A stretch of DNA of 64,000 nt from Intestinibaculum porci (GTDB taxonomy: Bacteria > Bacillota_I > Bacilli_A > Erysipelotrichales > Coprobacillaceae), in the NCBI RefSeq assembly GCF_003925875.1, contig NZ_AP019309.1, forward strand, positions 1,116,001 to 1,180,000, read 5' to 3'. Below are positions 1 through 64,000 of the stretch, in pieces. Below the pieces are notes generated by a model that had not been told where the DNA came from, searched no databases, and worked only from the letters and a program-made list of their open reading frames with translations. The translations under genes were made by a program, and so were the position numbers. How positions within the stretch are numbered: the first letter of the stretch is position 1; every line of letters starts with the position of its first letter.

Positions 1-1
1 T

Positions 2-766
2 ATTACTCATCCGCTGTTTCTCACCTCGAGTAAACAAAAAGAGGTCAGTGAACAGGACTTAAAAGCTTTTATGGATTATATTGAACAGGATAATCCAACT
101 AGTATTCTTGTCATCTTTCACGAAGGTACTTTTGATGAACGTCGGAAAGTCATGAAAAGTTTACGTAAACATGCCCAGGTATTTCAAATGGAAAAGATGG
201 ATAGTCATTCCGTTTATAAAGTAACGCGGGAAATGATTATGCAAAAAGGCTCTAAAATTGATAATGATGCCCTCAATCTCTTATTAAGCCGGACAGGCGA
301 TAATCTGTTTGAAATTTCTCATCAGGTTGAAAAGCTGACATTATACACACAGCATATTCGCATGGAAGATGTCGATGCCTTAGTAGCGGCGCCATTAGAA
401 GAAAATGTTTTTGCCTTAACCAATGCCATCTTAGCCCATGATATGGCCAAGACAATGGGCATTTATAAGGACCTGATGGTCACTAATCATGAACCGATTG
501 CTTTGATCGCTTTAATTGCGACGTCGCTGCGTCATCTTTATGAAGTCAAATTACTGTCTCGTAAAGGTTATAACGATCGTGAAATAGCCAAGATGACCGG
601 CATTAATCCGCGTGCCATTTATCCTATTCGGAAAAATGGTGAGAAGTTTGAAATCAATGAGCTTCTTGCCAAACTCAATGAACTCTCACAGTTAGACGTG
701 AAAATCAAAACGGGTTTGATTGATAAACAGCGCGGCTTAGAATTATTTTTATTACATATGGGGTGA
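2..766 (+). CDS. holA: DNA polymerase III delta subunit, C-terminal part (cut by window edge)
   Basis: The frame is open from the left edge, so the N-terminus lies outside the window; 254 codons remain of a family usually near 330-340 residues. HolA is the delta subunit of the clamp loader, which opens the beta sliding clamp. The visible part matches the helical middle and collar region: an ISHQVEKL stretch, then an NVFALTNAI helix and a C-terminal helical domain ending in QRGLELFLLHMG. The downstream serine dehydratase begins 4 bases after the stop, so the two are probably cotranscribed. Family recognition is from overall sequence pattern, not a search. Confidence 0.9.
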   Translation: MTHPLFLTSSKQKEVSEQDLKAFMDYIEQDNPTSILVIFHEGTFDERRKVMKSLRKHAQVFQMEKMDSHSVYKVTREMIMQKGSKIDNDALNLLLSRTGDNLFEISHQVEKLTLYTQHIRMEDVDALVAAPLEENVFALTNAILAHDMAKTMGIYKDLMVTNHEPIALIALIATSLRHLYEVKLLSRKGYNDREIAKMTGINPRAIYPIRKNGEKFEINELLAKLNELSQLDVKIKTGLIDKQRGLELFLLHMG

Positions 767-770
767 TGCT

Positions 771-1982
771 ATGCATTCATTGAAAGAATTATATAAAGTG
801 GGGATTGGTCCATCCTCATCACATACGTTAGGGCCACAGAAAATTGCTAAGCGTATTCGTAAAGAATATCCCGAAGCGACACGTTTTGAAGTAGCTTTAC
901 ATGGGTCATTAGCCTTAACGGGGAAAGGGCATCTTACTGACAAAGTCATGCGTGATACCTTTGCCCCGAGGCCTTGCACCTTTACTTTTAATGCTGATCG
1001 TTTGCCCTATCATCCCAATGGCATGATTGTTAATGTGTATCAGGATGACAAACTGCTTAACAGTATTGAAGCGTATTCGATCGGCGGGGGTGCCATCCTT
1101 TTTAAAGGAGAATTTGAACGCGGTCTTAAAGAATATTACCCGCATAACAGTATGGAAGAGATTCTCACTTTCTGTGAACATAATGCTTTATCGCTTTATG
1201 ATTATGTTAAACGTTATGAAGAAGATGATATTGAAGAGTATCTGATGATGATTTTAGAGACAATGTTAGCGTGCGTGGATGCTGGATTAAAAGCAGAAGG
1301 GGTTATTCAAGGACGATTAAAGATGAAGAAAGTGGCCAATGACATGTATCATCAGGCTTTGAATATCCATACGCCAATGCGTCGCTCCCGTCTGATGATT
1401 GCCTCTTATGCTTATGCAGTTGCGGAAGAAAATGCGGATGGTCATCGCATTGTCACCGCGCCAACATGCGGAGCAAGCGGGGTTGTGCCAGCAGTTCTTT
1501 ATCATGCTTATCATAACTTGCATATGAGCAAGCAGGATCTTGTTGAAGCGTTAGCGATCGGCGGCCTTTTTGGCAACTGTGTTAAATATAATGCGACTAT
1601 TTCCGGCGCGGATGGCGGCTGCCAGGCGGAAATCGGTACCGCTTGTGCGATGGCTTCAGCGATGGTCGCCTGGATACATGAACTCAATAACAATTTGATT
1701 GCCTATGCGGCTGAAATGGGCTTAGAACATAATTTTGGCCTGACCTGTGATCCGGTGGGCGGTTATGTGCAGATCCCTTGCATTGAACGTAATGCTTATG
1801 CAGCCCTGTGCGCGATGGATGCCGGCTTGTTAGCGGGAGAGCTGGGCTATTTAAGAAAGAATAAGATTTCTTTTGATCAGGCGGTGCGAGTTTTAAAAGC
1901 GACCGGTAAAGATTTAAATGATGCCTATAAAGAAACCTCATTAGGCGGCCTAGCGAAGGAGTATCATGTTGAAAACGACTAG
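771..1982 (+). CDS. sdaA: L-serine ammonia-lyase (serine dehydratase), single-chain iron-sulfur type
   Basis: Converts L-serine to pyruvate and ammonia with an oxygen-sensitive 4Fe-4S cluster. At 403 residues it joins the beta-type N-terminal domain (YKVGIGPSSSHT motif at the start) to the catalytic alpha domain (PTCGASG near residue 233). C284 (GGCQAE), C326 (LTCDP) and C337 (IPCIE) are spaced 42 and 11 residues apart, as in the cluster ligands of studied single-chain enzymes. The C-terminus ends EYHVEND and has no cysteine, so the 'tail-in-mouth' terminal cysteine described for some relatives is missing. It overlaps hemW by 17 bases. In Bacillus the equivalent genes sit beside recG; here it follows holA. 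Confidence 0.92.
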   Translation: MHSLKELYKVGIGPSSSHTLGPQKIAKRIRKEYPEATRFEVALHGSLALTGKGHLTDKVMRDTFAPRPCTFTFNADRLPYHPNGMIVNVYQDDKLLNSIEAYSIGGGAILFKGEFERGLKEYYPHNSMEEILTFCEHNALSLYDYVKRYEEDDIEEYLMMILETMLACVDAGLKAEGVIQGRLKMKKVANDMYHQALNIHTPMRRSRLMIASYAYAVAEENADGHRIVTAPTCGASGVVPAVLYHAYHNLHMSKQDLVEALAIGGLFGNCVKYNATISGADGGCQAEIGTACAMASAMVAWIHELNNNLIAYAAEMGLEHNFGLTCDPVGGYVQIPCIERNAYAALCAMDAGLLAGELGYLRKNKISFDQAVRVLKATGKDLNDAYKETSLGGLAKEYHVEND

Positions 1983-3060
1983 CGCTTTATATGTCCATAT
2001 TCCGTTTTGTGACAGCATCTGCAGTTACTGTGATTTTTGTAAAGTTTTTTATAATGAGAAGATGGTCGATGATTATTTGACGGCGTTAGAAAAAGAGGCG
2101 CAAACGTTGCAAGGGACGATGACGACAATTTATATTGGCGGCGGGACGCCTTCGAGCTTATCTTTAGCGCAGTTAGCGCGTTTAATGCACATTTTAGCGC
2201 CATTTTGTGATGCGCATACGTTAGAATATACGATGGAAGCTAATCCTGAATCCGTCACGTTAGAGAAACTGCAGCTGCTTGCTCACTATGGGGTTAATCG
2301 TCTTTCTCTTGGCGTGCAGAGTTTTCAGCCTCATTTAATTAAGGCGATTGAACGTCATCATCATCAACAGATGGTGATTGATGTTTTAAAGATGGCCCAA
2401 GATTATATCCCTTCATTATCGATCGATATGATGTATGGCTTACCAGGACAGACGCTCGCTGATCTGAAAAAAGATTTAGCGGTCATCGATACCTTACCAA
2501 TTACGCATCTTTCTTATTATGATCTGATTCTTGAAGCGGGGACGAAATTAAGTCATACGTCCTATCAAGGCATTGATGAAGATCTTGATGATGCGATGGA
2601 GACACAGATACATCATCATTTAGAGCTGCTTGGCTATCATCAGTATGAAGTCTCTAACTATGCTTTAGGAAACCATGAATCCATGCATAATAAAGTGTAC
2701 TGGCATTATGATAACTATTATGGCATTGGCGCGGGGGCGAGCAGTAAGATTGATGACTGCATGATTGATCATAGCCGCGCTTTACTGAAATACCTTCGTG
2801 GCGAAGATATTACCCATGTCACAAAACTGAGTAAAGAAGATACGATGTTCAATCATCTGATGATGTCACTGCGTTTAGTGGAAGGTTTAGATTTGACGGA
2901 GTTCACCCGGCGTTATGGCAAACGCGTACAGGAGGTCTATCAGGAGCCGTTAAAGAAACATCTCTCTTTAGGCAATTTAGTGATTGATGATAATCATTTA
3001 AAAACAACCCCGAAGTCACTGCGCTATCTCAACAGCATTCTGATCGACTTTCTCGATTAA
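1966..3060 (+). CDS. hemW: Radical SAM heme chaperone HemW (oxygen-independent coproporphyrinogen III oxidase-like)
   Basis: The 364-residue protein opens with YVHIPFCDSICSYCDFC, the CxxxCxxC radical-SAM cluster motif followed by the extra cysteine typical of HemN/HemW. YIGGGTPSSL and the later NRLSLGVQSF are further family signatures. HemW proteins bind heme and are thought to deliver it; they lack the HemN decarboxylase activity. The start ATG lies inside the end of sdaA, so translation is probably coupled. The placement just before hrcA matches the hemW-hrcA-grpE-dnaK order seen in many Firmicutes. A terminator follows directly, so the heat-shock operon is transcribed separately. Confidence 0.93.
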   Translation: MLKTTSALYVHIPFCDSICSYCDFCKVFYNEKMVDDYLTALEKEAQTLQGTMTTIYIGGGTPSSLSLAQLARLMHILAPFCDAHTLEYTMEANPESVTLEKLQLLAHYGVNRLSLGVQSFQPHLIKAIERHHHQQMVIDVLKMAQDYIPSLSIDMMYGLPGQTLADLKKDLAVIDTLPITHLSYYDLILEAGTKLSHTSYQGIDEDLDDAMETQIHHHLELLGYHQYEVSNYALGNHESMHNKVYWHYDNYYGIGAGASSKIDDCMIDHSRALLKYLRGEDITHVTKLSKEDTMFNHLMMSLRLVEGLDLTEFTRRYGKRVQEVYQEPLKKHLSLGNLVIDDNHLKTTPKSLRYLNSILIDFLD

Positions 3061-3085
3061 TACCTGTTTTTACGGGTATTTTTTT
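3060..3085 (+). terminator. Rho-independent terminator of the holA-sdaA-hemW unit
   Basis: ATACCTG and CGGGTAT form a 7-bp stem (one G-T pair) around a TTTTTA loop and are followed by six T residues. It begins on the last base of the hemW stop codon. Confidence 0.85.
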
Positions 3086-3109
3086 CTTTTCGTGAAACGA
3101 AAAGAAAAA
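3081..3109. terminator. Second, perfect 13-bp hairpin, symmetric for both strands
   Basis: Positions 3081-3093 and 3097-3109 are exact reverse complements around a GAA loop. The outer arms are T-rich and A-rich, so it could terminate or insulate transcription in either direction between hemW and the hrcA promoter. Confidence 0.6.
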
Positions 3110-3119
3110 GAGTTAAAGT

Positions 3120-3146
3120 TTAGCACTTAATTATTGACACTGCTAA
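3120..3146 (+). promoter_or_regulatory. CIRCE-like operator 1 (HrcA site), overlapping the -35 box
   Basis: TTAGCACTT, a 9-base spacer and CACTGCTAA match the CIRCE consensus (TTAGCACTC-N9-GAGTGCTAA) at 8 of 9 and 7 of 9 positions. It covers the TTGACA -35 box, so bound HrcA would block RNA polymerase. Confidence 0.75.
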
Positions 3147-3161
3147 AAATGTGTGTATAAT
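3134..3161 (+). promoter_or_regulatory. Sigma-A promoter of the hrcA-grpE-dnaK-dnaJ operon
   Basis: TTGACA at 3134-3139 and TATAAT at 3156-3161 are consensus hexamers with a 16-bp spacer. The predicted start site near 3168 falls at the left end of the second CIRCE-like operator. Confidence 0.88.
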
Positions 3162-3165
3162 GGAG

Positions 3166-3192
3166 TTAGCAATTGAAGAAGAAGAGTGCTAA
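3166..3192 (+). promoter_or_regulatory. CIRCE-like operator 2 (HrcA site) at the transcription start
   Basis: TTAGCAATT, 9 bases, then a perfect GAGTGCTAA. The right arm touches the AAAGGAGG ribosome site of hrcA (3191-3198). Its position at the start of the mRNA is the usual CIRCE position. Confidence 0.85.
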
Positions 3193-3205
3193 AGGAGGAA
3201 TCGAT

Positions 3206-4255
3206 ATGCTTACAGCCCGACAATTACTGATTTTTAAATACATCGTCGAAGAGTATATCCAGACGGGTGAACCGGTCGGCAGTAAACTGTTGATGACGAA
3301 ATACAAGCTTCCTTATTCAAGTGCAACGATTCGTAATGAAATGAGCACCTTGGAAAAACAGGGCTTTCTTGATAAGACGCATACCTCAAGCGGGCGTGTG
3401 CCAAGCAAGAAAGGCTATCATTTCTATGTCGAGACATTACTACAGCCGAATGTAGATGACGAAGTCAAAAATCAGGTCTCTACATTGTTTGCGAACACCA
3501 ACCGATCGTTAAGCGAAATTATTGAGCAGTGCTGCGAAATGATTTCTCAGTTAACGAATCTGACAACGGTAGCCTTAGGCAACAATGCGAGTTTTGAACG
3601 CTTTCAAAACATTACATTAGTACCGCTAGGCGCCCATAGTGCCACTGCCATTATCGTGACCGATAAAGGACATGTCGAAAATCGCACTTTCCAGATTAAG
3701 GATGAAGCGATGATGGATGACCTCAATGCTTGTGTTGGTGTGATCAACGATACAATGACGGGCACTCCGATTGATGATGTCGTTGAAAAACTGGAAAATG
3801 ATGTCAAGCCTATTCTTAATGTTAAGGTAAAAGAACATGAAGTGCTCTTTAATGCCTTCCTGGAAGCTTTTATGAAGTTTGCCAAACAGAATGTGTACTT
3901 CTCTGGTAAAGATAATATACTTTATCAGCCAGAATACAATGATGTCAATAAACTTCGTAAGCTGGTGACAGCTTTTGAAAATTCATCTCGCTGGAAGATG
4001 CTTGAGCCATCGAGTGATAGCGAAGATGGTGTCACCGTGAGAATTGGCAGTGAAACACCATTCGAAGATATGGATGATGTTTCCGTTATATCAGCATCGT
4101 TTGATACTGGTAAGGAATCTAAAGGCTCTATTTCGGTGATCGGTCCAACCCGTATGCCTTACGAGAAGGTCGTATCCTTAGTAGAGTACGTAAGTGACAA
4201 TATTGAAAAGCTGATTCAGGATGAATACGGCGACGAAGAAAATGATGAGAGGTGA
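3206..4255 (+). CDS. hrcA: Heat-inducible transcription repressor HrcA
   Basis: Repressor of class I heat-shock genes that binds CIRCE elements; GroEL is known to assist its folding. The start at ATG 3206 is chosen because AAAGGAGG (3191-3198) lies 7 bases upstream; the longer reading from TTG 3173 would begin inside the CIRCE operator and upstream of this ribosome site. The 349-residue product has an N-terminal winged helix (LTARQLLIFKYIVEEY, then SSATIRNEM) and the longer C-terminal dimerisation and GAF-like part. First gene of the hrcA-grpE-dnaK-dnaJ operon; its stop lies 5 bases before the grpE start. Confidence 0.95.
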   Translation: MLTARQLLIFKYIVEEYIQTGEPVGSKLLMTKYKLPYSSATIRNEMSTLEKQGFLDKTHTSSGRVPSKKGYHFYVETLLQPNVDDEVKNQVSTLFANTNRSLSEIIEQCCEMISQLTNLTTVALGNNASFERFQNITLVPLGAHSATAIIVTDKGHVENRTFQIKDEAMMDDLNACVGVINDTMTGTPIDDVVEKLENDVKPILNVKVKEHEVLFNAFLEAFMKFAKQNVYFSGKDNILYQPEYNDVNKLRKLVTAFENSSRWKMLEPSSDSEDGVTVRIGSETPFEDMDDVSVISASFDTGKESKGSISVIGPTRMPYEKVVSLVEYVSDNIEKLIQDEYGDEENDER

Positions 4256-4259
4256 AAAT

Positions 4260-4838
4260 ATGGCAGAAGAAAAGAAAAATGATGAAGTTCAGGAAGAAAC
4301 AAAAGATGTAAAAGAAGAGACTAAGCAGCCTGAAGCTTCTCCAGAAAAAGAAGAAAAACCACAAGAAGAGAAAAAAGCAGATCAAGATCAGGAAATTGCA
4401 GACCTGAAAGAAGAAGCCAACAAATGGAAGACAGAATACTATAAAGTCTTTGCGGATATGCAGAATACCCAGAAACGTTTGACAAAGGAATTCGATAACA
4501 CAAAGAAATTTATGATGCAAAACTTTATTGAAGATCTGTTACCGGTAGTGGACAACTTCGAACGTTCATTAGCTTCTGAAGCCAATGATGAAAGTCTAAA
4601 AAATTTCCTTAAAGGATATCAGATGATTCATGATCAGCTCATGAATATCTTAGAGAAAAATGGTGTGAAAGCCATCGAGGCCAAAGTCGGTGATGATTTC
4701 GATCCTAACTTGCATCAGGCCATTATGACTGAAAAAGTGGATGGGATGGAACCAAACAAAATCACTGAAGAATTACAAAAAGGTTATATGTTAAAAGATC
4801 GTGTCATTAGAGCAACACTTGTCAAAGTGAGTGAATAG
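4260..4838 (+). CDS. grpE: Nucleotide exchange factor GrpE
   Basis: GrpE releases ADP from DnaK. The 192-residue protein has a highly charged, disordered Glu/Lys-rich N-terminal third (about residues 1-60), a long coiled coil (KWKTEYYKVFADMQNTQKR) and the C-terminal beta domain (GDDFDPNLHQAI, then GYMLKDRVIR). ATG 4260 is preferred over an upstream in-frame ATG at 4221, because GAGAGGTG lies just before it and the extra 13 residues would be encoded within hrcA. It sits 13 bases before dnaK. Confidence 0.95.
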   Translation: MAEEKKNDEVQEETKDVKEETKQPEASPEKEEKPQEEKKADQDQEIADLKEEANKWKTEYYKVFADMQNTQKRLTKEFDNTKKFMMQNFIEDLLPVVDNFERSLASEANDESLKNFLKGYQMIHDQLMNILEKNGVKAIEAKVGDDFDPNLHQAIMTEKVDGMEPNKITEELQKGYMLKDRVIRATLVKVSE

Positions 4839-4848
4839 GAGGAAATAA

Positions 4849-6678
<1,830 letters not shown>

Positions 6679-6679
6679 T

Positions 6680-6712
6680 GTGAACATCCAAGGCTTTGGC
6701 CTTGGATTTCAC
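6680..6712 (+). other. dnaK-dnaJ intercistronic hairpin
   Basis: ATCCAAGGC and GCCTTGGAT form a perfect 9-bp stem with a TTTG loop; flanking GTGA and TCAC can extend it. No T run follows, so it is unlikely to be a full terminator. An RNA processing or stability element that adjusts dnaK versus dnaJ levels is plausible. Confidence 0.7.
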
Positions 6713-6733
6713 TTGAATTAAGGGGGCGTAAGC

Positions 6734-7858
6734 ATGGCAGAAAAAAGAGACTATTATGAAGTCTTAGGCGTAGATAAAAACGCGACGCAAGATCAGATCA
6801 AACGTGCTTATCGTAAGATGGCCAAAAAATACCATCCGGATGTGAATAAATCTCCTGATGCAGAAGAAAAGTTCAAGGAAGTCAATGAGGCTTATGAAGT
6901 CCTCTCTGATGAAAATAAGAAAGCTGCTTACGACCGTTATGGACATGCGGCTTTTGATGGCACAGCAGGGGCTGGCGGAGCCGGCGGCTTCGGCGGCTTT
7001 GGCGGTTTCGAAGATATGGACTTTGGTGATATCTTCGGCTCATTCTTTGGCGGCGGCGGAAGATCACGTACCCGTGATACCGGACCACGTCAGGGCGAAG
7101 ACCGTTTTGTCCAGTTAGATATTGACTTCATGGATGCCATCCGTGGTAAGAAAACAGATATTAAAATTAATTATGATGAACCTTGTAAAGCTTGTAACGG
7201 CAGCGGGGCCGCGAGTCCAAATGATATTGAAAACTGTCCGCGTTGTGGCGGCAGTGGCCGTGTGCGCATGCAGCAGCGTTCACCATTTGGGACATTTGTG
7301 CAGGAATCTGAATGTCCAGATTGTCACGGCACCGGGAAAAAGATCAAAAAGATTTGTCCAGAATGTCGCGGCAAGGGTTATAAGAACAAAAATGTCACTG
7401 TTGAATTAAATATTCCTGCGGGGATCAATACCCATCAGCAGTTACGTGTCCAGGGCAAAGGCGGCCGTGGCATCAATGGTGGTCCTAATGGCGACTTATA
7501 TGTGGAAATTTATGTGCGTCCACATAAACACTTTGTTCGTCAGGGCAATGATATCCATATCGAAATTCCGGTTTCGGCAGTTGATGCAACGTTGGGCTGC
7601 AAGGTGGAAGTGCCAACCGTTTACGGTGATGTTGAAATGAGTATCCCTGAAGGGACACAGCCAGGCACAACTTTACGATTACGTGGCAAAGGTGTGAAGT
7701 CTTTACGTGGCAATACTTATGGTGATGAATATGTCACTGTCAATGTGAAGATTCCAACTAAGTTGACAAAAGCCGAAAAAGACCTGTATAAGAAATTACA
7801 GGGCGGAACAACCCGTAAGAGTATTTTTGAACAGTTTAAAAACTCATTTAAAGCATAA
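6734..7858 (+). CDS. dnaJ: Molecular chaperone DnaJ (Hsp40)
   Basis: Type I Hsp40 co-chaperone that delivers clients to DnaK and stimulates its ATPase. The 374 residues run: J domain (residues 1-70, with the invariant HPD in KYHPDVNK), a Gly/Phe-rich linker, four zinc-binding CxxCxGxG motifs ([32 protein letters not shown]), and two C-terminal beta domains. All eight zinc cysteines are present. It is the last gene of the operon and is followed by two strong hairpin terminators. AAGGGGGC lies before the start. Confidence 0.97.
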
Positions 7859-7885
7859 AATAGCTTTGATTTATACATAAGATAA

Positions 7886-7923
7886 AGCATGAACATCCGT
7901 TTGGATTGTTTGTGCTTTTTTTG
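7886..7923 (+). terminator. Terminator of the dnaK operon
   Basis: A 13-bp imperfect stem (AGCATGAACATCC with GGATTGTTTGTGCT, one bulge and G-T pairs) around GTTT, followed by seven T residues. Confidence 0.85.
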
Positions 7924-7953
7924 TTCAATCAGTCTTTGCGTAAATTGGAATCT

Positions 7954-7989
7954 AAGGATAATACCTATGAGTAGGTATTGTCCTTTTTG
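7954..7989 (+). terminator. Second tandem terminator-like hairpin
   Basis: AAGGATAATACCTA pairs with TAGGTATTGTCCTT over 14 bp (one G-T pair) around a TGAG loop, followed by five T residues. It could be a back-up terminator for dnaJ or end a short separate transcript. Confidence 0.75.
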
Positions 7990-8109
7990 TGCATCGTAAT
8001 AATAGCGAGACGATTCATAAATTGCTAATAAACAGCCAAAAGGGTATTTGCTTGATCATGGTAATCAATGCCGTTTGCTTATGATGTTATTGAAAATCAT
8101 GAAGGTTTC

Positions 8110-8139
8110 AATTATGTCAAGTACAAATTATGTCATTTT
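8110..8139 (+). promoter_or_regulatory. Direct repeat and shared 26-nt element upstream of the adhesin
   Basis: AATTATGTCA occurs twice (8110-8119 and 8126-8135), 16 bases apart. Bases 8114-8139 match 12761-12786 upstream of the backbone pilin at 21 of 26 positions. Each copy lies 40-41 bases before a -10 like hexamer. A binding site for a shared regulator is inferred; the adjacent LytTR regulator is a candidate, although LytTR repeats usually lie about 21 bases apart. Confidence 0.5.
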
Positions 8140-8158
8140 ATTCTCTTTTTTGGGACTA

Positions 8159-8185
8159 TTGAGCCGATTAAGGTCTTCTTATAAT
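8159..8185 (+). promoter_or_regulatory. Probable promoter of the thioester adhesin gene
   Basis: TATAAT at 8180-8185 is a perfect -10 box. The best -35 (TTGAGC, 8159-8164) has a short 15-bp spacer, as expected if an activator is needed. The predicted start near 8192 leaves a leader of about 30 bases. Confidence 0.5.
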
Positions 8186-8221
8186 ACGAATAGAGTAGTT
8201 GAGAAGAAAAGAAGAGGAATT

Positions 8222-11200
8222 ATGAAAGAAATTTATGGACAAATGAAACGGTTATTGAGAAAAAATCTAGTAGCTTTCATCAGCGTTCTTATGATTGCGG
8301 CTAGTGTGAAAGTGAATAGTGTTCATGGGGAGACAAACACGGCAGACATTCATACCAGTTTGACACCATCTTTATATGATGCTTCTGGTAAGAAAGTCAC
8401 GAACATTAATAATATCGATGGTAATGGTATGAAGCTTGCTGTGAACTATTCTTTAGTTCAAGCGGAAAGCTCAAGCGAAAAAAGTTATATAAGTTTTGTG
8501 AGAGATCATTACAACATTGCCTCTGAAAAATCAATCGATATTTTATGGGGGGCAAAAACTAATTTTAGGATTGGTTCAGTAGATCCTGAAAATTATGATG
8601 GTCATTTGGATTATTCCTTAGAAATAACAAATGGCGCTTATGCAAAAACTATGGATCAATCTCATTGGTATTTACTCTATATTGATGCGTCAGGTCATGC
8701 GCATAAGCTAACAAAATCGTCAGATTATACAATTACAACAAATAGTAATGGTGCTATTTCAAAGATTGTTGTAAAAAAATTATCGAAAGCATCCGGATAT
8801 GGAAATGGGACTTATTATCTCGTCGAAGCAGGTACAAAAACATATGATCCTGATAGCGGAGAAGTGGTGAACGATCCAACCACAAATGTCAATATTCCTG
8901 ATGGAGAGAATGGCGCTACGGTTTCTATTCCTGTCGTTTACAGTTCTACCAATAGACTCTATACAACATTAACAGGTAAATTCAATACTAATCCAGCTTT
9001 TGATGAAACAGCGTTTACTAATATTTCAAAGGGTATTTATGGCACTGATATTGCTTCTTTATCACCAATTAAGGTTGATCTTTCAGGAGAAAATTTAAAT
9101 ACTGTATTAATGAATGATAATTTAAAGGCTGTCTATGATATGACCTTAACGATTGAAAATCAATCAGAAAATCCTAAATGGGATTTATTGTATTTTGATG
9201 AAAATGGCAAAAATCCTGCTGATATCACAAATGAATTAGGAACATCTTTAGCGGCATCAGTTGATAGTGATGGCTATTATAAAGTTCACTTTGTGACAGA
9301 ACATAAACAGCCAGGGTACTATGTTATCGTTGAAGAAGGGAAAAAAATAGAAGAAATGAATGCTTCTAATCCTATTATTGATGGGAAAAAGGATAGTGTT
9401 CAAGCATATAAAATGGCGGTTCATGATGGCTCAACCAATGAAGTCACAGGTTATATTAAAGCACAGTTTGATGGGACACCAAGGATTGATTTTGACCAAA
9501 TGAATAAAGCTAGCGCAGACTTAATTGATGGCAATATGGTTCAGACACAGGCTTTAGCTGTCGCATTTAGTCAGTGGGAAAATGATGATAGCTATAAGAA
9601 GTTAAATCAAAAAAATTATTCTCTCACGTTTGGTGCTTCCTATGCCATGGTTCCTATTAAAAATACGACGTGGAGATTACTCTATTATCCAGATAAAACT
9701 TTTACAAATGGTGTCGATATCACTGATCAAGCTAAAATCACAACTAACAATAATACTGTTTCTTATACGACAACTTATAAGAAGAATGGATATTATGTTT
9801 TAGTTGAAGTCGCTTCTAAGGAAAATACAGCCAAACCTGAATATGTAACAGATACTTCTATGTATTATGGTTATGAAGAAAGATTCTATGGTTCTAACTT
9901 GTTTAAAATCAAGAATTCTGATGGAAAGACAGAGAATGTAGCCTATTGTAATACTTATGATAATTTTGCACCGTTGTATAACGGCTTGGCTGTGCAGGGC
10001 TCAAATGATATTTATTTTAATTTATATCATCGCTATACAGATCCAATTGCCTATTGGCAAAGTTTGAGTGAAAAACAAAAATTTGGCATTAGAAGTCGAT
10101 TAGGTATCACAAATGATGATAATAAGGCTGCACTTACGATTTGTGATGAAGCTTCAAAAGCTATTTATTACGGTTACCATGACAGTAGTAATGGCGTAAA
10201 GGATGATCCAGCTGGTTTATTCCGTAGGCTGCCAAGATCAGGTCAAGCTTTAGATCGCAACGGAAATCTGGTATCGGTTACGAAAACGGATTATGAGAGA
10301 TGGATTACTCAGTTGGTTATTCATTATTTTACTGATGGTGTTGATGTTACACACAACAAATTTGCAAATGTTACCGATAATAATGGGCAAATAAGTGAGA
10401 TTGGTAAGATCGCACAAAAGATGGTTGACATGATCAAAAACAATTCTGGCCCTGCTCTTCCTAGTGGTAAGGCAGTGTATTTTTATAAATTTGATGGTGT
10501 ATATAAAATTTCTAATCCAACAGCTGATGAAAAAAACAATCCCGCTGCTTCTCAAAGGAAAGAAAAAGTAAGCTTGCCTTTTAGCGTTGGCAGTAAACCC
10601 TATGCAAATAGTCAAGATATGATTACAGCGCATTTTGAAAATTCAACAGAAAAGCTAGTTTATATTAGTAAAAAGAATATTGGTGGAGAAAATTTATCGG
10701 GGGCGAAGATCCAAATTGTAAATGACCAGCAGACAGCCGTTAAATATGGCACATATACGACCGATGGCTCTGATCATTTACTGAGCTTAGAGCCAGGTAT
10801 TTATACATTTCATGAGGTCAGTGCACCAGCTGGTTATCGCCTTGCTGAAGACTTTCAGTTTAAGGTTGAGCAAGATGGTCATATTACTGTGGTTGATGCT
10901 CATGGAAATATGGTAAGTGCAGATGACAATAAATTAACAGTTACTGATTTGTCTCACTATACTGTTAAGTTTAATAAGGTAGATGAACATGGAGAATTTG
11001 TGGCAGGGGCGAAACTAAAACTGACGAAAAATGATGATCCTTCGTTTAAACAAATCACCTGGATCACTGGGACAAGTCCACATATAATCGATGATCTGCC
11101 AAATGGTCAATATACACTCTCAGAAGTAGAAGCTCCTCATGGCTATGCAAAAGCGGAAAGTCAGACATTTATCCTTGATCAAAAGACGACGCAACCAATA

Positions 11201-12541
11201 ACCATACAAATGGTTGATCAAGAAGCCAAAAAGACTTTTACTGTTACAAAGACTTGGGGGACTGGGACGACGCCTAAAGCCATTAAAGTGAAACTGCTTA
11301 GGGATGGTTATCGGGTTCTTCCATCGGAAAGGCCAAATGATTATGAGGTTACCTTAGATAGTAATAATAATTGGACATATACATGGACAAAGCTTGATAA
11401 TAATGGAACGTATTCTGCTGAAGAAGCTGCTAATGATGATGGGACTGTTCCAGTGTTAGCAAAAACGATCAAAACTTTTGAGAAGATCACGCGTTTTGAT
11501 GATCTTAAAAAAGGAGATCAGCTGGTTTTTATTGCCACAAATCATCAAGATAAAGCTTTAGGGGTTCAAGAAGGTACAACAAACGCATCCACAGCGTCGC
11601 ACTTTAGATTTGTAGATACAGCATTCACTGCCAAAGCAAATGGTGAAAAGTATCTTGTTAATTTACCTAGCGATGATGCTCTTTGGACGGTTGATCGAGA
11701 TCCTGTTATTCGCAAGGAAGACAATAATGTCTCAATATTGCTTAAGTCAGCAGCTTATCCACAGCTGTACATGGCAAATTTCAATGGTAATGAGGCGGCC
11801 AATCTCGCAGATAAAGATCATAGTTATCCGATGTCTTATATTAATAGCAATCTTTACTATGGTGGCGAAACGAATAATAGGCGACAAAAGTATTGGTCAT
11901 GGAATATGAAATATAGTAATGAAAAACAGTTCTATTGTCAGGCTCCAAATGAGGCTAATACACTTACGTTTGATGTTTATAAATTAGGCATAGCGGATGT
12001 GCAATCGGATCATACTGATCGTTTTACACTTGAAAATCAGAAGAAGAACAAACAAAAGATAAAGATTCAAATCAAGAAATTTGATGTTGACCATACAAAT
12101 ACCTTATTACCTGGAGCAATATTCCAAATTTATAAGGCAGATCAGGATGGCAGCGTTGATGATATCAAAGCTAAGGGGGAAAAAGTAGGGGATGCCATTA
12201 GAACAAATCGTTATGGTATCGCTATGAGTGGTGAACTTGATCCCAATACAACTTATTACTTACTAGAAACAAAAGCACCGGCTGGGTATAAGTCTCTGGA
12301 TCATGTCATTAAGTTTAAAGCTATGGGCAATGATGATTCTTCAAAGATCATGATCGAAAGTGAAAAAGACAGGAATATTTATGTCACTGATGACACATTA
12401 TATATTGGTAATAAAAAAGAAGCGGTTTATGAATTACCAGATACCGGCGGTCAAGGTGTTTTACCGTACAGATTATTTGGTATTTTCAGTCTAATCGTCG
12501 CTATCTTCATGTATATGAAAAAGCGACGAATAGCACAATAA
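8222..12541 (+). CDS. Large LPXTG-anchored surface adhesin with thioester domain and Cna_B/SpaA repeats
   Basis: A 1439-residue cell-wall protein, probably a pilus-tip or stand-alone adhesin. ATG 8222 gives a signal peptide (basic MKRLLRKN, hydrophobic core, VHGE cleavage region) and follows AGAGGA; reading further upstream would put the promoter inside the gene. In order: three tandem repeats (about residues 40-540), each with a W-x-LLY motif and ending in GYYVIVE-like sequence; a thioester-domain candidate with C576 (AYCNTYD) and Q697 (ITQLVIHY), the pair that forms the internal Cys-Gln thioester in this family; then SpaA/Cna_B domains with E-box motifs HEVSAPAGY, SEVEAPHGY and LETKAPAGY, one carrying a long insertion. 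It ends in LPDTG at 1405, a hydrophobic helix and KKRR. No sortase gene is visible. Confidence 0.88.
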   Translation: MKEIYGQMKRLLRKNLVAFISVLMIAASVKVNSVHGETNTADIHTSLTPSLYDASGKKVTNINNIDGNGMKLAVNYSLVQAESSSEKSYISFVRDHYNIASEKSIDILWGAKTNFRIGSVDPENYDGHLDYSLEITNGAYAKTMDQSHWYLLYIDASGHAHKLTKSSDYTITTNSNGAISKIVVKKLSKASGYGNGTYYLVEAGTKTYDPDSGEVVNDPTTNVNIPDGENGATVSIPVVYSSTNRLYTTLTGKFNTNPAFDETAFTNISKGIYGTDIASLSPIKVDLSGENLNTVLMNDNLKAVYDMTLTIENQSENPKWDLLYFDENGKNPADITNELGTSLAASVDSDGYYKVHFVTEHKQPGYYVIVEEGKKIEEMNASNPIIDGKKDSVQAYKMAVHDGSTNEVTGYIKAQFDGTPRIDFDQMNKASADLIDGNMVQTQALAVAFSQWENDDSYKKLNQKNYSLTFGASYAMVPIKNTTWRLLYYPDKTFTNGVDITDQAKITTNNNTVSYTTTYKKNGYYVLVEVASKENTAKPEYVTDTSMYYGYEERFYGSNLFKIKNSDGKTENVAYCNTYDNFAPLYNGLAVQGSNDIYFNLYHRYTDPIAYWQSLSEKQKFGIRSRLGITNDDNKAALTICDEASKAIYYGYHDSSNGVKDDPAGLFRRLPRSGQALDRNGNLVSVTKTDYERWITQLVIHYFTDGVDVTHNKFANVTDNNGQISEIGKIAQKMVDMIKNNSGPALPSGKAVYFYKFDGVYKISNPTADEKNNPAASQRKEKVSLPFSVGSKPYANSQDMITAHFENSTEKLVYISKKNIGGENLSGAKIQIVNDQQTAVKYGTYTTDGSDHLLSLEPGIYTFHEVSAPAGYRLAEDFQFKVEQDGHITVVDAHGNMVSADDNKLTVTDLSHYTVKFNKVDEHGEFVAGAKLKLTKNDDPSFKQITWITGTSPHIIDDLPNGQYTLSEVEAPHGYAKAESQTFILDQKTTQPITIQMVDQEAKKTFTVTKTWGTGTTPKAIKVKLLRDGYRVLPSERPNDYEVTLDSNNNWTYTWTKLDNNGTYSAEEAANDDGTVPVLAKTIKTFEKITRFDDLKKGDQLVFIATNHQDKALGVQEGTTNASTASHFRFVDTAFTAKANGEKYLVNLPSDDALWTVDRDPVIRKEDNNVSILLKSAAYPQLYMANFNGNEAANLADKDHSYPMSYINSNLYYGGETNNRRQKYWSWNMKYSNEKQFYCQAPNEANTLTFDVYKLGIADVQSDHTDRFTLENQKKNKQKIKIQIKKFDVDHTNTLLPGAIFQIYKADQDGSVDDIKAKGEKVGDAIRTNRYGIAMSGELDPNTTYYLLETKAPAGYKSLDHVIKFKAMGNDDSSKIMIESEKDRNIYVTDDTLYIGNKKEAVYELPDTGGQGVLPYRLFGIFSLIVAIFMYMKKRRIAQ

Positions 12542-12545
12542 AGAT

Positions 12546-12580
12546 AAGGGCAGATCCTTTAAAGAGGAGGCTGCCCTTTA
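12546..12580 (+). terminator. Possible terminator after the adhesin gene
   Basis: AAGGGCAG and CTGCCCTT form an 8-bp stem; the 17-base loop can pair further (TCCT with AGGA). The T tail is weak (TTTA), so termination may be partial. Confidence 0.55.
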
Positions 12581-13054
12581 ATGCTATTCATGAAATGAAT
12601 AGGATCGAAAAAGAGAAACTATGAAATAAGGTGAATCTAATGAGCCAATAAATGCGGTAGGGATTATTTAGGTCAGGGGTCCTTGGCGGCACGAAGTGAT
12701 CAGGGAACTAAGAAAATGGTAAAAAGAATGATGGGAATCAAGGAGCACAAAAAAGTATATATGTCAAGAGCAAATTATGCGCTTTTGTGGACCAGTCCTG
12801 GTACTTTTTAAGGATATGACTTCGCTCTATACTAGACATGTAAATTGAAGTGATATGCGAAGGGAGATGTAAACAAATTTAGAAATAAAGAAAGGGTTAA
12901 TGATTGAGGGTTTAACAGTTATTTCATCCATACATTGCAGTTTAATAATAATAAAACCGTTAAGACTCAAGAATACTGATGATGGCTTGCTTTAACAAGA
13001 TCATGTGAGCAAGACTCAATAATGCATATCTTCAATTTATTAATATAAAAATTT
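12581..13054. other. Adhesin-pilin intergenic region with second copy of the 26-nt element
   Basis: No convincing gene. The element at 12761-12786 resembles 8114-8139, and TATACT at 12828-12833 lies 41 bases after it, so a promoter giving a leader of about 270 bases is likely. A loose inverted repeat (TTAACAGTTATT and AATAAAACCGTTAA) lies around 12911-12965. A 31-codon frame at 12716-12811 has no good ribosome site. Confidence 0.5.
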
Positions 13055-13081
13055 TATACTTGGTGATCTGGAGATCACCAA
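13055..13081 (+). promoter_or_regulatory. TATACT box and 5' stem-loop before the backbone pilin
   Basis: TATACT (13055-13060) touches a perfect hairpin at 13060-13081 (TTGGTGATC and GATCACCAA around TGGA). The ribosome site AGAGGAG follows at about 13091. The hairpin could protect the 5' end of a highly expressed pilin mRNA or be a dyad operator. No good -35 was found. Confidence 0.5.
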
Positions 13082-13108
13082 AAGGATTAAAGAGGAGAAA
13101 TTTAGATT

Positions 13109-14701
13109 ATGAGATTTTCAAGAAAAATTATGAGCTGCGTAGCAGCATCAACGATGGCTTTATCGATTGGTGGTGCCGCCACCGCTACAACATTAGCTGT
13201 GTCCAATTTATCAAAGGGTATTCATGTATTTGCGGCTTCAAATTATCAGGTTACAATTCACAATACCGCTAGTACAGAACATAACTTTGATATTTACCAG
13301 ATTTTTACCGGTACGACAGATGGTTCATCAAACAGTATTGGGGATATCCAATGGGGGACTGGTGTAAAAGATTCTTTTAAGACGAACAAGGCTGCAGATA
13401 TTGCAAATGAACTTAGCAATGGCAGTAAAAAAGCATTTGATATTGTTGATCAATTATCTGAAAACAAACAGACGGTCGTAATTGGAGCCGGAGAATCAAA
13501 AGATCTTTCATTAGCATCAGGATACTATTTAATTATCGATACCGCTAAGGGAAGTTCAAGTACCGATAAAGCTGTAAGTTATATGCTTAAGGTTTCAAAG
13601 AATACGGTTGTAACACCTAAATCAGATGTGCCAGCTTCTGAAAAGAAAGTCAAAGAAGATGATCATAAAGTTGATTACAACACTGATAGCAGATTACCTA
13701 ATGTAGATGTAGGAAAGCAGTATAATGATGTTGCTGACTACTCAATTGGTGAAAATGTTCCATTCGAATTACTTGGCAGCCTACCAAGCAATTATGACTC
13801 TTATCAGACATATTCTTATAAGTTCTACGATAAGATGTCTAATGGTCTTACATTCAATAACGATGCTAAAGTAAGTTATTCTAATGATAATGGGGCTAGC
13901 TGGACAACTATTGATAGTGCTCAGTACACAGTAACTAAAACTTCTGATCAGCAATTTGATGTGTCATTTAGTGATTTAAAGAAGGTTGCAGGCGTTACCG
14001 CTAACTCAAAAATCAAAGTCGAATTTACCGCTAAATTAAATAGTCAAGCGAAAATCGGTGCGAAAGAAGGCAACACAAACGAATCTTATATTGAATATTC
14101 AAATAACCCAGATCATTCCGGAACTGGTACAACAACACCTGATAAAGTTATTGTTTTCACTTATGAATTAGATACGACAAAAGTGGATAAAGACAATCCT
14201 CAGGTGAAATTGAAAAATGCTGAATTCAAATTAGCAGATAGCAGCAAGTCAAAATGGTTAAAGATTGTTAATGATGAAGTGACTTGGGTTGCTTCTAAAG
14301 ATGACGCTACAACATTAAAATCTGATGACAATGGTAAATTTGTAGTGAAAGGCTTAGATTCTGGTACTTATTACTTACAGGAAACAAAAGCGCCTGAAGG
14401 TTATAATCTTGATGAAACAATGCATGAGGTTACACTTAAGGCTGAAACAGTCAATAATCAGACGTGGGATGAAAACCCTTCATCAGCTATTACTTCATTA
14501 ACTTTAAATGGAAAAGAAAATACTGGAGATACAGCAACTGGTATAGTCAATGCGACAATCGACAACGCGAAGGGACCAAAACTTCCAGAAACTGGTGGTA
14601 TGGGTACTACGATGCTGTATGCTGCCGGTGGTGTCTTAGTGGCAGCGGCGACCGTTTATGTTGTTACTTCTAAGAAGAAACAAGCTGAAGCTGAAAAGTA
14701 A
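13109..14701 (+). CDS. Backbone pilin, isopeptide-forming, LPETG-anchored
   Basis: A 530-residue secreted major-pilin candidate. A signal peptide (MRFSRKIMSCVAASTMAL...) is followed by an N-terminal pilin domain with KNTVVTPK; K171 is in the position of the pilin-motif lysine used for sortase-made polymerisation. A central isopeptide-forming domain follows, then a SpaA/Cna_B domain (DTTKVDKDNPQVKLKNAEFK) whose E-box is QETKAPEGY. The C-terminus has LPETGG, a hydrophobic helix and a KKKQ tail. It lies 8 bases before the next pilin-like gene, so the two form one unit. No class C sortase follows, unlike standard pilus operons. Confidence 0.88.
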   Translation: MRFSRKIMSCVAASTMALSIGGAATATTLAVSNLSKGIHVFAASNYQVTIHNTASTEHNFDIYQIFTGTTDGSSNSIGDIQWGTGVKDSFKTNKAADIANELSNGSKKAFDIVDQLSENKQTVVIGAGESKDLSLASGYYLIIDTAKGSSSTDKAVSYMLKVSKNTVVTPKSDVPASEKKVKEDDHKVDYNTDSRLPNVDVGKQYNDVADYSIGENVPFELLGSLPSNYDSYQTYSYKFYDKMSNGLTFNNDAKVSYSNDNGASWTTIDSAQYTVTKTSDQQFDVSFSDLKKVAGVTANSKIKVEFTAKLNSQAKIGAKEGNTNESYIEYSNNPDHSGTGTTTPDKVIVFTYELDTTKVDKDNPQVKLKNAEFKLADSSKSKWLKIVNDEVTWVASKDDATTLKSDDNGKFVVKGLDSGTYYLQETKAPEGYNLDETMHEVTLKAETVNNQTWDENPSSAITSLTLNGKENTGDTATGIVNATIDNAKGPKLPETGGMGTTMLYAAGGVLVAAATVYVVTSKKKQAEAEK

Positions 14702-14708
14702 TTCATAT

Positions 14709-15728
14709 ATGAAAAAAGTTTTGAGTACGATCTCCCTGATCGTTTCACTGCTGCTGATGATGAGTGTAAGAGGTGCTTATGCAAGCACTTCTTCCTCGCT
14801 CACGCTGACAAATACCAGAAAGGGAATGCATATTCATGTCTATCAGATTGCTGAAGTGAGAGGAGATCAATATACTTATACAGAAGCATTTGCTGATGCA
14901 ACGAATACAAGCGTCGATCTTAATCACTTAAAAACAAGCGAAGAATTAAGCGCGGCAGCCGATACCCTTAAAGGATATGCCGCAAAAGTATCGGGCATAG
15001 ATGTTATTGCTTCTGCTAATCAGACAAATATTTCTCATTTAAAAAATGGCATATATCTGATCTTAATAGATAATTATCAAGATGGCTATACAACTTATAG
15101 TTACCTTCCTTATATTATTCAGATCCCCAATGTAACTCAGGTTGAATTGTCAAAATATACGAAAACGACAACATCAAATAAAGTATATCAATATGATCTT
15201 ACAAAATATTGGTCAGGTGGATCTTCTTATCCGGAGACGGTTAAAGTTGATTTGTATAATGGTTCAACATTCGAAAAAACATTAACTTTAAAAAAATCCA
15301 GCAACTACTCTTTATCGTGGACAAGCACGACACAAAAAAATTATGCGATCGTTGAACATGCTATAAAAGGGTATACGTCAAGCGTGAAAATAACAAATAA
15401 TGGTGATACCACGCATATTTCCTTAATCAATACCGTTAATTCTGAGATGACTACTTATCATGCTCAGGCGGCGACGCCTCAGGCCAACAGTACGAGTCAG
15501 ACAATGAGTGGAAGTCAGAAAAATCCTTCTAGGACAATGACTTCAAGTTCAACCCCTTCATATGAATCTAATAAGACATCCACCCATACTAAGAAAACAA
15601 ATACGCGTCCAACGGCTTCTCATCATGCTGTAAAAACTGGTGATACGACAAATGTGACAAAGTATATTGCGCTATTTGGTTTTGCCGGCCTTATGCTGAT
15701 AATTATTGGAAAATATTTAAAGAACTAG
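14709..15728 (+). CDS. Minor/base pilin-like surface protein with VKTGD sorting signal
   Basis: The start at ATG 14709 gives a clean signal peptide (MKKVLSTISLIVSLLLMM, cleavage near AYA); the ribosome site is weak and lies in the end of the pilin gene, suggesting coupled translation. The 339-residue protein has a pilin-like N-terminal domain (GMHIHVYQIAEV resembles the FDIYQIF region of the gene before), a Cna_B domain (LTKYWSGGSSYPETVKVDLY, then VEHAIKGY), a Ser/Thr-rich stalk (about 255-305), and VKTGD at residue 308 before a hydrophobic helix. The missing Leu-Pro suggests a different sortase class from the LPXTG neighbours. Role as base or minor pilin is inferred. Confidence 0.8.
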   Translation: MKKVLSTISLIVSLLLMMSVRGAYASTSSSLTLTNTRKGMHIHVYQIAEVRGDQYTYTEAFADATNTSVDLNHLKTSEELSAAADTLKGYAAKVSGIDVIASANQTNISHLKNGIYLILIDNYQDGYTTYSYLPYIIQIPNVTQVELSKYTKTTTSNKVYQYDLTKYWSGGSSYPETVKVDLYNGSTFEKTLTLKKSSNYSLSWTSTTQKNYAIVEHAIKGYTSSVKITNNGDTTHISLINTVNSEMTTYHAQAATPQANSTSQTMSGSQKNPSRTMTSSSTPSYESNKTSTHTKKTNTRPTASHHAVKTGDTTNVTKYIALFGFAGLMLIIIGKYLKN

Positions 15729-15749
15729 GGTATATCTCCCTAGTTTTTT
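15723..15749 (+). terminator. Terminator of the pilin operon
   Basis: AACTAGGG and CCCTAGTT form an 8-bp stem around TATATCT, followed by TTTT. The stop codon lies in the left arm. Confidence 0.9.
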
Positions 15750-15910
15750 CTTTGGGAAATATTAAGCATTGCTTAACTTATGTTTGGAAGCTATTTAACT
15801 GAACGTAAATCTGTTAATATGGGACAATGCGAAGATAGTGCTTTGATATAATCATAAAAGTTTGAAAAGAATTATTTGCTGGGATTTATTTTCTTTTATG
15901 TGACATTGTT

Positions 15911-15918
15911 GCTATAAT
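15911..15918 (+). promoter_or_regulatory. Probable extended -10 promoter of the two-component genes
   Basis: TGCTATAAT is an extended -10 box without a good -35. A second TATAAT-like sequence (TGATATAAT) lies near 15844. The leader to the regulator start is about 95 bases. Confidence 0.45.
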
Positions 15919-16021
15919 GTATTTATCATTTGCAATAGTGGAATTGAATTGATATTAAGGGATGTAAATGATCATTTTGATGACAGAAAATATCATATTA
16001 TAGAAGGGAAAGGTGAATTTC

Positions 16022-16738
16022 ATGCGCAAATTAAAGCTGGCTATTTGCGAAGATGAAGAAAAAGAATATCAGAATTTTCTGACGCTATTAGAAAAATCGG
16101 GTGTTGAAAACGAAGTGGATTACTTTTGTGATGGCAGTGATCTTTTAAAGCAGTTCTATCAGGGAAAATATGATCTGATTTTTATGGATATTTACATGAA
16201 TCAAATGAATGGCGTTGAGACGGTCTCGAAAATTCGTGAAATTGATGAGCATGTTCCCATTGCTTTTACGACGACAAGTAAGGACCATTTTGCGGACGGC
16301 TTTCGCTTACGTGTGAATCGCTATTTGGAGAAACCGTTACAACAAAGCGATTTTAATGAGACACTGCAAATGGCGCAGGAAGCTCTGAAACTCAGACCGC
16401 ATATTACTGTCAAAAGTGAAGGAAAAGATGTGGAATTGATGGAGTCGGATATTGCTTTTGTAGAACAGTCACGACACCATCTCTTTATCAATATGACGGG
16501 CAGTAAAAAAGTGAAAACATTAGGGAAATTAGATGACTTTGAAAAGCATCTTCCGCATCCACCGTTTTATCGCTGTCATAAAAGTTATTTAGTTAATCTC
16601 ACCCAGGTGGCCTCATTGGATAAAGAAAATCGAATGTTTGTCATGAAAGAAGGCGACTATGTGTATATTCGCAGAGCATCTATTTATGAAGCTGCGCGAG
16701 TTCTCAAACAATTCTTATTTTCTAACGTAAGAGATTAG
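16022..16738 (+). CDS. LytTR-family response regulator (AgrA/VirR type)
   Basis: A 238-residue two-component regulator. The receiver domain has the acidic pair E10-D11 (ICEDEEKE), D56 as phosphoacceptor (LIFMDIYM), T88/T89 and K108 (YLEKPL). The C-terminal LytTR DNA-binding domain (about 130-235) carries FYRCHKSYLVNL, the signature of this fold. ATG 16022 is preferred to GTG 16013 because AAAGG lies 8 bases before the ATG. Such regulators often control surface proteins, pili or peptide signalling. The sensor kinase starts 11 bases downstream, and the pilus genes just upstream are likely targets by position. Confidence 0.93.
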   Translation: MRKLKLAICEDEEKEYQNFLTLLEKSGVENEVDYFCDGSDLLKQFYQGKYDLIFMDIYMNQMNGVETVSKIREIDEHVPIAFTTTSKDHFADGFRLRVNRYLEKPLQQSDFNETLQMAQEALKLRPHITVKSEGKDVELMESDIAFVEQSRHHLFINMTGSKKVKTLGKLDDFEKHLPHPPFYRCHKSYLVNLTQVASLDKENRMFVMKEGDYVYIRRASIYEAARVLKQFLFSNVRD

Positions 16739-16749
16739 GGGGGACACTT

Positions 16750-18585
16750 TTGAAGACATTGAAAGAATTACATCCGAATCGGATCTTTTTGGCGATTGCT
16801 GTGATCTTTATCGTGGTAGGAACTCTGATTGGGCAAATGTATGATCGCAGTGCGAAAAAACATATGAATAGTGTCCGCATCTATCATCGTGTTAACTATT
16901 CTTATTCACAGAAACAGGGACGTATGTCTTTACCGCAAACATTGACGCAGTTAAAACCGCGGACAAAAGTGCATATTGATTTTGATGTCAGAGGAAAGCC
17001 AGGAGAATTGCTTTATGTCAAGACGGTTTATGCGCCGGTCAAAGTATATGCTGACGGGAAACTTATTTATGAATATGGGGATCCAAAGACGCGCCCTTCG
17101 TTTATGAAAGATCCCGCCTGCAGTGTGAATACTGTCTCCCTGCCTTTTGATGGCGAACATAAGACAATACATATCCATATGACATACTGGTCTTTAAAAG
17201 GTCGTTCGCATCTCACTTTAAAACCTTGCGCGGTTGGCAATCAGGGTGAAGTGATGAGATACATTAGTCAGAATTACAGCTTTTCTCGTGGCATATCAAT
17301 CTTTTTTCTGATTACAGGAGTGATTTTAGTATTTTTTGCTTTCTTTTTCTTAAATGATATTGCTCCTGTTAAACGTATCTTTTATTCTGGATTACTTATT
17401 GCCCTGGCTGGTTTGTGGCAATATTGTATGAATGACCTTTCTATTTATATTAGTCAAAGCGTTAATGGGCTCTACTTGTTATCATTCTCGAGTATGTTTA
17501 TGCTGATGATACCAATGACAAAATTTGTTTCTGTACAGCTGGGCAATCGTAAAGATAAACTTCTTCCTTTTGTGACTATCTGTAATGAAGTTTCGTTCAT
17601 TGCGGCGATGGTCTTGCAGTTTGCAGGTTTCGTTGATTTTGCTACAAGTTTTTATTTCTTTATCATTGAAGAGGCTATGTCTCTTGTTTTGGTTGCTGTG
17701 ATTATGGGTTATCATACGATGCGCAATCATCACAATGATGACCGGACTTTCTTTATGTCTACTTTAACGTTAAGTGTTTTTATGATCTTATCCATCATTC
17801 GTCGACTGACAGGAAGTACTTCTGATACGATGTTTGTGCTGATGGGATTTTATCTCTTTGTAGTCATTTTGATTATCTTTTTACAGTCTCTATGGAAGAA
17901 TATGATGATTCAGAAAGAAAAGGCTATGGCCCTTGAAAACGAGATGTCTCAGTTAGAGAACGCGATTGAAGCGCAAAAGCATCATAACGAGCTGCTCATT
18001 GCCCATGCCGAAGAGGTACGAGAACAGCGCCATGACTTACGCCATCATTTAGTGGCATTAGCACAAATGGTCGATCAAAAGAATTTTCTGGGGATCAAAA
18101 AGTATGTTGAAGATATGAAAGCTTCGATGCCTATGAATAATGCGGTGACATATTGTGATAATCAGATTATCAATGCATTATTATCCTATTATGTAGAAAA
18201 GGGTCGTAAAAGTCATATTGAAATGGATATCTTAACGCAGATTCCGGCGCATAATCCACATATTTCCGATAATAACTTATCTGTTATTGTCGGAAATATG
18301 ATTGAAAATGCGATCGAAGCCTGCAATAAACAGGAATCTGGGGAAAAGAAGATTATTTTGCGTGCCAAAGTACAAGGAAATATGCTGATTTTTACAATGG
18401 ATAATACGTTCAATGGTGAAGTGCGAAAACGTGATGGTCATTTTGTTTCCAGCAAAGTGGCGGATGGATCGCGCATTGGCATAGGGCTGAGTTCAGTGGA
18501 ATCGATTGCACATAAATATCATGGAGAAGCGGAATTCCATGGTGAAGGGCATATTTTTAAATCATCTGTTTATTTAGAAATGTAG
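16750..18585 (+). CDS. Membrane sensor histidine kinase, GHKL type with 7TMR-DISM-like sensor
   Basis: A 611-residue kinase paired with the LytTR regulator. It starts with TTG 16750, 7 bases after AGGGGGG. Layout: one N-terminal membrane helix (about 12-28), an extracellular beta-rich domain (about 30-175), seven or so membrane helices (about 178-385), a coiled coil, the H-box REQRHDLRHHL with H428 as likely phospho-acceptor, and a HATPase domain with NMIENAIEAC (N-box) and GIGLSSV. The extracellular-plus-7TM layout resembles 7TMR-DISM receptors that sense soluble ligands. The ligand cannot be told from sequence. Confidence 0.9.
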   Translation: MKTLKELHPNRIFLAIAVIFIVVGTLIGQMYDRSAKKHMNSVRIYHRVNYSYSQKQGRMSLPQTLTQLKPRTKVHIDFDVRGKPGELLYVKTVYAPVKVYADGKLIYEYGDPKTRPSFMKDPACSVNTVSLPFDGEHKTIHIHMTYWSLKGRSHLTLKPCAVGNQGEVMRYISQNYSFSRGISIFFLITGVILVFFAFFFLNDIAPVKRIFYSGLLIALAGLWQYCMNDLSIYISQSVNGLYLLSFSSMFMLMIPMTKFVSVQLGNRKDKLLPFVTICNEVSFIAAMVLQFAGFVDFATSFYFFIIEEAMSLVLVAVIMGYHTMRNHHNDDRTFFMSTLTLSVFMILSIIRRLTGSTSDTMFVLMGFYLFVVILIIFLQSLWKNMMIQKEKAMALENEMSQLENAIEAQKHHNELLIAHAEEVREQRHDLRHHLVALAQMVDQKNFLGIKKYVEDMKASMPMNNAVTYCDNQIINALLSYYVEKGRKSHIEMDILTQIPAHNPHISDNNLSVIVGNMIENAIEACNKQESGEKKIILRAKVQGNMLIFTMDNTFNGEVRKRDGHFVSSKVADGSRIGIGLSSVESIAHKYHGEAEFHGEGHIFKSSVYLEM

Positions 18586-18605
18586 GTGTTCGTCCTACAT
18601 TTCTT
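18578..18605 (+). terminator. Terminator of the two-component operon
   Basis: AAATGTAGG and CCTACATTT form a 9-bp stem around TGTTCGT, followed by CTTT. The kinase stop codon is in the left arm. Confidence 0.8.
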
Positions 18606-18700
18606 TGGTTCTTCATAGACATTTCATTGCCGTATTTTATGTGTTACACATTTTTATCAACGAGCCTAAAGTAAAGCTGTTCAAGTTTTATGATGGTAAT

Positions 18701-18726
18701 AAAAAAAGGAGCAGGGCGGCTCCTTT
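18701..18726 (-). terminator. Terminator of the degenerate-GGDEF membrane gene
   Basis: On the minus strand AAAGGAGC and GCTCCTTT pair around CGCCCT and are followed by T residues. It starts on the gene's stop codon. Confidence 0.88.
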
Positions 18727-19726
18727 AAGAAGAAATGTGGGTTTCAAGTTCATTGGCTGAGGAGATCTTGAAGGATTCCTGAGTAAAAATCAGCTTTGAA
18801 GAGATTTGCTTAAGCTGCTTTGGATTCACTGCTTTGGCGCTGATAAAAATAAAGTGATCGTTTATGATATAAAACAGACCGCGATGAGGAAGCATGTGAT
18901 AAAAGTTGAGGGCAGCTATTTTCAGCTCTTCATTAAAGATATCCTGACCATATGTATTGAGAATGTTTTCTTTATTAGTGAGGGTATAAAGTGTTACATT
19001 TTTACCTGAATAATTATGATGACGCTGCAAGTAGTTGTCGTTATAGAAGTTTGTAACGGGATCCTTATCATTTTTTAAATCTTCCATATGCTTGATTTGT
19101 ATAAACATAGCGAGGGAGCCGAAAGCCCAGACTACCGGATATTGTAAAAATATTGCCTGGATTGCCATCCCGATAATGATCGGTAAAGCAATGAGAAGCT
19201 TGGCTTTAAAATCAATATTGGCGAGCCTTTGAGAAAGATCCATATAAAAGACGATCACCCATATGATATAGACGAGAAATAATGAAATAAAAAGGTCAAA
19301 GCCATTTAAACGGGAATAAACAAGGGCGTTGTTTATTTCAAATAAAAATGGCGTAAAGATGTTTGCTAATAGTAATACGACCCCGGTAATTGTCGTGACA
19401 CACGGCAGGGCAAGAGAGTCAAAGTCATATTTATGATCATAATATATTGATAAGATTATTGTCCAGGTCATGCCGATGACGAGATCTCCGAAATAAAGGA
19501 ATGTGTTGACTAAAAGCAGGAAGTGAACGTTGAAAGAGCCAAGAAAGAAAAAGCCCGTATTTGAAAATGGAGCAATGAGACAGCATAGGAGATCAGTCCC
19601 TAAAAAGAGATAAAATAACTGTCGCTCATGGCTGTTTCTGGTGAGCGTGCGCACTCGAAAAAAGAGTGAAATCAAGATCATGATCGCGAGCAAATTGGCA
19701 ATGATATTTATTGTAAGGGCCTTCAT
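18725..19726 (-). CDS. Membrane protein with degenerate GGDEF-like C-terminal domain
   Basis: A 333-residue protein with about seven hydrophobic segments in residues 1-212, followed by a soluble domain. KDPVTNFYNDNYL (221-233) resembles the DPLTGLYNRRYL start of GGDEF domains, and GQDIFNEELKIAA (260-272) resembles the next helix, but the signature position reads INDHF (288-292) rather than GGDEF. The domain is also shortened. It is therefore unlikely to make cyclic di-GMP; binding of a nucleotide or a structural role is possible. AGGAGG precedes the ATG. The gene is a lone unit, transcribed against the two-component genes. Confidence 0.7.
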   Translation of the reverse strand: MKALTINIIANLLAIMILISLFFRVRTLTRNSHERQLFYLFLGTDLLCCLIAPFSNTGFFFLGSFNVHFLLLVNTFLYFGDLVIGMTWTIILSIYYDHKYDFDSLALPCVTTITGVVLLLANIFTPFLFEINNALVYSRLNGFDLFISLFLVYIIWVIVFYMDLSQRLANIDFKAKLLIALPIIIGMAIQAIFLQYPVVWAFGSLAMFIQIKHMEDLKNDKDPVTNFYNDNYLQRHHNYSGKNVTLYTLTNKENILNTYGQDIFNEELKIAALNFYHMLPHRGLFYIINDHFIFISAKAVNPKQLKQISSKLIFTQESFKISSANELETHISS

Positions 19727-20021
19727 ATGATATACCTCCTATAAGGCATTGTAAATCAAATATTTCATGTGTCAAGTTACCAAAAATACAAGAAAAAAAG
19801 ATCGCAGCTATTTTTCAAATCATTAAAATAACAAAGCCTTAAAGATAGGATTAATACTTATTATAGACATGAAAGCGAGCTTAGAAACGTAAGAATCAAA
19901 AAAGGTTTTCTAGTTTGAAAATCAATATTTTTTAGGGATCGTAAACTTGAATGTGACAAATAATAGTGATAATCTAAGACTATGGTTGAAGCCAAATGGA
20001 AAAGGAGAAAAAGGGGAGTCT
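19727..20021. other. Divergent intergenic region
   Basis: Contains the 5' regions of the minus-strand membrane gene and of the plus-strand transglutaminase operon. TTATTAT near 19858 is a plausible -10 box for the operon. GGTTTTC and GAAAATC around 19903-19922 form a short hairpin followed by T residues, close to 100 bases before the start codon. No gene is seen. Confidence 0.4.
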
Positions 20022-21239
20022 ATGAGAAGGAAACATTTAATGGTGACGCTCGTTTGTGCGTGCATGGTCGGGAGTATGTCTTTAACCGGCGTGCAGGCAG
20101 CGCAAAAGGGGGATAAAGTATCCTTTATGCAGGATACGAAAAAAGCGAATGGGGTGTACAAAGTCGGCAGCACCTATCGCTATTTTGATAATGAAGGAAA
20201 AATCTATCGCGGGAAAGCGAAGCTGGTTCATGCCGATAAGGGTATTTATTACGTGAAAAAAGATGGCGCGACGTTCCATGGCTGGAACGTTCTCGGTAAT
20301 AAGCTCTATAATTTTTCTGGGAAAGGTAATCGCGCCTTAACGAATACCACGTCACGTAATGTCAAATTACTCGCTAGTGGGGTAGCGGTTAATAATGAAG
20401 AATCACAGATCTTTGTGAAGGTCTTGAATATTCTCAAGCGTAAAGGGCTGCTAGAAGCAAGCGCTAGCGCTAAGCGACAGGCTTTATGGAATTATTTAAC
20501 CTCACATGCTAACTTTAGTTACTTTATGAAATATCCGAATTTAAGCACTAAATCCTGGGCAAAGGATTATGCGTTATGGATGTTAGATCATCATAAAGGC
20601 AACTGTTATGGCTTTGCATGTACGTTTTCGGCCATGTGCTATGTCATTGGTTATAATCCGGAAATTGTCTGCGGCCGCGTCCATGGATCACGTGACCATG
20701 CGCGTGATGGGTTTACTCGTCATGCCTGTTTAAAGATCAATGGGAAATGGTACGATCCGGAAGCGACGTTTGCCGGCTGGATGCGTGGGGTTTACGGCGC
20801 AGGCAGCTATCGGGCAGCTTTTATTGGTCGGAAAACTTATAGTTATGCTAAACAAAATGGTAATAAGCTCAATATTCAGATGGCTAAGAAAGGGCAAACT
20901 TATTACTACACTAAAGGCGAAACGATTTACGGCTTTGATACTGGCAATAAGCCAATAACAGGTTATTACGTCATTAATAATAAGATCTATTACTTTAATA
21001 AGAACCATACGACAACCAAAGAAGCAGCGAAAAAGCTGCAGGCGCTCTTTGCTTATAAAAAGCCATTTGCACAGGTAAAAGCATTACTTGGGGAAGCAAA
21101 AGAAAGTAAAGATATGGGCCCTGGCTGCAGCGGTATCGCCGGGACAGAAATGCTTTATACGTATGATCATATTAAGGTAGCGACCGTTATTCCATATGAT
21201 GGCAGTGAAGAAATCTTTTTATCAGTGAGCGAAAAATAA
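20022..21239 (+). CDS. Secreted transglutaminase-like protein with wall-binding-like repeats and C-terminal BLIP/SmpA-like domain
   Basis: A 405-residue exported protein; ATG 20022 follows AAGGGGAG and opens a clear signal peptide cleaved near VQAAQ. Residues 40-105 contain short Tyr/Gly repeats (GVYKVGSTYRYFDNEGK, then IYYVKKDG) like wall- or glucan-binding repeats. The core has a papain-like triad: C195 in GNCYGFAC, H234 in TRHACLKI and D245 in KWYDPE. A second repeat-like stretch lies at 290-330. The last 60 residues (KKPFAQVKALLGEAK, later C369, then LYTYDHIKVAT) resemble the small protein ending this operon. Protease, amidase or cross-linking activity at the cell surface is possible; substrate unknown. 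Confidence 0.8.
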   Translation: MRRKHLMVTLVCACMVGSMSLTGVQAAQKGDKVSFMQDTKKANGVYKVGSTYRYFDNEGKIYRGKAKLVHADKGIYYVKKDGATFHGWNVLGNKLYNFSGKGNRALTNTTSRNVKLLASGVAVNNEESQIFVKVLNILKRKGLLEASASAKRQALWNYLTSHANFSYFMKYPNLSTKSWAKDYALWMLDHHKGNCYGFACTFSAMCYVIGYNPEIVCGRVHGSRDHARDGFTRHACLKINGKWYDPEATFAGWMRGVYGAGSYRAAFIGRKTYSYAKQNGNKLNIQMAKKGQTYYYTKGETIYGFDTGNKPITGYYVINNKIYYFNKNHTTTKEAAKKLQALFAYKKPFAQVKALLGEAKESKDMGPGCSGIAGTEMLYTYDHIKVATVIPYDGSEEIFLSVSEK

Positions 21240-21254
21240 ACGAGGAGGAAATTT

Positions 21255-22139
21255 ATGAAATCTTTTACATTAGGCGCATTAGCGGTGATGATGACGTTAT
21301 CGATGTCACCAGTTTATGCGAAAGCCAAAAAGGTCAACGGCTTTCAGAAAGTTGGCAACAGTTATTACTATTATAAAAAGAAGAAGAAAGTAACGGGCTT
21401 ACAGAAGATCAGCGGCCAGACTTACTATTTTGCGAAAAACGGCAAGATGGCAAGCGGCATGCAGACAATCGGCAAGAAAGTTTATTACTTCAAGAAGGCT
21501 AAAAATGGCAAAGCACCCCTGCAGAAGGGAAAGATCTTCTATTCAGTAGGGAATAAAAAAGGCAATGCGGCGATTTTAGAGACCTTGGTCAAATCATCTT
21601 ACAAAAATACTAATAGTCGCGAGAAAAACTTAAAGATTGCTTATGACTATCTGATGAAGAAAATGTCCTATGGCGGCTGGAGCTTTGAACCAAGCTATAA
21701 AAATGGCTGGTACAATAATGTGGCTGATGAATTAGTCAATGACAATAATTATCAGGGCAAATGCTGGGACTATGCGGCGATGACGACTTTAGCAGCCAAA
21801 GCGGTTGGTTATAATCGTAATGGGTATAGTGTTTATGCGATCAATGGTAAACAAAACTTAGAACAGACGGATTTGACAACTCATGCTTATACAATTGTTC
21901 ATGACAATAAAGCCAATAAAGACTATATCTTAGATGGTGTCTTTGATGATCGCGGCGGTCATTATAATTCTCAGACCGCGCAGTATTTCATGCAGGAATA
22001 TGTCAATGTCTCTGATAACTTCTATCGTTTAGCGCGTGAGACAAATGTTCCTGTTGATGTTAATGGGCATTATGTTTTACCAACGGAAAATACCGATGTG
22101 AACAGTTTCGTTTATCAGGAACTTGGACGTCATAAGTAG
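21255..22139 (+). CDS. Secreted transglutaminase-like protein with N-terminal wall-binding-like repeats
   Basis: A 294-residue exported protein with signal peptide cleaved near VYAKA. Three short repeats follow (GFQKVGNSYYYY, GLQKISGQTYYF, GMQTIGKKVYYF), resembling choline/glucan-binding repeats. The transglutaminase-like core has C170 (GKCWDYAAM), H210 (THAYTIVH) and D227 (YILDGVFDD) in the expected order. It begins 15 bases after the first transglutaminase gene with GAGGAGG before it. The two proteins share architecture but not close sequence, so a recent duplication is unlikely. Confidence 0.8.
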   Translation: MKSFTLGALAVMMTLSMSPVYAKAKKVNGFQKVGNSYYYYKKKKKVTGLQKISGQTYYFAKNGKMASGMQTIGKKVYYFKKAKNGKAPLQKGKIFYSVGNKKGNAAILETLVKSSYKNTNSREKNLKIAYDYLMKKMSYGGWSFEPSYKNGWYNNVADELVNDNNYQGKCWDYAAMTTLAAKAVGYNRNGYSVYAINGKQNLEQTDLTTHAYTIVHDNKANKDYILDGVFDDRGGHYNSQTAQYFMQEYVNVSDNFYRLARETNVPVDVNGHYVLPTENTDVNSFVYQELGRHK

Positions 22140-22147
22140 GTGGCTCC

Positions 22148-23548
22148 ATGGTTTTCAGTTCAGCACCGTTCCTCTTTATATTTTTGCCTGTCCTCTTTAT
22201 CCTTTATACGATCATTCCGCATCTTAAGGTAAAAAATGCTTTACTTATTATTGCCAGTCTGATCTTCTATGGATATGGAGAACCGGTCTTTGTCTTTGTA
22301 ATGATTGGGTCGGTCTTTGTCAATTATGTTTTAGCGCGTTTATTAGTAGCCTATAATGATCATCGTAAGCTCTTTGTGAGCTTAGCGGTAATCTTTGACT
22401 TAGCGATGATTGGGGTCTTCAAATATACTGGGTTCATTATTGAAAATATCAATGCCGTAGCCCATTTAGGAATCCCTAATCCCCACATTACTTTGCCAAT
22501 TGGTATCTCATTTTTTACCTTCCAGATCTTATCTTATGTGATTGATGTGGATCGTGATCATTCTTTATTATCGAAAAACTATTTTGATGTCTTATTATAT
22601 ATCTCGTTTTTCCCGCAGCTGATTGCTGGACCAATCGTTAAGTATCACGATGTCGTGATGTATATTAATAATCGTCATCAGACCTTATCGGAAGTATCGC
22701 AAGGGATCCGTCGTTTTATCGTTGGTTTATCAAAGAAGTTATTTTTAGCGAATGCGATGGGGGAAGTAGCGACGGCAATGTTTGGCTTAAAATATGGCGA
22801 TATGTCATTTGCGACCGCTTGGGCTGGGGCTCTCTGTTATACCTTACAAATCTATTTTGATTTCAGTGGGTATTCGGATATGGCGATCGGTTTAGGCCAT
22901 ATGTTTGGTTTTACGTTCTTAGAAAACTTTAATCATCCTTATATTTCTACGAGTATTCGTGAGTTCTGGCGTCGCTGGCATATTTCCTTATCCACCTGGT
23001 TTAAGGAATATCTGTATATTCCTTTAGGCGGTAACCGTAAAGGAAAAGGACGGACATATATCAATAAACTGATCGTCTTCTTCTGTACTGGCTTATGGCA
23101 TGGCGCTGCCTGGACATATGTCATTTGGGGGATGATTCATGGTTTAGCGATCATGGCTGAAGATGCAAGCGGCCTCACGAAGTTTACCAAGAAACATAAA
23201 TGGTTAGGCTGGCTGTATACGATGCTTATCGTTATTGTGGCCTTTGTCTTATTTAATTCCACGTCAATGACCCAAGCCGGCGAAATGATTCGTCATATGT
23301 TTGTCTATAGCCGCGGGAATGTCAATGCTTATAATGCGTTAGTCAGTGTCTTAACACCATGGCATATGGCCTTATTTGTCATTGCGATCATTGCTAGTAC
23401 GCCGCTTATCGATATCGTTAAACCACAGTTAGAAAAGAACGTCGCTTTCAATGCGGTAAGTTATGTCGCCGCTTATGGCTTATTTATTTTATGCATTTTA
23501 AATATCGCCAATGCTTCATTCAATCCATTTATTTATTTCCAGTTCTAG
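22148..23548 (+). CDS. AlgI-type MBOAT membrane O-acyltransferase
   Basis: A 466-residue polytopic protein of the membrane-bound O-acyltransferase family, which moves acyl (often acetyl) groups to exported polysaccharides or teichoic acids. Family motifs are FFPQLIAGPIV, YFDFSGYSDMAIG, EFWRRWHISLSTWF, YLYIPLGGNR and GLWHGAAWTYVIWG; the histidine in LWHG (about H318) is the conserved catalytic one. It starts 8 bases after the second transglutaminase gene and is followed by a DHHW/AlgX-like protein, the usual partner in AlgI-AlgJ/X style acetylation systems. Poly-alginate itself is unlikely; a capsule, wall or exopolysaccharide target is inferred. Confidence 0.92.
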   Translation: MVFSSAPFLFIFLPVLFILYTIIPHLKVKNALLIIASLIFYGYGEPVFVFVMIGSVFVNYVLARLLVAYNDHRKLFVSLAVIFDLAMIGVFKYTGFIIENINAVAHLGIPNPHITLPIGISFFTFQILSYVIDVDRDHSLLSKNYFDVLLYISFFPQLIAGPIVKYHDVVMYINNRHQTLSEVSQGIRRFIVGLSKKLFLANAMGEVATAMFGLKYGDMSFATAWAGALCYTLQIYFDFSGYSDMAIGLGHMFGFTFLENFNHPYISTSIREFWRRWHISLSTWFKEYLYIPLGGNRKGKGRTYINKLIVFFCTGLWHGAAWTYVIWGMIHGLAIMAEDASGLTKFTKKHKWLGWLYTMLIVIVAFVLFNSTSMTQAGEMIRHMFVYSRGNVNAYNALVSVLTPWHMALFVIAIIASTPLIDIVKPQLEKNVAFNAVSYVAAYGLFILCILNIANASFNPFIYFQF

Positions 23549-23556
23549 GAGGGCTT

Positions 23557-25011
23557 ATGAAGAAGATCTATAAAGTATTATTTATTACAGCCTTTTTTAC
23601 CTTAGCGATCACGCCTTTTGCCCTCATGCCTTTCTTTGGCTTTCAGGCCGCAGAAAGTGATGCGAGTGATGTCAGCATGCCGCTCATGTTTGAAGATCAT
23701 CACTTTAATAGTGATTACTTTACTCAGTTAGGGGACTTCTTTTCTAAGAAGTTTGCCTTCCGTCAGCAGTTTGTGACGGCTAATGCAACCCTTATGAGTA
23801 AGCTAACCCATACCAGTGCCCAGGCAAATGTGATTGAAGGGAAAGAGGATTATCTTTTCTATGGCACAACCTTAGATGATTATGAAGGCAAGAAAACGAT
23901 GAATGATCATCAGATTGCCAACGCCGTCTATAACTTAAAGCTGATGCAGGAGACGTTAAAAGACAAGGATGATGTAAACTTTACATTTACCATTGCCCCC
24001 AATAAGAATTCTCTCTATGGGCAGTATATGCCTAGCGGCTATAAGATTCAGCCAGGCAGTCGTAATGCGACGCGCTTAAAGCAAGCATTAAAACATTCCA
24101 ATGTGCATTATGTGGATCTCTATTCTATTTTTCATAAGCGTAAAGAAGTGCTTTATCAGAAAACGGATTCCCATTGGAACAACAAGGGCGCAGCCTTGGT
24201 ACAAAACAAGTTATTAACAGCGATGCATAAGCAGCATACGAACTTTGCCCGGCTTAAGTACGATATTCGTCATGATATGCAGGGGGACCTTTATAAGATG
24301 CTTTATCCCGCTTTTAAAGGGCGCGAAGCGCAAGTCTATTATAAACGGCCTTTCACTTATAAACGTATTGATGACAAAGATCGCAGTGCCACTACTGATG
24401 ATATTTATCAGACCAAAAATAAAAGCAAAAAAGGATCTTTGTTAATGTTTAGAGATTCCTTTGGTAATACCTTAACGCCATTTATGGCGGAAGAGTATCA
24501 TAATGGTTTATTCTTAAAGGGATTCCGTTATGAATTAACGCAGGCTTACAGTGATGATGTCAATGCGGATGATGTGGTCATTGAATTGGTTGAACGGAAT
24601 CTGGTGAACTTATCGACGTATACGCCGCTTGCGCCAGGTAAAGATTACGAAGGTGCTTTTAAAACAGCGAAGATTAACGATCATGTTTCAACCTTCTCGG
24701 CGAAAACCGAAGCGAACTATACGATGGATGGTTATCGTAAGTTAAGCGGACATATGAATCCGAAGTATCTTAAAAAGGATACAACGACTTATGTCCATGT
24801 GTATAGCGGGGATGAATCGTACATTTATAAAACCTATCATGCCAGTGAAGATTTAAAAGGAAAATATGCGGATGATGGTTATGGATATTACATTGATGAG
24901 CTAGCACTTTCACCAGGAAAGAAGTATAATGTATCTGTCATCTATCAAAATGGCAAAAACTATCAGGAAACACAGGCGCTGGGTCACTTTACCAGTGCGA
25001 AGGGAGAGTAA
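23557..25011 (+). CDS. AlgX/AlgJ-like (DHHW family) extracytoplasmic SGNH protein
   Basis: The start at ATG 23557 follows AGGAGGG and opens one N-terminal membrane helix (about 5-25), so the 484-residue protein is anchored or secreted. TDSHWNNKGA (D204, H206) is the DxHW motif of AlgX/AlgJ proteins and S301 in FRDSFGN is the likely nucleophile, together the SGNH-type triad. Such proteins pass acetyl groups from the MBOAT partner to a polysaccharide. The C-terminal 130 residues look like a separate beta-rich domain. Start lies 8 bases after the MBOAT gene. Confidence 0.85.
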   Translation: MKKIYKVLFITAFFTLAITPFALMPFFGFQAAESDASDVSMPLMFEDHHFNSDYFTQLGDFFSKKFAFRQQFVTANATLMSKLTHTSAQANVIEGKEDYLFYGTTLDDYEGKKTMNDHQIANAVYNLKLMQETLKDKDDVNFTFTIAPNKNSLYGQYMPSGYKIQPGSRNATRLKQALKHSNVHYVDLYSIFHKRKEVLYQKTDSHWNNKGAALVQNKLLTAMHKQHTNFARLKYDIRHDMQGDLYKMLYPAFKGREAQVYYKRPFTYKRIDDKDRSATTDDIYQTKNKSKKGSLLMFRDSFGNTLTPFMAEEYHNGLFLKGFRYELTQAYSDDVNADDVVIELVERNLVNLSTYTPLAPGKDYEGAFKTAKINDHVSTFSAKTEANYTMDGYRKLSGHMNPKYLKKDTTTYVHVYSGDESYIYKTYHASEDLKGKYADDGYGYYIDELALSPGKKYNVSVIYQNGKNYQETQALGHFTSAKGE

Positions 25012-25014
25012 TTT

Positions 25015-25350
25015 ATGAAAGCATTATTAAAGAAATGTTTAGCAGCGGTGATGGCTTTAACCGTTGCCTCAACGACAGCTGTCGCCACTTATGAAAATGA
25101 AGGAGCTGTTGTTGTCGAAGCCAAAAAGTTATCTGCCAAGCAGCAAAAGAAGATCGCTAAAAAGTATGTTGGCAAACCAATTAATGCCTTAGTACGTAAG
25201 ATCGGTCGTTATAAACGCGGCCAGGTGTCCGCTTCATGTAACTCAGCTGGTTACTATGAAGGTCTTTATCAGTGGAAAGGCTTCAAAGTAAAAACGCGTT
25301 CAAAATCTAAGAGCAAGAGCTCAGTACAGATTATTAAAGCTGTGAAATAA
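25015..25350 (+). CDS. Small secreted protein, BLIP/SmpA-like
   Basis: A 111-residue exported protein (signal peptide to about VEAKK) that begins 3 bases after the DHHW gene. The mature part, with GKPINALVRKIG, a single Cys (SCNSAGYY), LYQWKGFKVKT and a Lys/Ser-rich strand, follows the same spacing as the last 60 residues of the first transglutaminase protein of this operon (KPFAQVKALLG, Cys, LYTYDHIKVAT). This pattern is common in small secreted Firmicute proteins with a BLIP/SmpA-type fold, which often bind other proteins. No enzyme motif is present. An adaptor or inhibitor for the operon's surface enzymes is speculative. Confidence 0.75.
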   Translation: MKALLKKCLAAVMALTVASTTAVATYENEGAVVVEAKKLSAKQQKKIAKKYVGKPINALVRKIGRYKRGQVSASCNSAGYYEGLYQWKGFKVKTRSKSKSKSSVQIIKAVK

Positions 25351-25354
25351 GATC

Positions 25355-25377
25355 AAGGTGGAGTCATTCCACCTTTT
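25355..25377 (+). terminator. Terminator of the transglutaminase-MBOAT operon
   Basis: AAGGTGGA and TCCACCTT form an 8-bp stem around GTCAT, followed by TT and a C. It separates the envelope operon from the helicase gene. Confidence 0.82.
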
Positions 25378-25399
25378 CGTTTAGAAAGAAGGTGAGACC

Positions 25400-26851
25400 A
25401 TGCACAGTATCAACTTATTAGCCCATTTACAGACACGGGAAACCACCTCCCAGGAAGATTTTGCCCTTTATGCGAAAATTGAATGTCAGTCTTTTGGTAA
25501 AGTGACAAAGCCTTGGGAAGAAGAGGATTTAGCTTCTTTCTGTCATCTTTTTAAGCGGGGGTATCTCTTTTATGAAAACTGGTTTTACAATTTTAAGATT
25601 GAACAGATCTCAAAAGAGTTTGATTTACTAAGAATTGGCAAAGATTATATCATCAATGTCGAACTCAAACATGATGCGACGATTGAAAAGATAACCAAAC
25701 AGCTTTTACAAAATCGCTATTACTTAGCCTTTTTACAGACGCCGATTCATTCCTTTACTTATATCGCCAAAACAAATCAGCTCTATAGCTTAAGCGATGA
25801 CCATGTTGAAGTCTGTGATCCCGGTATTTTAGAAACGCTCATTACCCGCCAGCGTATCCGCCATGTACGTGATCTCAATACGCTTTTTAGACCTGATCTC
25901 TTTCTTGTCAATCCGTTAGTCGAAACAGAGAAGTTTTTAAAAGCCCAGTATTTCCTTACCGATCAGCAAAAGATGATTGAAAATGAGATTGTCAAATATT
26001 TAGAAGAAGAGACTTATCACTTCTTTGCGATCAGCGGGGATTACGGGACGGGAAAAACATTACTGCTTTATGATTTGGCGCGGTTATTAATGAAAGAGCA
26101 TCAGGTTACCGTTTTACACTGCGCAAAAGCAAATCAGGGCATTGCCCGATTAAAACAGGATGGCTATCAGATTTACTGTTTGAATGAGCTCCATACAATG
26201 TCTTTCACACAGACGAAGATCCTGATTGTCGATGAAGCGCAGCGCTTATCAAATAAGAATCGTTTGGATTTAATTAATACTCTCAACCAAAAAGGCATCA
26301 TTGGTATCTTTGCCTATGATCCTCATGGCTATTTCAGTGATCTCAAACAGGATTTTACCTTCTTAGAAGATAATGGCGAACTCCATAGCTTTAACTTAAC
26401 GCATCGCATCCGCACCAATAAAGTGATGGCTAACTTTATTTCCGCTTTGTTTGATCAGAAACGTTATAATCATACATTGAATTATTCTCCTGTGCATATG
26501 GTCCATATGACAGCGCGTAATGATGCCCAAAGCTATACCCGTTATTTAAGTTCTCTTGGCTATGTCGAGATCAGCGGTGATCATTTAGAAGATCACTATT
26601 TCTATGATGAAGAGAAGAATATCATTACCCAGGAAGATATTATTGGCAAAGATTTTGAAAAAGTCGTTGTGACATTAGATGAACATTACTATTATGATGA
26701 AGAAGGACGTTTACGTCGTGATGATGAACATTCTCTCTATGTCCTCTATCAGGGGATTACCAGGGTGCGTTCATCATTGATGATTATCGTCCTTAACAAT
26801 CAGCCTTTATTTCAAAAAGGTCTGGCAATATTAGGAGAAGCTTATGAATAA
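25400..26851 (+). CDS. Nuclease-like/SF1 helicase fusion (DUF2075-like ATPase)
   Basis: A 483-residue cytoplasmic protein. The N-terminal part has FDLLRIG (D75) followed by IINVELKHD (E88-x-K90), the D...ExK pattern of PD-(D/E)xK or NERD-type nuclease folds. The C-terminal part is a P-loop helicase-like ATPase: Walker A GDYGTGKT (213-220), Walker B ILIVDEAQR (274-282), an LTHRIR motif and a final YQGITRVRSSLMIIV like the last SF1 motif. The ATPase resembles DUF2075 proteins. Such fusions occur in DNA repair, restriction and phage-defence settings. Neighbours give no strong hint; it overlaps a small membrane protein gene by 8 bases. Confidence 0.75.
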   Translation: MHSINLLAHLQTRETTSQEDFALYAKIECQSFGKVTKPWEEEDLASFCHLFKRGYLFYENWFYNFKIEQISKEFDLLRIGKDYIINVELKHDATIEKITKQLLQNRYYLAFLQTPIHSFTYIAKTNQLYSLSDDHVEVCDPGILETLITRQRIRHVRDLNTLFRPDLFLVNPLVETEKFLKAQYFLTDQQKMIENEIVKYLEEETYHFFAISGDYGTGKTLLLYDLARLLMKEHQVTVLHCAKANQGIARLKQDGYQIYCLNELHTMSFTQTKILIVDEAQRLSNKNRLDLINTLNQKGIIGIFAYDPHGYFSDLKQDFTFLEDNGELHSFNLTHRIRTNKVMANFISALFDQKRYNHTLNYSPVHMVHMTARNDAQSYTRYLSSLGYVEISGDHLEDHYFYDEEKNIITQEDIIGKDFEKVVVTLDEHYYYDEEGRLRRDDEHSLYVLYQGITRVRSSLMIIVLNNQPLFQKGLAILGEAYE

Positions 26852-27194
26852 AATGATAGCAATGATTTTGATGATTTTCATCAGTTTGCTTTTTATCATC
26901 TTTGGTATCAAAGATCTCAGTATTCCTTTTCGCTTTCGTGAAGAGGTGACAGGCATATATTATGACTGTATTACCAAAGGAAAGAAACATTATCCCCGCT
27001 ATCAGGTAAATGGTGTGCTGATGACGAGTCACTTTGATGTATCCCCATTAGATTTACCAAAGTATCAAGGGGAACGCACGCTTTATTTACGGGGAAAAGC
27101 ATTATGCCTCAATCCGGCAAGTTATTTTATTCATGGACTCGTTGCCTTAGCGGTCGGAATCATGTTACTATTGATGGCAATTAAGATATTTTAA
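26844..27194 (+). CDS. Small membrane protein of unknown function
   Basis: A 116-residue protein with a membrane helix at each end (about 3-24 and 93-113) and a beta-rich loop between them containing YPRYQVNGVLMTSHFDV. This layout resembles DUF3592-like proteins, but the match is weak. It starts inside the end of the nuclease-helicase gene and precedes the phosphatase gene by 10 bases, so it belongs to that three-gene unit. Role unknown. Confidence 0.75.
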   Translation: MNKMIAMILMIFISLLFIIFGIKDLSIPFRFREEVTGIYYDCITKGKKHYPRYQVNGVLMTSHFDVSPLDLPKYQGERTLYLRGKALCLNPASYFIHGLVALAVGIMLLLMAIKIF

Positions 27195-27204
27195 AGGAGA
27201 AGCT

Positions 27205-27885
27205 ATGTATAAAACAATTTTATGGGATGTTGACGCCACTTTACTCAATTTTGAAAAGTCTGAAGATGTCTCTCTCAAGCAGTTATTTGCACGTTATGAT
27301 GTCATCTTAGATGAAGAGAAGATGGCTCTTTATAAAAAGATCAATCGCTCTTACTGGAATGGTTTAGAGCAGGGCATTTATGATCGTCATACTGTTTTAA
27401 CGCAGCGTTTTGATGATTTCTTTGATGCTATTAAGCATCCTCGCGTCAATACGGATGAGATGAATGATTTCTATCAGTTAGCTTTAGGAACGAATGTTTT
27501 TGAAGAAAATTACGTTCATGAAACCTTGCAGGCATTAGAGACGCATTATGATCAGTATGTCGTTTCTAATGGGACGCATATCGCTCAGATTCATAAACTG
27601 GAAAAAAGTGATCTGATGAAATATATGAAGGATTTATTTATCTCAGAAGATCTTGGCTATGATAAACCAAGTAAAGAGTTCTTTAAGCAAGTTCAGCAGG
27701 CAACGCATTATGATCCTAAGACGACACTTATTGTTGGTGATTCTTTAAGCTCGGATATGCAGGGCGGCCGTCAGGCGGGGATCACCACGATCTGGTATAA
27801 TCCTCATCATCAGAAAAATAACACTTCTTATGTCGATTATGAAATTGATGACTTACGTGATGTGATTACCATCGCTAAGTCATAA
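27205..27885 (+). CDS. YjjG-type HAD phosphatase (noncanonical pyrimidine nucleotidase family)
   Basis: A 226-residue HAD-superfamily hydrolase. Motif I is WDVDATLL (nucleophile D8 and acid D10), motif II VVSNGTH, and motifs III/IV DKPSKEFF and IVGDSLSSDMQGG. The length and DVDATLLNFE start fit the YjjG/YfnB group, which dephosphorylates nucleoside monophosphates including damaged pyrimidines ('house-cleaning'). AAGGAGAAG precedes the ATG. It is the last gene of the unit and is followed by a terminator. Confidence 0.85.
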   Translation: MYKTILWDVDATLLNFEKSEDVSLKQLFARYDVILDEEKMALYKKINRSYWNGLEQGIYDRHTVLTQRFDDFFDAIKHPRVNTDEMNDFYQLALGTNVFEENYVHETLQALETHYDQYVVSNGTHIAQIHKLEKSDLMKYMKDLFISEDLGYDKPSKEFFKQVQQATHYDPKTTLIVGDSLSSDMQGGRQAGITTIWYNPHHQKNNTSYVDYEIDDLRDVITIAKS

Positions 27886-27888
27886 AGG

Positions 27889-27913
27889 AAGGCTCACCGC
27901 TGGTGAGTCTTTT
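27889..27913 (+). terminator. Terminator of the helicase-yjjG unit
   Basis: AAGGCTCACC and GGTGAGTCTT form a 10-bp stem (one G-T pair) around GCT, followed by TT. Confidence 0.85.
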
Positions 27914-27917
27914 CAAA

Positions 27918-27949
27918 TAAAAAAACGGTACGCGTGAGACATACCGTTT
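27918..27949 (-). terminator. Terminator of rpmB
   Basis: On the minus strand AAACGGTA and TACCGTTT pair around an 11-base loop, followed by six or more T residues. Confidence 0.85.
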
Positions 27950-27977
27950 ATTTATAGTTGCAACTGTAAATAATTAA

Positions 27978-28163
27978 CTAAGCTGATTTTCTTAATGTTC
28001 TTAATTCTCTGGCTGTAAGCTTAACTTTTGTTGGCTTACCATTAACCATGATTGTTGCTTTCTGAAGATTGACATTCCATCTTCTTCTAGTAGCATTTAA
28101 CGCATGAGAACGATTGTTGCCTGTTAAAGGTCCTTTTCCAGTTAACTGACTTTTTCTTGACAT
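27978..28163 (-). CDS. rpmB: 50S ribosomal protein L28
   Basis: A 61-residue basic protein beginning [17 protein letters not shown], the standard L28 start, and ending in [18 protein letters not shown] 28163 is chosen over an upstream in-frame start because AAGGTGGTG lies 5 bases before it and known L28 proteins begin at this Met. There are no zinc-binding cysteine pairs, so this is the zinc-independent form. The gene is divergent from asp23-fakA, the usual Firmicute arrangement. Confidence 0.97.
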
Positions 28164-28200
28164 TTTCTTCACCACCTTATAAGCTTTAACATACTTGAGT

Positions 28201-28229
28201 ATCATATCATCACAATATCATAATTGCAA
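28201..28229 (-). promoter_or_regulatory. rpmB promoter
   Basis: On the minus strand TTGCAA (28224-28229) and TATGAT (28201-28206) are separated by 17 bp. The -35 box lies in a TTGCAAC motif that recurs inverted at 28257-28264 and again at 27956-27965. Confidence 0.75.
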
Positions 28230-28269
28230 CTGTTTTTTTTAAGAAGTTATGGGAAAGTTGCAATCTTTA

Positions 28270-28298
28270 TTTACATTTAAATTGTCTTACTTTATAAT
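28270..28298 (+). promoter_or_regulatory. asp23-fakA promoter
   Basis: TTTACA (28270-28275) and TATAAT (28293-28298) with a 17-bp spacer; the start codon is 54 bases downstream of the -10 box. Confidence 0.85.
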
Positions 28299-28352
28299 AA
28301 AAAAGAAATAACGTAGAAATAGTAAGACGAGAAATATATAAAGGAGGACGCT

Positions 28353-28709
28353 ATGATTCAGAAATCAACAGAACTTGGGAACATAGATTTATCAAATGAT
28401 GTCATCGCTACCATTTGCGGTGGCGCAGCGACTGAATGTTACGGTGTAGTTGGTATGGCTAGCCAGAAAATGATTGATGGGATCTATGACCTTTTAAGAA
28501 AAGAAAATTATTCTAAAGGGATTAAAGTCGAAAACGGCGAGAGCGGGGCGATTATTTCTCTTTATATCATTGTTGGTTATGGAGTGAAAATCTCTGAAAT
28601 CGTATATGAAGTTCAGAAAAAAGTAAAATATGTGTTAGAAAAGACTTTGGATATTCAGGTAGAAGCTGTGAATGTCTATGTCCAGAGCATTCGAATCATG
28701 GAGGATTAA
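28353..28709 (+). CDS. Asp23/Gls24 family protein (YloU-like)
   Basis: A 118-residue protein of the Asp23 (DUF322) family, with the characteristic GGAATECYGVVGMA segment and alternating beta strands (AIISLYIIVGYGVKI). Members are abundant envelope-associated proteins linked to alkaline or envelope stress; the small YloU type is nearly always next to fakA. The fakA start lies 1 base after the stop with GGAGG in the end of this gene, so the two are translated together. Confidence 0.92.
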   Translation: MIQKSTELGNIDLSNDVIATICGGAATECYGVVGMASQKMIDGIYDLLRKENYSKGIKVENGESGAIISLYIIVGYGVKISEIVYEVQKKVKYVLEKTLDIQVEAVNVYVQSIRIMED

Positions 28710-28710
28710 A

Positions 28711-30348
28711 ATGAAGTTTATTGATGGAAAAATGTTCAGAGCAATGATTGTCACGGGAGCAACATTACTTCATAATAATCATCCTGAAGTTGATGCCTTA
28801 AACGTTTTCCCGGTACCAGATGGTGATACGGGGACAAACATGTCTTTAACATTCACAAGTGGCGCTAACGAAGTAGAACGCTTAGAAAGTGATGCTGTTG
28901 GTGATATCGCTAAAACCCTTTCTAAAGGTTTGTTAATGGGGGCCCGCGGGAACTCTGGGGTCATCCTTTCCCAGATCTTTAGAGGCGTCGCAAAATCTTT
29001 AAAAGGCAAAGAAACAGCCTCATCAAGTGATTTAGCAGCGGCCTTCTTACAGGGTTCTAAAGTCGCTTATCGAGCGGTTATGAAACCAACCGAAGGGACG
29101 ATCTTAACGGTTATTCGTGAATCTTCGGAAGCAGCGAGTGCTTATGTCACGGAAGATATGGAAATCGAAGATTATTTCTCATACTTCGTTAAAGCAGCTA
29201 GTGAATCCTTAGATCGTACCCCTGAATTATTACCGGTATTAAAAGAAGTCGGCGTCGTCGATTCCGGCGGAGCTGGGTTAGTGCTGGTATTAACGGGCTT
29301 TATGTCAGCGATCGTTGGAGAAAAGATTGAACGTGTTAATGTCAATGCGGAAAAAGCTAAAGAAGAAGCAGCGGAAAAGGCTGCTGGCACCGTAGAAAAG
29401 AAAGATTACGGTTACCGTATTGAATTTATGTTAAAAGTGGAAGAAGGCAAAGAAAAAGCATTCAATGTCGAAAACTTCCAGAACGAATTAACCCGTATTC
29501 CTGGCGAACGTATTACCATCGTGCAGGATGAAGACATCGTCAGATGTAAACTGTATTCTAAAAAACCAGGGCATGCTTTAAACATCGCGCAGCGTTTTGG
29601 AGAATTTTTATCAGTAGAGATTGAAAATCCTCAGGTTAAAGATGAAGATGTAAAGAAAGTTGACTTAGAAGAAAAAGCACCTCCTAAAGACGTTGGTGTG
29701 ATTGCCGTCGCTGCTGGTGATGGGATTAAAGATCAGTTCTTATCTTTACACTGTGACTATGTCGTTGCCGGCGGCCAGACAATGAACCCAGCAACGGAAG
29801 ATTTAGTGGCTGCCATTCGCAAAATCAATGCTAAACATGTCATCGTTTTACCAAACAATGGCAATATCGTTATGACCGCGCAGACCGCTGCCAGCGTTTT
29901 AGAAGGGGAAATTGATGTTATTGTCATTCCAACAAAATCAATTCCTCAGGGCTTATCGGCTTGTATCATGTTTAACCCAGAAGCTTCATTAGAAGAAAAT
30001 GTTGGTGAAATGACTGAAGCTATGCAGAATGTCAAAACGGGTCAGGTCACATTTGCCGTGCGTGATACAAATATTGATGGCATTGAAGTCCATGCCAATG
30101 AATATATGGCTTTAGTGAATAAAGAAATTAAAGCCTGTGTGCCTGGTAAAATGGATGCTTTAAAGAAATCCTTAGAAGGATTAGTGGATGATGATTCTGA
30201 AATCATCACATTGATCTGTGGGCAGGATGTCACAAAAGAAGAAAAAGAAGAAGCGCAGACTTACATCGCTGAACACTTCGCTGATTGTGAATGCGAAGTC
30301 ATCGATGGCAAGCAGCCGGTTTATTCTTTTATCATTGGCGTAGAATAA
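28711..30348 (+). CDS. fakA: Fatty acid kinase FakA (DAK2/DegV-associated, YloV-like)
   Basis: FakA phosphorylates fatty acids bound to FakB (DegV) carriers for phospholipid synthesis. The 545-residue protein shows the DAK2/DhaL ATP-binding domain with NVFPVPDGDTGTNM (Asp residues bind Mg-ATP) and GARGNSGVILSQ, then a linker and the C-terminal domain with GGQTMNPATEDL and VLPNNGNIVMTA. ATG 28711 follows GGAGG; the extra upstream codons overlap asp23 and lack a ribosome site. No fakB is in the window, but plsX, which works with the same acyl-phosphate pool, lies 7 kb downstream. Confidence 0.93.
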   Translation: MKFIDGKMFRAMIVTGATLLHNNHPEVDALNVFPVPDGDTGTNMSLTFTSGANEVERLESDAVGDIAKTLSKGLLMGARGNSGVILSQIFRGVAKSLKGKETASSSDLAAAFLQGSKVAYRAVMKPTEGTILTVIRESSEAASAYVTEDMEIEDYFSYFVKAASESLDRTPELLPVLKEVGVVDSGGAGLVLVLTGFMSAIVGEKIERVNVNAEKAKEEAAEKAAGTVEKKDYGYRIEFMLKVEEGKEKAFNVENFQNELTRIPGERITIVQDEDIVRCKLYSKKPGHALNIAQRFGEFLSVEIENPQVKDEDVKKVDLEEKAPPKDVGVIAVAAGDGIKDQFLSLHCDYVVAGGQTMNPATEDLVAAIRKINAKHVIVLPNNGNIVMTAQTAASVLEGEIDVIVIPTKSIPQGLSACIMFNPEASLEENVGEMTEAMQNVKTGQVTFAVRDTNIDGIEVHANEYMALVNKEIKACVPGKMDALKKSLEGLVDDDSEIITLICGQDVTKEEKEEAQTYIAEHFADCECEVIDGKQPVYSFIIGVE

Positions 30349-30354
30349 ACGTTC

Positions 30355-30380
30355 AAGCACCGAGTGATCGGTGCTTTTTG
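30355..30380 (+). terminator. Terminator of asp23-fakA
   Basis: AAGCACCGA and TCGGTGCTT form a 9-bp stem around GTGA, followed by TTT and a G. The gpmA remnant begins immediately after it. Confidence 0.9.
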
Positions 30381-30381
30381 T

Positions 30382-31110
30382 ATAATCAGACATGGAGAAT
30401 CTTTATGGAATAAAGAAAACCGCTTTACCGGGTGGAGTGATGTGGATTTAAGTGAAGAGGGCAAGAAAGAAGCGATCGAAGGGGAAAGCTTTTAAAAGAG
30501 GCAGGGTATACCTTTGATGTCGCTTATACCTCTTATCTTAAAAGAGCGATTCATACTTTGAATTATGTTTTGGATGCGCTTGGTGAAAATGCTCTTCCGG
30601 TGATCAAAGCCTGGCAGCTTAATGAACGTCATTATGGCGTTTTACAAGGTTTAAATAAAGCAGAAACGGCTGCTCAATACGGGGAAGAACAAGTGCTCGC
30701 CTGGCGTCGCGGCTTTGTTATTTACCGTCATTATTAAAGGAGGATGACCCGCGCAGCCCACGTTTGCAACGCATGTATCATCATGTTCCTCAAGAGGATT
30801 TACCACTTGGGGAATCATTAGCGATCACGATCAAACGGGTTGTTCCTTATTATCAGGAACATATTTTAAAAGACCTGAAAGAGGGAAAAATGTGCTTGTG
30901 GCGGCCCATGGCAATAGTTTACGCGCTTTAGTAAAATACTTAGATGGCCTGAGTGATGAGGAGATTGTCGGTGTGAATATTCCGACTGCGATCCCGCTTG
31001 TCTATGAATTTGATGATGATATGCATGTCATCAACAGATATTATTTAGGGGATCAGAAAGCCTTAGCCGCTAAAATGCAGGCGGTGAAGAATCAGGGGAA
31101 GGCCAAGTAA
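30382..31110 (+). pseudogene. gpmA: Broken 2,3-bisphosphoglycerate-dependent phosphoglycerate mutase (gpmA remnant)
   Basis: Joining three frames gives nearly a full Gpm[21 protein letters not shown], then [60 protein letters not shown] and the normal end NQGKAK. Apparent single-base deletions near 30479 (in a G run) and near 30718 shift the frame, and the first few codons and any ribosome site are missing because the fakA terminator abuts the coding remnant. Catalytic RHGE and AAHGN are intact in sequence, so decay looks recent. The homopolymer deletion could be a sequencing error, but the missing start argues for a real pseudogene. Confidence 0.9.
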
Positions 31111-31134
31111 AAAGGACCATATACTGGTCCTTTT
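31110..31134. terminator. Bidirectional terminator between gpmA remnant and histidine phosphatase
   Basis: AAAAGGACCA and TGGTCCTTTT are exact reverse complements around TATAC. A- and T-rich flanks serve both strands. Confidence 0.88.
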
Positions 31135-31705
31135 AAATATGAAGAATTTCAACAAAAGAGAAGGTGTGCTGATCATAAGTAAAATGCAGAATATTGCAGT
31201 TTTTAAAACCGCCATTGAGGGTAAGATCAATGGGTGCGGATAAACCTTCACAAAAGCCATAGCAAGCCCCGGCGTGCGAGACGGCCAGGACATATTGATG
31301 ATCGGGCTTTTCCATGATTTCGGTTAAAGCCTCCACCATTCGTTTTGAGACATCGTGCAGATATTCTCCACCATAATGCGGGAATAAATCATCATAGGTG
31401 AATGATGGATCATGCCAGCTGGGGTTAAGATCTTCACTTTCCCCTTCGAAGAGGCCAAAGTTTCTTTCTTTTAAAGCTTTTAAGCGCTGATAAGGCACAT
31501 CTCCCGCGACAATTTCTAAGGTATCACAGCAGCGCTCAGCTGTTGAAGAGTAATAATGATCAAAGGGGATACCTTGAAGCAAAGCACCGGCTTTTTTGGC
31601 CTGCTCGATCCCATTTTCTGTCAGTGGGGAATCACACCAGCCCTGAATTTTATGGCGGACATTAAAAAGCGTTTCGCCATGGCGCATTAAATATAAATGT
31701 TTCAT
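31133..31705 (-). CDS. Histidine phosphatase family protein (phosphoglycerate mutase-like)
   Basis: A 190-residue phosphatase with the RHGET catalytic motif (LMRHGETLFN), the second half-site RCCDTLEI, the acid region LKERNFGLFEGE and the second histidine in VSHAGACYGF. The size and ERNFGLFEGE segment fit small broad-specificity phosphatases (CobC/PhoE/GpmB group) rather than glycolytic GpmA. GAGGAGG precedes the ATG. It lies tail to tail with the gpmA remnant; whether it compensates for it is unknown. Confidence 0.9.
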   Translation of the reverse strand: MKHLYLMRHGETLFNVRHKIQGWCDSPLTENGIEQAKKAGALLQGIPFDHYYSSTAERCCDTLEIVAGDVPYQRLKALKERNFGLFEGESEDLNPSWHDPSFTYDDLFPHYGGEYLHDVSKRMVEALTEIMEKPDHQYVLAVSHAGACYGFCEGLSAPIDLTLNGGFKNCNILHFTYDQHTFSFVEILHI

Positions 31706-31813
31706 ATGTTAACCTCCTCTTTAATTATATCAAGGGAGCCATTCACGAACGATTATTTTCAAAGAAAAAAATAAACGAGGGTCGATTTTTACGCGAGGTG
31801 ATACAAAATAGCT

Positions 31814-31877
31814 TATAATAAAGGTATGAAAGGCGATACTATCATCCTTTACACGTCACATAGTCGTATCGCCTTTC
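31814..31877 (+). promoter_or_regulatory. -10 box and 5'-terminal stem-loop before the secreted protein/L,D-transpeptidase pair
   Basis: TATAAT lies at 31814-31819. GAAAGGCGATAC (31828-31839) is the exact reverse complement of GTATCGCCTTTC (31866-31877), a 12-bp stem starting close to the predicted +1, with TAT/ATA able to extend it. No T run follows. It ends 4 bases before the ribosome site, so it may affect mRNA stability or translation. Confidence 0.65.
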
Positions 31878-31893
31878 CAATGAGGAGATGTTT

Positions 31894-32445
31894 ATGAAAA
31901 AATGGATTGTATTAATAATAATGTTCGCTATGGTAACACCCGTTTATGCGCAAGATGTTACCAAAACGATGAAGAAAACAGAGCTTTCATCTTTGAAAAG
32001 CTTAACGGGCTGTCTTTATGATTTTTCTATTTATTATGCATCGCAAAAAATGAAAATAAAGACGGTGAAGAGTTTTAATTTTAATAAGAAGAAAGATCGG
32101 ATGTTTGTCCTTTTACGTAATCCAAACGCCATTGATTATGATCAAGGGGCTCTTGATAATCATGCGATGATCAAAAACTTTACGAAGGATGTTTTTGGCA
32201 GTCGCGAAAAGATCACGGAAAAACAGCTGGTCGTGGAAGGTGACTGGGGGGAAGTGTCACCGCAGCTGAAGATCACAAAGGTGGAGCAACTCGCCTCTGA
32301 TCGCTATCGGGTGAGTGAAAATATGTTGTTCACGAAGGTCTTTGGCACCGCCACTTTTGAAGTCACTAAAAATAAAGCGTCCAAATATCATTATGTTATT
32401 AAGAAACTGACGCTAAAGAGGAATGGTTTAAAACATGTATCTTGA
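31894..32445 (+). CDS. Secreted protein of unknown function, coupled to the L,D-transpeptidase domain gene
   Basis: A 183-residue protein with a clear signal peptide (MKKWIVLIIMFAMVTPVYAQ). ATG 31894 is chosen because GAGGAG (31882-31887) would be too close to the ATG at 31888. The mature part is Lys-rich and mixed beta (DRMFVLLRNPNAIDYDQG, then RYRVSENMLFTKVFG), without an enzyme motif I recognise. Its last 11 bases overlap the following L,D-transpeptidase gene, whose product has no export signal of its own, so the two may act together at the wall. Confidence 0.75.
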   Translation: MKKWIVLIIMFAMVTPVYAQDVTKTMKKTELSSLKSLTGCLYDFSIYYASQKMKIKTVKSFNFNKKKDRMFVLLRNPNAIDYDQGALDNHAMIKNFTKDVFGSREKITEKQLVVEGDWGEVSPQLKITKVEQLASDRYRVSENMLFTKVFGTATFEVTKNKASKYHYVIKKLTLKRNGLKHVS

Positions 32446-33019
32446 TGATGTCACAGGGGATCAGGTGATCGTTGTTTCACCTAATGGATTGTATTTAAGA
32501 GAAAACGTGCCACTTTATGATGTCGTTTTATATGAAAAGAAAGATTCCTGGCGAAAGATTTACGCTGTCCATAATGGTCGAGCCGGGCGCCATGGGTTAA
32601 ATGCCCATCGCGTTGCTAATGATGGGACAACACCGATCGGCCTTTTTGAACTTAAGTATGCCTTTGGGGAGAAAAAGGCTTTATCACAAGTTTCTACCGC
32701 AATGCCGACCAAGGTCATTACCCCGACCTCTTACTGGGGCGGTGATGACTGGGGAGAGTATGCTAATCGCTGGTGTGAAACAGATCATCCGCTAGGAAAA
32801 GATTATGAACATTTGGCTGATTATCAGGATCGACAGTATGCTTTAGCGCTGGTCATCGGTTATAATTATGATTACTTTGAAAAAGGCAAGGGGACAGCGA
32901 TCTTCTTCCATTGCGTAGGCGAGGGGAACACTGCTGGCTGTGTTGCCGTCGAAAAAGAAGATATGAAAATCTTCTTAGAAGCTTTAAAGCCTCACGCTTA
33001 TATTATGATTCAAAAGTAA
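32435..33019 (+). CDS. L,D-transpeptidase (YkuD-like) catalytic-domain protein without signal peptide
   Basis: A 194-residue protein matching the YkuD fold: an early beta region (GLYLRENVPLYDVVLYEK), TPIGLFELKYAFG, and the active-site stretch FFHCVGEGNTAGCVAVEKED, where His and the Cys in AGCVAV take the places of the H...(S/T)xGC motif. L,D-transpeptidases make 3-3 peptidoglycan cross-links or attach proteins to the wall and are normally exported, yet no signal or membrane helix is seen. The reading frame is +1 to the gene before, so the two are not a simple read-through fusion. GAGG lies 12-13 bases before the ATG. Confidence 0.82.
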   Translation: MYLDDVTGDQVIVVSPNGLYLRENVPLYDVVLYEKKDSWRKIYAVHNGRAGRHGLNAHRVANDGTTPIGLFELKYAFGEKKALSQVSTAMPTKVITPTSYWGGDDWGEYANRWCETDHPLGKDYEHLADYQDRQYALALVIGYNYDYFEKGKGTAIFFHCVGEGNTAGCVAVEKEDMKIFLEALKPHAYIMIQK

Positions 33020-33043
33020 AAGCAGCGATTGTTCGCTGCTTTT
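33018..33043. terminator. Bidirectional terminator between the L,D-transpeptidase gene and ttcA
   Basis: AAAAGCAGCGA and TCGCTGCTTTT are exact reverse complements around TTGT, between two convergent genes. Confidence 0.92.
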
Positions 33044-33908
33044 AAAAACGTTCAATTTCTTCTGTGACTTCATAGTTTTCAGGATCATAGTAGTCTTCTA
33101 AGAAACTATGTTTCACACCATCTTTTTTATAATCAATAACGCAGTCTAAATTGACATTGTGCATGGCAATAAAGATGTTTTCCGCAACTTTTGGGTTACG
33201 CGCTGACATCCGTTTGATTAAGGTCTTCATTTCCTTACGCTTAGAGGAACCATCATCAATTAAGCTGCAGCCTTCGGTGAAACGGCAGGCACAGTTGATG
33301 AAGGTTAACTCATTAGCTTCACGCCATTTAATAATAGCTTCTTCACGGACTTTAAATAATGGGCGAATAACTTCTAAGCCGGCATAATGGTCGGAATGAA
33401 GCTTCGGCATCATTGTTTTGACTTCTGAACCATAGAACATGGATAATAAGGTTGTTTCAATGACATCATCGAAGTGATGTCCTAAGGCAATCTTATTACA
33501 GCCAATGGTCTGGGCATGTTTATAGAGATAGCCGCGACGCATTTTAGCGCAGAAGTAACATGGCTGTTTAAAGGCCCCGCCAGCAACGGAATCGAAAATA
33601 TCGGTTTCGAAGATTTCCAGAGGAATGCCTAAAGTTTTCGCGTTGTCTTCAATCATTGAGCGGTTGAATTCATTATAACCAGGATCCATGCAGACAAAGT
33701 GTAAGTCAAATTTGACTTTGCCATGTCTTTGAATTTCCTGCATACATTTAGCGAGCAGGAAGGAATCTTTCCCGCCGGAGATACATACCATGATGGAATC
33801 TCCATCCTGGATTAATTCATATTCTGTAACTGCCTTACAGAAAGGACGCCAGATCGCTTTTCGGTAAGGTTTAATAATACTTCTTTCGATTTCTTTAATT
33901 TTATCCAT
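33042..33908 (-). CDS. ttcA: TtcA-family tRNA thiolation protein (PP-loop ATPase)
   Basis: A 288-residue member of the TtcA/TtuA group, which adenylates tRNA and swaps oxygen for sulfur (2-thiocytidine 32 in TtcA). It has the PP-loop SGGKDS, a CYFC pair (CxxC), GHHFDD and late cysteines in NCACRFTEGC. The C-terminal part differs from Escherichia coli TtcA, so the modified base is uncertain. The gene overlaps the cysteine desulfurase gene by 8 bases; a dedicated sulfur donor beside a tRNA-thiolase strongly suggests one pathway. Confidence 0.85.
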   Translation of the reverse strand: MDKIKEIERSIIKPYRKAIWRPFCKAVTEYELIQDGDSIMVCISGGKDSFLLAKCMQEIQRHGKVKFDLHFVCMDPGYNEFNRSMIEDNAKTLGIPLEIFETDIFDSVAGGAFKQPCYFCAKMRRGYLYKHAQTIGCNKIALGHHFDDVIETTLLSMFYGSEVKTMMPKLHSDHYAGLEVIRPLFKVREEAIIKWREANELTFINCACRFTEGCSLIDDGSSKRKEMKTLIKRMSARNPKVAENIFIAMHNVNLDCVIDYKKDGVKHSFLEDYYDPENYEVTEEIERF

Positions 33909-35028
33909 TTTCTTTGATTTCCTTTAAACTTAATACAAATGCCTGCTTGAAGGCTTCAATTTCTTCAGGGGTTGTTAAATGCGAGAGACTTAAACGTAAA
34001 GAGGTGGAAGCGAGCTTCTTATCTTTCGTTAAGGCAAAGACAATCTTACTAGGGGCATTGACCGGGCAACAGCTCGTTTTGGTTGAGAGATAAATCTCAT
34101 GGGCTTCTAAAGCTTCGCTGAATAATTCAGCCCGTACGCCTAAGATTGAGAAGTTGACCACATAAGCATCCGAATACTTAGTGTTGTTAATGTGGACTTC
34201 GGGAAAATCTTTGAGAAAGTCCAGAAGATTTTGCTGGAGCATGTGCACGTAGGATTCACGCTCTTTTTGATGCGCCATGGCAATGGTTAACGCTTCATCA
34301 CAAGCGACGACATTCGCTAACATCGGGGTACCGCTGCGATAGATGGAAGTGGATTTTCCGCCATCCATCTGGATCTTTAAAGATACATCTTTGCGCTTCA
34401 CTAAGACACCGGTGCCGATGATGCCGCCAAATTTATGAGGGGTAAAAGTGATCAGATCACATAACGAGTAATCAAGATCAACCTTCCCGATTGCCTGGGA
34501 AGCATCGACATGATAATAAAGCTGCGGATACTTCGCGAGAAGGCTGCCGATTGCCGGAATATCCTGAACGATGCCGAGTTCGCTATCAACCGCCGCAATG
34601 GCAACGAGAATCGTATCATCACGAATCATCCATTCTAGCTCTTCTAAGTCAACGTGACCATCCTGATCGATCGGGGCTAACTCCACTTCAAAGCCCATTT
34701 CCTGCATACGCATCGCCGATGAAACGAGAGAATTATGTTCCATCGCCCCAATAATGATATGTTTGCCGCGATTGCGGTAACGTTCACAAATACCTTTAAT
34801 GGCGAGGTTATTCGATTCCGTCGCTCCAGAGGTGAAAATCAGTTCCTCTCTGGTAACGTTAAAATAAGAGGCGATATGATCCGCATGCTCATCAAGGATG
34901 CGGGCTGCCTCTCTACCTAATTTATGGATGGAGTTAGGATTTGCATAGATATTTTTTGTAATGTTATAAAAAGTGTCAAGGACCTGCGGATCAACCGGGG
35001 CATTGGCACAGTAGTCTAAATAAACCAT
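33901..35028 (-). CDS. Cysteine desulfurase (NifS/IscS family)
   Basis: A 375-residue PLP enzyme that takes sulfur from cysteine and carries it as a persulfide. It shows LDYCANAPVDP (a variant of the usual LDNxAT start), TSGATESNNLAIKG, the PLP lysine in TPHKFGG and the catalytic loop STKTSCCPV. ATG 35028 is used rather than the preceding TTG; AGAGG lies upstream. Its overlap with the TtcA-like gene marks it as that enzyme's sulfur donor. The N-terminal Cys in place of Asn is unusual but lies outside the known catalytic residues. Confidence 0.9.
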   Translation of the reverse strand: MVYLDYCANAPVDPQVLDTFYNITKNIYANPNSIHKLGREAARILDEHADHIASYFNVTREELIFTSGATESNNLAIKGICERYRNRGKHIIIGAMEHNSLVSSAMRMQEMGFEVELAPIDQDGHVDLEELEWMIRDDTILVAIAAVDSELGIVQDIPAIGSLLAKYPQLYYHVDASQAIGKVDLDYSLCDLITFTPHKFGGIIGTGVLVKRKDVSLKIQMDGGKSTSIYRSGTPMLANVVACDEALTIAMAHQKERESYVHMLQQNLLDFLKDFPEVHINNTKYSDAYVVNFSILGVRAELFSEALEAHEIYLSTKTSCCPVNAPSKIVFALTKDKKLASTSLRLSLSHLTTPEEIEAFKQAFVLSLKEIKENG

Positions 35029-35058
35029 CAATAGATCGCCTCTTTCTTTCCTTTCATT

Positions 35059-35086
35059 ATTATAAAGATAAACGCTTTGTTGTCAA
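35059..35086 (-). promoter_or_regulatory. Promoter of the cysteine desulfurase-ttcA operon
   Basis: On the minus strand TTGACA (35081-35086) and TATAAT (35059-35064) are consensus boxes with a 16-bp spacer, about 30 bases before the start codon. Confidence 0.88.
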
Positions 35087-35101
35087 TCAATCGGCATGCG
35101 T

Positions 35102-35127
35102 AAAAAAACCACTTGTAAAACAAGTGG
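35102..35127 (-). terminator. Orphan minus-strand terminator upstream of the desulfurase promoter
   Basis: On the minus strand CCACTTGT and ACAAGTGG pair around TTT and are followed by seven T residues. No annotated minus-strand gene ends here; the next feature upstream on that strand is the start region of recG on the opposite strand. Confidence 0.7.
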
Positions 35128-35242
35128 AAAAGAAAAGTAGTGCGATATGACATTTTCATGCCCGCAAGATTATTTTATCACATATCATATACATAGGGAA
35201 GATAAAATATGACTTTTTTGTATGCGCTTTACAGCACTGGTT

Positions 35243-35271
35243 TTGAAAGAAAATAGGAAACATGATAAAAT
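35243..35271 (+). promoter_or_regulatory. recG promoter
   Basis: TTGAAA (35243-35248) and TAAAAT (35266-35271), 17-bp spacer, 22 bases before the start codon. Confidence 0.7.
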
Positions 35272-35292
35272 GAAAAATAAAGAGGTGAGACT

Positions 35293-37296
35293 ATGGAAGA
35301 ACTGCGTCGATTAACAACGAGTAAGCAGCGTATTGCATTAATGCACGAAAGCGGCTTATATACACTTAAGGATGTGATTGCCCATTTACCTTATCGTTAT
35401 GAGGAATTCAATGAAAAATGGCCCGCCGATGAAGAAGGCAAGATCTTAGTTGAAGGCTATGTGGCGGATCATCCGAAGGTCTTTTTTAAAGGACGATTAT
35501 CGCGTTTAAGCGTGAATGTGGAGATTTATGGCGAGACTTATAATGTGACGATCTTTAATCGCCATTTCTTAGTGAATGCCTTAACGACTGGTAAGAAAGT
35601 GACGATTATTGGCAAAATGAATGGGCATCGCATTACCGCTAGTCAGCTGCTTTTAAAAGACTTGCAGGCGCAGGAAGGAATGCATCCGGTATATTCCCTG
35701 AAAGAAGGGCTCACCAATAAGATGTTTTCTAATTACGTGAAAAAGGCCTTATCTTTAGTGAATGATTTTGATGACTTTGTGCCGATTGACTTCCATGAGA
35801 AACATCATCTCGTTGATAAGAAAACCGCTTTATATAACGTCCACTTCCCGGCTAATCATGAGATGATGGGGGAAGGGATGAAAATGTTGAAATATGAAGA
35901 GTTTTTAAAGTTTGAAGTCACGATGCAGTATATCAAAATGCAGCGAGAACAAAGTGTCGGCATCGCGAAAACTTTTGATCATCAGGCGCTCAATGCTTTT
36001 TTGCGCACGCTTCCTTTTACCCTTACCAAAGATCAGCAAAAAGCGGTTTTAGATATCTTGGCAGACTTACAGCGTCCCCGAATGATGTATCGTTTTTTAC
36101 AGGGGGATGTCGGCAGCGGGAAAACCGTCGTTTCTTCCATTGCGCTTTATGCTAACTATTTAGCCGGTTATCAGGGGGCATTAATGGCGCCAACGGAAGT
36201 TTTAGCTGCCCAGCATTACGAAACTTTGCATAGCTTTTTTAAAGAGAGTGAACTCTCATTAGCCTTATTAACTGGCTCGATGAGCACGAAAGAAAAAGAA
36301 GATGTTTACACGCGTCTCGCCAATGGTGAGATCGATGTGATTGTTGGGACCCATGCACTCTTTCAGGAGAAAGTCGAGTATAGCCAATTAGGTTTAGTGA
36401 TTACCGATGAGCAGCATCGTTTTGGTGTAAAGCAGCGTAAAGCTCTCAAAGAAAAAGGGGAAAGCGTTGATTTTCTCGTTATGTCGGCAACGCCGATTCC
36501 TCGTACCTTAGCGCTCTCTTTATTTGGCGATATGGATGTCTCAGAAATTCATGCCCTGCCATCAGGCCGGAAAGAAAAAATGACGAAATATGTGCCTGGT
36601 AATAGTATGAAACCTTTCTTAAAAGATTTGTTGGCGTACCTCGCTAGCGGCGGTCAGGTGTATGTCATTTGTCCGATGATCAATGAGCAAAGTGATTATC
36701 CGTTAAAAAGTGTCACCCAGGTGTATGAAGCAATGTCGAAATATTTCCAAGGTAAGTATCATGTCGGCTTATTACACGGCGGTCTTTCGGATGAAGAAAA
36801 AAATCAGGTGATGAATGACTTCCATGATAATAAAGTGCAAATTTTAGTATCTACGACAGTTATTGAAGTCGGCATCGATGTGAAAAATGCGAATATGATG
36901 GTGATCTATGATGCTGAACGCTTCGGTTTATCACAGATCCATCAGTTACGTGGCCGAATTGGCCGTGGGGATGTGCAGGGACGCTGTTACCTGCTTTCGA
37001 CAAGTACCAATAAAGAAGCGATTGATCGCTTGCGTTTTGTCGAAAGCACCAATGATGGCTATGAAATTTCAAAGTATGACTTAAAGATTAGAGGACCTGG
37101 AGAAGTGCTCGGACAAAGACAAAGCGGGGTCCCTAGTTTTGTCTTAGGGGATATTATTAAGGACTTTGATTTATTGAAAATTGCCCGCGATGATGCGCGA
37201 GCATTATTAGTAGATTACTATAAGTATGGAGAATACAAAGATTATATTGAGATCGTCAAACAAAATATTAAAACTGGTAATGAATATGTCGATTAA
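35293..37296 (+). CDS. recG: ATP-dependent DNA helicase RecG
   Basis: A 667-residue branched-DNA helicase that regresses stalled forks and processes Holliday junctions. The N-terminal wedge/OB domain includes VEGYVADHPK and VTIFNRHFLV; the helicase core has LTKDQQKAV, Walker A GDVGSGKT, the DEQH box (ITDEQHRFGVKQR), MSATPIPRTL, and the TTVIEVGIDVKNA and QLRGRIGRG motifs, followed by the RecG C-terminal helical hook. Length is normal. plsX and rnc follow in the order seen in other Firmicutes, but the adjacent fapR, fabD and fabG of Bacillus are absent. Confidence 0.96.
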   Translation: MEELRRLTTSKQRIALMHESGLYTLKDVIAHLPYRYEEFNEKWPADEEGKILVEGYVADHPKVFFKGRLSRLSVNVEIYGETYNVTIFNRHFLVNALTTGKKVTIIGKMNGHRITASQLLLKDLQAQEGMHPVYSLKEGLTNKMFSNYVKKALSLVNDFDDFVPIDFHEKHHLVDKKTALYNVHFPANHEMMGEGMKMLKYEEFLKFEVTMQYIKMQREQSVGIAKTFDHQALNAFLRTLPFTLTKDQQKAVLDILADLQRPRMMYRFLQGDVGSGKTVVSSIALYANYLAGYQGALMAPTEVLAAQHYETLHSFFKESELSLALLTGSMSTKEKEDVYTRLANGEIDVIVGTHALFQEKVEYSQLGLVITDEQHRFGVKQRKALKEKGESVDFLVMSATPIPRTLALSLFGDMDVSEIHALPSGRKEKMTKYVPGNSMKPFLKDLLAYLASGGQVYVICPMINEQSDYPLKSVTQVYEAMSKYFQGKYHVGLLHGGLSDEEKNQVMNDFHDNKVQILVSTTVIEVGIDVKNANMMVIYDAERFGLSQIHQLRGRIGRGDVQGRCYLLSTSTNKEAIDRLRFVESTNDGYEISKYDLKIRGPGEVLGQRQSGVPSFVLGDIIKDFDLLKIARDDARALLVDYYKYGEYKDYIEIVKQNIKTGNEYVD

Positions 37297-37328
37297 CTAT
37301 GGTATAATTTCGCATTGAGGTGAAGATC

Positions 37329-38309
37329 ATGAAATTAGCAATTGATGCCATGAGTGGTGACTTAGGCTCCCATGAAGTTGTCGAAGCCTGTAAAATGTTC
37401 GTCAAAGATCATGGTGATGTCACACTTTATGTCGTTGGCAAACAAGAAGAATTAGAGGAATTAAAAGATCTTGCAAACGTGGAAATCGTTGATGCCCGCG
37501 AAGTTGTCAAGATGACAGATTCGCCATTAGGCGTTCGTCGCCAGAAAGAATCTTCCATGGTGAAGGCCTTGATGATGGCTCGTAAAGATGAAGTCGATGG
37601 CGTTGTATCATGCGGCTCTACGGGGGCCTTTTTTACCGGTGCCATGTTATTTGTGAAAAGACTAGAAGGGGTGGAACGTTCCTGCCTGATGGCTGTTTTA
37701 CCAACTTTCAATGGCAAAGGCTCTTGTTTATTAGATGTTGGTGCGAATGCGGAAAATACGGCTGAGCAGCTGCGTCAGTTTGCCATCATGGGATCAGTGT
37801 ATGCCAAATATGTCCGCCATATTAATAAACCAAGTGTACGTTTATTAAATATTGGCGCTGAAGATCATAAAGGGGATCAGGTTCACCAGGATGCATACAA
37901 GTTATTAAAAGAAGAAAAGGTCATTCAATTTGATGGTAATATCGAAGGCCGTGAATTGTTAGATGGTAACTGCGATGTTATCGTCAGCGATGGTTTTGCC
38001 GGCAATATTGCTTTAAAATCAATGGAAGGGACGGCTTTAGGTCTCATGAAAGTGATGAAGAAAGCGATGCTTGGCTCTACGAAAAGCAAGTTAGGTGCTT
38101 TACTGATTAAAGATAATCTGAAAAAAGAATTAAGCGCTTTTGATTATAAATCAGTTGGCGGCGCTTTAATGATGGGCTTTTCAAAAGCTATTGTCAAAGC
38201 CCATGGCGGCTCTGATGCGCGCGCAGTGCGTTCGGCCATGGAGCTCGCTTATACGATGGTCGCTGAAGATGTTGTGACTAAAATGAAAGAAGGTCTCACA
38301 CAGTCATGA
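37329..38309 (+). CDS. plsX: Phosphate acyltransferase PlsX
   Basis: PlsX makes acyl-phosphate from acyl-ACP for phospholipid synthesis by the PlsX/PlsY route. The 326-residue protein begins MKLAIDAMSGDLGSHE and contains GCGSTGAFFTGA-type sequence (CGSTGAFFTGAM), LLDVGANAENTAEQL and the late SDGFAGNIALK. ATG 37329 is selected because GAGGTGA lies 7 bases upstream and known PlsX proteins start here. Its stop overlaps the rnc start by 4 bases (ATGA), so translation is coupled. FakA in this window feeds the same acyl-phosphate pool. Confidence 0.95.
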   Translation: MKLAIDAMSGDLGSHEVVEACKMFVKDHGDVTLYVVGKQEELEELKDLANVEIVDAREVVKMTDSPLGVRRQKESSMVKALMMARKDEVDGVVSCGSTGAFFTGAMLFVKRLEGVERSCLMAVLPTFNGKGSCLLDVGANAENTAEQLRQFAIMGSVYAKYVRHINKPSVRLLNIGAEDHKGDQVHQDAYKLLKEEKVIQFDGNIEGRELLDGNCDVIVSDGFAGNIALKSMEGTALGLMKVMKKAMLGSTKSKLGALLIKDNLKKELSAFDYKSVGGALMMGFSKAIVKAHGGSDARAVRSAMELAYTMVAEDVVTKMKEGLTQS

Positions 38310-38992
38310 AAATCTTAGATTATTTACAGAAGGAGCAAATTCCTTTTACCAATTTACGTTTATATAAGGAAGCCTTTACCCACTCATCCTATGCCAATGA
38401 ATCGGCTAAACCAATTCATGATTATGAACGTTTAGAGTTCATGGGTGATGCTGTTTTACAGTTATATGTCTCAGAGTTTATTTTTAAGAAATTCCCATCT
38501 TATCCGGAAGGGGAACTGACGACTTTACGTAGTAAACTGGTGCGTGAAGAATCACTTTCTCGTTTTGCGGTAGAGTTAGGCTTAGATGAACTCCTTTATT
38601 TAGGTGTTGGGGAAGAAAAAAGCGGCGGCCGTCAGCGCAGCGGGACGCTTTGCGATATTTATGAATCCTTTGTTGGAGCGGTTTATTTAGACTGTGGGAA
38701 GGATGAAGTGTTAAAGATTTTAGAGCGAACGATCTTTAAACATGTTAAAGATCTAGATTCTTATGAAGATATCCGTGATTATAAAACAAAGCTGCAGGAA
38801 CTCATTCAGGCGGATGATCGCAAATCTGTGAATTATCGCTTAGTGAGCTCGAGCGGGCCGGCCAATGCGCCAACTTTTGTGATTGAAGCGGTCGCAGATG
38901 ATATGGTATTAGGCATTGGCGAAGGCTCTTCAAAAAAGAAAGCCGAGCAGCATGCAGCTCGTGATGCGCTTAATAAACTGGCAAAAAAGTAG
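38306..38992 (+). CDS. rnc: Ribonuclease III
   Basis: A 228-residue double-stranded-RNA endonuclease for rRNA and mRNA processing. The RNase III domain has the signature ERLEFMGDAVLQL, with metal-binding Glu/Asp residues, and DIYESFVGAVYLD; the C-terminal dsRNA-binding domain (about 155-225) ends KKKAEQHAARDAL. Length is normal. It starts within the plsX stop codon. No acpP lies between plsX and rnc, unlike Bacillus and many relatives. A terminator overlaps its end. Confidence 0.96.
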   Translation: MKILDYLQKEQIPFTNLRLYKEAFTHSSYANESAKPIHDYERLEFMGDAVLQLYVSEFIFKKFPSYPEGELTTLRSKLVREESLSRFAVELGLDELLYLGVGEEKSGGRQRSGTLCDIYESFVGAVYLDCGKDEVLKILERTIFKHVKDLDSYEDIRDYKTKLQELIQADDRKSVNYRLVSSSGPANAPTFVIEAVADDMVLGIGEGSSKKKAEQHAARDALNKLAKK

Positions 38993-39009
38993 GCTCCGCC
39001 TGCTTTTTT
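38983..39009 (+). terminator. Terminator of recG-plsX-rnc
   Basis: AAAAAAGTAGGC and GCCTGCTTTTTT form a 12-bp stem (one T-G pair) around TCC, with the T run in the right arm. Confidence 0.85.
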
Positions 39010-39019
39010 AGGTCAAACG

Positions 39020-39694
39020 ATGCATATTCGTCAAATCGTTGAAACGATGCCGCTTTTCAAAGAGGCATCACCCGCTTCAAAAACCAAACTCATCACTTAC
39101 GGCATTGTCGAAAAAGTACATAAAGGGACATATCTCTTCAATGTACGTGATCATGTCGAAAGAATATACATGATCGTTAGCGGCTATGTCGTCTTAGATC
39201 GGATTAATCATAATGATAATTTACGCAGTATCTTTTTACTTGGCAGCGGTGATCTGATTAATGAAGTGATTATCGATGGGCAAAGTTCTTCAATCAATGC
39301 GAAAGCGCTCAGTAATCTGGAAGTGGTCAGCTTAACGCGCGCTCAGATGTTAGAAATTATGGCCCAGGATTTTTATTTCACGCAGCTTTTTATGGCTTCG
39401 ATGGCGAAAAAGATTCGTAAACTGTATCGCCAGGTGGCTAATACGACTAAAATGATGATCTTAGAAGATCAGGTTAGTGCCAAGTTATGGAAGATTGGCC
39501 ATGATTATGGTATTGAAAAGGAAGAAGGCATTGTCATTCCTTTTGATTTATCGATTACGCTTTTAGCACAGCTGGTGGGATCCAATCGGGAAAGTGTTTC
39601 GCGGACGATCAAAAAGTTATCAAATGCTCATTTGGTCTCGATTATTCATGGTCGATGTATTATTTATGATCTCGATGCATTAATAAAAAAATAA
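39020..39694 (+). CDS. Crp/Fnr-family transcription regulator
   Basis: A 224-residue regulator with an N-terminal cyclic-nucleotide-binding-like beta barrel (about 15-120) and a C-terminal winged helix whose recognition helix lies in LVGSNRESVSRTIKKL. It lacks the N-terminal cysteine cluster of Fnr, so it does not sense oxygen with a 4Fe-4S cluster in that way; the barrel also lacks a clear cAMP-binding RxS motif. The effector is unknown. The asrABC operon and a CRP-type palindrome (39708-39723) follow at once, so control of sulfite reduction is the best guess. The ribosome site is weak (AGG, 8 bases before ATG). Confidence 0.88.
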   Translation: MHIRQIVETMPLFKEASPASKTKLITYGIVEKVHKGTYLFNVRDHVERIYMIVSGYVVLDRINHNDNLRSIFLLGSGDLINEVIIDGQSSSINAKALSNLEVVSLTRAQMLEIMAQDFYFTQLFMASMAKKIRKLYRQVANTTKMMILEDQVSAKLWKIGHDYGIEKEEGIVIPFDLSITLLAQLVGSNRESVSRTIKKLSNAHLVSIIHGRCIIYDLDALIKK

Positions 39695-39707
39695 AAATTA
39701 CACAAGA

Positions 39708-39723
39708 CGTGAGTAATCTCACG
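39708..39723 (+). promoter_or_regulatory. CRP/FNR-type palindromic operator before asrABC
   Basis: CGTGAGTAATCTCACG contains GTGA-N6-TCAC, the core of CRP-family sites, in a perfect 6-bp inverted repeat around TAAT. It lies 13 bases after the regulator stop and 62 bases before asrA. Confidence 0.7.
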
Positions 39724-39728
39724 GTATG

Positions 39729-39768
39729 AAAGCTCTTTCTGTATTAGGATGATACAGGAGAGCTTTTT
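39729..39768 (+). terminator. Terminator-like hairpin in the asrABC leader (possible attenuator)
   Basis: AAAGCTCT and AGAGCTTT form an outer 8-bp stem and CTGTAT with ATACAG an inner 6-bp stem, separated by a small internal loop; five T residues end the structure. Only 17 bases, including the GAGGAGG ribosome site, separate it from asrA, leaving no room for a promoter after it. It either ends the regulator transcript with read-through or controls asr by attenuation. Confidence 0.7.
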
Positions 39769-39785
39769 CTCTTGAGGAGGACAGT

Positions 39786-40802
39786 ATGGGTTATTTATTA
39801 AATAAAGAAGGGATGAATCAGCTGCTCGCATCTTTACGTGACGAGTATGTGGTTTATGCCCCTAAATGTTTTGTGGGCGGTGGTCGTTTTTCTGAAACAG
39901 ACTGTATCCGCTATGGGGAAATTCAGTCTATTGAAGAAGTCGTATTTGACAAAAAATCAGATTACTCGTTTAAAGAAGTGCTGACCCCAATTTCACAGAC
40001 ATTATTCTATTTTACCGAAGATTCCGTAAAAGAAGCGGATGCGCCTAAAAAAGGAGCAATCGTCTTCTTACGCAGCTGTGATTTACATGGCTTAAGAAGA
40101 CTTGATGATATGTATTTACGTAATGGTCAGCCAGACTATTACTATAAACGGTTACGTGATCGCGTGCATTTTGTGTTAATGGGCTGTGATCATAGTTTTA
40201 AAAACTGCTTTTGCGTTGATATGGGCACTAACATTTCAGACAATTATGATCTTAGTGTAGATGTGCAGGGTGATCTTTATGCGTTAGATAATAAATGGGA
40301 CCAGTTGGAAACGCTTTTAGAAGACTTAGCGGTCGCAACGCAGGAGATTGTGCCAGCGCATGTGAAAGACAATGAAGTGCATGTTCATATTCCAGAAAAC
40401 TTAGATGAACGCATTGCGAAAAGTTCGCTGTGGCGGGAATATGATAGCCGCTGCATTAACTGCGGGCGCTGTAATTTTGTCTGCCCAACCTGCACCTGCT
40501 GGAGCATGCAGGACTTGTTCTACAGTGAAAATGGCAAAGCTGGGGAACGTCGCCGCGTCTTAGCGTCTTGTATGGTAGATGGTTTCACTGATGTGGCTGG
40601 AGGCGGCAGTTACCGTAAGAAAAACGGTGACCGTATGCGTTTTAAAGTGATGCATAAGGTTTATGACTATAAGAAACGCGAAGACTATCATATGTGTGTC
40701 GGCTGCGGACGCTGTGATGATATTTGCCCAGAATATATCTCATTCTCAAATATTATTAATAAATTAGAAGATGGCATGAAGGAGGTTACCGGCAATGACT
40801 AA
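39786..40802 (+). CDS. asrA: Anaerobic sulfite reductase subunit A (iron-sulfur)
   Basis: Electron-transfer subunit of the AsrABC complex, which reduces sulfite to sulfide with NADH. The 338-residue protein has two ferredoxin-type cluster motifs in its C-terminal third, CINCGRCNFVCPTC and CVGCGRCDDICPEY, and earlier Cys residues in LRSCDLHGL and MGCDHSFKNCFC. It starts after a strong GAGGAGG. Overlaps asrB by 8 bases. It is first in an intact asrABC operon, placed just after a Crp/Fnr regulator. Confidence 0.95.
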   Translation: MGYLLNKEGMNQLLASLRDEYVVYAPKCFVGGGRFSETDCIRYGEIQSIEEVVFDKKSDYSFKEVLTPISQTLFYFTEDSVKEADAPKKGAIVFLRSCDLHGLRRLDDMYLRNGQPDYYYKRLRDRVHFVLMGCDHSFKNCFCVDMGTNISDNYDLSVDVQGDLYALDNKWDQLETLLEDLAVATQEIVPAHVKDNEVHVHIPENLDERIAKSSLWREYDSRCINCGRCNFVCPTCTCWSMQDLFYSENGKAGERRRVLASCMVDGFTDVAGGGSYRKKNGDRMRFKVMHKVYDYKKREDYHMCVGCGRCDDICPEYISFSNIINKLEDGMKEVTGND

Positions 40803-41589
40803 AAATGAATATGTTCCTTTTCTTTCTAAGGTTTTAGAAGTTATTCCACATACAGCGATTGAATATACCTTCCGCATGTCTTATGAAGGGGATGTGCTGC
40901 CTGGACAGTTCTTTGAAGTGTCCATTCCTAAATTTGGCGAAGCACCGATTTCTGTCAGTGGGATCGGGGATGGCTTTGTCGATTTAACGATCCGTAAAGT
41001 CGGCCATGTCACTCATGAAATTTTTGAACATTATGTCGGTGATACGCTTTTTATGCGTGGTCCTTATGGCAATGGCTTTGATGTCAATAATTACAAAGGC
41101 AAAGATATCGTCATCGTGGCCGGCGGGACGGGGGTATCGCCCGTACGCGGTGTCATGAACTATTTCACCGAGCATCCTGATGAATGTCGCTCACTAACGA
41201 TTATTAATGGCTATAAATCAGCTGATGATATTCTTTTCAAGGATGATTATCCAAGATACAAAGAAAAAGCCAATCTGATTTTAACGTTAGATGCAGGCGA
41301 AGAAACAGCTGATCATCATATCGGTTTAGTGACCAAATATATTCCGGATTTACAGTTTGAAGACTTATCACAGGTGGCGGCTATTGTCGTTGGTCCACCG
41401 GCGATGATGCACTTTTCCGTAATGGCATTATTGCAGCTTGGCTTAGAGGATCATCAAGTGTGGATTTCTCAGGAACGTAAAATGTGCTGTGGTCTGGGCA
41501 AATGTGGTCACTGTCGCATCGGTGATCAGTATGTCTGCTTAGATGGACCGGTCTTCAATTATGAAAAAGGCAAGCATCTCATTGATTAG
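40795..41589 (+). CDS. asrB: Anaerobic sulfite reductase subunit B (FAD/NAD-binding)
   Basis: A 264-residue ferredoxin-NADP reductase-like subunit that brings NADH electrons to AsrA/AsrC. It has the flavin-binding barrel, the pyridine nucleotide segment VIVAGGTGVSPVRGVMNY, and a C-terminal 2Fe-2S type cysteine cluster MCCGLGKCGHCRIGDQYVC, as in dihydroorotate dehydrogenase electron-transfer subunits. The asrC start follows 11 bases after the stop. Confidence 0.95.
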   Translation: MTKNEYVPFLSKVLEVIPHTAIEYTFRMSYEGDVLPGQFFEVSIPKFGEAPISVSGIGDGFVDLTIRKVGHVTHEIFEHYVGDTLFMRGPYGNGFDVNNYKGKDIVIVAGGTGVSPVRGVMNYFTEHPDECRSLTIINGYKSADDILFKDDYPRYKEKANLILTLDAGEETADHHIGLVTKYIPDLQFEDLSQVAAIVVGPPAMMHFSVMALLQLGLEDHQVWISQERKMCCGLGKCGHCRIGDQYVCLDGPVFNYEKGKHLID

Positions 41590-41600
41590 GGGGAAGAATT

Positions 41601-42566
41601 ATGGATGTTAATACAAAACAGTTAAAGAAAAATGCCTTCCGTGTTACGAAAGAACGCGGGATCGCCGCTTCACGTGTCCGTGTCCCAGGGGGACGGATGG
41701 ATGCAAAATATTTATCAGTCTTACAGGATATTGCGGAAACGTATGGCAATGGAACGATTCATTTAACGCTGCGTCAGGGCTTTGAAATTCCGGGTATTCC
41801 TTTTGAAGATATGGATAAAGTCAATGCAATGCTGCAGCCGGTAATTGAAGGCATGGGCATTAATCAGGAAGAAAAAGGCAAAGGTTATTCGGCTTCCGGA
41901 ACAAGAAATATTATGGCTTGTGTCGGTAATTCCATTTGTCCTTACGGCAACTATGATACGACGGCTTTTGCCCGGAAAGTAGAAAAGGAAATTTTCCCTA
42001 ATGACTTACATTTCAAGGTTTGTTTTACTGGCTGTCATAATGATTGTGCGAAAGTGCGTATGCATGACTTTGGCATTATCGGGATGACGATGCCACAGTT
42101 AGATCCCAATCGCTGCATCAGCTGCGGTGCCTGCATTAAACGCTGTAAGAAAAAGAGCGTTGGGGCCCTGCAGGCGATGAATTTCCGCCCTGTGCGCAAT
42201 GAAGAAACATGCCTGGGCTGCGGGGAATGCGTTTTGGCTTGTCCGAATGCGGCATGGACACGCTCACAGAAGAAGTACTATAAATTAACGATCTTCGGCC
42301 GTACCGGGAAGAAGAACCCACGTTTAGGGGTAGACTGGATTAAATGGATTGATGAAGAAAGCATCATTAAGATTATTAAAAATACGTATGCGTATGTTGA
42401 AAAATATATCGATCCGAATGCCCCAGGCGGCAAGGAACATATCGGTTATATTGTCGATCGTACCGGCTTTGAAGAATTTAAGAAATGGGCATTAAAAGAT
42501 GTTACACTGCCAGAGATCGCCGAAGTGACTTCACCGATTTACTGGAACGGGATTAAATATAAATAA
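41601..42566 (+). CDS. asrC: Anaerobic sulfite reductase subunit C (siroheme catalytic)
   Basis: The 321-residue catalytic subunit binds siroheme coupled to an iron-sulfur cluster. The siroheme/4Fe-4S cysteines appear as CVGNSICPYG and CFTGCHNDCAK. A ferredoxin insert follows with CISCGACIKRC and CLGCGECVLACP. The N-terminal half carries the LTLRQGFEIPGI segment common to sulfite reductases. A strong terminator closes the operon. Confidence 0.95.
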   Translation: MDVNTKQLKKNAFRVTKERGIAASRVRVPGGRMDAKYLSVLQDIAETYGNGTIHLTLRQGFEIPGIPFEDMDKVNAMLQPVIEGMGINQEEKGKGYSASGTRNIMACVGNSICPYGNYDTTAFARKVEKEIFPNDLHFKVCFTGCHNDCAKVRMHDFGIIGMTMPQLDPNRCISCGACIKRCKKKSVGALQAMNFRPVRNEETCLGCGECVLACPNAAWTRSQKKYYKLTIFGRTGKKNPRLGVDWIKWIDEESIIKIIKNTYAYVEKYIDPNAPGGKEHIGYIVDRTGFEEFKKWALKDVTLPEIAEVTSPIYWNGIKYK

Positions 42567-42568
42567 GC

Positions 42569-42597
42569 AAAAACGAGATCATGTGATCTCGTTTTTT
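42569..42597. terminator. Bidirectional terminator between asrC and the YoaK-like gene
   Basis: AACGAGATCA and TGATCTCGTT pair around a two-base centre, flanked by A and T runs. It serves both convergent genes. Confidence 0.92.
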
Positions 42598-43303
42598 AGT
42601 GGCCGTGTGGCGTTTTATCGGCAATGTTACGCTCAGTGATTAAGTCGGCCCGTAAGAAGATAAATAATAAGTAAGCGAGAGGCAGATCCGCAAACAACAA
42701 AGCGTGACCGCCAAAATGGAGACCGAGACCGCTAGATAACGCGGCGCCCACACAGAAGGCAATAATCATGCCGAAATGATGTAAAGCGCGATAGAGATAT
42801 TTTTTCTGATGTCTTTTTCGCAGGTAACGGACTAACCAGCTGCCGGTCTGACGCACGTGGTTGGTGACGAAAGTGGTTGCCATGCCGACACCTTCTGCCT
42901 GGCGGAAGGTATTGAACTGCATCGCACAAATAAAGTTGATGACAATCGGATAAATAAAATCTGGTAAAAAAGAAGCGCTCGCGCCAAGTGCTGTAACTAA
43001 GATCAGTTCTAATAAAATCAGAAAAGTATCCCAGCGGATAATATTCAGATGCTTCAGTTTCCAGGCGCTTTGTTCAGAAAAGATCGTGCCCAGGAAATAA
43101 GCAGTGAAAGAGGCGATGATTGTATAAATCTTACTGAAATTATGTGTCCCGATAGCTATCCCTAGAAGGCAAATATTAGCGGTTTGGGCATTGGCAAAAA
43201 TACCGCCCTTGACGGATAAGGTATAACCGCCATAAAAACCAGCCACACAGATGAGCATCAGAAAGACATAATATTTCTCACACTCAAGATATTGATCGTC
43301 CAT
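42596..43303 (-). CDS. YoaK/DUF1275-family membrane protein
   Basis: A 235-residue integral membrane protein with about six helices. The VAGFYGGYTLSVKGGIFANAQTAN segment near the start and the NFICAMQFNTFR motif are typical of the DUF1275 (YoaK) family. Function is not established; a transporter-like role is assumed from topology. AAGGAG precedes the ATG. It is a single-gene unit convergent with asrABC. Confidence 0.88.
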   Translation of the reverse strand: MDDQYLECEKYYVFLMLICVAGFYGGYTLSVKGGIFANAQTANICLLGIAIGTHNFSKIYTIIASFTAYFLGTIFSEQSAWKLKHLNIIRWDTFLILLELILVTALGASASFLPDFIYPIVINFICAMQFNTFRQAEGVGMATTFVTNHVRQTGSWLVRYLRKRHQKKYLYRALHHFGMIIAFCVGAALSSGLGLHFGGHALLFADLPLAYLLFIFLRADLITERNIADKTPHGH

Positions 43304-43444
43304 GATGAACTCCTTTCGTTATCATTATAGTCACAAATTTCTGAATGAAAAGTAAATTTATAATAATCTTTTATCAGATGTGAGGGAGACTTGATTTTTT
43401 AAATGAATAATGGTAAAAATAGGGCATTGCAAGGAGGCGATGAC

Positions 43445-44146
43445 ATGGCACAGGAATATTGGGTCTGCGAAAAGTGCGGAACGTTCAATGATATTAATGA
43501 AAGTCGCTGCACGCACTGTCATAAGAAAATCTCCAAACGTGAACTTGCCGAGGCCCTTAATCGTATTGAATCTGAGGCAAGTGGTGATGATGCCTTTGAT
43601 CGCTTTAAAAAGCGTAGTATGATGAGTGAGGAAGAGTTCCAAAAGGATTTAGGACAAGCCGCAACGCGACGCACCAGACAAACGCGCACGCAGTCGCGTC
43701 ATCAACCGTCAGCGCAGCGACCACGGCGGGCATCGGAGGTGCCAGAGGAAGACAGAAGGGAAAACCGTGCAAATGGGCGCATGAAGCACTTCGCGTTTAG
43801 TCGCGCCGCCCAAGTGAAAGACACATGGGCAAGACAAAGTGCGCAAAGCGGCGCTTATCGGATCATTCATTATGTCACGCTTATCGCTTTACTGATCAGC
43901 GCTATTGCATTTGTTTATAGCCTGGTACTATTTGTGATGAGTGGTCATTATAGTGAAGTGGGACAAGTGTTTGTGAAACTCTTTTCTTCGATTGGCGCGA
44001 TCTTTAAAAACACTTTTAATTATTTCCTGAATATTCAGTTTAGTAATAATGCGCTTGCCCGGGTCGGCGGTATTGTCGGACGCAATCTGATGCGGTTATT
44101 TACCACCATCTTTGATAATATCTTAAGATTTTTGAGTATGCTTTAG
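43445..44146 (+). CDS. Zinc-ribbon membrane protein of unknown function
   Basis: A 233-residue protein starting at ATG 43445, 8 bases after AAGGAGG; an upstream in-frame start is not supported. Residues 1-28 form a zinc ribbon (CEKCGTFN and CTHCHKK). A charged, Arg/Gln-rich middle (about 55-115) is followed by one clear membrane helix (about 137-160) and a second hydrophobic stretch near 170-185. The gene is 9 bases upstream of another small membrane protein gene, and the two probably form a complex. Not assigned to a known family. Confidence 0.75.
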   Translation: MAQEYWVCEKCGTFNDINESRCTHCHKKISKRELAEALNRIESEASGDDAFDRFKKRSMMSEEEFQKDLGQAATRRTRQTRTQSRHQPSAQRPRRASEVPEEDRRENRANGRMKHFAFSRAAQVKDTWARQSAQSGAYRIIHYVTLIALLISAIAFVYSLVLFVMSGHYSEVGQVFVKLFSSIGAIFKNTFNYFLNIQFSNNALARVGGIVGRNLMRLFTTIFDNILRFLSML

Positions 44147-44155
44147 GAGGCCTTT

Positions 44156-44587
44156 ATGTTTTCTACATTTTACAATCTCGCAAAAATTATTAACTTTATT
44201 GATTTCTTTGCGGTTTTAGCGTTAATGGTCATTACCATTATCTCACTTTTTAAAGAGATCAATGTGCCTAACTTTGATGATGTCTTTGACTATGTCAAAC
44301 GCTGCTTTATTGTCTCGCTGATCTTTATGCTGGCAGCCTGGCTGGTGGTTTCGGCTCAGGATACGACTTCGATCTTTAAAATGTATGATACCATTTCTGG
44401 CGGCTTTGGTGATATGGGGATGTTATGGTTTATCGATGCTATTATTTATATGGTGACCCCCTTAGTGATCGCCTTGCTTGGCTATGGCAAAGAAGAATTG
44501 CGTAAACCGTTTAATAAATTCCGTAATCATGCCTTTATCATGGGGGCCATCTGCGCCGTCTTATCATTTCTATTAGCGATTGATTAA
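44156..44587 (+). CDS. Small four-helix membrane protein of unknown function
   Basis: A 143-residue protein with about four hydrophobic helices (near 15-32, 50-67, 88-107, 121-141) and short acidic loops (KEINVPNFDDVFDY, YGKEELRKPFNK). It is cotranscribed with the zinc-ribbon membrane protein before it (AGGAGG in the 9-base gap) and followed by a terminator. I do not recognise the family. Confidence 0.75.
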   Translation: MFSTFYNLAKIINFIDFFAVLALMVITIISLFKEINVPNFDDVFDYVKRCFIVSLIFMLAAWLVVSAQDTTSIFKMYDTISGGFGDMGMLWFIDAIIYMVTPLVIALLGYGKEELRKPFNKFRNHAFIMGAICAVLSFLLAID

Positions 44588-44608
44588 CTTCCTGCGGGAA
44601 GTTTTTTT
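44585..44608 (+). terminator. Terminator of the zinc-ribbon/membrane pair
   Basis: AACTTCC and GGGAAGTT form a short stem around TGC followed by TTTTT. Confidence 0.88.
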
Positions 44609-44649
44609 AGTCTCATTTTATAAAATCTATTGATAGGAATGATTCTTAT

Positions 44650-44754
44650 ATGACACCTGGATATCCTAAACAATCAATTTATGAAAATGTTCTTTATAAT
44701 AACGAAAAAGCGTTGAAAATAAGGCGCAAATTAGATAATATGAAGCGGAAATAA
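44650..44754 (+). CDS. Candidate 34-residue small protein
   Basis: ATG at 44650 opens 34 codons ending TAA, preceded by AGGAA at 44635-44639. The product (starts MTPGYPKQSIYENVLYNN, ends KLDNMKRK) is hydrophilic, with a tyrosine-rich first half and a basic helix-like second half, more protein-like than chance translation. It lies between a terminator and the GGDEF-EAL gene, 21 bases before that start, so it could be the first gene of that unit. No family recognised. Confidence 0.4.
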   Translation: MTPGYPKQSIYENVLYNNEKALKIRRKLDNMKRK

Positions 44755-44775
44755 AAAAAGAAAGGTGGTCATCTC

Positions 44776-46503
44776 ATGTACGAAATTTCAAAACAAGAAC
44801 GTCAAACGATGGAAGCTTTGGACTTTCCCATCGCGATTTATCAGCGACGCCGTCATTTCGTCAAAACGCTGCTGGTTTCAGATGGCTTTTGCGATCTTTT
44901 TCACCTTGCTAGAGAAGAACTGATTCGCGATTTAGATGAAAGCATGTTTCTCTATGTGCATCCTGATGATAAGGGGAAGCTCTATGAAAATGCTCAAAAA
45001 TTTTGGCACCATGAGAGCTCTTATAAATCGATGGTTAGGGTGAAAATTCCGGGCAGTGATGATTATCATATTTTTCTTTGTGAAGGCAGTCTGCAGAAGA
45101 TTTCAGAAGAGGAAGAAATCGCTTATGTCGTTTATACCGATATGAATAGCGTTGAAAAGGATATGCAAGAGGCGGATCAGCGCTATTTCATTGAGGAAGA
45201 GGATTACTACTATATCGATCGTCTGACGAAGCTGCCAAATGAACATTACTTTGAACTCTTTGGCGAGGAATACTTAGCTGCTTTTAAGCGTCGGCGTGCT
45301 GTCGTTGGCATTGCCTATATCAATATTATGCGCATGACGGGTTATAATGACCGCTATGGTTTTAAAGCCGGGGATCTTCTCTTGCAGGACTTGGCGGATA
45401 TTTTAAGAGACTTCTTTCCGCATGGTCTGGTCATAAAGGGGATGCGGGATCACTTTATGGTCTTAGATCGTTATGAAACGCTGCAGGAGAAAGTGGAACA
45501 GGTGCAAAAACGCCTCAATACTTATTCTCTTAATGGTAATCAGGCACTTCATATCGGTATCAGTTTACCACTAGAAGGGAATAAGTCGCATTTGAAAAGG
45601 GCTGTGAATGAAGCGTCTTACGCTTCAAAATACCATCAGGAAGATAGCCGAACGATCGTCCAGTATTTTACAATGGAAATGAAAAAGCAGTATTTCGATC
45701 GTCTGTATATTTTAGAAACCTTTGAAAAAGCGTTATCAAACAAGTGGATCAAAGTCTTTTATCAGCCGATTGTAAATAGTCAGACCAGACAGGTACATGC
45801 TTTTGAGGCGTTAGCGCGCTGGCATGATCCTGATTATAACATGCTTTCCCCAGCCGCTTTTATCCCGGTGTTAGAAGAACATCATCTGATTCATCGCTTA
45901 GATATGTATATGGTCCAAACGGTTTTTGAAGAAATCAAGTTACGCCGTGATGCGCATTTGCCAATTGTGCCGGTTTCGGTCAACTTCTGCGTTGATGATT
46001 TTGAGGATGGGCATTTAAAAGAGAAACTGCTTCACTTATGTGAAAAATATGATGCTCAGCCATGGATGATCGTCATCGAAATCACCGAACGCGATATTCC
46101 CCAGATGCCGGAGCCTTTCAAAGAGCAAATTGAAGCTCTGCGTCAGGCTGGCTTTAAAGTGTGGGTTGATGATTTTGGCAGCGGCTATTCTTCTCTCAAT
46201 GTGCTCAATAAATTTCCCCATGATTTCATTAAGATTGACCGCGAGTTCATTAAAGATTACGGTCATGATGATCAAATGAATACTTTAGTTGTCGAAAAGA
46301 TTATTGAAGTCGCAAAGCAGTTAGGCATTCAGACTTTAGTCGAAGGGGTCGAAACAGCTGCTCAGCACCATTTCTTAAAGCGTATTGGCTGTGAGTATGA
46401 ACAAGGTTTTTACTTCGCTCAGCCCGCTTCTTTATCAGAAATGATTTTTATGCAAAGTCATGAAGATATTGAGATTCCTATTGAACATTACGAATTGTCA
46501 TGA
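44776..46503 (+). CDS. PAS-GGDEF(degenerate)-EAL cyclic di-GMP phosphodiesterase
   Basis: A 575-residue cytoplasmic signalling protein. Residues 10-130 look like a PAS domain. The GGDEF domain (about 150-310) is degenerate: GMRDHF (222-227) replaces GGDEF, so cyclase activity is unlikely. The EAL domain (about 320-570) keeps its catalytic set: E344-A-L (FEALARW), VNFCVDDF, IEITERD, WVDDFGSGYSSL, IKIDREFIKD, VEGVET and QGFYFAQP. It should therefore hydrolyse cyclic di-GMP. AAAGGTGG precedes the ATG. An intact diguanylate cyclase lies 4.5 kb away. Confidence 0.9.
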   Translation: MYEISKQERQTMEALDFPIAIYQRRRHFVKTLLVSDGFCDLFHLAREELIRDLDESMFLYVHPDDKGKLYENAQKFWHHESSYKSMVRVKIPGSDDYHIFLCEGSLQKISEEEEIAYVVYTDMNSVEKDMQEADQRYFIEEEDYYYIDRLTKLPNEHYFELFGEEYLAAFKRRRAVVGIAYINIMRMTGYNDRYGFKAGDLLLQDLADILRDFFPHGLVIKGMRDHFMVLDRYETLQEKVEQVQKRLNTYSLNGNQALHIGISLPLEGNKSHLKRAVNEASYASKYHQEDSRTIVQYFTMEMKKQYFDRLYILETFEKALSNKWIKVFYQPIVNSQTRQVHAFEALARWHDPDYNMLSPAAFIPVLEEHHLIHRLDMYMVQTVFEEIKLRRDAHLPIVPVSVNFCVDDFEDGHLKEKLLHLCEKYDAQPWMIVIEITERDIPQMPEPFKEQIEALRQAGFKVWVDDFGSGYSSLNVLNKFPHDFIKIDREFIKDYGHDDQMNTLVVEKIIEVAKQLGIQTLVEGVETAAQHHFLKRIGCEYEQGFYFAQPASLSEMIFMQSHEDIEIPIEHYELS

Positions 46504-46584
46504 TTCACTATTTGATTACATTATTTTCTTTATTTTAAAAGCGAAAAGATGTATGATTGTGAGTAATCAAGGAGAGAAATAATT

Positions 46585-48045
46585 ATGAAATATAATGTCA
46601 ATCGGGCAAGAAATATTACGCTTGTCATGGATTTTTACGAACTGACAATGTCCTACAGTTATTTTAAAAAGGGGATGAAGGACGAAATTGTCTACTTCGA
46701 TATGTTTTATCGTAAAAACCCCGATAACGGCGGGGTAGTTATTACGGCTGGCTTACAGCAGTTAATTGAAGCTGTTGAAGATATGCATTTTAGTGATGGC
46801 GATTTGGATTACTTACGCAGCTTGCATATCTTTGATGAAGCCTTTTTAGATTATCTTAAGAATTTTAAGTTTACCGGAGATATCTGGGCTGTTCCTGAAG
46901 GAACACCAGTGTTCCCTTACGAACCATTAGTGACAGTGCGCGCCCCAATCATTGAAGCGCAGCTGATTGAAACCTTCTTATTAGTAACGATCAATCATCA
47001 GTCTCTGATTGCGACGAAGGCGCATCGTGTGGTGCAGGAAGCCAAAGGCCGTCCTGTTATGGAATTTGGCGCTCGTCGTGCACAGGGCTATGATGGGGCT
47101 ACTTATGGTGCCCGTGCCGCTTATATTGGCGGAGCCTCAGGGACTGCGACGGTATCAGCTGGGGAAATGTTTGGGATTCCTGTTTTAGGCACAATGGCGC
47201 ATTCCTTTGTCCAGTCTTTTGATAGTGAATATGAAGCTTTCAAAGCTTATGCAGAAATCTATCCTGATAACTGCATCTTATTAGTGGATACCTATGATAC
47301 TTTAAAGAGCGGGATTCCTAATGCCATTCGTGTGGCAGAAGAAGTCCTGATTCCTAATGGTCATCGCTTAGCGGGGATTCGTATTGATAGCGGTGATATT
47401 GCTTACTTAACGAAAAAAGCCCGAGCAATGTTAGATGTAGCGGGCTTAACAGATGCGAAAATTTCTATTTCGAACTCATTAGACGAATATCTGATTCGTT
47501 CCGTTTTAGAGCAGGGGGCTAAAATTGATTCTTTCGGTGTTGGGGAAAATATGATTACCTCTAAATCAGCACCCGTTTTTGGTGGGGTTTATAAAATGGC
47601 AGCGGTCGAAAAAGACGGCAAGATCATTCCAAAGATTAAAATCTCTGAAAATACGGAAAAGATTACCAACCCTGGTTACAAGAAAGTTTATCGTTTAATT
47701 GAAAAAGAAACCCAGAAAGCGTTAGGGGACATTATTATGTTCGCTAATGAAAAAATCAATGTGAATGATGATTTAACAATCTACTCACAGTTTGATAAAT
47801 GGTTAAATAAAACGCTGCCAGCTGGGGAATTTGAATATTTCGAACTGCAGAAACCAGTCTTTAAAGATGGTCAGTGTATCTATCCAGAATACACGCTCGA
47901 TGAAATTCGTGAAAATGTGAAGAAACAGTCCGCTTTAATGTGGGATGAAATCTTCCGTCTTGAATATCCACATAAATACTATGTCGATTTATCAAGAAAA
48001 CTGATTGATTACAAGCTGAAAATGCTGGAAGAAAAACGCGGGTAA
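46585..48045 (+). CDS. pncB: Nicotinate phosphoribosyltransferase
   Basis: A 486-residue enzyme that joins nicotinate to PRPP in NAD salvage. Family stretches include LVMDFYELTMSYSYFKKG near the start, EFGARRAQGYDGA, GTMAHSFVQSF (with the phosphorylatable His) and RIDSGDIAYL. Length and the C-terminal extension fit the longer Gram-positive type. Preceded by AAGGAGAG and followed by a strong terminator; a single-gene unit. Confidence 0.95.
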   Translation: MKYNVNRARNITLVMDFYELTMSYSYFKKGMKDEIVYFDMFYRKNPDNGGVVITAGLQQLIEAVEDMHFSDGDLDYLRSLHIFDEAFLDYLKNFKFTGDIWAVPEGTPVFPYEPLVTVRAPIIEAQLIETFLLVTINHQSLIATKAHRVVQEAKGRPVMEFGARRAQGYDGATYGARAAYIGGASGTATVSAGEMFGIPVLGTMAHSFVQSFDSEYEAFKAYAEIYPDNCILLVDTYDTLKSGIPNAIRVAEEVLIPNGHRLAGIRIDSGDIAYLTKKARAMLDVAGLTDAKISISNSLDEYLIRSVLEQGAKIDSFGVGENMITSKSAPVFGGVYKMAAVEKDGKIIPKIKISENTEKITNPGYKKVYRLIEKETQKALGDIIMFANEKINVNDDLTIYSQFDKWLNKTLPAGEFEYFELQKPVFKDGQCIYPEYTLDEIRENVKKQSALMWDEIFRLEYPHKYYVDLSRKLIDYKLKMLEEKRG

Positions 48046-48065
48046 GAGTTCTTACCCGTTTTTTA
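48039..48065 (+). terminator. Terminator of pncB
   Basis: CGGGTAAGA and TCTTACCCG form a 9-bp stem around GT, followed by TTTTTT. The stop codon is in the left arm. Confidence 0.9.
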
Positions 48066-48077
48066 CAAGGAGGCTCT

Positions 48078-48902
48078 ATGAAAATTACAGTAGTTGGTTT
48101 AGGGGTTATTGGCGGCAGTTTCGTCAAAGCCCTCAAGGGAAAAGGTTATGAAGTCTATGGTGTCGATATTAATCAGGAATCACTCTATGAAGCCAAGAAA
48201 GAAGGCTGTATTATTGAAGGCTATACCGATCCTCATGATATTATTCCGGAAACAGATTTAACGATTATCTCTCTATATCCTTCGTTAGTGCTTGATTTTA
48301 TTAGAAATAATACTTTTAAGCCTGGCAGCATCGTTTCTGATGCCGTAGGGATCAAATCCTACTTTCTCAAACAGGCTTTAGAGATCATTCCTGAAGATGT
48401 CGAATATATCTCTGTCCATCCAATGGCCGGCCGGGAAAAGAAGGGCTACGCATATGCGAGCGCCGAAGTATTCCAGGATGCCAACTTTATCGTTGTTCAG
48501 CATTCACTTAATAAACCGCAGTCCATTGCCTTTATGGAAGGCTTTGCCCATGACTTAGGGTTCCATTCGGTTAAGATTATGAGTCCATCTGATCATGACG
48601 AGATCATTGGCTTTACATCACAGCTGCCGCATGCTATTGCCGTGGCTTTAATGAACAGTGATACCCAGAAATATGATACTGGTAAGTATATCGGCGACTC
48701 CTTTAGAGACTTAACCCGTATTGCGAATATTAATGAAGACTTATGGAGCGAACTGTTCCTAAATAATAAAGCGTTTTTATTAGGATCGATTAATCGTTTT
48801 GAAGAGCAGTTAGACCTCATCAAGAATGCCATTAAAGATAATGATGAGGACGCTTTAAAGGCCTTATTTATCGAATCGAGCAAGCGTCGTACGCATTTAT
48901 AG
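48078..48902 (+). CDS. tyrA: Prephenate dehydrogenase
   Basis: A 274-residue NAD-binding dehydrogenase of tyrosine synthesis. VVGLGVIGGSFVKALK is the Rossmann nucleotide site with VDIN after strand 2; SVHPMAGREKKGY holds the catalytic His region and the FTSQLPHAIAVAL helix is the family signature of the C-terminal domain. There is no ACT domain, so it may not be tyrosine-inhibited. No other aromatic genes are nearby. Confidence 0.92.
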   Translation: MKITVVGLGVIGGSFVKALKGKGYEVYGVDINQESLYEAKKEGCIIEGYTDPHDIIPETDLTIISLYPSLVLDFIRNNTFKPGSIVSDAVGIKSYFLKQALEIIPEDVEYISVHPMAGREKKGYAYASAEVFQDANFIVVQHSLNKPQSIAFMEGFAHDLGFHSVKIMSPSDHDEIIGFTSQLPHAIAVALMNSDTQKYDTGKYIGDSFRDLTRIANINEDLWSELFLNNKAFLLGSINRFEEQLDLIKNAIKDNDEDALKALFIESSKRRTHL

Positions 48903-48933
48903 AAGGGGAAAGAAAAACTTTCCTCTTTTTTTT
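48903..48933 (+). terminator. Terminator of tyrA
   Basis: AAGGGGAAAG and CTTTCCTCTT form a 10-bp stem (one G-T pair) around AAAAA, followed by a long T run. Confidence 0.88.
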
Positions 48934-49007
48934 CGCCAAAAGAGACCGATAAATAGGGGAAAAAAGACTAATGTGTACATTCATCATAAAAAAAGATGAA
49001 GAAAAGT

Positions 49008-49037
49008 GTTGCAATATCTAAAATCCTATTGTATACT
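49008..49037 (+). promoter_or_regulatory. Promoter of the tRNA cluster
   Basis: TTGCAA (49008-49013) and TATACT (49032-49037) with an 18-bp spacer. About 45 bases of G/C-rich leader separate the predicted start from the first tRNA. Confidence 0.75.
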
Positions 49038-49084
49038 AAGTGAGCACCAAGGGAAAGCCCCCTCGGTGAGACAACTAAAGAGGT

Positions 49085-49159
49085 GGTTCCTTAGCCAAGT
49101 CGGTAAGGCAGAAGACTGCAACTCTTCGACCGTCGGTTCAAGTCCGGCAGGAACCTCCA
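49085..49159 (+). tRNA. tRNA-Cys (GCA)
   Basis: Acceptor GGTTCCT/AGGAACC, anticodon loop CTGCAAC, encoded CCA. First gene of the cluster and present once. Confidence 0.93.
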
Positions 49160-49162
49160 TTT

Positions 49163-49251
49163 GCCTCGGTGGCGAAATTGGTAGACGCACAGGACTTAAA
49201 ATCCTGCGGACTTCAAACTCCGTGCCGGTTCGACTCCGGCCCGAGGCACCA
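49163..49251 (+). tRNA. tRNA-Leu (TAA)
   Basis: Acceptor GCCTCGG/CCGAGGC, long variable arm, anticodon loop CTTAAAA, encoded CCA. Confidence 0.95.
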
Positions 49252-49270
49252 TTCTTATAAAAATGTATCT

Positions 49271-49347
49271 GCGCTAGTAGCTCAATTGGATAGAGTGCTT
49301 GACTACGGATCAAGAGGTTACGGGTTCGACTCCTGTCTAGCGCGCCA
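49271..49347 (+). tRNA. tRNA-Arg (ACG)
   Basis: Acceptor GCGCTAG/CTAGCGC, anticodon loop CTACGGA, encoded CCA. The A34 is normally edited to inosine by TadA. Confidence 0.95.
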
Positions 49348-49359
49348 TTTTTATGAAAA

Positions 49360-49436
49360 CGGGAAGTAGCACAGCTTGGTAGTGCACCTGGTTTGGGACC
49401 AGGGGGTCGCAGGTTCGAATCCTGTCTTCCCGACCA
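49360..49436 (+). tRNA. tRNA-Pro (TGG), copy 1
   Basis: Acceptor CGGGAAG/CTTCCCG, anticodon loop TTTGGGA, encoded CCA. Identical to 50213-50289. Confidence 0.96.
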
Positions 49437-49442
49437 TTTAAT

Positions 49443-49518
49443 GGGGCTTTAGCTCAGTTGGGAGAGCGCCTGCTTTGCACGCAGGAGGTCACCGGTTCGA
49501 TCCCGATAAGCTCCACCA
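49443..49518 (+). tRNA. tRNA-Ala (TGC), copy 1
   Basis: Acceptor GGGGCTT/AAGCTCC, anticodon loop TTTGCAC, encoded CCA. Identical to 50296-50371. Confidence 0.96.
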
Positions 49519-49528
49519 TTTATATTCT

Positions 49529-49605
49529 GGCGGGATAGCTCAGCTGGCTAGAGCATTCGGTTCATACCCGGAGTGTCGAGGGTTCAAGTCCCCCTCCCGC
49601 TACCA
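49529..49605 (+). tRNA. tRNA-Met elongator (CAT), copy 1
   Basis: Acceptor GGCGGGA/TCCCGCT, anticodon loop TTCATAC, encoded CCA. The body resembles Gram-positive elongator Met, not initiator. Identical to 50382-50458. Confidence 0.9.
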
Positions 49606-49624
49606 TTTATATTTAACTTCATAT

Positions 49625-49701
49625 CGCGGGATAGAGCAGTCCGGTAGCTCGTCGGGCCCATAACCCGGAGGTCGTTGGTTCAAATCCTTCTCCCGCAACC
49701 A
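49625..49701 (+). tRNA. tRNA-fMet initiator (CAT), copy 1
   Basis: Unpaired first base (C against A before CCA) and GGG/CCC pairs in the anticodon stem (TCGGG-CCCATAA-CCCGG) mark an initiator. Identical to 49817-49893. Confidence 0.94.
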
Positions 49702-49727
49702 TTTTATTTGTTAGGTGACATCTTGTC

Positions 49728-49804
49728 GGACCCTTAGCTCAGTTGGTTAGAGTCGGCGGCTCATAACCGCTTGGTCGTAGGTTCGAGTCCTACAGGGTCC
49801 ACCA
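49728..49804 (+). tRNA. tRNA-Ile2 (CAT, lysidine type)
   Basis: Acceptor GGACCCT/AGGGTCC with anticodon loop CTCATAA. The body resembles Gram-positive Ile2, whose C34 is changed to lysidine by TilS to read AUA. An elongator Met identity is less likely. Confidence 0.8.
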
Positions 49805-49816
49805 CATATTTCATAT

Positions 49817-49893
49817 CGCGGGATAGAGCAGTCCGGTAGCTCGTCGGGCCCATAACCCGGAGGTCGTTGGTTCAAATCCTTCTCCCGCAACCA
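49817..49893 (+). tRNA. tRNA-fMet initiator (CAT), copy 2
   Basis: Same sequence as 49625-49701, with the same TTCATAT-like or TCATAT bases before it. Confidence 0.94.
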
Positions 49894-49896
49894 TTT

Positions 49897-49974
49897 GGTC
49901 TGGTAGTTCAGTTGGTTTAGAATGCCGCCCTGTCACGGCGGAGGTCGCGGGTTCGAGCCCCGTTCAGACCGCCA
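49897..49974 (+). tRNA. tRNA-Asp (GTC), copy 1
   Basis: Acceptor GGTCTGG/TCAGACC, anticodon loop CTGTCAC, encoded CCA. Identical to 50462-50539. Confidence 0.95.
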
Positions 49975-49977
49975 TTT

Positions 49978-50053
49978 GGTCTCATAGCTCAGTAGGTAGA
50001 GCAAAGGACTGAAAATCCTTGTGTCGCTGGTTCGATTCCGGCTGAGACCACCA
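49978..50053 (+). tRNA. tRNA-Phe (GAA), copy 1
   Basis: Acceptor GGTCTCA/TGAGACC, anticodon loop CTGAAAA, encoded CCA. Identical to 50543-50618. Confidence 0.96.
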
Positions 50054-50065
50054 TTTAAATAACGC

Positions 50066-50158
50066 GCAGCTTTACCCAAGTCCGGCTGAAGGGATCGGTC
50101 TTGAAAACCGACAGGGGATGCAAGTCCCGCGGGGGTTCGAATCCCTCAAGCTGCGCCA
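50066..50158 (+). tRNA. tRNA-Ser (TGA), copy 1
   Basis: Acceptor GCAGCTT/AAGCTGC, long variable arm, anticodon loop TTGAAAA, encoded CCA. Identical to 50631-50723. Confidence 0.94.
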
Positions 50159-50170
50159 TTTCATTAATTC

Positions 50171-50198
50171 CATCATCCCATTTATCCGATGATGTTTT
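50171..50198 (+). terminator. Weak terminator-like hairpin between the two tRNA blocks
   Basis: CATCATC and GATGATG pair over 7 bp around a 10-base loop, followed by TTTT. It may lower transcription of the second block or only mark a processing site. Confidence 0.5.
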
Positions 50199-50212
50199 AA
50201 TTTGTCTTTATT

Positions 50213-50289
50213 CGGGAAGTAGCACAGCTTGGTAGTGCACCTGGTTTGGGACCAGGGGGTCGCAGGTTCGAATCCTGTCTTCCCGACCA
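50213..50289 (+). tRNA. tRNA-Pro (TGG), copy 2
   Basis: Identical to 49360-49436; begins the duplicated block. Confidence 0.96.
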
Positions 50290-50295
50290 TTTAAT

Positions 50296-50371
50296 GGGGC
50301 TTTAGCTCAGTTGGGAGAGCGCCTGCTTTGCACGCAGGAGGTCACCGGTTCGATCCCGATAAGCTCCACCA
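50296..50371 (+). tRNA. tRNA-Ala (TGC), copy 2
   Basis: Identical to 49443-49518, with the same six-base spacer before it. Confidence 0.96.
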
Positions 50372-50381
50372 TTTATATTCT

Positions 50382-50458
50382 GGCGGGATAGCTCAGCTGG
50401 CTAGAGCATTCGGTTCATACCCGGAGTGTCGAGGGTTCAAGTCCCCCTCCCGCTACCA
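50382..50458 (+). tRNA. tRNA-Met elongator (CAT), copy 2
   Basis: Identical to 49529-49605, with the same spacer before it. Confidence 0.9.
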
Positions 50459-50461
50459 TTT

Positions 50462-50539
50462 GGTCTGGTAGTTCAGTTGGTTTAGAATGCCGCCCTGTCA
50501 CGGCGGAGGTCGCGGGTTCGAGCCCCGTTCAGACCGCCA
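50462..50539 (+). tRNA. tRNA-Asp (GTC), copy 2
   Basis: Identical to 49897-49974. Here it follows Met directly; the fMet-Ile2-fMet segment of the first block is absent. Confidence 0.95.
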
Positions 50540-50542
50540 TTT

Positions 50543-50618
50543 GGTCTCATAGCTCAGTAGGTAGAGCAAAGGACTGAAAATCCTTGTGTCGCTGGTTCGA
50601 TTCCGGCTGAGACCACCA
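50543..50618 (+). tRNA. tRNA-Phe (GAA), copy 2
   Basis: Identical to 49978-50053. Confidence 0.96.
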
Positions 50619-50630
50619 TTTGAATAACGC

Positions 50631-50723
50631 GCAGCTTTACCCAAGTCCGGCTGAAGGGATCGGTCTTGAAAACCGACAGGGGATGCAAGTCCCGCGGGGG
50701 TTCGAATCCCTCAAGCTGCGCCA
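50631..50723 (+). tRNA. tRNA-Ser (TGA), copy 2
   Basis: Identical to 50066-50158. Last gene of the cluster. Confidence 0.94.
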
Positions 50724-50753
50724 TTTTTATTTTTAAGGGAAATTTTTTTACAG

Positions 50754-50777
50754 AAAGTGCTGGGGAGCACTTTTTTT
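50754..50777 (+). terminator. Terminator of the tRNA cluster
   Basis: AAAGTGCT and AGCACTTT form an 8-bp stem around GGGG, followed by TTTT. Confidence 0.9.
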
Positions 50778-50856
50778 GTTTTCCAAAATGTTTTCTATTT
50801 TTATAAAGAAGAAATCTCGTGTTTTCGCTTGTCTCTCTGCTCTTTAAAATGTAATA

Positions 50857-50880
50857 TAGTTGTAATAATGAATTACACTA
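50857..50880 (+). promoter_or_regulatory. Imperfect palindrome upstream of the diguanylate cyclase gene
   Basis: TAGTTGTAAT and ATTACACTA are inverted repeats with one extra base, around AATGA. Position about 120 bases before the start codon suits an operator, but the binding protein is unknown. TTATACT near 50935 is a possible -10 box downstream of it. Confidence 0.35.
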
Positions 50881-50995
50881 TAACAAGCTATGAGACAGTC
50901 ACTTTGTCCATCTGGAGATCAACATGGATTGTCTTATACTCTCATTGTTATTTAAGAGGATGAGAAAGTTATGATTAGAGGAGGCAGCTGAGACT

Positions 50996-52780
50996 ATGTG
51001 CGAATCATCATTAAAGGACCATAAAGATATCAAGAAAATTGACAAGGATCAGGAGAAAGATGAATCCTCTTTTCCTGATCTGATTTATAAAAGTCCCATG
51101 CCATTTTTTGCGAAGGACCGCAAACATCGTTATATCGGAGCATCGTTGCCATTTTTGAATTATGTCGGCTTAACATCTGAAGAGCTTATGGGGAAAACAG
51201 ATGCCGACTTTGCTTGGTTATCTCATCATGATACTTACAGACAAATGGAGGAAGCGACGCTTCACGCTGGTAAGTCCTTTGATCATTTCATGATCAAAGG
51301 AACGTTCAATGGCGAAAATCGTACCATTTATGTAACGCAGTGGCCAACCTACGCACATGGTCACATTACTGGTTTAATGGGTTACTTTTTTGATGAAGAC
51401 CATATTCCTTACAAACAAAGTGGATTTCATTTGCCAAAGTGGCTGGAGGTTTCTGCTTTTGTCGATCAATTGAAAATCTTGGAAAAAGATTATCGCCAGC
51501 ACAATACATATTTTGGTGTCATTTTTGTCAGTCTGCACGATGATGCGCAGAAGATGTCAAATGATCTTACAAAGCAGTGCCAGGATGTCATCAGCAAAGT
51601 GGTCAACGCCCCAGCGTCGATGACATGCCTTGAGATGAATCGTTTTGCGATTGCGCTTGCCAAACATTCACCAGAGGAGCTCACAAAGATGGCTGATGCC
51701 ATTTGTGATGGTTTAGAAGCTATGAGCGTAAGTGATCAGGATTTCGCTTCCTTGAGCGTCAAAACACATATTCTCTATGCACCAGATATTGCAGAGATAC
51801 ATGAACGTTTGATGAGGACCCTTTTTGATGAACATGCTGAAATCATGCATTATGAAGAGAACGCTGAATATAATACGCTTCTCAGATCCATTATCAGCGA
51901 TTTACCATTTGGCTGTTATGTCATTAAGCCGGATCATACGCTGCTTTACTGGAATAAAAAAGCCGAAGAATTATTGGGCTTCAAAGCGCATGAGATGGAA
52001 GGAAAGAAATGTACGGATATGCCTTTAGGGTGCGCCTTCACAAGCGGGATGCCGATTCCGGCTATGAGCTGTCCGGCGATGGTCGCTGCGGCGACTGGGC
52101 GGCCTTATACGACGCAAATGTTTATGAAACGGGTAAATGGCAAAGAATTATTAATGCAAAATACACTTGTGCCGATCAAAGATCAGAAAGGACAGGTCTT
52201 AGAGCTTGTTTCGGTCTTTGTACCACTCATTCAGGAAGATTATGATGCGGCGTTAGTGAATAAGATCTATGAACTCACGACCAGAGATGCTTTGACATGC
52301 CTGCCGGGAAGAAAGTATATGGAAAACTGTATTGCGGAAGCTATTGAAACCTATCAGCGGACCAAACATCCTTTTGCGATTCTCTTTGCGGATATGAATA
52401 ACTTCCATGCCATCAATAACACTTATGGCCATGATGCCGGTGATGCGATTTTGCGGATGCTCGCTCTTGCTTTACGTAAATATGGCCGCAAGACAGATCG
52501 TTTTTGCCGGTGGGGCGGTGATGAATTTGTTGGTCTCTTACAGTTAAGAGATCCCCAGGAAATCATTATCGCAGCCAGACGTCTCAAAAAGATTTCAGAA
52601 GAATGCTGCGAAGTGGTTGATGGCAAGAAAATCTATTGTGAAGCGGCGATTGGCATTACCGTTGTTAAAGAAGATGATACGATTGATTCTTTAATTAAGC
52701 GCGCGGATACCTATATGTATCAGGCCAAGAAGGAGAAAAAAGATCGCATTATTACTGATTATAATACAGATGATGATTAA
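50996..52780 (+). CDS. PAS-containing diguanylate cyclase (GGDEF)
   Basis: A 594-residue cytoplasmic protein that should make cyclic di-GMP from two GTP. Residues 25-135 form a PAS domain; 140-290 resemble a decayed GGDEF-like module with no signature; 300-415 form a second PAS domain with clustered Cys (CTDMPLGC, MSCP); 420-590 form an intact GGDEF domain with GGDEF at 507-511. An inhibitory I-site RKTD (498-501) lies exactly five residues before GGDEF, so product feedback is expected. The Cys-rich PAS could bind a metal or redox cofactor. AGAGGAGG precedes the ATG. Single-gene unit ended by a terminator. Confidence 0.92.
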   Translation: MCESSLKDHKDIKKIDKDQEKDESSFPDLIYKSPMPFFAKDRKHRYIGASLPFLNYVGLTSEELMGKTDADFAWLSHHDTYRQMEEATLHAGKSFDHFMIKGTFNGENRTIYVTQWPTYAHGHITGLMGYFFDEDHIPYKQSGFHLPKWLEVSAFVDQLKILEKDYRQHNTYFGVIFVSLHDDAQKMSNDLTKQCQDVISKVVNAPASMTCLEMNRFAIALAKHSPEELTKMADAICDGLEAMSVSDQDFASLSVKTHILYAPDIAEIHERLMRTLFDEHAEIMHYEENAEYNTLLRSIISDLPFGCYVIKPDHTLLYWNKKAEELLGFKAHEMEGKKCTDMPLGCAFTSGMPIPAMSCPAMVAAATGRPYTTQMFMKRVNGKELLMQNTLVPIKDQKGQVLELVSVFVPLIQEDYDAALVNKIYELTTRDALTCLPGRKYMENCIAEAIETYQRTKHPFAILFADMNNFHAINNTYGHDAGDAILRMLALALRKYGRKTDRFCRWGGDEFVGLLQLRDPQEIIIAARRLKKISEECCEVVDGKKIYCEAAIGITVVKEDDTIDSLIKRADTYMYQAKKEKKDRIITDYNTDDD

Positions 52781-52803
52781 AGGCAGTTTAGGCTGCCTTT
52801 TCA
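52779..52803 (+). terminator. Terminator of the diguanylate cyclase gene
   Basis: AAAGGCAG and CTGCCTTT form an 8-bp stem around TTTAGG, followed by TT. Confidence 0.85.
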
Positions 52804-52881
52804 TTTTAATTTTTGAGGGATCCTGATTATTCATATTTATGTCAAAAAGAATGGTATACTTATAAGTAAGGAGGTGTTTTT

Positions 52882-55224
52882 ATGCGTGGCTTAACATCCT
52901 CACAGGTAAAAGAGCGCCTTGATCACCATCAGGTCAATCGCTCACGTCATAAAACATCGAAAGGTTATATGCAAATTGTGAGAGAGCATACCCTCACTTA
53001 CTTTAATGGTTTAAACCTCTTTTTAGCTTTTTTAATTATTCTGTCTGGAAAATACCTCAATATGACTTTTATCGGGGTTGTCCTTTCTAATATGCTGATT
53101 GGGATTGCCCAGGAGTTTAAGGTTAAGCAGACGATTGATCGTCTCAAGATCGTTAATACCGCTCATGTGCAGGTGATTCGTGATGGTCAAAGGCAAGACA
53201 TTGACCCGCGTGATTTGGTGATGGATGATCTGGTTTTTGTGGCTAGCGGGACGCAGATTGCGGCTGACTTAGAAGTAGTCGAAACATCCTACTGTGAAAT
53301 GAATGAATCTCTTTTGACGGGGGAAAGTGACCCGGTCAAAAAACAAAAGGGTGATGAACTCTTAGCTGGGACCTTTGTGTCCGCCGGGCAGGCTTATGCC
53401 AAGGTGATGCGCGTCGGTGATGATGTCTATGCAACGCAGCTTGCCCATCAGGCGCGCCATGGTCATCGGGCGGCTAGCGAGATGAAAGATACCATTGAGA
53501 AAATCATTAAAGTCTTATCGATCATCATTATTCCGGTTGGTTTACTGTTATTTAGATCCCAGTATTTCGCTAATAATAATATCAGTAATGCGATTGTGAA
53601 AACGGTCGCTGGGGTCGTCGGGATGATTCCTGAAGGTTTAGTCCTATTAACAAGTTTATCGTTTGTTTTAGGGGTTGGCCGCTTAGCACGTAAACGCGCC
53701 CTTGTTCAGCAGATGGAAGCGATCGAAGCGTTAGCGCGCGTCGATGTCCTCTGTTTAGATAAAACAGGCACAATTACGACTGGTGATCTGAAAGTAGAAG
53801 AGGTTGTTCCTCTCAATACCTCATTAGAAATGGTGACCGCGATTATGCAAAGCATCAGTCATGAAAGTGATGTCCAGAATGCGACGCAAAATGCTTTAAA
53901 GGCGTATTTTACCGCACTTGCGGATAAACATGTGACAAAGGCTATTCCTTTTTCTAGTGAACGCAAATACAGCGGTTATGAGCTAGATGGCAAGCAGGCT
54001 TATTTATTAGGGGCACCAGAGTTTTTATGCCATGATCCAGCTTTATTACAAAGGGTCACACATTATTCTGCAAATGGTTTGCGTGTCTTAATGTTAGGGC
54101 AGGTGCCTTCACTCACTGATCCAAGTGAAATGACTCCCCTTGCTTTGATTGTCATGAGTGATGTGATTAAAGAAGACTGCCAAGATACCTTTGCTTTTTT
54201 TGACAAGGAAGATGTCTCTTTGCGGATTATTTCTGGTGATCATCCTTTAACAGTGGAACGTGTCTGTAAGCAGGCTGGCTTAAAGCATCCCCATGCCATT
54301 GATGCCTCATCATTACCTGATGATGAAGAAGCTTTAGCGAAGATGGTTGAAGATTATAATGTCTTTGGCCGGGTACGGCCGGAACAAAAGGAAAAGTTAG
54401 TGCATGCTTTTCAAAAAAATGGGCATGTGACTGCGATGGTGGGGGATGGTGTTAATGACGTTCTGGCGATTAAAGAGAGTGACTGTGGGATTGCCATGGC
54501 TAATGGCGCTGATGCGGCGAAGTCTGCAGCCCATATCGTCTTATTAGATTCAAACTTTTCTTCCATGGTGGAGATTGTCAAAGAAGGACGAACAATTATT
54601 GCGAATATTGAACGTGTCTGCTCACTCTATTTAACAAAGACGCTCTATTCAACGATGTTATCAATATTCTTCTCGATCAGCGGGAAAACATATCCATTTA
54701 CGCCGTTCCAGTTATCGATCATCAGCGGCTTTGCGATTGGCTACCCAAGTTTCTTTATTACGTTAGAGAAAGATGTGAAAGTGGCTTCTAAAGGCTTCTT
54801 AAATCATGTTATTAAAACGGCATTGCCATGCGCCTTGGCCATTACCACGATGGTGATCTTTGTGACTTTAGGGGCTCATTTGCTTCATTTATCACATAAT
54901 GTCATGCTCAGCTACAGTTATCTGATCACCGTCTTTGTCAGCTTTATTGTCTTATTAAAGATTTGTTTGCCATTTAATGCTTATCGCTTGTTTATCTTTT
55001 TGCTGTGCGCGTCACCGGTCTTATTTGTCATCAATTTCTTATCTCATTATTTATCCATTTTACCGCTCTTTAATCGCGCGCTGTTAATGGTATTGCCAAT
55101 GCTTGGTGTGAGTTTGCTTATTGAAGAAGCGTATGCCCGCCTGATCCATCTCTGCGTCAAATATCATGTGGTCACATATCTCAAGCAGTGGTTTAAGAAG
55201 TGTAAAAAACATGTCTTTTCTTAA
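52882..55224 (+). CDS. Cation-translocating P-type ATPase (CtpE-like, probably Ca2+)
   Basis: A 780-residue ion pump. The actuator domain has NESLLTGESDPV; TM4 has PEGL (from P250); the phosphorylation site is DKTGTITTGD with D293; the hinge is GDGVND (521-526). About eight to ten membrane helices are present. The N-terminus lacks metal-binding CxxC domains, so it is not a copper or heavy-metal pump. The PEGL motif and overall shape resemble actinobacterial CtpE, reported to move calcium; the ion here is inferred. AAGGAGG precedes the ATG. No transport regulator is adjacent. Confidence 0.9.
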   Translation: MRGLTSSQVKERLDHHQVNRSRHKTSKGYMQIVREHTLTYFNGLNLFLAFLIILSGKYLNMTFIGVVLSNMLIGIAQEFKVKQTIDRLKIVNTAHVQVIRDGQRQDIDPRDLVMDDLVFVASGTQIAADLEVVETSYCEMNESLLTGESDPVKKQKGDELLAGTFVSAGQAYAKVMRVGDDVYATQLAHQARHGHRAASEMKDTIEKIIKVLSIIIIPVGLLLFRSQYFANNNISNAIVKTVAGVVGMIPEGLVLLTSLSFVLGVGRLARKRALVQQMEAIEALARVDVLCLDKTGTITTGDLKVEEVVPLNTSLEMVTAIMQSISHESDVQNATQNALKAYFTALADKHVTKAIPFSSERKYSGYELDGKQAYLLGAPEFLCHDPALLQRVTHYSANGLRVLMLGQVPSLTDPSEMTPLALIVMSDVIKEDCQDTFAFFDKEDVSLRIISGDHPLTVERVCKQAGLKHPHAIDASSLPDDEEALAKMVEDYNVFGRVRPEQKEKLVHAFQKNGHVTAMVGDGVNDVLAIKESDCGIAMANGADAAKSAAHIVLLDSNFSSMVEIVKEGRTIIANIERVCSLYLTKTLYSTMLSIFFSISGKTYPFTPFQLSIISGFAIGYPSFFITLEKDVKVASKGFLNHVIKTALPCALAITTMVIFVTLGAHLLHLSHNVMLSYSYLITVFVSFIVLLKICLPFNAYRLFIFLLCASPVLFVINFLSHYLSILPLFNRALLMVLPMLGVSLLIEEAYARLIHLCVKYHVVTYLKQWFKKCKKHVFS

Positions 55225-55358
55225 TTTATTAATACGACAAAATATGTTTATAAATTTAGTGTTAACACAAAGAAACACCAAAAAGATATAACTAGTTGTA
55301 TACAATAGGCTATTATTATGGTATAATAAAACACAATCACGTAGGAGGTCGAATAGTA

Positions 55359-56696
55359 ATGGCTGAAATCATTAAAGAAAGTTTTGAAAGACTGCTTAAA
55401 GAACAAAATATTCCTAACGAACTCTATTCCAAATACCAGGTGAAAAAAGGTCTGCGTAATGAAGATGGTACTGGGGTTTTAGTCGGGTTAACCCGGATCT
55501 CAGATGTTGTGGGTTATCGGAAAGACGCAAAAGGACATGTTTCTCCATCGAAAGGGCATTTGTATTATCGCGGGCTTGATGTAGAAGAAATCTTACGTCA
55601 TGCCGAAGGAAAAAGGTTTGTTTTTGAAGAAGTCTGTTTCCTGATTCTGTTTGGACATTTGCCAAGCCGTGAAGAAATGGATAAATTCAAAGCTGTATTA
55701 TCACATCGTTATGAACTGCCAACGCATTATCTGGAAAGCTCAATTTTATCATTTCCATCACAGAATCTGATGAATAAGCTCCAGCAGGAAGTGCTGATGT
55801 TCTATCGCTATGATAAATATGATCCTGACAGTACGAATCCTTTTGATATCTTAGAGAAAGGCGTTAACCTGATCGCGAAAATTCCGGTTATTGTCTGCTA
55901 TACGTATGCCACAAAGATTCACTATTTTGATAATCAGTCACTGATTATCCACCAGATTGATCCAAGTCTGTCAATTGCGGAACAAATTTTACATTTATTA
56001 AAGAAAGATGGTCGTTTTACGCCGAAAGAAGCGGAAGTTTTGGATACTGCTCTCGTATTACATGCGGATCATGGCGGCGGGAACAACTCTACCTTTACGA
56101 ACGTTGTCATTGGCTCAACGGGTACGGATTTATATTCTACGATCTCCGGATCAATCGGTTCTTTAAAAGGACCACGTCATGGCGGGGCGAACTTAGCCGT
56201 TCGTAAACAGATGAAGGCGGTTATCAAACGCATTGGCTTAGATGCGACGGATGATGATATTCGCATGATTGTCGATAAGATTTTAAACAAAGAATTTAAT
56301 GATCATTCTGGTTTAGTTTACGGAATTGGTCATGCGGTTTATACCTTATCTGATCCACGTAGTGAGTTATTAGCTAAGAAATGTGAAGAAATTTCGATTG
56401 AAAAACATCGTCATGATGAATATCTCTTCCATAAACGTTTCTCTGAAATTGCTGTGGAAGAAATTTATAAACGTAAGGGTAAACCTGTTTGTACAAATGT
56501 CGATTTCTATTCTGGCTTAGTCTATGATATGTTAGGCATCCCAGAAGACTTATATACATTATTATTCGTCATCGGTCGTACCGTTGGCTGGATTGCCCAT
56601 AATATCGAAGACAAGCTTTATGGTGGTCGTATCATTCGTCCAGCTACCAAGTATGTCGGAGAAAAAATGGATTATACGGATGAATCAGAACGTTAA
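55359..56696 (+). CDS. gltA: Citrate synthase
   Basis: Condenses acetyl-CoA with oxaloacetate. The 445-residue protein has YRGLDVEEIL, the active-site His regions LHADHGGGNNSTF and GPRHGGANLAV, and a C-terminal Asp/Arg region before GRTVGWIAH. ATG 55359 follows GTAGGAGG; an upstream in-frame start is rejected because it lies at the promoter region. No aconitase or isocitrate dehydrogenase is nearby; a role in glutamate synthesis is possible. TATAAT lies at about 55322. Confidence 0.94.
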   Translation: MAEIIKESFERLLKEQNIPNELYSKYQVKKGLRNEDGTGVLVGLTRISDVVGYRKDAKGHVSPSKGHLYYRGLDVEEILRHAEGKRFVFEEVCFLILFGHLPSREEMDKFKAVLSHRYELPTHYLESSILSFPSQNLMNKLQQEVLMFYRYDKYDPDSTNPFDILEKGVNLIAKIPVIVCYTYATKIHYFDNQSLIIHQIDPSLSIAEQILHLLKKDGRFTPKEAEVLDTALVLHADHGGGNNSTFTNVVIGSTGTDLYSTISGSIGSLKGPRHGGANLAVRKQMKAVIKRIGLDATDDDIRMIVDKILNKEFNDHSGLVYGIGHAVYTLSDPRSELLAKKCEEISIEKHRHDEYLFHKRFSEIAVEEIYKRKGKPVCTNVDFYSGLVYDMLGIPEDLYTLLFVIGRTVGWIAHNIEDKLYGGRIIRPATKYVGEKMDYTDESER

Positions 56697-56716
56697 AGCC
56701 ACATGCTGGCTTTTTC
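56695..56716 (+). terminator. Terminator of the citrate synthase gene
   Basis: AAAGCCA and TGGCTTT pair around CATGC, followed by TT. Overlaps the stop codon. Confidence 0.82.
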
Positions 56717-56757
56717 GTTTTTTTCATCTTTGATATAATAGTGAGCGAGGTGAGAAC

Positions 56758-57519
56758 ATGAAATTAGTCTTTTTTGATATTGATGGAACTTTAGCACATG
56801 GTTTAGAAGTTCCTGCAAGCACGCAAAGCGCAATTAAACAATTGCGAAAAAATGGGCATAAGGTGCTGATTTGTACCGGTCGGGCGATTAGTTACGTTAA
56901 AAAATATTTTGCCCAGTATGCCGATGGTTATATTGCTTTTAATGGCCGTTATGGTGAGATGAATGGAAAAGTTCTTTACGATCATCCCGTCAGTCCTGAA
57001 AAGATTCATGAGATTGCGCAGGTACTGCGCGAAGAAGGGGCTGGTTTTGCTTTTTATAACTTAGACCATGGCTACTTTGAAGGCAGTGATGAAGATTTTG
57101 TGATGATGTCTAAGATTTGGGAACCAGGCTTTCTTGTGCGTTCAAAACAGGAAAAAATAGAAGCTTATAGCTGTGATGTTATTTATCAAAGTAAAGTGCA
57201 GATGGATCATATTGCGTTAAGGTTAAAGGATTCCTGTCTGTTTAATGACCATGGCGCACATCCGAGCTGTGATACTACCTTCTATGGTATTGATAAAGGG
57301 ACTGCCTTACAGGCGATGGCGAAAGTCTTAAATGTTCCTATTGAAGATACCTATGCGTTTGGTGATGGCTGCAATGATGTGGTGATGATGAAGGCCTGCG
57401 GTCATGGTATTGCCATGGGCAATGGTGTGGATGATGTCAAAAAGGCGGCTGAATATATTACCGATTCTATTGATCAGGAAGGAATCAGAAAGGGGCTAGA
57501 GCACTATGAACTCATATAA
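56758..57519 (+). CDS. Cof-type HAD-IIB sugar phosphatase
   Basis: A 253-residue HAD phosphatase of the IIB cap type. Motif I is FFDIDGTLAHG (D7, D9), motif II CTGRA, and motif IV FGDGCNDVVMM with the following GNGVDDVKKAA typical of Cof proteins. Substrates are small phosphorylated sugars or cofactors in studied relatives. It overlaps the alpha/beta hydrolase gene by 14 bases, so the two are translated together. Confidence 0.9.
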   Translation: MKLVFFDIDGTLAHGLEVPASTQSAIKQLRKNGHKVLICTGRAISYVKKYFAQYADGYIAFNGRYGEMNGKVLYDHPVSPEKIHEIAQVLREEGAGFAFYNLDHGYFEGSDEDFVMMSKIWEPGFLVRSKQEKIEAYSCDVIYQSKVQMDHIALRLKDSCLFNDHGAHPSCDTTFYGIDKGTALQAMAKVLNVPIEDTYAFGDGCNDVVMMKACGHGIAMGNGVDDVKKAAEYITDSIDQEGIRKGLEHYELI

Positions 57520-58249
57520 TAACTTACAATATGAAGAATATGGCTTAGAACATGAGCAGGTTGTAATGCTTTTACATGGCACGCTTCTTTCGGTGTGGAA
57601 CTATCAAAATGAAATAGCCGCTTTAAGTGAACGTTATCATGTTATTTTACCTTATATAGATGGTCATGATCAGGCGGCTAGTGATTTTGTATCAATTGAT
57701 GCGATAGCCCGGAAACTGCTTGATTTTATTGAGGTAACATTTCATGGCCATATTGCTTTATTAGGCGGGTTATCATTAGGCGGTCAAATTGCCCTTGATA
57801 TGATGAGTTTAAAAAGTGATCTTTGTGATTATGCGATCATTGAATCTGTAAAAGTTACCCCGCAAAGAGGGCTAGTACCAAGTATATCCCCTTATGTTTT
57901 GCCAAAAAATAAGCTGATGGCGAAGGGTTACTACCGCACACTGCCTTTCCCGAAAGAGCTGTTTGAACCATGTTACGCATCATCAAAGGCGTTAAAGAAA
58001 GACAATATCAAGAAGATTCTTCAGGCCGAAGCGCATTTCAAAATGCCAGAAACATTAGCTCAGACAAAGGCGAAGGTCTATATTGAAGTAGGGTCTAAAG
58101 AAGGGGATCTTATTAAGCAGGCCCATAAATTACATCGCCGCATTGATAAGAGTCAGTTATTGTTGATGTATCGTTATCGCTATGGGGATTTTTCAATGAA
58201 CCATAGTCAGTCCTATATAAACCTTATTGAGAAGCTGCTTAGAAAATAA
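57506..58249 (+). CDS. Alpha/beta hydrolase
   Basis: A 247-residue alpha/beta-fold hydrolase. MLLHGTLLSVWNY is the oxyanion-hole region, GLSLGGQIALD holds the nucleophile serine (GxSxG), and NHSQ near residue 232 is a plausible catalytic His. The acid member is not obvious. Substrate unknown. It shares an operon with the Cof-type phosphatase, overlapping it by 14 bases, which may hint at sequential steps on one compound. Confidence 0.82.
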   Translation: MNSYNNLQYEEYGLEHEQVVMLLHGTLLSVWNYQNEIAALSERYHVILPYIDGHDQAASDFVSIDAIARKLLDFIEVTFHGHIALLGGLSLGGQIALDMMSLKSDLCDYAIIESVKVTPQRGLVPSISPYVLPKNKLMAKGYYRTLPFPKELFEPCYASSKALKKDNIKKILQAEAHFKMPETLAQTKAKVYIEVGSKEGDLIKQAHKLHRRIDKSQLLLMYRYRYGDFSMNHSQSYINLIEKLLRK

Positions 58250-58334
58250 TTATTGCGATATTTTTATAGATGTAACGAATTTTCTTTTCTTTTGATGAAA
58301 GATTGACTACAATAAAGGCAGGAGGAATACATTT

Positions 58335-58796
58335 ATGAAAATTGCAATGGCGAATGATCATGCAGGTACACGCATGAAAAATGAAATTAAAGCATACTTA
58401 GAATCACAGGGGCACGAAGTCGTAGACTTCGGGACTTATGATGAAGAATCCTGTGATTTATCTGATTTTGTCTTACCAGCATCTTTAGCTGTCGCTAAAG
58501 GAGAAGTGGATCGTGGAATCTTTATCGATGGCGTAGGTTACGGCAGTGCCTTGATCGCTAATAAGATCAATGGCTGTTATGCAGCAGTTTGTCAGGATCC
58601 GTTCTGTGCGAAATTAGCACGTGAACATACAGATTCTAATATCTTATGTATCGGAGCTAAGATCATCGGTGGGATGATTGCGATGGAAATCGTTAAAACC
58701 TGGTTAACAACAGATGCCTTAACTGCAGAAAAGTATGTCAATCGCGTCAACAAAGTCAAAGCGATTAATGATCAGTATTGCGTTAAAGTGAAATAA
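58335..58796 (+). CDS. rpiB: RpiB/LacAB-family sugar-phosphate isomerase, atypical active site
   Basis: A 153-residue protein of the ribose-5-phosphate isomerase B family, with MANDHAG at the start, VVDFGTY, GVGYGSALIANK, and HTDSNILCIGAK. In classic RpiB the catalytic Cys lies in ILICGTG; here the matching site reads FIDGVG, with Asp in place of Cys. This may mean a different substrate or a carboxylate-based mechanism, as known for RpiB of some Actinobacteria. GGAGG precedes the ATG; single-gene unit with terminator. Confidence 0.82.
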   Translation: MKIAMANDHAGTRMKNEIKAYLESQGHEVVDFGTYDEESCDLSDFVLPASLAVAKGEVDRGIFIDGVGYGSALIANKINGCYAAVCQDPFCAKLAREHTDSNILCIGAKIIGGMIAMEIVKTWLTTDALTAEKYVNRVNKVKAINDQYCVKVK

Positions 58797-58802
58797 TAGG
58801 AG

Positions 58803-58832
58803 AAGCCGGATCTTATAAGAGGTCCGGTTTTT
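58803..58832 (+). terminator. Terminator of the rpiB-like gene
   Basis: AAGCCGGA and TCCGGTTT form an 8-bp stem (one G-T pair) and end in a T run. Confidence 0.8.
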
Positions 58833-58990
58833 GTGATTATAAATGTTATAGTCTGTTTGCAACGGTGTTCTTATTCTTCTTACTTTTTTACGATGATGCA
58901 TGATTCTTTTCATAGGATAATAGAGATGAATGTAGTAGATTTGCTTTTATACACAATGCCTAAGATATAAGTTTTTTCTCAATAGTGCAT

Positions 58991-59022
58991 ATAAAAAAGC
59001 TCACATCCGATTGATGTGAGCT
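58991..59022 (-). terminator. Terminator of ilvE
   Basis: On the minus strand AGCTCACATC and GATGTGAGCT pair over 10 bp around AATCG, followed by five T residues. Confidence 0.9.
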
Positions 59023-59036
59023 GATATGATGTGATC

Positions 59037-60104
59037 CTATTTTAAAACTTTGATCCAGCCAAATTTATCTGGCAGACGACCCCACTGGATACCGGTTAAG
59101 GTATCATATAACTTCTGTGTTAATGGACCAGTCTTGAAGTCGTTGATGACACATTCTTCACCTTTGAAGTAAAGTTCTCCAACTGGAGAGATTACGGCTG
59201 CGGTACCAGTCCCCCAAGCTTCTTTTAAAGCGCCAGTGCGGGCAGCTTCCATTAATTCAGTGACTGGTAATTTACGTTCTTCAACGTTATAACCCCAGTC
59301 TCTTAAGATTGTCAGCATGGAATCTCTGGTAACACCAGGTAAAACGGTACCTTCAGTAGGTGCAGTGACAACAGTATCGTTGATTAAGAACATGATGTTC
59401 ATAGAACCAACTTCTTCGACATATTTCTTTTCGTTACCATCAAGCCATAAAACCTGAGTATAACCATGTTCTTCTGCTTTTTCCTGAGCTTTTAATGAAC
59501 CGGCATAGTTACCGCCACATTTTGTGAAACCAGTTCCGCCTTTAACGGCACGGACATATTCATCTTCGATCCAGATTTTAACTGGTGCGACGCCTTCAGG
59601 ATAGTAGTTACCGACTGGTGTTAAGATAATAATGAATTTATAAGATACAGCTGGATGCACACCAACACCTGGTTCACTCGCAAACATGAATGGACGGATG
59701 TAAAGTGATGTTTCTGGAGCGGTAGGGATCCAGTCCTGTTCTACTTCGACAAGCTTAGAGACAGCTTCAACGAAGTCTTCTTCAGAAAGGTATGGCATAC
59801 ATAATCTCTTGTTTGAGTTCTGCATACGACGTGCGTTCATTTCTGGACGGAATAACTGTACTTCACCCTGTGGGTTACGATAAGCTTTTAAACCTTCGAA
59901 TGTTTCCTGAGCATAATGTAAAACCATTGTGGCAGGATCGATCTGTAAAGGTGCATAAGGAATAATTCTGGCATCATGCCAGCCACCCTGATCTTTATCC
60001 CAATCAATTTCAAACATATGATCGGTATAGTATTTACCAAAGCCTAAGTGATTCTGATCTGGTTTTGGTTTTAAAGTTTTTGCTCTTTCAATTCTAATTT
60101 CCAT
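59037..60104 (-). CDS. ilvE: Branched-chain amino-acid aminotransferase
   Basis: A 355-residue fold-type IV PLP enzyme that transfers amino groups for Leu, Ile and Val. It has YAQETFEGLKAYR, LYIRPFMFASEP, the PLP-lysine region GFTKCGGNYAGSL and EVGSMNIMF. The long N-terminus fits the larger (BCAT2-like) class. AAGGGGG precedes the ATG on the minus strand. It stands alone, without other ilv genes; many gut bacteria use it in amino acid catabolism. Confidence 0.95.
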   Translation of the reverse strand: MEIRIERAKTLKPKPDQNHLGFGKYYTDHMFEIDWDKDQGGWHDARIIPYAPLQIDPATMVLHYAQETFEGLKAYRNPQGEVQLFRPEMNARRMQNSNKRLCMPYLSEEDFVEAVSKLVEVEQDWIPTAPETSLYIRPFMFASEPGVGVHPAVSYKFIIILTPVGNYYPEGVAPVKIWIEDEYVRAVKGGTGFTKCGGNYAGSLKAQEKAEEHGYTQVLWLDGNEKKYVEEVGSMNIMFLINDTVVTAPTEGTVLPGVTRDSMLTILRDWGYNVEERKLPVTELMEAARTGALKEAWGTGTAAVISPVGELYFKGEECVINDFKTGPLTQKLYDTLTGIQWGRLPDKFGWIKVLK

Positions 60105-60315
60105 TAAATTAGCCCCCTTATTGAATGTCTATATTGTACTCCCTCTTTCATAAGCTTGCAATAGATATTGTGTTAATTAAGGAAAGAATTTCTAGATATT
60201 TGTACTATAACGAAATTAAAGGTTTACAATTTGGATTTTAAGACTTTTAGAAAATAGGACGAAAAGATAATGCTTAGAAAGAATAAGGTATATAATAGAG
60301 GTAGGTGGTGATTTT

Positions 60316-61566
60316 ATGAAAAAAGCATTAGTGCTTTCTGGCGGCGGTTCTAAAGGCGCATATGAAGCGGGCTTTATTGACGCATGTAAAGAGTTAGGTT
60401 ATTCGTTTGATATTGTGACGGGTACATCGATTGGCGCCCTCAATGGCGCTTTGTATGTCCAAGGTTCATCCAAGATTGATGAAATCTGGGATGAACTCGA
60501 TGTCCATCATGTCTTTAATGGCATTCCTGACTTATCTTTCGCCAGAGAAGATCTGATGGATGTATCTAATCGCAGTGTCCAGTTTATTAAACATTATATT
60601 ACCCATCAGGGGGCTGATGTCACACCGTTTTATCATATTGTGAAGAAGTACTTTGATGAGAAAGCTTTCTTTTCCTCAAATGTTGACTTTGGCTTATGCA
60701 CAGTGAGCTATCCCCAAATGGCGCCACTTTATCTCACAAAAGAAGAATTAGGAAAGCATGCCTATGATTATTTACTCGCTTCAGCAGCTTGTTTTCCAGC
60801 CTTTCCGATGGTGGAAATTGAAGGGACGAAATATCTTGATGGCGGCTATTATGATAATCTGCCGATTGATTTGGCTTATCTGATGGAGGCTGATGAAGTG
60901 GTGGTTTGTGATATGCATGAAAAGCCTATTCATCCGCATTATCTCAATGCCCCGCATGTGCTTTACACCAATTCTTATCATGATCTAGGCTCTTTTATGG
61001 ACTTTGATGTACAGACATTAAAACGCAATAAGCGTTTAGGCTACTTAACAGCTTGTCAGTATTTTGGTAAATATACCGGCAAGGCATATTGCTTTGAAAA
61101 AGAGGATCATCCCATCTTTGAACGTTTCTATCATTTTATTCTGATGATTGATATTGCCAATCGTTTAGGCGATCATAGCGATGGCTCTCTCTTTGATCAC
61201 AAATTCAAAGAACGCAATCGCGGCTTGCCATTATCTATTGAGGACTATACCTATTTCACCTGTGACTTACTAGGCCGCTTTACACATATGGATGATACCA
61301 AAGTCTATACGATTAAAGACTTTATGAAAGAAGCTGGGGAACCATTTATTGGTTATATGGTTTCACCAGAAGCGATCACTTTGCCAAAATCTCTTTTAGA
61401 ACTGAAAGGCAAGGGCGATGAAGTCATTATTGGGGCGATCATCAATATGGCTTTATACAATTATCATGAAGAGATCATGAATCATTTGTGTCATCTTTTC
61501 CCTGATCATTACTTAGCAGCGCACCTCATAATGAATTATATGAAACAAGTTCTCGCAACGCGTTAA
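60316..61566 (+). CDS. Patatin-like phospholipase
   Basis: A 416-residue protein with the patatin Ser-Asp dyad: LSGGGSKGAYEAG oxyanion loop, GTSIGALNG nucleophile elbow (GxSxG), and YLDGGYYDNLP holding the Asp (DGG). The first 250 residues are the patatin domain; the rest is helical and unassigned. Such proteins hydrolyse acyl esters of lipids. No signal peptide, so it acts inside the cell or is exported otherwise. AGGTGG precedes the ATG; corA follows 71 bases later. Confidence 0.92.
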   Translation: MKKALVLSGGGSKGAYEAGFIDACKELGYSFDIVTGTSIGALNGALYVQGSSKIDEIWDELDVHHVFNGIPDLSFAREDLMDVSNRSVQFIKHYITHQGADVTPFYHIVKKYFDEKAFFSSNVDFGLCTVSYPQMAPLYLTKEELGKHAYDYLLASAACFPAFPMVEIEGTKYLDGGYYDNLPIDLAYLMEADEVVVCDMHEKPIHPHYLNAPHVLYTNSYHDLGSFMDFDVQTLKRNKRLGYLTACQYFGKYTGKAYCFEKEDHPIFERFYHFILMIDIANRLGDHSDGSLFDHKFKERNRGLPLSIEDYTYFTCDLLGRFTHMDDTKVYTIKDFMKEAGEPFIGYMVSPEAITLPKSLLELKGKGDEVIIGAIINMALYNYHEEIMNHLCHLFPDHYLAAHLIMNYMKQVLATR

Positions 61567-61637
61567 GATTATGTAATATGTGTGGTAATTTTGGTAGGGA
61601 ATTGTTAGAATAGCTAGGAACGAGGAGGGCTTAAAAG

Positions 61638-62561
61638 ATGCTTACAATATATAAGACAGATCATGGCGTATGTCATAAAATACCTAAAGCAGAAACCGGC
61701 TGCTGGATTGATTTGTGTGAGCCCTCCAGCAAAGAACTTGATGAAATTTCATTAGACTTTGATATTGAACCTGATGATTTACGGGCAGCTCTCGATGAGG
61801 AAGAAGCCTCACGTATTGTCTTGGAAGATGACTATACGATGATTTTAGTCGATGTACCGATCGTTGAAAGACGTAACGATGAAGACGTTTATACCACTAT
61901 TCCATTAGGCATTATCTTAGTAGCTGATAGCGTGATTACGGTCTGTATGACACAAACGAGTATTTTAGCGGATTTCCAGAATAACCGTGTCAAACAATTC
62001 TCGTCGAAAAAACGTATGCGCTTTGTTTATCAGATTCTCTTTAGAACCGCTTCCACTTATCAGCGTACTTTGCGGGTTATTGATAAAAAGCGCGTGGATA
62101 TTGAATCACGTTTCGATGAAGATGATACTAAAGTCAATGATATGATTGCTCTGCATGAGTTAGAATCTACGCTGGTTTACTTTGAAACATCATTACGCGG
62201 TAATGAAGTTGTTCTTAACCGTTTATCTCTTTATAAACGAATTGACCAGTATCCGGAAGATATGGAACTGCTAGATGATGTCATTATTGAAAATAAGCAG
62301 GCGATTGAAATGGCCACTATTTATAAGGATGTCATCAGCGGGACAAGAGAATTATTAAGTACGATCGTGGATTCACGGTTAAATAACATGATGAAATTCT
62401 TAACGTCTATTACTTTGGTTATGGCGATCCCGACCATTGTCTCTGGCTTTTATGGGATGAATGTGCCGCTGCCCAAATACTCTTTTGGGGAGTTAACTGT
62501 TTTAACGATTGTTGTTTGTATCGTTTCATTAATCATTTTGAAGCGGAAAAAGATGCTCTAG
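61638..62561 (+). CDS. corA: CorA-family magnesium/divalent cation transporter
   Basis: A 307-residue membrane channel. A long cytoplasmic alpha/beta N-terminal part is followed by two C-terminal helices with the GMN selectivity motif (FYGMNV) between them and a basic tail KRKK. CorA pentamers take up Mg2+, sometimes Co2+ or Ni2+. GAGGAGG precedes the ATG. No M-box or other magnesium riboswitch was recognised upstream. Confidence 0.93.
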   Translation: MLTIYKTDHGVCHKIPKAETGCWIDLCEPSSKELDEISLDFDIEPDDLRAALDEEEASRIVLEDDYTMILVDVPIVERRNDEDVYTTIPLGIILVADSVITVCMTQTSILADFQNNRVKQFSSKKRMRFVYQILFRTASTYQRTLRVIDKKRVDIESRFDEDDTKVNDMIALHELESTLVYFETSLRGNEVVLNRLSLYKRIDQYPEDMELLDDVIIENKQAIEMATIYKDVISGTRELLSTIVDSRLNNMMKFLTSITLVMAIPTIVSGFYGMNVPLPKYSFGELTVLTIVVCIVSLIILKRKKML

Positions 62562-62669
62562 AAAGTGTTCATCTTCGCTTCATATTAAACGAGTAAACTT
62601 ACCGTTGTCAGGAAACTGATAGTGATTATTCACAGTTAATTTTCCCTCCCTTAGATGTTCCAGGACATC
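62562..62669. other. Non-coding region after corA
   Basis: No gene. A weak stem-loop (AACTG...CAGTT with inner GTGA/TCAC, about 62607-62632) and an inverted repeat GATGT...ACATC (about 62654-62669) precede two terminator hairpins. With the region to 62770 it forms a structured stretch of about 200 bases. Confidence 0.4.
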
Positions 62670-62698
62670 AGGACATACCGCTTGGTGTGTCCTTTTTT
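62670..62698 (+). terminator. Terminator hairpin 1 downstream of corA
   Basis: AGGACATACC and GGTGTGTCCT pair over 10 bp (one wobble) around GCTT, followed by six T residues. Confidence 0.88.
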
Positions 62699-62743
62699 AT
62701 AATTTGAAAATATTCTTTTAATACATTAGGTAATAATCAGAAA

Positions 62744-62767
62744 AGTCCTTCAAGGGACTATTTTTTT
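62744..62767 (+). terminator. Terminator hairpin 2 downstream of corA
   Basis: AGTCC and GGACT pair around TTCAAG, followed after an A by seven T residues. Shorter than hairpin 1. Confidence 0.65.
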
Positions 62768-62880
62768 GCATTATCGCGATTTTCTAGGAATCAAAAATCG
62801 GAAATGCTATAATGAAATCAGTTACAAGACAAGTGGGAAATGTTTGTTTTAAAGATATATTCATGATAGAATTGATTATG

Positions 62881-62900
62881 AAAATAATTTACATGAAAGG
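62881..62900 (+). promoter_or_regulatory. Probable auto-operator half-site of the RpiR regulator
   Basis: AAAATAATTTACATGAAAGG differs from AAAATAATTTTCATGAAAAT at 63781 at only two positions in its first 18 bases. It runs into the AAGGAGG ribosome site of the regulator gene. Confidence 0.5.
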
Positions 62901-62915
62901 AGGCGCGATCTGTTC

Positions 62916-63767
62916 ATGGAACAAAATCAAACTGTCATGGACCGTATCTCTGTATTATATGATCAGCTCTTTGATGCAGAAAAAAAGATTGCGAAATTTA
63001 TCTTAAATCATCACAAAGAAGTGGTTGATATGACGGTCTCCGAACTGGCTGAGGCGAGTGATGTGAGCGTCGCTTCGGTCTCTCGTTTTTGCCGGAAGGT
63101 TGGTTTAAAAGGTTTTCATCAGTTAAAGATCGGCTTAGCGCAGGAAATGGTTGAGTCTTATGGGGAAGGTGCGACATCGAATGATATTCTCTTAGATGAT
63201 ATTCCTCAGTCCCTGCAAAATATTCTTGCTAATAAAATTGAAGAACTTAAGCAGACAGTGAATCAGATTGATCCAAAATCTTTTGAAACGATTCTTGGTT
63301 TATTAAAGAATGCGAAAAGAGTGCAGGTCATGGCGGTGGGAAATACAATTCCGGTAGCCATTGATGCGGCCTTTAAATTCAATGAATTGGGCATTCCAAC
63401 AACGGCTGGAACAATTTGGGAGACACAGCTTTCTTATGCTTACACCTTACGGGAAGGCGACGTCTTACTGGCGATCTCTAACTCTGGTGAATCAAACAAG
63501 GTGTTAGAAGCAGTAGAAATCGTTAATGCCAATGGCGGAACGACAATTGGCATTACCAATAGTCCCCAGTCAGCCATCGGTGAAGAGGTGCAGTATCATA
63601 TTACCACGGCAACGCGTGAAAAATTATTTCTGGATGAATTCTGCTTTTCGCGTGTCTCAGCGACCACAGTGATTGAAATCCTTTTCTTATTCTTAACGGT
63701 ATCAATTGAGAATTCGCATAATACAATGACAAAATGCGAAGAAATGTTTGCGGTAGATAAACGTTAG
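62916..63767 (+). CDS. MurR/RpiR-family transcription regulator
   Basis: A 283-residue regulator with an N-terminal RpiR helix-turn-helix (VSELAEASDVSVASVSRFCRKVGLKGF) and a C-terminal SIS sugar-isomerase-like domain (VMAVGNTIPVAIDAA, LLAISNSGESNKV, IGITN) that senses phosphosugars. The next gene starts a 1-phosphofructokinase, and a palindrome lies before it, so fructose or a similar sugar is the likely signal. The ribosome site AAAGGAGG is 12 bases from the ATG, longer than usual. Confidence 0.92.
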   Translation: MEQNQTVMDRISVLYDQLFDAEKKIAKFILNHHKEVVDMTVSELAEASDVSVASVSRFCRKVGLKGFHQLKIGLAQEMVESYGEGATSNDILLDDIPQSLQNILANKIEELKQTVNQIDPKSFETILGLLKNAKRVQVMAVGNTIPVAIDAAFKFNELGIPTTAGTIWETQLSYAYTLREGDVLLAISNSGESNKVLEAVEIVNANGGTTIGITNSPQSAIGEEVQYHITTATREKLFLDEFCFSRVSATTVIEILFLFLTVSIENSHNTMTKCEEMFAVDKR

Positions 63768-63785
63768 GTTGAGCTTGAGTAAAAT

Positions 63786-63801
63786 AATTTTCATGAAAAT
63801 T
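63786..63801 (+). promoter_or_regulatory. Perfect 16-bp palindromic operator before the phosphofructokinase gene
   Basis: AATTTTCATGAAAATT is its own reverse complement and sits 3 bases before the -35 box. A similar sequence precedes the adjacent RpiR gene, making that protein the likely binder. Confidence 0.7.
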
Positions 63802-63804
63802 GAG

Positions 63805-63833
63805 TTGACGTAAAAATATTTCTATACTATAAT
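63805..63833 (+). promoter_or_regulatory. Promoter of the phosphofructokinase operon
   Basis: TTGACG (63805-63810) and TATAAT (63828-63833) with an ideal 17-bp spacer. Confidence 0.88.
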
Positions 63834-63874
63834 GGACTTGTAAAAAAAATTCAGGAATTGGAGGATGTGTGAAA

Positions 63875-64000
63875 ATGATTTACACAATCACATTTAATCC
63901 AGCCTTAGATTATGTTATTTCAGTCGATCACTTTGAAAAAGGTGTTGTCAACAGAGTAACTGAAGAACATATTTTCTGCGGCGGGAAGGGTATTAACGTT
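63875..64000 (+). CDS. fruK: 1-phosphofructokinase (PfkB family), N-terminal fragment cut by window edge
   Basis: The first 42 codons read MIYTITFNPALDYVI, then FEKGVVNRVT and CGGKGINV, the typical start of PfkB-type 1-phosphofructokinase (or tagatose-6-phosphate kinase), where GGKGIN binds the sugar. GGAGG lies 10 bases before the ATG. It phosphorylates fructose-1-phosphate to the bisphosphate. Downstream genes, probably a fructose PTS, are outside the window. Confidence 0.88.
   Translation, partial: MIYTITFNPALDYVISVDHFEKGVVNRVTEEHIFCGGKGINV

What the first reader, a model, noticed from the sequence alone, without database searches (positions are those of the whole stretch)
20022..25350. 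Five-gene envelope operon joining two transglutaminase-like proteins to an AlgI/AlgX-type acylation pair
Genes are 3-15 bases apart and end at one terminator, so they are almost surely cotranscribed. MBOAT plus DHHW/AlgX-like protein is a known core for O-acylating exported polysaccharides. Two wall-binding-repeat transglutaminase-like enzymes and a small secreted protein are not part of the acylation systems I know. Together they suggest a surface system that both acylates a polymer and cleaves or cross-links protein or peptide at the same site.
Basis: partly seen in the sequence, partly recalled or inferred. Interest (0 to 1): 0.75.

Follow-up and report, generated by a model that had tools for sequence, protein, structure and literature searches.

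The report
Wall-acylation operon with transglutaminase-like partners
This gut bacterium carries a five-gene set that probably decorates its cell-wall polymers with acyl groups, and a survey of relatives shows that the transglutaminase-like enzymes and the small cysteine-bearing secreted protein in it are regular, apparently undescribed partners of this branch of the acylation machinery.

Summary
The five genes are real, tightly packed and end at a terminator. MBOAT and DHHW/AlgX-like proteins form a standard MBOAT-SGNH acylation core: the MBOAT ends in the acyl-shuttle motif FXYXXF (FIYFQF) and keeps its His; the SGNH protein keeps Asp/His/Ser. Both transglutaminase-like (TG) proteins keep Cys-His-Asp. 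In 25 genomes chosen by DHHW similarity, 25/25 MBOATs paired with this DHHW branch have a TG alongside, against 1/27 other MBOAT-DHHW pairs. Gene 5 is not a passenger: it is a ~70-residue domain with one invariant Cys ('SM'), also fused to the first TG's C-terminus, in the slot where relatives encode a secreted protein ending in a Cys-bearing tail (often CDGSGHGYY, operon-exclusive in 15/15 genomes). TG and Cys-tail co-vary. The TG-SM module also sits beside a dlt-like MBOAT system. Best reading: an MBOAT-SGNH envelope acylation system with dedicated wall-bound TG and Cys-head partners. TG chemistry (peptidase, cross-linker or acyl transfer) and the polymer are unknown. No description was found in the open-access literature searched.

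The parts
20022..21239 (+). TG1: secreted transglutaminase-like protein, 405 aa; TG domain aa 107-277 with Cys195/His234/Asp245; repeat-like stretches on both sides; C-terminal SM domain
   Evidence: Pfam Transglut_core 29.6 bits; triad conserved in 101-102 of 103 domains; AlphaFold TG domain at high confidence, best solved neighbour S. pyogenes TglA Z 11.5, rmsd 3.3, 128 aligned
21012..21230 (+). SM domain of TG1 (aa 331-403), same domain as gene 5
   Evidence: shared profile with gene 5 and relatives
21255..22139 (+). TG2: secreted protein with choline-binding-type repeats and TG domain, Cys170/His210/Asp227
   Evidence: Pfam Choline_bind_3 44.8 bits, Transglut_core 23.0 bits; triad
22148..23548 (+). 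MBOAT acyltransferase, AlgI/PatA-like, His318
   Evidence: Pfam MBOAT 127 bits; His318 invariant in 78/78
23528..23545 (+). C-terminal acyl-shuttle motif FIYFQF (FXYXXF), Tyr463
   Evidence: motif in 78/78 relatives, Tyr463 invariant; function shown for PatA in PMC12148441
23557..25011 (+). DHHW/AlgX-like SGNH O-acyltransferase, predicted catalytic Asp204/His206/Ser301
   Evidence: Pfam ALGX 52.6, DHHW 31.4 bits; the three residues invariant in 79/79
25015..25350 (+). Small secreted Cys-head protein (SM domain), conserved Cys75
   Evidence: invariant Cys in 30/30 rows; AlphaFold pLDDT 87, weak resemblance to BLIP/BamE-type domains Z 5-6
25355..25375 (+). intrinsic terminator-like stem-loop ending the unit

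Best explanation
The operon is an MBOAT-SGNH envelope acylation system of a distinct branch, with two kinds of dedicated extracellular partners. Inferred steps: (1) the MBOAT takes an acyl group, probably acetyl from acetyl-CoA, onto Tyr463 of its C-terminal FIYFQF; (2) the motif hands it to Ser301 of the DHHW/AlgX-like protein; (3) this protein acylates a wall or surface polymer; (4) TG1 and TG2, held at the wall by repeat domains, act through a Cys thioester on the same polymer, on its attached peptide or protein, or on the Cys-head protein; (5) the SM/Cys-head protein serves as a docking, acceptor or relay piece for this machinery. Shown here by sequence: the catalytic residues, the branch-specific association of TG and Cys-head with this MBOAT-DHHW pair, their co-variation, and TG-SM fusion. 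Inferred from characterised relatives: steps 1-3. Inferred with no direct test: steps 4-5.
For: Pfam assignments. FXYXXF in 78/78 MBOATs and invariant His318, Tyr463, Asp204, His206, Ser301, matching the PatA/PatB acetyl-Tyr relay in PMC12148441; DHHW-family PatB1 O-acetylates secondary cell wall polysaccharide (PMC9487903). TG near 25/25 MBOATs of this branch versus 1/27 other MBOAT-DHHW pairs in the same genomes (Fisher p 1.1e-13). In 56 loci with context: TG 50, Cys-tail 45, both 44, neither 5 (p 6.5e-4). CDGSGHG tail in the operon and nowhere else in 15/15 genomes that have it; strong SM domains (over 75 bits) in the operon only in the Clostridia sampled. In the window's family (36 sampled genomes besides the window's own) the P0004-type DHHW occurs only in G014, and a strong SM also only there among the 24 scanned. 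SM-TG also beside a dlt-like MBOAT-SGNH-adenylation operon in two genomes. TG proteins in relatives carry other surface modules (ChW, SLH, Fn3), so a wall location is kept whatever the anchor.
Against: No experiment. No polymer-synthesis genes next to the operon, so the acceptor is unknown. Six of 56 loci have neither or only one partner as expected of optional parts, and five have neither, so the core works without them. The window genome has four more SM proteins with TG or TG-like regions away from any MBOAT, so TG-SM also has a life of its own. Loci are related, so the p-values overstate independence.
Confidence: 0.6

Rival explanations
1. The TGs are independent wall peptidases or protein cross-linkers that share the operon only because both sets are expressed under the same envelope conditions; there is no shared substrate.
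For: TG-SM proteins occur away from MBOAT in the window genome and in G001. Nearest folds include LapG protease and pseudomurein endoisopeptidases.
Against: Branch specificity (25/25 versus 1/27), co-variation of TG with the post-DHHW Cys-tail, TG-SM fusion, and a second link of TG-SM to a dlt-like MBOAT.
Confidence: 0.22
2. The TG domains are acyltransferases of the arylamine N-acetyltransferase / amide-synthase type that take the exported acyl group onto their Cys and pass it to an amine.
For: Profile matches to GdmF amide synthase and weak ones to NATs; 9 of 72 TG domains match PF00797; link to acyl-exporting operons.
Against: Those families share the TG superfamily fold, so the matches do not separate functions; top structural neighbours are not NATs.
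Confidence: 0.12
3. Chance gene order: unrelated neighbours in a compact genome.
For: None beyond the lack of a known link.
Against: The survey statistics above.
Confidence: 0.02

Closest known systems
PatA1/PatB1 of Bacillus cereus group (MBOAT plus DHHW-family SGNH, O-acetylates secondary cell wall polysaccharide; PMC9487903)
   Same: Gram-positive, MBOAT plus SGNH of the DHHW/AlgX kind, adjacent genes, FXYXXF and catalytic triad
   Different: Here Block V reads DSHW, and Pfam ALGX scores above DHHW; added TGs and Cys-head protein
PatA/PatB and AlgI/AlgJ/AlgX acetylation systems (PMC12148441)
   Same: C-terminal FXYXXF shuttle on the MBOAT, separate SGNH partner
   Different: Those cited systems are described without TG or Cys-head partners (recall for AlgF as an accessory protein)
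CcsH/CcsI of the clostridial cellulose operon (PMC7710045)
   Same: MBOAT/DHHW pair in Clostridia
   Different: There the pair sits with cellulose synthase genes; here with TGs and no synthase; the paper does not mention transglutaminase
Dlt D-alanylation system (DltB/DltD/DltX)
   Same: best NCBIfam and PDB sequence match of the MBOAT is DltB, below the equivalog cut-off
   Different: no DltA/DltC in the operon; shuttle motif is on the MBOAT itself, not on a DltX microprotein
Bacterial transglutaminase-like enzymes: S. pyogenes TglA (9crn), LapG, PeiP/PeiW
   Same: fold and Cys-His-Asp arrangement
   Different: low identity (11-16%), different domain context; activity not inferred

Membership tests
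MBOAT-SGNH envelope acyltransferase systems | MBOAT domain with invariant His | tested here: met
   Pfam 127 bits; His318 in 78/78
MBOAT-SGNH envelope acyltransferase systems | FXYXXF acyl-shuttle motif on the MBOAT C-terminus | tested here: met
   FIYFQF; motif in 78/78
MBOAT-SGNH envelope acyltransferase systems | adjacent extracytoplasmic SGNH protein with Asp-x-His and Ser | tested here: met
   D204, H206, S301 invariant in 79/79; ALGX 52.6 bits. The assignment of Ser301 as nucleophile is by family knowledge
MBOAT-SGNH envelope acyltransferase systems | acyl transfer to an exported polymer | not testable with these tools
   needs biochemistry
DHHW family (PatB1-like) | Pfam DHHW match above cut-off | tested here: met
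   31.4 against 25 bits, but ALGX scores higher
DHHW family (PatB1-like) | Block V DHHW motif as in PatB1 (PMC9487903) | tested here: not met
   reads DSHW, Ser205 invariant in 79/79; so filed as ALGX/DHHW-like, not as a PatB1 orthologue
Dlt system | DltB equivalog score | tested here: not met
   162 bits against cut-off 375
Transglutaminase-like superfamily | Transglut_core fold with Cys-His-Asp triad | tested here: met
True transglutaminase (protein cross-linking) | glutamine-lysine cross-linking activity | not testable with these tools
   fold shared with peptidases and acyltransferases
BLIP/SmpA(BamE)-like domain (SM domain) | fold match | tested here: inconclusive
   Z 5.3-6.4 to SAV1118, S. 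mutans BLIP-like protein and BamE; no Foldseek match at E 0.001

The most novel reading that the evidence does not exclude
The Cys-head proteins (SM domain or CDGSGHG-type tail on a signal-peptide or lipoprotein stalk) are thiol acyl carriers or acceptors, and the wall-bound TGs are the matching Cys acyl-transfer enzymes, so the Tyr-to-Ser relay of MBOAT-SGNH systems is extended by an extracellular thioester relay across the thick wall.
Probability: 0.08. Interest if true: 0.88.

Novelty: new variant of a known kind. Interest (0 to 1): 0.6.

Why it matters
[quoted passage not shown] A branch common in gut Lachnospiraceae appears to have both, with a tail motif so conserved and so exclusive to the operon that it must have a specific role. 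This gives two concrete, testable candidates for new parts of envelope acylation in abundant gut bacteria, and a possible function for a set of wall-bound transglutaminase-like proteins.

Tried and rejected
Gene 5 as a random small ORF: rejected, its domain is conserved with an invariant Cys. Weak Pfam/NCBIfam hits of gene 5 (Iml2-TPR, cyanobactin RiPP) lie below cut-offs and were rejected. PDB sequence search with the SM profile gave only chance hits; Foldseek gave nothing at E 0.001; the aligner's BLIP/BamE-like rows (Z 5-6) are suggestive only. Erysipelotrichia-wide co-occurrence could not be tested because only one other sampled genome of the family has the pair. NAT-like Pfam hits to some TG domains were not taken as evidence of acyl transfer, since the families share a fold. 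I looked for other Cys-tail lipoproteins behind dlt-like MBOATs; the ~166-aa genes there are not SM-like, but two family relatives carry an SM-like lipoprotein behind an MBOAT-SGNH pair (L186, L187; weak, E about 2e-5). Literature: no paper found holding MBOAT with DHHW and transglutaminase, and none on the combination among the others searched; the library holds open-licence papers only. No literature on TglA of S. pyogenes was found.

Full report
Observation. Pfam confirms two Transglut_core proteins, an MBOAT and an ALGX/DHHW protein; the fifth protein matches nothing above cut-off. Gene 2 carries clear choline-binding-type repeats; gene 1 only weak ones.

Acylation core. The MBOAT ends in FIYFQF, which fits the FXYXXF acyl-shuttle motif. 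PMC12148441 shows that PatA auto-acetylates the Tyr of this motif and that PatB uses the acetyl-Tyr as donor. In 78 of 78 relatives the motif is present, and His318 and Tyr463 are invariant. In the SGNH protein Asp204, His206 and Ser301 are invariant in 79 of 79. Block V reads DSHW rather than DHHW, and ALGX outscores DHHW, so it is not a PatB1 orthologue, though PatB1 (DHHW family, SCWP O-acetylation; PMC9487903) is the nearest functional precedent in Gram-positives. The MBOAT falls far below the DltB equivalog cut-off. The window genome has two further MBOATs, neither with a TG beside it.

TG proteins. The Cys-His-Asp triad (TG1 C195/H234/D245; TG2 C170/H210/D227) is kept in 101-102 of 103 domains collected. 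An AlphaFold model of TG1 has a confident TG domain whose best solved neighbours are S. pyogenes TglA (Z 11.5, rmsd 3.3, 128 aligned), LapG (Z 10.4), and pseudomurein endoisopeptidases (Z about 9), with NATs and the GdmF amide synthase near Z 8. The fold therefore does not decide between hydrolysis, cross-linking and acyl transfer.

Conservation of the gene set. A scan of 84,980 species genomes with a DHHW alignment gave 166 relatives, of which the best 80 loci were kept, mostly Lachnospiraceae and other Clostridia. The selection did not use TG. In 56 loci with enough sequence on both sides, 50 have a TG on the same strand within 9 kb and 45 have a Cys-bearing protein right after DHHW; 44 have both and 5 neither (Fisher p 6.5e-4, related loci not corrected for). 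The usual order is TG(s)-MBOAT-DHHW-Cys-tail protein. As a control, all MBOATs of 25 of these genomes were fetched: 25 of 25 MBOATs whose DHHW partner belongs to this branch (over 500 bits) have a TG among the nearest genes, against 1 of 27 MBOATs with another DHHW-like partner, the single case being next door to a branch operon (p 1.1e-13). So the link is specific to this branch, not to MBOAT-DHHW pairs at large.

The small protein. Gene 5 and the C-terminus of TG1 are the same ~70-residue domain, here called SM, with one invariant Cys. In relatives the slot after DHHW holds a secreted protein or lipoprotein, often with an Ala/Pro-rich stalk, ending either in SM (10) or in other short Cys-bearing tails, most often DCDGSGHGYYxITYSDGS with the Cys 23 residues from the end (34 cases). 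The CDGSGHG pattern was searched in 20 related genomes: 15 have one genuine copy each, always in this operon; the extra pattern matches encode stop or Arg at the Ser position. SM domains over 75 bits lie only in the operon in those genomes. In the window's own family, the only other sampled genome with this DHHW (G014) is also the only other one with a strong SM. The SM model is confident (pLDDT 87) but has only weak structural neighbours, of BLIP/BamE type.

Module outside this operon. The window genome has four more SM proteins: a tandem pair of repeat-TG-SM proteins, and two larger proteins with an SGNH-like N-terminus, repeats, a TG-like region in which I cannot recognise the catalytic residues by eye, and SM. 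Two genomes carry SM and TG, or TG, directly upstream of a different MBOAT-SGNH pair that is followed by an adenylation enzyme, i.e. a dlt-like system (L162, L158). TG-SM is thus linked to envelope acylation at least twice, and also occurs alone.

Mechanism. Most likely: acyl-CoA to MBOAT Tyr463, to SGNH Ser301, to a surface polymer (inferred from PatA/PatB; about 0.85). TG and Cys-head as functional partners of this process: about 0.7. What the TG does chemically is open: peptide or amide hydrolysis, cross-linking, or acyl transfer; I weight hydrolysis/cross-linking over acyl transfer on fold neighbours alone. The polymer is unknown; no glycan-synthesis gene adjoins the operon in the window.

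Novelty. The core is known. The TG and Cys-head partnership was not found in the searched literature (open-licence papers only), so this is a new variant of a known kind. Limits: related genomes inflate the statistics, many loci come from metagenome assemblies, and nothing has been tested at the bench.

Noticed in passing
window 8048-15728: Sortase-pilus-type genes about 5 kb upstream: a 1497-aa SpaA/Cna_B protein and a 530-aa pilin-backbone protein.
   Followed up: partly
window 16013-18585: LytTR response regulator and GHKL sensor kinase pair upstream of the operon, separated from it by a minus-strand gene.
   Followed up: partly
window 18725-19726, minus strand: 333-aa predicted membrane protein with no Pfam match at E 0.001, next to the operon's 5' side.
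   Followed up: no
L181 (G000:C1:2384000-2402000) and L182 (G000:C1:2439000-2457000): Proteins of the same genome that seem to join an SGNH-like domain, wall-binding repeats, a degenerate TG-like region and an SM domain in one chain.
   Followed up: partly
L186, L187: In two family relatives an SM-like lipoprotein with a conserved Cys follows a different MBOAT-SGNH pair without TG (weak profile match).
   Followed up: partly
L158, L162: TG and SM genes next to a dlt-like MBOAT-SGNH-adenylation operon.
   Followed up: partly
L034:4471-5412, L027:11414-12400 and similar: The CDGSGHG tail is fused to very different N-terminal parts (G5/DUF348, SH3, coil), so the 25-residue tail is the conserved part.
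   Followed up: partly
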